Below are positions 1-25,277 of a stretch of DNA of 25,277 nt, piece by piece. A program made the translations under genes and the position numbers. Source of the DNA: a virus; the IMG/VR virus record IMGVR_UViG_3300008448_007197, positions 1-25,277 of that record; one strand, written 5' to 3'. The notes below the pieces were generated by a model that saw only the letters and a program-made list of their open reading frames with translations, did no database searches and was not told where the DNA came from. The number at the start of each line of letters is the position of its first letter. The stretch's first letter is position 1.

Positions 1-1584
1 GTATGCTAAATTTGTAACCCCTACACCAAGAGGTTCGAAATCTAAGTTAGCTAACTTACTCTGAACACTGAGGAAGTCTTGGTAGCTAAGGAGATTACTT
101 AAACTTCTGACTAATACTCTACATGCCTTACGCATTTCTTGGGGAGTTTTAAACGCACCCCAGTTCACACTGCCTAATGTACATAATGCAATGCGACCTG
201 CCTCGTCTTCAATACGTTGAAAAGGTTTTGTAGGTAATAGTATTTCTTGGCATAAGTTACTCTGATAAATCGGATCAAGTTTAGTATCAAACGGACCCTG
301 ATTAATTACGTTATCAATGAATACTAGATAGATACGACCGGTGTCAGTACGTTCTTTTAGTATTCCATTTTTAAATATTTCTACTGCGGGCAACACTTTC
401 TTTTTGATGCCGCGCTTATTTTCATACATTGTATAAAGTTTTTCAAATTCTTCACTGTCACGATAATATGCTTCATATAAGTCTGGTACATCATGTGGAT
501 CAAACAATGTAATGTTTTCATTCTTAGCAAAACGATTAAAGAACATTTTGTTGACTACAACACTGTAATCCATTTGACGCACACGTGTTTCTTCTGTACC
601 TTGATTGTTCTTTAATACAATCAAATCTTCAAACTGATAGTGCCATACTGGGAATGTAACTGTGCAACTAGCATTACGCACACCACCTTGACTGCAACTA
701 CGCAAGTCACCAAACCATTTCTTTAAGAAAGGAATCATACCAGTATGTTTAATTTCACCGTTACGAATAGGTGCACCTAGTGGGCGAATACGACCAATCT
801 CTAATCCTATGCCAGCACGTTTGCTAGCATACTTAGCCATCATTTCACCTGCGGCAAAAATGCTATCCAAAGTATCGTCACTAGAAATGAGCACACAAGA
901 AGAAAACTGCTTTGTAGTAGTGCCGAGGCCAGCCAACACAGGGGTAGCAAGAGTGAAATGACCGTCGCTTGCACATTCGTAATATTCTTTAACATATTTT
1001 AACCTCTTATCTTTGGGTTCATTATGAAATGCAGTGGCGGCTGCGATTGCATATCTTACTTGAGGGCTTTCAAAGACTTGACCAGTAGCACGGTTCTGCA
1101 CTAAGTACTTTTCGGTTAATTGTGCGATAGCCGCATAAGTGTAATTTTCGTCCTTGCTATGGTCAATAAACAAATCAATGATATCCCATTCGTCCTTTGT
1201 ATACCAATCTAGTAATTCACTGGTATACATACCTAATTCTATATTTTTCGTTACAATATCATATAACGGGGGAGGTGTATATGTTCCGTATACTTCTTTG
1301 CGTAGCATTGACACCTTTTGACGTCCTGCTACATATTGATAGTTTACATTATTAATGTCTGGGTTTTCAGTTTCATCAATAAGGTTAACCATTGCTTTCA
1401 ATAATAATTCGTCAATAGTTTTAGTTGTCATCCCATCATGTAATTCAATCTGAGCCTTAATCTCAATCATACTGGGACTGACATTATCTATGCCTCTGCA
1501 CCCGTATGCTACTTGTCTTTGTATTTTTGAAATATCTAATGGTACTGTTTCTCCGTCACGCTTGATGACATTAATTGTTTGCAT
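1..1584 (-). CDS. nrdA: Ribonucleoside-diphosphate reductase class Ia, alpha (large) subunit, C-terminus missing
   Basis: This is the catalytic subunit of class Ia ribonucleotide reductase, which converts ribonucleoside diphosphates to deoxyribonucleotides in the cytoplasm and needs an NrdB radical partner that is not in this window. The ATG is at 1584 and the frame stays open to base 1, giving 528 codons; E. coli NrdA has 761 residues, so roughly the last third lies outside. The N-terminus (MQTINVIKRDGETVPLDISK) looks like an ATP-cone. Cys230 in SSCVLI, Asn443/Cys445/Glu447 in NLCQEI and Cys468 in ALCTLGSVN match the E. coli active-site residues C225, N437/C439/E441 and C462, so the enzyme appears catalytically intact as far as visible. 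A possible ribosome site, AAGG, lies about 10 nt upstream and overlaps the preceding gene's stop region (10-nt gap). T4-like phages commonly carry nrdA, which fits the phage assignment. Confidence 0.95.
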   Translation of the reverse strand, partial: MQTINVIKRDGETVPLDISKIQRQVAYGCRGIDNVSPSMIEIKAQIELHDGMTTKTIDELLLKAMVNLIDETENPDINNVNYQYVAGRQKVSMLRKEVYGTYTPPPLYDIVTKNIELGMYTSELLDWYTKDEWDIIDLFIDHSKDENYTYAAIAQLTEKYLVQNRATGQVFESPQVRYAIAAATAFHNEPKDKRLKYVKEYYECASDGHFTLATPVLAGLGTTTKQFSSCVLISSDDTLDSIFAAGEMMAKYASKRAGIGLEIGRIRPLGAPIRNGEIKHTGMIPFLKKWFGDLRSCSQGGVRNASCTVTFPVWHYQFEDLIVLKNNQGTEETRVRQMDYSVVVNKMFFNRFAKNENITLFDPHDVPDLYEAYYRDSEEFEKLYTMYENKRGIKKKVLPAVEIFKNGILKERTDTGRIYLVFIDNVINQGPFDTKLDPIYQSNLCQEILLPTKPFQRIEDEAGRIALCTLGSVNWGAFKTPQEMRKACRVLVRSLSNLLSYQDFLSVQSKLANLDFEPLGVGVTNLAY

Positions 1585-1594
1585 AGGTTTAGCC

Positions 1595-2035
1595 TTATTT
1601 AATTTTTAGTTCTAGGTCTGTAATATCAATATTACGCTTGATGGTGAAGTTGCTTAGTTTATTACTTAGTACCGTATCGGGCCAGTAATTAAGTATATAT
1701 TTTGCATCATCGACTAGGACTAATACCAAATCTTCACCTTGCATATCGGTAGCTTCAACCATTTTTATATCTGTAATATTTAATAGTAGCATAGTATAAC
1801 ACATTCCTAGTGCTTTTGCAACACTACAATATGTGTTTTCTACCAAAAGTTCCCAGGGACTAGGCCAGTTACTTATATCCAAAATATGCAAATGATGATT
1901 TACCATTGGTGCATTTTGCCACCAATTGTCTATTTCTACACATTTGGTTTTAATATCAGAAGTTTTTAAGTTTGTTCTTAGTTCGTACCAAGAATGAAGT
2001 CTATTATCGTAATTTAATTGAAATATGTTGATCAC
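1595..2035 (-). CDS. Conserved-looking phage protein of unknown function, 146 aa
   Basis: I do not recognise this protein and give it no function. It begins at a GTG (2035-2033): the frame has a TAG two codons upstream, and the first internal methionine is near residue 44. The ATG at 2037 is in another frame and meets a stop at once. The protein is acidic and aromatic-rich, with a WW pair near residue 38, a central segment around residues 51-90 (DISNWPSPWELL, then a run through AKALGMCYTMLLL) and a C-terminal KRNIDITDLELKIK. There is no signal peptide, and the hydrophobic run is too short for a convincing membrane helix. It sits between a glycosyltransferase gene (10-nt gap) and nrdA (10-nt gap), so it is probably co-transcribed with both. 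The upstream ribosome site is weak, suggesting coupling to the preceding gene. Confidence 0.75.
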   Translation of the reverse strand: MINIFQLNYDNRLHSWYELRTNLKTSDIKTKCVEIDNWWQNAPMVNHHLHILDISNWPSPWELLVENTYCSVAKALGMCYTMLLLNITDIKMVEATDMQGEDLVLVLVDDAKYILNYWPDTVLSNKLSNFTIKRNIDITDLELKIK

Positions 2036-2045
2036 ATACTACTTA

Positions 2046-2723
2046 TCATTCGTACAAAATTGAGATTGATTTTTTAACAAATCTCTCCACATTTAAGTTT
2101 GTACGACTTTCAAAAAGATGATAGAACATAGGATTATCCATTACATTATTGAATGTTGTACCTATTCCATAATGTTTCATATCATCTTTTAATGCCCAAC
2201 TGTCTACACCATAAGGTTTAGCTTCAAAATTGTCAGGCAAATACATTTCTATAGGGATATTCTTTTCTTCTGCTAGATATGTAAACTCTTCACCAATATC
2301 TCCGCGACTAGTTGGAGATGCACTAGGTTTTCCAAGTTGTTCATATATTCCCTTAGTAATACCTAAACAACTACTTCCAATAAACAAATGTTCATTGTTT
2401 TCTATATAATGACTGCGCTGAACATTGCCTATTAGATAACCTTGATTAATTCTTTCAAATGTGTACTTGATGGCAGAAGTACTTAGTGGAATACAATCAA
2501 TGTCTAATATCAATACGCTATCGTAGCCTCTATTATAGAATAATTCATTCAATGCATAATTGATGCAATCATCCGGATACAATTCTCCATCTTTAGCGTT
2601 ATACTGTAAAGGTATATATTCTACTTTAAGATTTTGTAATAACTTACGTATAACTTGTGATTGACAAGCTATGATATTAGGATGTATTTGTAAATTATAA
2701 TAACTGAATATGCAATTTCTCAT
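2046..2723 (-). CDS. Putative GT-A fold glycosyltransferase, 225 aa
   Basis: This is probably a nucleotide-sugar-dependent glycosyltransferase; donor and acceptor cannot be inferred. The protein opens with a short beta strand (RNCIFSYYN), followed by a helical region. The key signature is the hydrophobic strand SVLILDIDCIPL at residues 69-80, whose D74-I-D76 fits the metal-binding DxD motif of GT-A enzymes. Further on are IGSSCLGI (115-122), an acidic GDIGEEF (141-147) in the usual acceptor/catalytic region, and a late histidine in FYHLFESR (200-207) that could be the third metal ligand. The ATG at 2723 lies 1 nt after the stop of the GT25 gene, so translation is probably coupled. At 225 aa it is about the size of a minimal GT-A domain with no membrane anchor. 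The family call rests on motif spacing rather than a clear match. Confidence 0.7.
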   Translation of the reverse strand: MRNCIFSYYNLQIHPNIIACQSQVIRKLLQNLKVEYIPLQYNAKDGELYPDDCINYALNELFYNRGYDSVLILDIDCIPLSTSAIKYTFERINQGYLIGNVQRSHYIENNEHLFIGSSCLGITKGIYEQLGKPSASPTSRGDIGEEFTYLAEEKNIPIEMYLPDNFEAKPYGVDSWALKDDMKHYGIGTTFNNVMDNPMFYHLFESRTNLNVERFVKKSISILYE

Positions 2724-2724
2724 A

Positions 2725-3432
2725 TTACCACTTCAATTCTTCATTACGTTTAGTAGTTCTGCCTTCCAATGGTCTAGCTGCAATAGTAGTATCCAATGCA
2801 TCACTAGGTTCATCATATGCATATAATCCTTGATGCACAATAGTGAACAAATCTGCTCGTAACATAATATCTAATGGGGCAAAGATTCCAACTTTAAGAA
2901 TGTGACTAAGTAAATTCTTAGCCATAATAGGATCAATTGCATATGCGTGGGCACGACAGATAAACAAACAGTTCTTCCCGTCACTGGCGTGAGGAGGAAT
3001 AGGGTAAATATTCCAACCCTTATGACTCCATTCTTGTCCACCTAAATATACAATCGCATTGTAACTTTTAATTTCATCAAACTTTTTAACCATTACTGCA
3101 TCATGTTCCATGATTACAATAGGTTTATCAATCACAGCACAGTGAACCCAAAGACTGATATGACTTAATGCACAAGCTACTTCCCCACGGGTCATATAAT
3201 GATCAGTGATTTTTAGCATACGCATAAATGCATTGTCTTTCATTTGCTCTGGTGGAATAATTTCCCCGGGACGTGTGCCATCATATGCATCCCATACTGA
3301 GTATGGCATTCCAACTTGTCTACAACTTTCTTGACAACGTGCGCTATATCTTTCACTATTAGGATTACTCTTAACAGTAATAATATACGCATTTTCTACT
3401 GCGGTGGTATTGTTTCTAAATAAATTTAACAT
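2725..3432 (-). CDS. Glycosyltransferase family 25 (LPS-type) protein, 235 aa
   Basis: Family 25 enzymes include LPS beta-galactosyltransferases and procollagen galactosyltransferases. The hallmarks are visible: an N-terminal strand AYIITVKSNPNSERYS (15-30), where these enzymes recognise the donor; SVWDAYDG (45-52); the diagnostic TRGEVACALSHISLW (81-95), matching the family G-E-x-A-C-x-x-S-H pattern; and IMEHDAVM (107-114), corresponding to the acidic D/E-D-D metal site, here Glu-His-Asp. YLGG follows at 129-132. The length is close to a single GT25 domain. The ATG at 3432 has a good TAGGA ribosome site 6 nt upstream, inside the end of the methyltransferase gene, which it overlaps by 7 nt. 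The next gene follows after 1 nt. The His in place of the middle acidic residue may affect metal binding. The acceptor could be host LPS or phage fibre protein; the sequence does not decide. Confidence 0.88.
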   Translation of the reverse strand: MLNLFRNNTTAVENAYIITVKSNPNSERYSARCQESCRQVGMPYSVWDAYDGTRPGEIIPPEQMKDNAFMRMLKITDHYMTRGEVACALSHISLWVHCAVIDKPIVIMEHDAVMVKKFDEIKSYNAIVYLGGQEWSHKGWNIYPIPPHASDGKNCLFICRAHAYAIDPIMAKNLLSHILKVGIFAPLDIMLRADLFTIVHQGLYAYDEPSDALDTTIAARPLEGRTTKRNEELKW

Positions 3433-4025
3433 ATTTTCCTAAATGCTGTTTGACCCATATCAGGTATTCTAATAATTTGTAACTTATGCCAATTACAAGC
3501 AATAAATGTTTCTACTGCTAGTCTAGGACTCATTTGTGCTGATGCTGTGCCATTCTTGTCTATATATTTCCAATCAGTAGCATCATCACATAATATGATG
3601 CCACCAGTAACTAAAATTTTAAAACATAATGTCAAATCTGTCAATACTGTACTTGCATGATGATCACCATCAATATAAATGAATTCAGGTCTTATCCCTT
3701 GATTAATCAGATCAATCAATCCATCTTCGCTGTGTTTTCTAATGAACTCTATATTTTTGTGCTTACACGCATTAATGTTGTACATAAAATTATTATGTAT
3801 AGCTACCGGATCTTCTTCAATGTCTACACTTCCAATGTGAGGATCTATTCCGTAAATTTTTAAATTAGGATTATACGGAGTATAAGAATCACTCATAGTA
3901 CAAGTAGTATGTCCTTCATATACACCTACTTCTACAATAGTATTAGGGACTCCGTTGCTACGTATAATATGGTCAATATTTTGCATAGCATTGGGAGTCA
4001 TATCCCAAGTTACTTTATATGTCAT
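3426..4025 (-). CDS. Class I SAM-dependent methyltransferase (Methyltransf_24/CmcI-like), 199 aa
   Basis: A Rossmann-fold S-adenosylmethionine-dependent methyltransferase. Motif I is VEVGVYEGHT (31-40), the glycine-rich SAM loop. IYGIDPH (57-63) carries the acidic residue that binds the ribose hydroxyls. FIYIDGDHHASTVLTDL (115-131) is the IDGxH signature typical of Methyltransf_24/cephalosporin hydroxylase-like enzymes. GGIILCDDA (141-149) is the strand-5 motif, with a possible metal- or substrate-binding Asp pair. In phage and surface-polysaccharide clusters such enzymes usually methylate sugars, although the substrate here is unknown. The ATG at 4025 lies 11 nt inside the preceding fusion gene and its end overlaps the GT25 start by 7 nt, so the cassette is tightly coupled. 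The ribosome site is weak, again suggesting coupling. It has the length of one domain and appears complete. Confidence 0.85.
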   Translation of the reverse strand: MTYKVTWDMTPNAMQNIDHIIRSNGVPNTIVEVGVYEGHTTCTMSDSYTPYNPNLKIYGIDPHIGSVDIEEDPVAIHNNFMYNINACKHKNIEFIRKHSEDGLIDLINQGIRPEFIYIDGDHHASTVLTDLTLCFKILVTGGIILCDDATDWKYIDKNGTASAQMSPRLAVETFIACNWHKLQIIRIPDMGQTAFRKIC

Positions 4026-5766
4026 TACTGGTCAGTTTTAAAGGTTGCTTTAGTTTTTCTTCGACCAATTGTTCATATTCACTATAGTCGTTGCGACCTG
4101 GTTTGTGAACTTGAATCAAATATTTTGTACTCAATGCAACATTATTAAAATGATTCAATGCATAATTAAGTTCTTCTTGTCCAATTTCACGTTTACGCAT
4201 TTTCTCTTCCCAGGGGGGAGTATATTCAAACTGCATATCAGCTATTTCAATATCAACATCATGGTCAAAAGCTAACGCACTATCACTTTGACCATTGCGT
4301 AGTTTTTCTAATAACATGCGTTTGTTAAACATATTGAACATACCCATAGTTATTAATCGCTTATGATCCGGATCATCTAGTGCGGTATCACAACGCCAGT
4401 GTGGACTTTGTACTTCCCAAATAGCACCATTATGACTAACACGATACATTTCTTTAATTGCTTTGATAAAATCACTACTAGTATCTCCTAGATGTTCTAA
4501 GATATCTTTAGCCACAATGTGGTCAAATTCATTGTCAGCAAAGGGCCACGGGAACTGATTAAAGTCAACGAGTTGATCTGGCTTAACGCTTGGGCTAATA
4601 TCAGCATTAACAAATCCTTCAATCTTTTTAAGACCACATCCCATATTCAATCTTTTAGTTACACGATCCTCATTAGGTTGTTCAATGTGTTGTAGATTAA
4701 ATTTTTCTTCTAGTTCTTTGTACAATAGTTGGAATGTATCATTCCACTTACTCTTAGTTGTTTGTCTAAACAGTCGTACACTATTGTAGTATGGACTACT
4801 GCGATTTTCTGGACTCTTATATGTCCATGTATGGTAAGGTAATACAGGAACTAGTACCCATGTTTCTTTGCCCATACCAGCCGCAATGTGTGCAATGCTT
4901 GTACAACTAGTGATAATGATATCCATGTTACTGATAGCTGCCATTGTATCTTCCCAACTAATCAAGAAGTGTTGCAAGTCAGTTACATTTGCGGGTAGTT
5001 GTACTAAGTTATGATCTTTTTGTAAACTATATATTTGTAGTTCAGGATATTTACTTAAGTTAGTGATGAAGTTTTCAGGGAAACGTCTAAACTGTTGATG
5101 CTCAAACTTGGGATTGCCCGCCCAACGAATACCAACTTTAATTTTTTCACTTTTAATTATTGTCTTCCATATTTCAACACTATCAGATAATGGTGTTAGA
5201 TATGGTTCGCTTGGGAAATTATCAAATGTATGCCCACTTACCCAACCTGCACTAAAACCTGGTACCCAGTAATCATGTCCTACGGTATTTGCTTGATTGC
5301 GTAGTATAACTTTATCTACACCTTCAATACGTTCAAATACACTTACTAATTCCGGAGCGGCTGCGATATAAACTTTATCTGCGCCTAATTTCTTAAAGCT
5401 AGTCGCAAATCGTGCATGAATAATTTCATCCCCATATCCACCCTCAAGCGATATGATAATTGACTTACCTTTAATATCATGTTGATCTGGATTAAAAATT
5501 GGTGCGTCTGTACGTAATGGTGGACTACCATATACACTTAAGAAACGACCGTTCTCTAAATATTGGCAACCCTTTTGATAATCACCATCTTGTATTAAGA
5601 ACCAGCCGCGATTGAAACAATGACGCATCCAAATATCTTGGGTGTTTTTACCATTTGGGTCAAGAATCTTTTCTGGACCAATTGCTTCTAGTTTATCACT
5701 TAATACTCTTGCTTCTTTATGTTTGCCCTCAAGTTGGAGCTTCAACATTTCATCTATTTCATGCAT
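4015..5766 (-). CDS. Fusion: TPR-like N-terminus, GT9-like glycosyltransferase, class I SAM methyltransferase, 583 aa
   Basis: Three regions are visible. Residues 1-85 are helical and contain a TPR-like unit (RGWFLIQDGDYQKGCQYLENGR within 53-74). Residues 100-345 resemble GT9/heptosyltransferase-type or TPR-linked GT-B proteins: GGYGDEIIHARF (109-120) as the N-terminal loop, KVGIRWAGNP (210-219) opening the second Rossmann domain, and SCTSIAHIAAGMG (287-299) in the donor-binding region. Residues 370-550 form a Methyltransf_11-like domain: LNMGCGLKKIEGFVNADI (373-390) as the SAM loop, then FDHIVAKDILEHL (414-426), a classic motif. The protein ends in a charged tail. The ATG at 5766 has a strong AAGAGGAT ribosome site 5 nt upstream, in the 47-nt gap after the RCC1 gene. 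It leads a four-gene modification cassette. The fusion suggests a sugar is transferred and then methylated, or that one acceptor is shared; substrates are unknown. Confidence 0.87.
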   Translation of the reverse strand: MHEIDEMLKLQLEGKHKEARVLSDKLEAIGPEKILDPNGKNTQDIWMRHCFNRGWFLIQDGDYQKGCQYLENGRFLSVYGSPPLRTDAPIFNPDQHDIKGKSIIISLEGGYGDEIIHARFATSFKKLGADKVYIAAAPELVSVFERIEGVDKVILRNQANTVGHDYWVPGFSAGWVSGHTFDNFPSEPYLTPLSDSVEIWKTIIKSEKIKVGIRWAGNPKFEHQQFRRFPENFITNLSKYPELQIYSLQKDHNLVQLPANVTDLQHFLISWEDTMAAISNMDIIITSCTSIAHIAAGMGKETWVLVPVLPYHTWTYKSPENRSSPYYNSVRLFRQTTKSKWNDTFQLLYKELEEKFNLQHIEQPNEDRVTKRLNMGCGLKKIEGFVNADISPSVKPDQLVDFNQFPWPFADNEFDHIVAKDILEHLGDTSSDFIKAIKEMYRVSHNGAIWEVQSPHWRCDTALDDPDHKRLITMGMFNMFNKRMLLEKLRNGQSDSALAFDHDVDIEIADMQFEYTPPWEEKMRKREIGQEELNYALNHFNNVALSTKYLIQVHKPGRNDYSEYEQLVEEKLKQPLKLTSNDI

Positions 5767-5813
5767 GTTTATCCTCTTATAACAATATGCTATTACTTAT
5801 GCATTAATTAGTA

Positions 5814-8800
5814 TTAAGGATTTTTTATATATCCACCTGTAGAACCGTCTTGTGATACAGAACTTATGCTAGTAGCTACCGCAGTAGGTGTTGACACTAT
5901 GTATGGTCCAGTACCTATCCCGACCTGATAACTAGTATTTAGACCCCAACCATATAATGTTTTAGAGGGGTCTACTGCAAAACTCACATCTTCACCAGCA
6001 GTTACAGTTATCCAGCTTTGGCTTGATATTAATGTAGGGGAATATGTTGAGTATATTCCCACTTGTATAGGGTTGCTACGCTGTATAGTAGTATTGTCAC
6101 CTAATTGACCTAAATCACCTGCACCAACAGTATACAATTGACCACTAGTATCTATCATTGCAGCACAACTATTGCCACTTTGTGCAGGATTACCATAATT
6201 AAAATTAGTACTTATTTGAGTTGGACTACTACGATTTATTAGATCATTTAATCCTAATTTACCATTAATATTATTTCCCCAAACCCATAATGTGCCATCT
6301 TCACGTTTGGCTTGTATACTTAGATTTGATGTATTTGGAGACCCTTCTATATCAGTCCATGCATATATACCACCTACTAAAACCGGCGACGTTTGATTTG
6401 TCGTAGCATTATTTCCTATATAAATACCTGTGCCCATCCCCCAAAGTGAACCATCTGCACGGATAATATGAGAGGTGGTATGTGATATGCTTACTTTTTT
6501 ATATGTAGACGTACCTAACTGTGTTGGACTACTTCTAGCTACTGCATCATTTAATCCAAGTTGGCCAACGTTATTGTATCCCCATACATATAAATAGCCA
6601 TTACTTGCAATTGCAGCACTAGTGAGTTGACCTGCTGATAGCGTAATATAACTCAATGATGTTACTATAGCCGGTGTTGATGTATTTGTTCTGTTATTTG
6701 ATCCTAATTGCCCATCACCATTTAATCCCCAGGTATGCAATTGCATATTACTATCAATAGCCATTGAATGACTTGATCCTGTTGTTATTTTTGTAAATAT
6801 TGCCCCTGAAGAAATTTGCACTGGGCTACTTCTATCAATTGTATCACTTAAACCAAGCTGTCCGTATAAATTACTACCCCAACTAAAAATATTACCGTTA
6901 GCTTTTAACGCCATAGTGAAAGACGTACCGGCAGTTACATTTATATAAGTATTGTCAGAACCTATTTGAGATATAAGACTTCTATTTATTGTGTCATTTG
7001 TTCCTAATTGTCCGTATGTGTTTTCTCCCCAAGACCATATTGTTCCGTCTGCTCGTAATCCTATAAAATAGTTAAGGCCGGCAGCAATTTTTTGCCAACT
7101 ATATCTTGCGTCAATTGGATTAGTAGCTGCATATCCTCCCCAACCATATAATTTATTATCATTTTTTAACGCTAATGCATGTCGATATCCTGCACTAATT
7201 TGAGTGTAGCTGGTAGAGCTATCAATTGTTGTAGGGCTAAAATTATAAGGGTATGCATCTGGGCCGACAACCAACGGACTACTTGTATTAACTGTCCCGG
7301 TACCTAACTTCCCGCCAGCATATGTTCCCCATACATATAATAGATTAATAGATGATAATGTAGTAATTACGCTTGCGCCAGCTTGTACTTGAGTATAACT
7401 ATTTGTATTGACTGAAGTAAGTTCAATAGGTATAAATGCATATGCCATAGTTGCAGTATTAATTTGCACTGGACTAGACAGTAGGTTTGATCCTGCATTT
7501 CCGTTATTCAAACCCCATGACCATATATTTGCTATTATGGGTTTGACTGCTAAACTGTTAATTTCTCCAGAACTTATCAACGTCCAACTTGAACTTCCTA
7601 TTTGCACCGGGCTTGATCTACTTATTGTAGTACCATCCCCTACTTGCCCTCGAGTATTAATTCCCCATGACCATAATATATTGGTTGAAGTTGTTGCAGA
7701 ATTAAGATTAGTACCAGCGGCTATTTTACTCCAAACATTTCCTGAACCGATTTGTATTGGACTTGATTCTAAAATATTATTACTATACCATATTGATCTA
7801 ATAAACTGTGGGCTAGATTTATTTGTAACAGTTCCATCACCCAAGCCACCGGAACCATTGTTTCCCCAAGTATATAATGCTGTATCTGATATCCCCAATG
7901 AACATTCACCGCTTGTTTGAAGAATATACCAACTTGTTATAGAACCGGCAATTTGTACTGGGCTTGATCTGTTTGCTATAGTTCCATCTCCTAACTGACC
8001 ACTATTATTTTGTCCCCATCCGTATCCTGTACCATTTGTTAATAACCCTAATGTATGACCTTGTCCTGCACTAACCTGAGACCAATTGCTAGTACCTATT
8101 TGTACTGGGCTAGATTTACTTACTGTAGTGCCATCTCCTAATTGACCATATACATTGGATCCCCAAGCAAATAATTTCCCATCAGACTGTATAGCTGTAC
8201 TAAAACTTTGTCCAACTGATACAAAAGTCCAACTACTTGTACCAACTTGTACTGGGCTACTACGGCTAATTATTGAATTATCTCCTAATTGACCTTGGGC
8301 ATTGATACCCCATGCCCATAATGTTGAATCTGTTCTAATGCCAATACTGAATCCATTACCTGCTGTAATTGTAGTCCAAGATTCAGATCCTATTTGTATA
8401 GGACTGCTCTTATTAATTTTGTATAATAATGAAGATCCTGTTTGTACCGGACTGCTTCTATTAAATGTATTATTTTGCCCCAATTGTCCAGCTGCATTTA
8501 AACCCCAAACATATAAATCATATGCAATTGCCAAGCTATGATTGCCATTGGCTGAAATCTGAGAGTATGAACTTGTACCTATTTGAGTTGGACTTGATCT
8601 ATTGATTGTTATTCCTACATTTAATCCTGTTTGCCCAGATGCATTACTTCCCCATGCGTATAAATTCCCAGTGCTAGTGATAGCCATTGAATGACTTGCG
8701 CCCGCGCTAACTATTATCCAAGAACCAGATTCTATTCCTGAACCTATCTGAATCGGACTTGACTTATCAATGACAGTATTATCTCCTAACTGACCAGTTG

Positions 8801-11800
8801 CATTAGTACCCCATGCATATAATTTTTTATCAGATGTAATTGCCAAACTATGACTATTCCCTGCAGAAACTTGTGACCAACTACTTGATCCTATTTGTAC
8901 TGGGCTTGATCTGTTTACTGTAGTTCCATCTCCTAACTGACCAGTTGCATTAGTACCCCATGTATATAGACTATTAGTAAGAGTAATAGCCATTGAATGG
9001 CTTATTCCAGCAGTTACTGAGTTCCAAGAATCAGAGCCAATTTGTATCGGGCTTGATCTACTTATAACGGTTCCATTTCCTAATTGACCTGAAGAATTTA
9101 ATCCCCAAGCCCATAGTGTTCCGTTATATGCTACAGCTAATACATGTTGAGTTATTGATACGTCATTCCATCCCCCAACACCTAGTTGAATAGGACTACT
9201 TCTATTGATTGTAGCTGCCTGTCCAAATCCTAATACGCCATTAGTATTAGTTCCCCAGCACCAAAGACTATCATCAGTACGAATACCAAAACTTGCATTA
9301 TTCCCTGCAGATATTTTTTTCCACATCATTGCACCGATCTGCACCGGGGAACTACGAGATATTGCAGTAGAATCACCTACTTGCCCTGAAGTATTAAATC
9401 CCCAACCAAATAATATATTGTCACTTCGTATAGCTAATGTATGACTAGTACCGGCACTTATAGATTTCCAGCTTAAATTAGCTAATTCACCTGAACTATT
9501 TAAGCCCCAACCCCAAAGTGTATTATCCGATCTTATTGCTAAACTATGACTTACGCCAGCCGCGATCTGAATCCAACTATAATCGCTACTGATTAAAACA
9601 GGAGTAGATTTATTTACTGCAGTACCATCACCTAAAATTCCTTGGGAATTGTATCCCCAAGCCCAAAGAGAATTGTCAGTTTTTATTGCTAATGTGTGAC
9701 CAAGTGTATTAGTAGTAGTTTTAGCTCTAGCTATCAATATATATGAACCTGGTATTTGCACTGGATTTGATCTATATAGTATAGTACCATCCCCTATTTG
9801 CCCAACATCATTGGCGCCCCATGCAAATAAGGAGTTATCCCCTGACCTAAGATAGGCTTGGCTATCAATTTGCGGAGTTACTGTCCCGGTTGTCAATGTT
9901 GTTATTCCAAGTTGTCTTAAACTATTATCTCCCCAAGCATACATATTTCCAGTAGTAGTTATTCCCAATGTATGACTAGTGCCGGCGCTTACCGCAGACC
10001 AACTACTACTACCTATTTGAACAGGACTACTTCTGTACTGAATCAACGTTGCAGAATTAATTTGTACTGGACTACTGCGTGTGACTGAAGTTCCGTTACT
10101 TATATTACGACCCCATGCATATAAATTTTTAAGAGTTCCAGTAGTGCCTGGTACATCACCAGCAGTAATACCTAATGTTGTGCTAAGAGAAATTGCTACT
10201 ATACTCCAAGATAGTGTTCCAATTTGAGTCGGCGAACTTCTAGCAATGGTTGTGCCTAACCCTAAAGTACCGCGCCCATTATCTGCACCCCAACCCAATA
10301 TAGTGCCGTCAAGTCTAGTTGCTAATGTACCAAAAAGTCCTGTTGTAACACTACTAAAAAAGTTGTTAGGAGCCACTTGTACAGGTGAGCTTATATAAGT
10401 TGGTACAATAGCATTCTGGCCTAAATCACCGTTTGAATTCGTTCCCCAACCCCATAAGGTATTATCAGATTTTATGGCAAATCCATTAAGTGCACCTGCA
10501 TCAGCATATCTCCATGTACCTAATAATTGGATTGGTGAAGTTATTGTGCTTGTACTGTTATTACCTAAAGTTCCGTAAGTATTATTTCCCCACGACCATA
10601 AACTATTATCTGACTTTATTCCAAAGGCAAAAGAGCCAAAACCTGATGGGGTAGTAGAATTAGAAATTAAAGTCCAAGAACCAGATACTTGAGTTGGGCT
10701 ACTTCTAGTTATTTGATCACCTAAACCTAATTGGCCATTAGTATTATCACCCCATGTATATAGTTGTCCACTAGTATTGATAGCAGCCGCATTTAATGAC
10801 CCTACTGATAATTTACTCCAATTAGTATCTACCCCCATTTGTACTGGGCTAGACCTAGCAGTGCCTATACCATATGCATCCCATAATACACCGGTTTGAT
10901 TGAATCCCCATCCCCATAGTGTCCCATTAGTCTGAATACCTATAGCGTAACTTTGACCAACACCCACAGAAGACCAACTGCCAGGAACTTGCACAGGGCT
11001 ACTTCTAGCAGTAGTGGCTGCTTCTCCGGTACCAAATACGCCATTTCTATTAGTACCCCAAACCCACAATGTACTATCGCTTCTTAATGCAAAGCTAACA
11101 TCTGCCCCGCCCGAAATGCCTCCCTTATCTTGAAAAACAGTAGACCATTGATAAGGGGCTATTGAAGTTCCCAGTTGACCCAATGTGTCATCCCCCCAAC
11201 CAAATAACTTACCAGCAGTATCAATCACAAAAGATTGTGATCCATTTGCACTAATTTGAGTGTAGGAGCCGGTGCCTGATGTTATTAGTTGAGGTGTTGC
11301 GTTTAATCTTCCCCAAGTATATACTAAATTGGTATTAGTCAATGCTAATGTTTCATCAATACCAGCACTAATTGCAGTATAACTCAATACTGGTGCCGCT
11401 GTAATTTGAATTGGACTACTTCTACTTACAGAATTGCCGACAATGCCTATATATCCATTATTCAATCCCCATGCCCATATAGTATAATCACTTCTAATTG
11501 CAACAGTTCTACTACCGACAGCACTTACCTTTAGCCAAAATCCACCTTCATCCCATGCATTTATTTGTACCGGGCTACTACGCAATATTGTAGTACCGTC
11601 ACCTAACTGGCCTGCACTATTTAGACCCCATAAAAATAATCTACCATCACTGCGAATTGCGGCTGAATGACTTTGGCCTGCACTGAGTTGTGTCCAACTG
11701 TATGTAAGAGGTGTTGTATTAAAATCGCTGGTTAATAATAGTGTTTTACTACCCCACCCCCACAAAGTATAATCATCTTGTATCCCAAAAGAATTTACAG

Positions 11801-13250
11801 CACTTGCAATACTATAACCAGCTAATGTTCCTACACTAGTTCTCCAATTGGCACTATGTATTTGTACGGGACTACTGCGATATATTTGATCATTGGTGCC
11901 CAATATTGAATTATCGTTGCGACCCCAAGCATATAGTTTATTATTTAATTTAACAGCAAATACACTGACTGTTGTAGCTTGTACTATAGACCATGAACTA
12001 ACTCCCACTTGTATAGGACTACTTCTATTAAGTGTTGAATTATTACCAAGCTGTCCTGAAGAATTAAGGCCCCAGGCCCACAATGTGTTATTCGTTCGAA
12101 TACCATAACTTGATACATCACCTATTGATACCGATGTCCAACTGCCGCCGCCCGTAATTTGCACCGGGCTTGATTTGCTGATTGTGGTATTATCTCCTAG
12201 TTGACCGGAAGTCCCTAACCCCCATAAATACACGGTGCTATCAGATTTAATCGCTGCTTTATGTGATTTTCCTGCAGACACAGTAATCCAAGATCCATCT
12301 ACCTGTACAGGACTACTACGAGTTACAGTAGTCCCGTTTCCAATTTGACCTACGTTATTATTACCCCAACACCATAATGTACCGTCTGTGCGTATAGCGG
12401 CTGGGGCCGCGCCTACCCCGCCCCCGTTAACTACAACCATAGACCAGGTATCAGTGCTAATTTGTGTAGGGCTACTGCGATTTATTACATCATTTAATCC
12501 AAGTTGTCCAGTAGTGTTTATACCCCACCCAAACAGTATACCGTCTGTTCTAATGGCTAAAGTATATTCATCGTTTCCTGCAATTTGACTCCATGAGTTT
12601 GTTATTGCTGTTGAATATCCCAATTGCCCATATGTATTGTCCCCAAAAGTTACTATTTTATAATCAGTTGTTAACCCTACAGTATAATTATTGCCAGCAT
12701 CAACTTGTAGATAAGAACTTGTGCCAATTTGTACTGGACTACTTAAATTATAATATAGATATTGACCAGTTTGACCTAAAGTGCCGGCTCCCCAAGCCCA
12801 CAATGTATTGTCGCTTTTTAATGCAACAACGTGGCTTTGTCCAGCACCTATACTATTCCAACTAATTGTGTTTACTTGTACAGGACTACTACGATATGCA
12901 TTTGACGGAATGTTGACTCCAAGTTCTCCGTATTGGCTATATCCCCAACCAAATAATAAGTTGTCACTACGTAATGCCAATGAATAATTTAATCCAGTAT
13001 GAACTCCTATCCAAGTACTAGAACCTATTTGAATTGGACTAGACTTATTTATTATATCATTATTACCTAGTTGTCCGTAGTTATTTGTCCCCCACGCATA
13101 AAGTTTTCCATCAACACCTATAGCAAGTGCATGGCTTATACCTATACTTACTTGTTTAAAATTACTAGCTAGTAAATATGGTGAGGGAATATAACTATTG
13201 CTAAATGCAGAAAGTTGTGTTGGATTTGACCGATTAGTAGTTACACTCAT
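5814..13250 (-). CDS. Giant RCC1-repeat (beta-propeller) protein, downstream half, 2478 aa
   Basis: Almost the entire protein is a tandem array of RCC1 units, about 45-55 residues each, with the consensus SSPVQIG-x-SW-x-x-VSAG-x-SHSLAI-x-SD-x-x-LYAWG-x-N-x-x-GQLGD. I count about 48 'WG' strands by eye. RCC1 repeats each form one blade of a seven-bladed propeller and usually bind proteins (RCC1, HERC proteins, BLIP-II). No signal peptide, enzyme motif or membrane segment is visible. Loops at repeat ends are Asn/Ser/Thr-rich and variable. The location among tail genes suggests a virion adhesin (inference). The ATG at 13250 overlaps the preceding RCC1 gene by ATGA and has GGAG 7 nt upstream. It begins within a repeat (TTNRSNPTQ) that continues the end of the upstream gene. 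The C-terminus also stops partway through a repeat (STPTAVATSISSVS). Several units are truncated, for example near 10021-10075, 8400-8460 and 7745-7800. Confidence 0.93.
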   Translation of the reverse strand: MSVTTNRSNPTQLSAFSNSYIPSPYLLASNFKQVSIGISHALAIGVDGKLYAWGTNNYGQLGNNDIINKSSPIQIGSSTWIGVHTGLNYSLALRSDNLLFGWGYSQYGELGVNIPSNAYRSSPVQVNTISWNSIGAGQSHVVALKSDNTLWAWGAGTLGQTGQYLYYNLSSPVQIGTSSYLQVDAGNNYTVGLTTDYKIVTFGDNTYGQLGYSTAITNSWSQIAGNDEYTLAIRTDGILFGWGINTTGQLGLNDVINRSSPTQISTDTWSMVVVNGGGVGAAPAAIRTDGTLWCWGNNNVGQIGNGTTVTRSSPVQVDGSWITVSAGKSHKAAIKSDSTVYLWGLGTSGQLGDNTTISKSSPVQITGGGSWTSVSIGDVSSYGIRTNNTLWAWGLNSSGQLGNNSTLNRSSPIQVGVSSWSIVQATTVSVFAVKLNNKLYAWGRNDNSILGTNDQIYRSSPVQIHSANWRTSVGTLAGYSIASAVNSFGIQDDYTLWGWGSKTLLLTSDFNTTPLTYSWTQLSAGQSHSAAIRSDGRLFLWGLNSAGQLGDGTTILRSSPVQINAWDEGGFWLKVSAVGSRTVAIRSDYTIWAWGLNNGYIGIVGNSVSRSSPIQITAAPVLSYTAISAGIDETLALTNTNLVYTWGRLNATPQLITSGTGSYTQISANGSQSFVIDTAGKLFGWGDDTLGQLGTSIAPYQWSTVFQDKGGISGGADVSFALRSDSTLWVWGTNRNGVFGTGEAATTARSSPVQVPGSWSSVGVGQSYAIGIQTNGTLWGWGFNQTGVLWDAYGIGTARSSPVQMGVDTNWSKLSVGSLNAAAINTSGQLYTWGDNTNGQLGLGDQITRSSPTQVSGSWTLISNSTTPSGFGSFAFGIKSDNSLWSWGNNTYGTLGNNSTSTITSPIQLLGTWRYADAGALNGFAIKSDNTLWGWGTNSNGDLGQNAIVPTYISSPVQVAPNNFFSSVTTGLFGTLATRLDGTILGWGADNGRGTLGLGTTIARSSPTQIGTLSWSIVAISLSTTLGITAGDVPGTTGTLKNLYAWGRNISNGTSVTRSSPVQINSATLIQYRSSPVQIGSSSWSAVSAGTSHTLGITTTGNMYAWGDNSLRQLGITTLTTGTVTPQIDSQAYLRSGDNSLFAWGANDVGQIGDGTILYRSNPVQIPGSYILIARAKTTTNTLGHTLAIKTDNSLWAWGYNSQGILGDGTAVNKSTPVLISSDYSWIQIAAGVSHSLAIRSDNTLWGWGLNSSGELANLSWKSISAGTSHTLAIRSDNILFGWGFNTSGQVGDSTAISRSSPVQIGAMMWKKISAGNNASFGIRTDDSLWCWGTNTNGVLGFGQAATINRSSPIQLGVGGWNDVSITQHVLAVAYNGTLWAWGLNSSGQLGNGTVISRSSPIQIGSDSWNSVTAGISHSMAITLTNSLYTWGTNATGQLGDGTTVNRSSPVQIGSSSWSQVSAGNSHSLAITSDKKLYAWGTNATGQLGDNTVIDKSSPIQIGSGIESGSWIIVSAGASHSMAITSTGNLYAWGSNASGQTGLNVGITINRSSPTQIGTSSYSQISANGNHSLAIAYDLYVWGLNAAGQLGQNNTFNRSSPVQTGSSLLYKINKSSPIQIGSESWTTITAGNGFSIGIRTDSTLWAWGINAQGQLGDNSIISRSSPVQVGTSSWTFVSVGQSFSTAIQSDGKLFAWGSNVYGQLGDGTTVSKSSPVQIGTSNWSQVSAGQGHTLGLLTNGTGYGWGQNNSGQLGDGTIANRSSPVQIAGSITSWYILQTSGECSLGISDTALYTWGNNGSGGLGDGTVTNKSSPQFIRSIWYSNNILESSPIQIGSGNVWSKIAAGTNLNSATTSTNILWSWGINTRGQVGDGTTISRSSPVQIGSSSWTLISSGEINSLAVKPIIANIWSWGLNNGNAGSNLLSSPVQINTATMAYAFIPIELTSVNTNSYTQVQAGASVITTLSSINLLYVWGTYAGGKLGTGTVNTSSPLVVGPDAYPYNFSPTTIDSSTSYTQISAGYRHALALKNDNKLYGWGGYAATNPIDARYSWQKIAAGLNYFIGLRADGTIWSWGENTYGQLGTNDTINRSLISQIGSDNTYINVTAGTSFTMALKANGNIFSWGSNLYGQLGLSDTIDRSSPVQISSGAIFTKITTGSSHSMAIDSNMQLHTWGLNGDGQLGSNNRTNTSTPAIVTSLSYITLSAGQLTSAAIASNGYLYVWGYNNVGQLGLNDAVARSSPTQLGTSTYKKVSISHTTSHIIRADGSLWGMGTGIYIGNNATTNQTSPVLVGGIYAWTDIEGSPNTSNLSIQAKREDGTLWVWGNNINGKLGLNDLINRSSPTQISTNFNYGNPAQSGNSCAAMIDTSGQLYTVGAGDLGQLGDNTTIQRSNPIQVGIYSTYSPTLISSQSWITVTAGEDVSFAVDPSKTLYGWGLNTSYQVGIGTGPYIVSTPTAVATSISSVSQDGSTGGYIKNP
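8861..8962. repeat. 102-bp segment nearly identical between the two RCC1 genes, copy in downstream gene
   Basis: It matches 16951-17052 at 98 of 102 positions by direct comparison. The encoded residues GTTVNRSSPVQIGSSSWSQV are identical in both proteins. The copies lie in different genes about 8.1 kb apart, which suggests sequence exchange across the whole array. Confidence 0.9.
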
Positions 13251-16200
13251 GTCAGATCTCCGATCTGTCCAATATTATTTTGTCCGAATAGATACGCTTG
13301 ATTATTTTCATTAATTATTGAACTAAAACTATATCCTGAACTTATATTACTAATACGAGAATTAATTTGTACAGGACTACTTCTATTTAGTATATCGTTA
13401 TTTCCAAGTTGACCATAATTATTTTGTCCCCATGCGAATAATAAATTATTATAATTTGTACCTAAACTGTGTGTGCTTCCAGCACTAATTTTAGCCCAAT
13501 CATTAGTTCCTATTTGAACTGGGCTACTTTCATATGGATATACAGATGATAACAATACTATAGGGCTACTAGTAGAAACTGTTACTGCCGCAGAGACCTG
13601 TACAGGACTACTTCTATTAAGGACTGCGCCAATACCAAATTGACCAGTTGCACCATAACCAGACCCCAACACACCAAAATCGGATGTTGCTTTAACAATT
13701 AATCTATGGCTAAAGCCTGAAGTAACTATAGAAAAACTTGAACCACTTGAGGTAATTACCGGACTACTTCTATTGATAGTTGTAGTATCTCCTAATTGAC
13801 CAAAATTATTTTGTCCCCAGGCAAATCCAGCATAGTCTGTTGTTATACCTGAAGTAAAATCATCACCAGAAGAAATAAACATCCAACTGCTTGATCCCAC
13901 TTGAAAAGGACTACTACGAGATACGAGGGTACCGTTTCCTAACTGTCCTAGTGTATTTAATCCCCAAGTAAATAGTAATCCAGAAGAGTTAATAGCCGCA
14001 CTATGAGTTTGACCTGCTGAAATTTGTGACCAACTATCTGTTCCTATTTGAGTCGGACTGTAAACCAAGGTATCATAAAATGAATTGCCGATTTGAGTTG
14101 GACTACTTCTAGCTAGAGCAACATCACCTAGTCCAAGAATTGCTCCGGCTCCACCCCAAACCCATAAAATATTATCTGTTGAAATTGCCAAAGTAGCTCT
14201 ACCTACTCCTATTGGATCTCCGAGTGTAGCAACCATTATATATGAATTAGTTCCTACTTGGGTAGGACTGCTGCGACTTATTGTGTCATTTTGTCCTAAC
14301 TGGCCATTATTATTTTCTCCCCAACTCCAAAGCGTATTATCATTCCGAATAGCTATAGTTGATGTACCATTAACAGATACCGTGTTCCAAGATCCGGGTA
14401 TTTGTGTTGGGCTAGTTCTAGCAGTTCTATCATTCAATCCTAAATGCCCATACCGATTATCACCCCATACCCATAAAGTACCATCAGTTGCAATAATAGC
14501 GGCTGAACTCTCATGGACCGCTGCCATAGACCAACTACGTGAACTTGTTGTGGGCACTAAAGCTGGCGCAGTAACGTTAGGAGAGTTACTAAAACCTATA
14601 AAAATACTATTTCCACCAGAGGCGCCGTAGCCCCATGCCCATAGACTACCATCACTTTTAATGGCTAATGTTGCTCGGTAAGCAGAACTAACATAAACCC
14701 AAGGATTTAACGGATCAGGAGTTCCAATTTGTGTTGGGCTAGACCTAGCTCCGGTAGCTATCGAACTTAGTCCCAAAGAAGCGTTCGTATTAGCACCCCA
14801 ACCATATATTTCTCCTGAGGATCTTAACGCAAAAAAGTTAGTACCGCTTCCGGATGCTACTTGAGTCCAACTGTTTCTTGTTACATCTCCGACTTGTCCA
14901 GAAGTATTAGCGCCCCAGCCATACAATTTATTATTACTGGTTACTGCTATTGCATGTGAACCGCCGGCACTTATCGCTGACCAACTACTAGAACTTATTT
15001 GTACTGGGCTTGATTTATTAAAAGTTGTACCATCTCCTAATTGATTTAAAAAATTTAAGCCCCATGCCCATAATGTATAGTCTGATTTGATTGCTAATGT
15101 AAAACTAAGGCCTGCACTTACTGATATCCAGCTACCAGGAATTTGTACTGGGCTACTTCTTCTAATAGTAGTATTATCACCCAATTGCCCAGCATTATTT
15201 TCTCCCCATACCCATAAAGAATTATCTATAGCCTTAATTGCTGCCGTATATGAAGATCCTGAATCTACTACTATCCAACTGTCTGCATTTATAAATGTTG
15301 GCCATGATCTGTTAACGGTGGTCCCTATTCCAAGTTGTCCAAAATTGTTGAGACCCCAGCCAATTAATTGACCATCATTTCTTATACCTATATTATGAAA
15401 ATCTCCTGCACTCAAGGAAGTCCAACTATAATATTGTGGGGAATCATATAATGTGCCATAAATTCCATAACCCCAAGTATCTATCGTACCATGTGGGTCA
15501 ATAGATAATGCTTGATGATTAAACATTGATAACTGATATAGATGACCTTTGTTTTTTAGTGAAGGTATTTGAATAGGGCTACTACGTTGCACAGTGTCTC
15601 CTATGCCTAATTCAGAATTTTTATTAAATCCCCAGCCCCATAAATCATTATTCTCTCTGACAGCTAATATATTACCATCACCAATAACAACGTTGTTGTA
15701 TGTCCCATCAACTGCTGCTGGACTAGATCGTGTAGTAGTAGCATTATTACCTAATAATCCTGTACCCCACGTCCAAAGCGTATTATCTACTTTTATTGCA
15801 GCGGCTTGCGAAATGCCAGCTGTAACCATAACCCAAGAACTAGTACCTAATTGCACTGGACTTGATCTTCCGATAGTTGTTCCGCTATTGCCTAAATTAC
15901 CATAAGAGTTATTTCCCCAAGCAAATAATCCCCCATCGGACCGTATTGCTGCACTAAAACTTTGTCCAGCTGATACAAAAGTCCAACTACTTATTCCTAA
16001 TCTAGCTGGATATGAATAAAAAGATGAGTTAGTAGTATTATATACTTGTACAGGATTTGATCTAGCTAACGATGTTCCGGCTCCCGGTAAAACCCAGTAA
16101 AGACTATTCTGACCAACAAATACTGTATGCCCATATTTATCAATTGCTTGCAATTGAAGATTTCTATTTGCGTATCCTAATTTTAAACTTCCAGTTTGTA

Positions 16201-19200
16201 CTTGCACTGGACTTGATCTACTAATAGTAGTTCCATTTCCAAAATTACCAAAAGAATTATTCCCCCAACCGTATATTACATTATCTGATGTTTGCGCCAT
16301 TACATATTGAGAGCCTGCATTTACTACTGTGTAAATATTAGTACCTATTTGTATTGGGCTCGATTTATCTATTGTAGTGTTATCTCCTAATCGGCCTGAA
16401 AGATTACTTCCCCAACCATACAAATAAGTATTACTACTTATTGCATAAGTTGTACTGGTACCGGCTTCAACTGTATTCCAATTACCAGAAACTTGTATTG
16501 GGCTACTTCTTCTAATAGTAGTATTATCACCCAATTGCCCAGCATTATTTTCTCCCCATACGTATAATGTTGAACCAGTAATTGCCGCAGTATAATTACG
16601 TCCTGTTCTAATAGAAGTCCATGATAAATTTCCTATCTGAGTGGGACTCGACTTGTTAGTTGTAGTCCCATCACCCAATTGTCCATTTGAATTATTACCC
16701 CATGTGTATAATTGATTATCAGTTTTTATTCCGACAGAGTGACTATCACCTGCACTCACATATTTCCATATATCTGTACCGATTTGAACTGGGCTTGACC
16801 TAGATATTAGTATTGCCGTTAAAGAGAATCCAATTTGAGTTGGTGCTGATCTATATACTAAACTAAAATCTCCTATGCTACCGTATTGATTAGTACCCCA
16901 TGATTGTAATAGATTATTGGAATCGGTAATTATTCCTAAAGAATTGACTCCTGCAGAAACTTGTGACCAACTACTTGACCCTATTTGTACCGGACTTGAT
17001 CTGTTTACTGTAGTTCCATCTCCTAACTGACCAGTTGTATTAGTACCCCATGCCCATAATAAGTAATTTGTATCAAGTGCTAAAGTTTGACCAAATCCTG
17101 CTTTAACTGATATCCAACTGCCAGGTACTTGTACAGGTTGACTTCTATTAATAGTATCATCTAGGCCCAATTGACCTGATGTATTTGTCCCCCATACATA
17201 CAGAGTTCCGTTATTTTTTAAAGCAATTGTGTGCCCTGTTCCTGAGCAACTATTTACATAAGACCAATCGGTATCACTACCTATCTGAACCGGACTACTT
17301 CTATTTATGGTATCATTTAATCCTAGTTGACCCGTATTATTAATACCCCAAGACCAAAGTTTTCCGTCAGTTGTTATGGCTGTAACACCATCAGCAGAGG
17401 CAGTTGCAGATGCGTATGAGGTAGGCACTGATGTAGATCCAAAACTTGATGGGTAAAATTCATTAGTCATTTGCATAAGGAACGAAGATGGATTACCATT
17501 GACTGTAAATGTTACTGCATTTGAACTATAATCAGTTGTCAGTGAACTAGATTGAAATGCTAGTATTACTGTATTTGAAATATTTGTCAGTGGTGACGTA
17601 GGTACTGTGAAGCTAGACCCACTATAAACTATAGATTTTGTAAATCTCAAATTACTTACATATGCATTACAGCTTTCCATTAGCGTTATATTAGTTAACG
17701 TAGATATTATTGGTGCAGCTCCTGCATATGGCGCTGTAGATATTAAAACTCCATCTAGATAAGCATAATAAGTATTCAAAGCACTATTTCTTACAAATGC
17801 AACATGATGCCAAGTATCGGATGGAGTACCTGCACTAACAGTAAAACCGTAGGCTGTAATAGACTCCAAATTATTCTGAGCATAACAACTAAATACCCAG
17901 TAGGGTGTATAACCAGTATTGCCTAGTGTTACCCACCAATCTGCATTTCCAATAACTTTATGTTTTGTGCCAGCACCGCCACCGGAAGGTATGTTAAATG
18001 CCCAAAATTCAATAGTAAAATCGTCGGATGCTCCTATACTATAATTAGCATTGGTAGCAGAAAGGGTAACCCCGTTAATATAACCTTGATATACTGACCA
18101 ATAGGTGCTTACCCCTGAAATTTCTGATGTAGGTATTCTAACACTAGTAGCAGTTTCATAACCTGTTACCCCGGACAGACCCAATGCCGCTTGTCCAGTG
18201 CCCCATCTATATAAATTAAAATCAGAACTAACTGCTATACCAAAACTGTCACCTGAACTCACTGAAACAAAACTTTTAGGCCATATAATCATCATAGGGG
18301 AGAGTTGGTCAGAAAGATTTCCTGTACCATTTGCATAACTAACTCCTCTCCCCCACACATATAATTTATTATTGGTTGCAATACCACCTGTGCGTAAACT
18401 TCCAGCATTTATAAATATCCAAGACAATGATCCTATTTGTGTTGGACTACTTCGAAGGATGGTAGTGTTATCTCCTAGATTACCATAAAAATTATATCCC
18501 CATGCATATAATTTGCCATCCTGTCGTATTGCTGTACTATAATTATTCCCAGTACTAACTGCGATCCAAGAAAAAGCTGTATCGGATCTAATTTGTCCTG
18601 AAGAATTTAATCCCCAGCCCCACAAATATCCATCACTATCAATAGCTAAAACATGGGCCCCGCCCGCACTAACCTGTGACCAGCTGCTATTACCAATTTT
18701 TATCGGAGGATTTGATCCAGAACCTGTAGAATTATTTCCTAGTACTCCGTTACTATTAAATCCCCATGTGAACAATAAATTGTCTGGACTTATGGCTGCT
18801 ACGTAGCCGCTATCACCTATACTCATTGACTTCCAAGATAGGGCTATAGTAGAGGTTTGACCTCCTACTTGACCATAAGTATTTGTTCCCCACCCATATA
18901 AACCATAATCATACGATGAAATAGCTAGATTATGTGTTCCAGAAGAGACTGCAATCCAACTGCCGCCTCCAGTGATCTGTACAGGGCTACTATAACTAAT
19001 CAAATTTAGAGTTCCTAATTCACTATTAGAATTATTACCCCATACATATAACAAGCCATCTACTGTTATTCCTGTACTATGAATATTACCTGCTGATATT
19101 GAACTCCAAAAACTATTTCCTATCTGCACCGGACTTGATCTATTGATAGTTGTATTATCTCCTAATTGACCAGAACTGTTTAGTCCTAATGCAAATAACT

Positions 19201-20080
19201 TACCGTCATATCTTAAAGCTAAAATATGATCATCTCCGGTTACTACTTGTGACCAATACAGACTTGAATAGGTTGAATATTTACCTAGTTGACCATATTG
19301 GTTATCACCCCAAGTAAATAATTTATTAGATGTATTGATAGCTAAACTATGGGATCCCCCGGCTGAAATAACACTCCAAGAATTTGTACCTATTTGTACT
19401 GGGCTTGATCTACTTATTGTAGTGCTATCTCCTAATTGACTAATATCATTTCTACCCCAAGTATATAATTTACTAGTCAAGTCGAGTGCCATTGAATGAA
19501 ACTCTCCAGCACTTATTGAAATAAAACTTCCTGAAATTTGAACCGGGCTACTTCTGAGAATAGTATCAGACAATCCTAATTGGCCATCATAATTAGAACC
19601 CCATGCATATAGCCTATAAGAAGAATCAATAGCAAGACTATAATTTTCACCAGCACTTATTTGTGTAAAACTAGTAGTTTGCGAAATTAAAGTAGGTAAA
19701 CTTCTATCTACTACCCCGATATCACCAAGTTGTCCATAATCATTACTACCCCAAGCATATAAAGAATAATTTTTATCTATTCCTAAAGTATGTGTTTTTC
19801 CTGCAAATACAGCTGTCCAACTACTAGAACTTATTTGTACTGGGCTTGATCTACTTATAACGGTTCCATCTCCTAATTGTCCTTGAAAATTGTTGCCCCA
19901 TGCCCACAGAGTAGAATCACTTCTTATAGCTACTGAGTGGCCGTCGCCGCTGGTAATAGAGACCCAACTGTAATAGTAGGCAGCTTTGCTATTTCCAACC
20001 AAACCAAAACTGTTATCGCCCCATGTATATAAAGAGGGCACATGACTATATAAACCTAGTAATAATGTATTGATATCCAC
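13247..20080 (-). CDS. Giant RCC1-repeat protein with inserted LamG-like domain, upstream half, 2277 aa
   Basis: The protein has about 14 RCC1 'WG' strands (residues 15-655), a LamG/concanavalin A-like domain (about 657-867), then about 27 more RCC1 strands to the C-terminus. It ends mid-repeat at GQNNIGQIGDLT. The repeat consensus matches the downstream gene, including near-identical DNA segments. The LamG part shows FTIEFWAFN, TWHHVAFVRNS, YYAYLDGV and YVSNLRFTKS, typical of Laminin_G_3 domains in phage fibres, which can bind glycans. The start is a GTG at 20080, two codons after an in-frame TAA that ends the previous gene; a second GTG lies 13 codons further, and no ATG-encoded methionine appears before about residue 214. 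The ribosome site is poor (a GGAA about 12 nt upstream), so coupling to the tail-chaperone gene is likely. The protein starts directly at an LYTWG strand, as in circularly permuted propellers closed by both termini. A virion adhesin role is inferred from neighbours. Confidence 0.92.
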   Translation of the reverse strand: MDINTLLLGLYSHVPSLYTWGDNSFGLVGNSKAAYYYSWVSITSGDGHSVAIRSDSTLWAWGNNFQGQLGDGTVISRSSPVQISSSSWTAVFAGKTHTLGIDKNYSLYAWGSNDYGQLGDIGVVDRSLPTLISQTTSFTQISAGENYSLAIDSSYRLYAWGSNYDGQLGLSDTILRSSPVQISGSFISISAGEFHSMALDLTSKLYTWGRNDISQLGDSTTISRSSPVQIGTNSWSVISAGGSHSLAINTSNKLFTWGDNQYGQLGKYSTYSSLYWSQVVTGDDHILALRYDGKLFALGLNSSGQLGDNTTINRSSPVQIGNSFWSSISAGNIHSTGITVDGLLYVWGNNSNSELGTLNLISYSSPVQITGGGSWIAVSSGTHNLAISSYDYGLYGWGTNTYGQVGGQTSTIALSWKSMSIGDSGYVAAISPDNLLFTWGFNSNGVLGNNSTGSGSNPPIKIGNSSWSQVSAGGAHVLAIDSDGYLWGWGLNSSGQIRSDTAFSWIAVSTGNNYSTAIRQDGKLYAWGYNFYGNLGDNTTILRSSPTQIGSLSWIFINAGSLRTGGIATNNKLYVWGRGVSYANGTGNLSDQLSPMMIIWPKSFVSVSSGDSFGIAVSSDFNLYRWGTGQAALGLSGVTGYETATSVRIPTSEISGVSTYWSVYQGYINGVTLSATNANYSIGASDDFTIEFWAFNIPSGGGAGTKHKVIGNADWWVTLGNTGYTPYWVFSCYAQNNLESITAYGFTVSAGTPSDTWHHVAFVRNSALNTYYAYLDGVLISTAPYAGAAPIISTLTNITLMESCNAYVSNLRFTKSIVYSGSSFTVPTSPLTNISNTVILAFQSSSLTTDYSSNAVTFTVNGNPSSFLMQMTNEFYPSSFGSTSVPTSYASATASADGVTAITTDGKLWSWGINNTGQLGLNDTINRSSPVQIGSDTDWSYVNSCSGTGHTIALKNNGTLYVWGTNTSGQLGLDDTINRSQPVQVPGSWISVKAGFGQTLALDTNYLLWAWGTNTTGQLGDGTTVNRSSPVQIGSSSWSQVSAGVNSLGIITDSNNLLQSWGTNQYGSIGDFSLVYRSAPTQIGFSLTAILISRSSPVQIGTDIWKYVSAGDSHSVGIKTDNQLYTWGNNSNGQLGDGTTTNKSSPTQIGNLSWTSIRTGRNYTAAITGSTLYVWGENNAGQLGDNTTIRRSSPIQVSGNWNTVEAGTSTTYAISSNTYLYGWGSNLSGRLGDNTTIDKSSPIQIGTNIYTVVNAGSQYVMAQTSDNVIYGWGNNSFGNFGNGTTISRSSPVQVQTGSLKLGYANRNLQLQAIDKYGHTVFVGQNSLYWVLPGAGTSLARSNPVQVYNTTNSSFYSYPARLGISSWTFVSAGQSFSAAIRSDGGLFAWGNNSYGNLGNSGTTIGRSSPVQLGTSSWVMVTAGISQAAAIKVDNTLWTWGTGLLGNNATTTRSSPAAVDGTYNNVVIGDGNILAVRENNDLWGWGFNKNSELGIGDTVQRSSPIQIPSLKNKGHLYQLSMFNHQALSIDPHGTIDTWGYGIYGTLYDSPQYYSWTSLSAGDFHNIGIRNDGQLIGWGLNNFGQLGIGTTVNRSWPTFINADSWIVVDSGSSYTAAIKAIDNSLWVWGENNAGQLGDNTTIRRSSPVQIPGSWISVSAGLSFTLAIKSDYTLWAWGLNFLNQLGDGTTFNKSSPVQISSSSWSAISAGGSHAIAVTSNNKLYGWGANTSGQVGDVTRNSWTQVASGSGTNFFALRSSGEIYGWGANTNASLGLSSIATGARSSPTQIGTPDPLNPWVYVSSAYRATLAIKSDGSLWAWGYGASGGNSIFIGFSNSPNVTAPALVPTTSSRSWSMAAVHESSAAIIATDGTLWVWGDNRYGHLGLNDRTARTSPTQIPGSWNTVSVNGTSTIAIRNDNTLWSWGENNNGQLGQNDTISRSSPTQVGTNSYIMVATLGDPIGVGRATLAISTDNILWVWGGAGAILGLGDVALARSSPTQIGNSFYDTLVYSPTQIGTDSWSQISAGQTHSAAINSSGLLFTWGLNTLGQLGNGTLVSRSSPFQVGSSSWMFISSGDDFTSGITTDYAGFAWGQNNFGQLGDTTTINRSSPVITSSGSSFSIVTSGFSHRLIVKATSDFGVLGSGYGATGQFGIGAVLNRSSPVQVSAAVTVSTSSPIVLLSSVYPYESSPVQIGTNDWAKISAGSTHSLGTNYNNLLFAWGQNNYGQLGNNDILNRSSPVQINSRISNISSGYSFSSIINENNQAYLFGQNNIGQIGDLT
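13253..13267 (-). promoter_or_regulatory. Small hairpin carrying the ribosome binding site of the downstream RCC1 gene
   Basis: On the coding strand the sequence CAGATC-GGA-GATCTG is a perfect 6-bp inverted repeat with a 3-nt loop. The GGAG ribosome site occupies the loop and the first base of the 3' stem, 7 nt before the ATG at 13250 and just before the ATGA overlap. It would be melted by ribosomes finishing the upstream gene, which would couple reinitiation to upstream translation. This role is inferred; the hairpin itself is seen directly. Confidence 0.5.
15149..15211. repeat. 63-bp exact direct repeat, copy 1 (partner 16499-16561)
   Basis: The 63 bases are identical to 16499-16561, exactly 1350 bp (450 codons) away in the same gene. 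They encode the WGENNAGQLGDNTTIRRSSP region of two RCC1 units. Most other units differ at many synonymous sites, so this pair points to recent duplication or gene conversion. Confidence 0.9.
16499..16561. repeat. 63-bp exact direct repeat, copy 2 (partner 15149-15211)
   Basis: This is the second copy of the exact repeat inside the upstream RCC1 gene. Identity stops at both ends at simple substitutions, and flanking units differ substantially. The pair is a potential site for deletion or unequal recombination. Confidence 0.9.
16951..17052. repeat. 102-bp segment nearly identical between the two RCC1 genes, copy in upstream gene
   Basis: This is the partner of 8861-8962, with four substitutions (at 16979, 16991, 16994 and 17038). 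The neighbouring units are much less alike, so the similarity is local. Confidence 0.9.
17480..18110 (-). other. LamG/concanavalin A-like domain inserted within the RCC1 array
   Basis: These codons encode about 210 residues with no RCC1 consensus. Key landmarks are YWSVYQGYING, DDFTIEFWAFN, TWHHVAFVRNS, YYAYLDGV and YVSNLRFTKSIVYSGSSFTVP. They follow the order of Laminin_G_3 jelly-roll domains, as does the partial gene at the right edge of the window. RCC1 strands resume immediately after it (TTDGKLWSWGINNTGQLG). LamG domains often bind carbohydrates; the ligand here is unknown. Confidence 0.82.
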
Positions 20081-20083
20081 GAC

Positions 20084-20656
20084 TTAAATTCCGGAATCAG
20101 TAGAAGGTTCAGTTGAAGTTGTTGACGTTGGTAAGTTAGGCCATACTATCAAATTGAAGCTATTTATATCATAATCATCTTTGTAGATATTTGGTAAATC
20201 ACGTAATTCTTGACGATATAATTTGTATAGAGTAGTTAATTCTATACCATTTTTTTCTACTATATCATTCAATTGAGTGTAATCAGTGTCTTTGAGTAAT
20301 TGATTACGATATTCTCTAAGTTGCGACATTACTATATTATGTATATTAATTTTTTCTAAAAATTGTTGTTCTTCAGATGTTGTCGTTTCTGTAGTTTCAA
20401 TTGAAGTAATAGTTTCAACCGTCTTAGTCTCAATAATAATATTCCCTTCAATAGTGAAAATGCTATCAGATAATTTTTGACTAGTTGGATCATAGCTTGG
20501 TACAGGAGCCTGTACTATGCATCTCCAGCCTAAAGATTCTATATATGTTTTATCTTCTGATAAAGCATAAAAATTGCTTATATTTCTCCAATTTAATGGA
20601 AAATTATCATAAACTCCAGTGATTTTATTATTTTCAATATGTGCGTATTTTGCCAT
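20084..20656 (-). CDS. Phage tail assembly chaperone-like protein (Phage_tail_APC type), 190 aa
   Basis: The C-terminal half carries the pattern of the phage tail assembly chaperone-like family (Pfam Phage_tail_APC): an Arg-rich helix SQLREYRNQLLKDTDYTQLN followed by a helix ending YKLYRQELRDLPN. The N-terminus (MAKYAHIENNKITGVYDNFP, then NWRNISNF) is an all-beta segment often found at the start of such phage proteins. A charged Thr/Glu-rich linker separates the two. I chose the ATG at 20656: it starts the recognisable MAKYAH sequence and overlaps the upstream stop as TAATG. An in-frame start 11 codons earlier would extend into the upstream gene and adds nothing conserved. The C-terminus is Thr/Ser-rich (TSTTSTEPSTDSGI). 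It precedes the giant RCC1 genes and may help fold or attach the adhesins, though this is inference. Its TAA is in the same frame as the next gene's GTG. Confidence 0.78.
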   Translation of the reverse strand: MAKYAHIENNKITGVYDNFPLNWRNISNFYALSEDKTYIESLGWRCIVQAPVPSYDPTSQKLSDSIFTIEGNIIIETKTVETITSIETTETTTSEEQQFLEKINIHNIVMSQLREYRNQLLKDTDYTQLNDIVEKNGIELTTLYKLYRQELRDLPNIYKDDYDINSFNLIVWPNLPTSTTSTEPSTDSGI

Positions 20657-21048
20657 TAGTAATTCTGCCCTGAAATGAATGCTTGCCAAGTTGTACCACC
20701 GTCAATCGTCATAAACAAGAATAAATCTTTTTTTCCATTAGTTGATGTTATTGTGGGTGCTATGGAGCTTGGCCATTGAAAACTTGCAGGCCATGTAACA
20801 CTTCTTGCGGTACCGTCAGCAGTAAAAATAATCACAAAACTACTAGTACGTCCTGTAGATTGTATATTACTCAGAGTAATTGAAGTAATATTATCAGTTA
20901 ATGAAACGCTGAATATTGCAGCGGCATTTAAATCTAATGTAATACTATTGCTTACTATTGATATATCTGCTTCCGTGGAACTAGAATTATTTGGAAGAAA
21001 TACTTTATTATCGTCAATGACGGTTGTGTTTGATACTTTTATCGCCAT
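20656..21048 (-). CDS. Standalone beta-rich phage tail/structural module, 130 aa
   Basis: This small protein is all-beta in appearance. It contains the pattern SVTWPASFQWPSSIAPTITS at about residues 88-107, then FLFMTIDGGTTWQAFISGQ near the C-terminus. The WP-x4-WP plus DGGTTW-x-x-F combination recurs at the C-termini of large phage tail and fibre proteins, where it is thought to be a structural or capping module; here it is a separate gene. The ATG at 21048 has a strong AAAGGAG ribosome site and a GATAAATA late-promoter-like box about 27 nt upstream, so it probably begins a late transcription unit. It follows the S74 tail fibre by 29 nt and overlaps the tail-chaperone gene by 1 nt. A virion role is inferred from this family resemblance and position. 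Confidence 0.75.
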   Translation of the reverse strand: MAIKVSNTTVIDDNKVFLPNNSSSTEADISIVSNSITLDLNAAAIFSVSLTDNITSITLSNIQSTGRTSSFVIIFTADGTARSVTWPASFQWPSSIAPTITSTNGKKDLFLFMTIDGGTTWQAFISGQNY

Positions 21049-21060
21049 CTTCGCTCCTTT
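21049..21060 (-). promoter_or_regulatory. Strong ribosome binding site for the 130-aa tail module
   Basis: AAAGGAGCGAAG directly precedes the ATG at 21048. AAGGAG is complementary to the 16S rRNA anti-Shine-Dalgarno sequence, and its spacing from the ATG is about 5 nt. It is the best ribosome site in the window and implies high expression, as expected for a structural gene. Confidence 0.8.
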
Positions 21061-21074
21061 GAACTCGGCTTAAG

Positions 21075-21082
21075 TATTTATC
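21075..21082 (-). promoter_or_regulatory. Candidate T4-type late promoter GATAAATA
   Basis: GATAAATA on the coding strand matches the NATAAATA late-promoter box of T4-like cyanophages (T4: TATAAATA), which is recognised by a gp55-like sigma factor. It spans the stop codon of the tail-fibre gene and lies about 27 nt before the next ATG. No gp55 gene is in view, and AT-rich DNA can give chance matches. Confidence 0.5.
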
Positions 21083-24000
21083 TTTTTTTAAGTTCTTCAA
21101 TCTCTGATTGATTTAGTTTAACTGCTTCAATTAAGAAAGCAATGATAGGAATATAATTTACGGTTTTATTACCTTGAGCGTTTACGCTTACTAGTTCAGG
21201 TAGTATTTTTTCTAATTTATCAGCCATTACTCCATAAGATTTTTTACCAGTATCTAACCAATTAAAGCCCATTCCGAATAGCTGATTTAGCACAGAGAAC
21301 GGATCATTAATGACTTCAGCATTGGTTTTAAGTGTAGCGTCAGACAATGTGTTCAAATCTTGAACTGTTAGTTGACCTGAACTTGGATTAAACTGTAGTT
21401 TACTAGAACTGATATATGCATATGATAGCTGGCCAGTTGTTGAGGGTGCCCAAACAGGGTAATATGAGGCGTTAGTAGTAGTATCATCTGATATATCTAA
21501 TGCACCACCTCCACCGCCCCCAGTGACTGTAGACCAAGACAAATTTCCAGTTCCATCAGTTTTTAAATACTGATTGGCTGAACCACCTGTTATAGTAATA
21601 TTTCCAACATTACTTAAATTTGTTAATCCATTAACTGTTAAGGATGTTAGCGTGCCCATGCTAGTAATATTAGGTTGAACTGAAGTAGTTAATGTACCTG
21701 TAAAATAATTAGCACTTACCAAGTTTCCTAAATTGGCACTATTACTGACATTCAATACACCTGTTATATTAGCTCCAGTACCGGTGACTACTACTATATT
21801 AGCATTTCCTGCACTAGAAATAGTTACATTTCCACTAGATGTTGGAATATCTATATTACTAGTACCTTTTAATATTTTAGCAGTAATATTTCCAGTTACC
21901 ACGGTTCCGTTACGGTCTACACTAAATTTAGAAACACTACTAACTTGCAAATCCATCAGTAAGCTATCGCCACCGGCATTAGTAATTGTTATATTTTCTT
22001 TAATACCTGTAAAATTAACTGAAGAATTATTCCAAGTTTGAGTAACAATAGTTGGCTTGTCAGATGTAATAGTTCCTGTTGCTACATTTAAAGTGCCGGC
22101 AATATTAACTCCGGTTGTAGTTGCAATAAACACATTAGCTGTTCCACCAACACCCATAGTAATATTACCGCCACTAGTAGTTATACTTAAATTACTAGTA
22201 CCATTAGCCACTCTACCGGCTGCGTCTAACCCTGTCAAATAAAAACCATTACCAACAAAATATGATCCGGATACATTACTAGTTACATTCATTGTCCCTG
22301 CAACATTAACTCCTGTACCAGTCACTACTACTATATTAGCATTTCCTGCAGATGATAAATTAATATTTCCGTTTACTGTTGGAATAGAAATATTGCTAGT
22401 GCCATTTGCAACTCCTGCTGAAGTTATACCTGTTAAGTATATCCCATTACCTAAAATATAATTACCAGATATATTACCTGTAGCAGTTACACTTTCTAGT
22501 GTGCCAACCGAAGTGATATTCGGTTGTGCATTCGTATAGACAGTACCAGCTACTAATGCATTACCAACTTGTCCTGATACATTGCTACCGGTAAGTCCTG
22601 ATAGATAACTACCATTACCTATAAAGAATCCAGTGCCACTAGTACCTACATTTAAATTTCCATAAATACCAACATCACCAGACACATTATTATATTTGGT
22701 TGTAATAGTAATAGTACCACTGCTATCTTGTACATTTGCAGCTTTAAGGCCTGTGCCTGTGGCAGTAATTAATCCTGTTACTGTTAAACTATTCAATGAC
22801 CCTACGCTTGTAATATTTGGTTGTGCATTTGTGTATACAGTACCGGATATTAGTGCATTGCCTACTTGACCATCAACATTACTTCCTGCTATTGAATTAG
22901 CAATATTTGCATAATGACTTTGAACTGCACTAGTTACGTTACCGTTTACATTACTACCTGTAATATAAGTTAACAGGCTACCATTACCAGTAAAATAACT
23001 TGCTGTTGCTAAATTGCCTAAATCAGCATTTCCACTTGTAATATTACCGGTTACTGTTAAACTCGCTAATGTGCCGACTGATGTGATATTTGGTTGTGCA
23101 GAAGTAATTACTGTTCCAGCATATGTGCTATAATTTGCGTTAGCAATAGTACCGGTTAGTTGACTACCATTACCTATGAAATAGCTTGCTCTTATATTAC
23201 CAAAATTATTAAATGTTACTACTTCACTTGAGACAGATACATTACTTCCAAATGCAAATTCACCATTAGAATTATCCCAACCCATGAACGCATCGACTAC
23301 ACCAGTAGTGTAGTAATGTAATAATGTACCACGATCTTTACCATCATTTGTAGTTAATGGGTCACCATTGGCTCCGCCACCTAATTCAATTAATGGATCT
23401 TCAACTCTAAATGTTTCTACATTGATGTAAGTAGTAGTTCCACCTACAGTAAAGTTACCAGTTACAGTAGCATCGCCGCTTACACTTAGACTACTTAATG
23501 TACCAACTGAAGTGATGTTTGGCTGTGCATTTGTTGTAACGGTAGCCGCTGTATTTGCCGCGGTCGATAATGGGACATACCCAGTGACATTGGCACCAGT
23601 TAAACTTGTTAATAATGATCCGTTTCCACTGAAATAATTTGCTACAACATAGTTAGCACCAGATATGTTACCAGAATCTGCTGCAGTGGTAATTGTTCCT
23701 GTTACTAACGATCCAGATATGTTTGCATTACCAGCTGTAAAATTACCGGTATATGTTGGAAGATATGCGGCTACATTGCTGTTTGCATATCCAGCTGGTA
23801 AGCCAGTCAATAAACTACCATTACCACTAAAATAATTAGCAGTAGCTAAATTACCTAAGTTAGCATTACCTGATGTAATATTGCCACTAGTTATTAAGTT
23901 ACCAACGTTAGCAGTACCTACTACATCTATATTACCATTGTCTTTGATACTAACTTTATCGCCAGTACTAGTAAAGAAATTAATGTATCCTGAAGGACCG

Positions 24001-24545
24001 GCTGCTAGATAGATTCCTGTGCCGCCATTTACAAAATCAGATGCGTATACCTTACCAGTTGTTACAAAGTTACCACCGGTGATGTTACCGGTTACAGTTA
24101 GACTTGATAACGTACCAACACTTGTGATGTTTGGTTGTGCATTTGTATATACAGTGCCTGCTACTAATGCATTGCCTACTTGTCCTGATACATTACTACC
24201 AGCAACTGAGTTAGCAATATTTGCATAATGACTTTGTACTGCACTTGTAACATTACCATCTACATTACTACCGGTAATATTTGTTAATGTACTACCATTA
24301 CCAATAAAATAGTTAGCACTTACATTACCGGTATATGTTGGAAGATATGCGGCTACATTGCTGTTTGCATACCCAGCCGGTAGTCCAGTTAACAAGCTGC
24401 CGTTACCACTAAAATAATTTGCTGATACTAAATTACCTAAATTAGCATTACCGCTACTAAGGTTACCTGTTACACTCGTATTTGCGAATGTAAAGTTTCC
24501 TGTAGTATTTAAATTGAAGGGTTGCAGTAATGTTAAATCTGGCAT
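21078..24545 (-). CDS. Repetitive tail fibre with C-terminal peptidase S74 intramolecular chaperone, 1155 aa
   Basis: Residues 1 to about 1030 are Gly/Asn/Ser/Thr-rich repeats built from motifs such as NYFSGNGSLLTGL, TNAQPNITSVGTLSSLTVTG and SNVSGQVGNALVAGTVY, typical of trimeric beta-structured shafts in marine and freshwater phage fibres. A glycine run (GGGGGG) near residues 1005-1010 precedes the C-terminal part. The last 88 residues form a peptidase S74 domain: Ser1068 and Lys1073 in SDATLK are the expected autocleavage dyad, followed by YGVMADKLEKILPELV and a C-terminal helix (EAVKLNQSEIEELKKR). In this family the chaperone trimerises the fibre and then cuts itself off before the Ser. 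The ATG at 24545 has an AAGAG ribosome site and an AATAAATA box just upstream. Internal DNA repeats include a 48-bp exact pair. It is almost certainly a receptor-binding or side-fibre protein; the receptor is unknown. Confidence 0.92.
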   Translation of the reverse strand: MPDLTLLQPFNLNTTGNFTFANTSVTGNLSSGNANLGNLVSANYFSGNGSLLTGLPAGYANSNVAAYLPTYTGNVSANYFIGNGSTLTNITGSNVDGNVTSAVQSHYANIANSVAGSNVSGQVGNALVAGTVYTNAQPNITSVGTLSSLTVTGNITGGNFVTTGKVYASDFVNGGTGIYLAAGPSGYINFFTSTGDKVSIKDNGNIDVVGTANVGNLITSGNITSGNANLGNLATANYFSGNGSLLTGLPAGYANSNVAAYLPTYTGNFTAGNANISGSLVTGTITTAADSGNISGANYVVANYFSGNGSLLTSLTGANVTGYVPLSTAANTAATVTTNAQPNITSVGTLSSLSVSGDATVTGNFTVGGTTTYINVETFRVEDPLIELGGGANGDPLTTNDGKDRGTLLHYYTTGVVDAFMGWDNSNGEFAFGSNVSVSSEVVTFNNFGNIRASYFIGNGSQLTGTIANANYSTYAGTVITSAQPNITSVGTLASLTVTGNITSGNADLGNLATASYFTGNGSLLTYITGSNVNGNVTSAVQSHYANIANSIAGSNVDGQVGNALISGTVYTNAQPNITSVGSLNSLTVTGLITATGTGLKAANVQDSSGTITITTKYNNVSGDVGIYGNLNVGTSGTGFFIGNGSYLSGLTGSNVSGQVGNALVAGTVYTNAQPNITSVGTLESVTATGNISGNYILGNGIYLTGITSAGVANGTSNISIPTVNGNINLSSAGNANIVVVTGTGVNVAGTMNVTSNVSGSYFVGNGFYLTGLDAAGRVANGTSNLSITTSGGNITMGVGGTANVFIATTTGVNIAGTLNVATGTITSDKPTIVTQTWNNSSVNFTGIKENITITNAGGDSLLMDLQVSSVSKFSVDRNGTVVTGNITAKILKGTSNIDIPTSSGNVTISSAGNANIVVVTGTGANITGVLNVSNSANLGNLVSANYFTGTLTTSVQPNITSMGTLTSLTVNGLTNLSNVGNITITGGSANQYLKTDGTGNLSWSTVTGGGGGGALDISDDTTTNASYYPVWAPSTTGQLSYAYISSSKLQFNPSSGQLTVQDLNTLSDATLKTNAEVINDPFSVLNQLFGMGFNWLDTGKKSYGVMADKLEKILPELVSVNAQGNKTVNYIPIIAFLIEAVKLNQSEIEELKKR
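23742..23789. repeat. 48-bp exact direct repeat in the tail fibre gene, copy 1
   Basis: It is identical to 24324-24371 at a spacing of 582 bp (194 codons) and encodes the YANSNVAAYLPTYTGN segment. Similar but imperfect module repeats occur elsewhere in the gene, for example the stretches beginning at 22897 and 24211. This indicates growth of the fibre shaft by in-frame duplication. Confidence 0.9.
24324..24371. repeat. 48-bp exact direct repeat in the tail fibre gene, copy 2
   Basis: This is the partner of 23742-23789. Identity extends weakly on the side encoding the following GLPAGYANS residues, with third-position differences, so only the core is exact. Confidence 0.9.
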
Positions 24546-24562
24546 AATTTACTCTTGTTATA

Positions 24563-24570
24563 TATTTATT
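24563..24570 (-). promoter_or_regulatory. Candidate T4-type late promoter AATAAATA
   Basis: AATAAATA on the coding strand matches NATAAATA and lies 17 nt before the tail-fibre ATG, in the 30-nt gap after the LamG gene. A start a few bases downstream would leave a very short leader containing the AAGAG ribosome site. The surrounding DNA is very AT-rich, so the match is less convincing than the box at 21075. Confidence 0.4.
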
Positions 24571-24575
24571 CTATT

Positions 24576-25277
24576 TTAAAACCCTAGCAACGGCACGGTA
24601 GGTGGTGTGAATGTGGTTGTATATCTTGCATAACCGTTTGTGATTCTAACATCTGAAATATATCCATTCAAACTAGTATCACCGTTTGTTCTATCACCTA
24701 TAAATAAAGTTTGTGCCGCAATATTAGCTAACGAAGCCGATGAAGTAAAGGTAAACGAATCATTGATTACACCATTCACAAATGCTCTAAATGTTGTTCC
24801 GGATCTAGTCACTGCAATGTGTATCCATGATCCTGAAGTCATGGTACCCATAACTTTTTCGTTAGCAATATCCCAAGAGCTACCGTTGGAACTTGCAAGA
24901 AATCTAAGTGTTGCATCATTTTGCATCCATATTAAATATGATGCATATGCAGATGAACTATTCCAACCTTTATTAATAATAGTCACCTGTATGTTTACTG
25001 CATTAAAATATACCCAGCATTCTAAAGTAAAATCCCCTGAACCTAAATTAATATTAGGATTGTTTAGTATTTTCAGACTATCACCTGTACCATCAAAATA
25101 AACACTAGAATATTTTGTTAGATTGCTACCGCCAAATGGTTGCAGTGCAGATACTTTTGCATCGCCATTCCTTGTGATAGTAAACGCATTGGTTGAATTG
25201 TCAATGAATCTATTAGACTGGCAGGTCAACAAACTGGTGTTGGCAATTGCTGTGAGTGGAGCTGTTGGTGGAGTGAA
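24576..25277 (-). CDS. LamG-domain phage structural protein, C-terminal 233 residues (N-terminus outside window)
   Basis: The frame is open to the right edge, so this is the end of a longer protein and not a gene starting at the internal TTG near 25232. The first visible residues, FTPPTAPLTAIANTSLLTCQ, look like the end of a preceding LamG module. A full Laminin_G_3 domain follows: SSVYFDGTGDSL, GDFTLECWVYFN, SWIHIAVTRSGTTFRAFVNG, FIGDRTNGDTSLNGYISDVR and YTTTFTPP. It ends PLLGF-TAA. Tandem LamG modules separated by LTCQSNRFIDNSTNAFTITR-type linkers are common in tail proteins of marine and freshwater myoviruses and are thought to contact host glycans. It lies 30 nt before the S74 tail fibre and is transcribed in the same direction. 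The total length and number of LamG modules cannot be known from this window. Confidence 0.88.
   Translation of the reverse strand, partial: FTPPTAPLTAIANTSLLTCQSNRFIDNSTNAFTITRNGDAKVSALQPFGGSNLTKYSSVYFDGTGDSLKILNNPNINLGSGDFTLECWVYFNAVNIQVTIINKGWNSSSAYASYLIWMQNDATLRFLASSNGSSWDIANEKVMGTMTSGSWIHIAVTRSGTTFRAFVNGVINDSFTFTSSASLANIAAQTLFIGDRTNGDTSLNGYISDVRITNGYARYTTTFTPPTVPLLGF

Follow-up and report, generated by a model that had tools for sequence, protein, structure and literature searches.

A giant RCC1 repeat array in a phage tail-fibre locus: a probable virion adhesin with a glycosyltransferase/methyltransferase neighbour

Described RCC1 proteins of phages and the locus analysed

Phage proteins with RCC1 repeats have been annotated before, both as PHROGs families (4219, 7220 and 16766, filed under DNA metabolism) and in individual genomes. 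The cultured Synechococcus phage BUCT-ZZ01 (ON615601) carries a fibre, a chaperone, an RCC1 array and a glycosyltransferase (GT)/methyltransferase in the same order as the locus studied here, with an enzyme about 52% identical to its counterpart. Its array, however, has only 14 repeats (two propellers), the products are labelled 'BNR repeat domain protein' (UTS52180) and 'hypothetical protein' (UTS52179), and the literature searched describes no role for the RCC1 protein. Synechococcus phage S-SRM01 shows a looser version of the module, in which RCC1 proteins gp335, gp337 and gp344 follow just after baseplate and long-tail-fibre genes and a related GT (annotated as 'tetratricopeptide repeat protein') occurs together with sugar genes; these are separate single propellers of 6-7 repeats, with no giant array. 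In the cultured Pseudomonas phages PollyC and Ppr_SeaP2, a tail-fibre protein of 865-867 aa joins RCC1 propellers to a T7-fibre-like N-terminal anchor (E 6e-05; at 23 bits, below the Pfam cutoff of 25.2), and the region shown contains no GT partner. The GAP32/phAPEC6 group also has RCC1-like proteins encoded by several tandem genes, but each gene encodes a single propeller, no annotated tail gene lies nearby, and a role in DNA organisation has been proposed (PMC7247149). A comparable run of RCC1-like genes, about one propeller each and again with no annotated tail gene nearby, is seen in Asteriusvirus phage UB (L018:12261-26469).

The literature searched describes neither RCC1 arrays as phage adhesins nor such proteins of giant size nor a link between them and a GT. 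A preliminary description of this locus had stated that no characterised phage adhesin is known to be built this way, which agrees with that literature but needs the qualification that phage RCC1 proteins themselves were already annotated (PHROGs, GAP32/phAPEC6, S-SRM01). The giant arrays, the gene module and the enzyme link appear to be new.

The window, meaning the whole stretch of DNA analysed, is a 25,277-base IMG/VR virus record, and its minus strand carries every large gene (Table 1). These run from the end of a LamG tail protein through an S74 fibre, a 130-aa fibre-like protein and a chaperone to arrays A and B, and continue with a 583-aa enzyme (hereafter the partner), a methyltransferase, a GT25 glycosyltransferase, two unknown proteins and a truncated NrdA. 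The placement of the array between an S74 fibre/chaperone group and a glycosyltransferase cassette is thus borne out: the S74 fibre, the chaperone and the LamG protein precede the arrays, and the GT25 and methyltransferase genes follow them. Two features are additions to the preliminary description: the LamG domain within array A, and the identity of the 583-aa neighbour as a GT-B and methyltransferase enzyme that is linked to arrays across many phages. The LamG-rich baseplate-type protein has a fuller relative of 1838 aa in contig L010. The chaperone likely starts at the ATG at 20656, and the TTG at 20689 in the ORF list is probably spurious.

Table 1. Features of the window, with coordinates in the 25,277-base record
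Feature	Coordinates	Strand	Evidence
LamG-rich baseplate-type tail protein, C-terminal piece (gene cut by contig end)	24576..25277	-	PF13385 7.1e-22; baseplate/virion PHROGs
Tail fibre, 1155 aa, C-terminal S74 chaperone domain	21078..24545	-	PF13884 5.4e-07; phrog_8215/33119 tail
Fibre-tip-like protein, 130 aa	20656..21048	-	phrog_9017 tail fiber 8.4e-18
Tail-fibre assembly chaperone	20084..20656	-	PF16778 2.1e-09; phrog_4912 tail fiber assembly
RCC1 array A, 2277 aa, GTG start, ~41 repeats	13247..20080	-	Pfam RCC1, PF25390, core-motif scan
LamG (concanavalin A-like) stretch of array A, residues 640-899	17384..18163	-	PF13385 6.6e-08
ATGA overlap of the A and B ORFs	13247..13250	-	inside one repeat
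RCC1 array B, 2478 aa, ~48 repeats	5814..13250	-	Pfam RCC1, PF25390, core-motif scan
Partner enzyme, 583 aa: helical (TPR-like) N-terminus, GT-B, C-terminal SAM methyltransferase	4015..5766	-	PF08241; AF2; Foldseek
Methyltransferase (Methyltransf_24)	3426..4025	-	PF13578 1e-14
GT25 glycosyltransferase	2725..3432	-	PF01755 4.5e-15

Repeats, fold and evolution of the two arrays

Profile searches show that A and B together contain 71 Pfam RCC1 matches (best 4.8e-16, most above the curated cutoff), while 14 control genomes contain none, and the RCC1-like domain PF25390 gives whole-protein scores of 1148 bits for A and 1466 bits for B. A core-motif scan, with a background of about 0.5 match per 1000 aa in shuffled sequence, finds 40 and 47 repeats; two further degenerate repeats in long spacings bring the count to about 89, the number first proposed for the two adjoining genes. 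An AlphaFold model of one slice of array B (residues 1609-2478; mean pLDDT 70, pTM 0.47, two well-predicted stretches) gives RCC1-type propeller matches; structure prediction of slices was a check proposed in the preliminary description. In Foldseek, one propeller of this slice aligns with UVR8 at a target-normalised TM of 0.79-0.80, and HERC1/HERC2 align at 2.4-2.5 Å across about 318 columns. UVR8, HERC2/HERC1 and RCC1 share fold and repeat with the array, but those are lone propeller domains of cellular proteins whose functions are unrelated. The arrays are members of the RCC1 fold family, a placement supported by sequence and in part by structure.

The number of blades per propeller can be judged from relatives. 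Repeat counts are divisible by seven (7, 14, 21, 28, 35) in 13 of 19 gap-free arrays, against 2.7 expected, and the associated p of 1.2e-7 is optimistic since some of the 19 arrays are related. By the same count, the related contig L009 has 91 repeats, or 13 x 7, provided that both degenerate repeats are included. The earlier proposal of roughly a dozen seven-bladed propellers agrees with these counts and with the RCC1/UVR8-like model, but the roughly 89 repeats of the window are not a multiple of seven. Propeller boundaries in A and B were sought at short or doubled linkers, where the spacing is irregular, and the slice model, at a pTM of 0.47, is of too low confidence to place them.

The two ORFs meet inside a repeat. 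Array A ends in GQIGDLT and array B begins with MSVTTNRSNPTQL, and combined they form one normal repeat. L009 has the identical split with an ATGA junction, and the arrays of G001, G002 and G003 are divided at the same repeat phase. Inspection by eye found no slippery heptamer at the A/B junction, so frameshifting is disfavoured and translational coupling is favoured. The two products would be made by coupled translation, and their chains may join by completing the shared blade. Neither A nor B was found to contain a classical fibre anchor or trimerisation domain. Array A begins at window position 20080 with the short hydrophobic sequence MDINTLLLGLY, and a leader of this kind, such as MLLEKWLLTVQ, is usual on the first array ORFs of relatives; it is a possible docking peptide.

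Repetitive DNA raises the concern that assembly joined repeats into a long chimeric array. Exact repeats do exist in the window array, but the longest is 63 bp, which itself makes misassembly less likely. The concern is met by independent contigs. L009, from another metagenome, is colinear with both ORFs at 94% protein identity, the sole indel being a 102-residue insertion (two repeats) in its array A. G001 and G016, from different metagenomes, carry the same 30-kb array with 99.8-99.98% identity bar one indel, and the arrays of G005 and G025, also from different metagenomes, are identical. The arrays are also under purifying selection, and an assembly artefact is extremely improbable.

Comparison of the window with L009 gives dN/dS values of 0.29 and 0.32 for the arrays and 0.05-0.17 for neighbouring genes. 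Because synonymous changes per site exceed non-synonymous ones, the arrays are evidently translated and constrained, and their constraint is weaker than that of the neighbouring genes. Divergence is patchy: residues 1650-1800 of B are 56-74% identical to L009, and most of the remainder exceeds 90%, a pattern expected from swapped blades. Non-synonymous changes peak at repeat positions 15, 17-18 and 26-27, which lie between the invariant core Gly, Trp and Pro residues. The LamG insert is among the most divergent stretches between the two contigs (A residues 700-800, with one 50-residue block at 67%).

A recurrent module and the adhesin interpretation

Genome mining shows that the arrangement is common. 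A scan of IMG/VR with the partner gene retained 80 loci, and an RCC1 array lies directly upstream of 71 partner ORFs in the loci with readable upstream sequence. In L039, L040, L041 and L043 only the chaperone separates array and partner, and in L086 a second GT does so (TPR-glycosyltransferase-like, L086:8690-9952). A selection based solely on the RCC1 signature gave at least 598 stretches, including 47 contigs new relative to the partner-selected set; among the matches listed, 36 of these 47 have a partner homologue and 30 have the chaperone. The chaperone adjoins the array in most complete loci, and the 5' neighbour of the array matched chaperone family phrog_4912 in all 11 members tested; in L039, L041 and L043 it lies 3' of the array and is still adjacent. 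Fibre, tail-fibre chaperone, RCC1 array and GT-B glycosyltransferase, often with a methyltransferase, constitute a conserved module. The search of viral metagenomes suggested at the outset found arrays recurring widely, beside the fibre chaperone and the GT partner.

Four partner loci (L063, L064, L074 and L098) do not have the array-upstream layout. L074 has a rearranged module, with arrays on the opposite strand and 3' of the partner (L074:13592-21715). In L064 and L063 a different repeat (TSSDGxTWTxxTSGT..., DUF6242-like) lies upstream of the partner (L064:2099-9826, L063:3-2783); the L064 protein has 2575 aa, carries this repeat in its later part and matches DUF6242. This protein type may itself be a propeller array that occupies the adhesin slot. 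The slot of L098 (L098:7929-9971) is occupied by a protein that is Gly-rich, has a poly-glycine region at its C-terminus and carries no RCC1; it is related to phrog_4474 and, weakly, to phrog_863 'tail fiber assembly'.

Array length varies from 8 repeats (L095, 418 aa) to at least 195. In G001, where the array is longest, 30 kb are taken up by three ORFs in a row (at least 1674, 3105 and 5159 aa), and the profile matches at least 195 times. G019 has a single ORF in which RCC1 matches about 90 times and 13 segments are inserted, LamG where tested, and the single ORF of G004 has 14 inserts; LamG-type inserts number up to 14 per array. A 5577-aa RCC1 ORF in G014 (L115/L056) has three glycine-rich inserts of about 270 aa that look like poly-glycine adhesin tips, a label taken from their appearance, as the insert matched no family. 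The C-terminal domains of G028 likewise gave no family match.

Of 29 family contigs, 12 carry T4 gp23 capsid genes and none carries psbA. A host link through psbA was rejected on this count; the cultured relatives infect Synechococcus. A genome scan for the partner returned only two MAG contigs, of which L129 is evidently a binned phage, and so indicated no host.

Taken as genomic evidence, this context argues that A and B are probably a virion adhesin, of tail-fibre type, of a T4-like phage. The arrays belong to a fibre operon that also encodes an assembly chaperone, and a carbohydrate-binding-type domain, LamG, lies within the array A polypeptide. The multivalent adhesin proposed in the preliminary description gains from the presence of the chaperone across the family, the LamG inserts, the T7-fibre-like RCC1 fusions and the presence of other adhesin-like proteins in the same slot. 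The array is no one-off.

An alternative is that the RCC1 repeats serve to organise or compact the DNA of the phage, either within the head or inside the cell. The PHROGs category points this way, as does the phAPEC6 paper, which noted eleven RCC1 proteins and suggested a role in ordering DNA (PMC7247149). Against it, the window arrays are neutral to acidic (K+R about 4%, D+E about 4-5%) and do not have the basic, DNA- or nucleosome-binding character of an RCC1 guanine-exchange/chromatin factor, so that a DNA-ordering role is less likely for arrays of this type. The tail-fibre operon with its chaperone, the LamG domains inside arrays and the joining of RCC1 to a T7-fibre-like N-terminus in other phages argue in the same direction. 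A DNA-organising function is very unlikely, and the DNA metabolism category fits such proteins badly.

A different possibility is that the array decorates the virion without receptor specificity, providing reversible sticking to surfaces, particles or biofilm matrix, or shielding, with no role in host range. The great variation in array length among relatives, the repetitive architecture and the LamG domains would suit this function. The tail-fibre operon with its chaperone and the replacement of the array by other adhesin-like proteins, which resembles host recognition, speak against it, and mere decoration is unlikely.

If A and B are an adhesin, they would be two chains of one very long tail fibre. 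About every seven RCC1 repeats would close as a beta-propeller, giving some 12-13 propellers in series with a lectin-like LamG domain inserted. The chaperone encoded just upstream may help the array assemble onto the tail, and exposed blade loops may make weak, multivalent contacts with molecules of the host surface. The indels and exchanges show that arrays gain, lose or swap blades and inserts, and this would change specificity.

The partner enzyme and possible glycosylation of the array

The 32 partner homologues share the invariant motifs GIRW[AS]GNPKFEHQQ and LEGG.GDE, and 25 of them match PF08241, while the Pfam GT9 match to the partner is weak. An AF2 model (pLDDT 90) shows a helical N-terminus, and Foldseek matches include GT9 3tov (1.6e-07), WaaF 1psw (3.3e-05), TibC 4rap and SAM methyltransferases. 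On this model, the partner is predicted to have a GT-B fold related to GT9. In many phages (L131-L200) separate genes encode a GT of about 350 aa, placed right after the array, and a methyltransferase of about 200 aa; in the clade of the window the two are fused in one gene, which hints at a functional link.

TibC offers a comparison, as it heptosylates the adhesin TibA (PMC4358343) and forms with it a pair of GT-B/GT9-type enzyme and adhesin, like partner and array. Enzymatic modification of a repetitive adhesin encoded next door is an attractive analogy. Assignment of the partner to the BAHT family was considered and rejected. That family is defined by a four-cysteine iron finger and an N-terminal beta-barrel (PMC4358343), and the partner has neither and thus lies outside the TibC family; C288 is the only invariant Cys among the 32 homologues. 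Unlike TibC, it also carries a methyltransferase.

The composition of the arrays provides a further clue. Most partner-linked arrays contain 22-29% Ser+Thr and recurrent SSP motifs, whereas eight unlinked phage RCC1 proteins contain 13-21% and no SSP; the S-SRM01 propellers, with 20-23% Ser+Thr but no SSP, are exceptions on the motif. This enrichment is correlative, and Ser-rich loops could be merely structural. A precedent is the glycosylation of mycobacteriophage virions, as cited in PMC12619734 (Freeman 2023). By analogy, we tentatively suggest, at slightly short of an even chance, that the partner glycosylates the array. The GT-B/methyltransferase would add sugars, perhaps methylated, to the Ser/Thr-rich blades before virion assembly.

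The GT9 heptosyltransferase fold is typical of LPS enzymes, and the partner may instead act on the host envelope, perhaps as a block to superinfection, and be a mere neighbour of the array. Other sugar genes lie downstream of it, and in L064 and L098 it is retained next to non-RCC1 proteins, so its substrate may be the host surface or something else. Against this, the partner immediately follows the array in most loci, even those chosen independently of it, and an adhesin heptosyltransferase, TibC, is among its closest folds. Envelope modification is a serious possibility, though short of probable, and is compatible with the adhesin core.

Taken further, it is conceivable, if still doubtful as a whole, that glycosylated propeller-chain adhesins of T4-like phages form a widespread class of up to about 10,000 residues or 200 blades. 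These would be built of exchangeable units, change length through blade duplication and deletion, and be modified by a dedicated GT/methyltransferase while still inside the infected cell.

If the adhesin interpretation is true, many phage proteins annotated as 'regulator of chromosome condensation' would move from DNA metabolism to host recognition, and the RCC1 propeller chain would join the known architectures of phage adhesins. Such chains include very large predicted phage proteins, with single ORFs of 7937 aa (G019) and at least 8626 aa (G004). The pairing of array and GT/methyltransferase suggests adhesin glycosylation encoded by the phage itself, and the arrays would represent a natural, recombining repertoire of beta-propeller binders.
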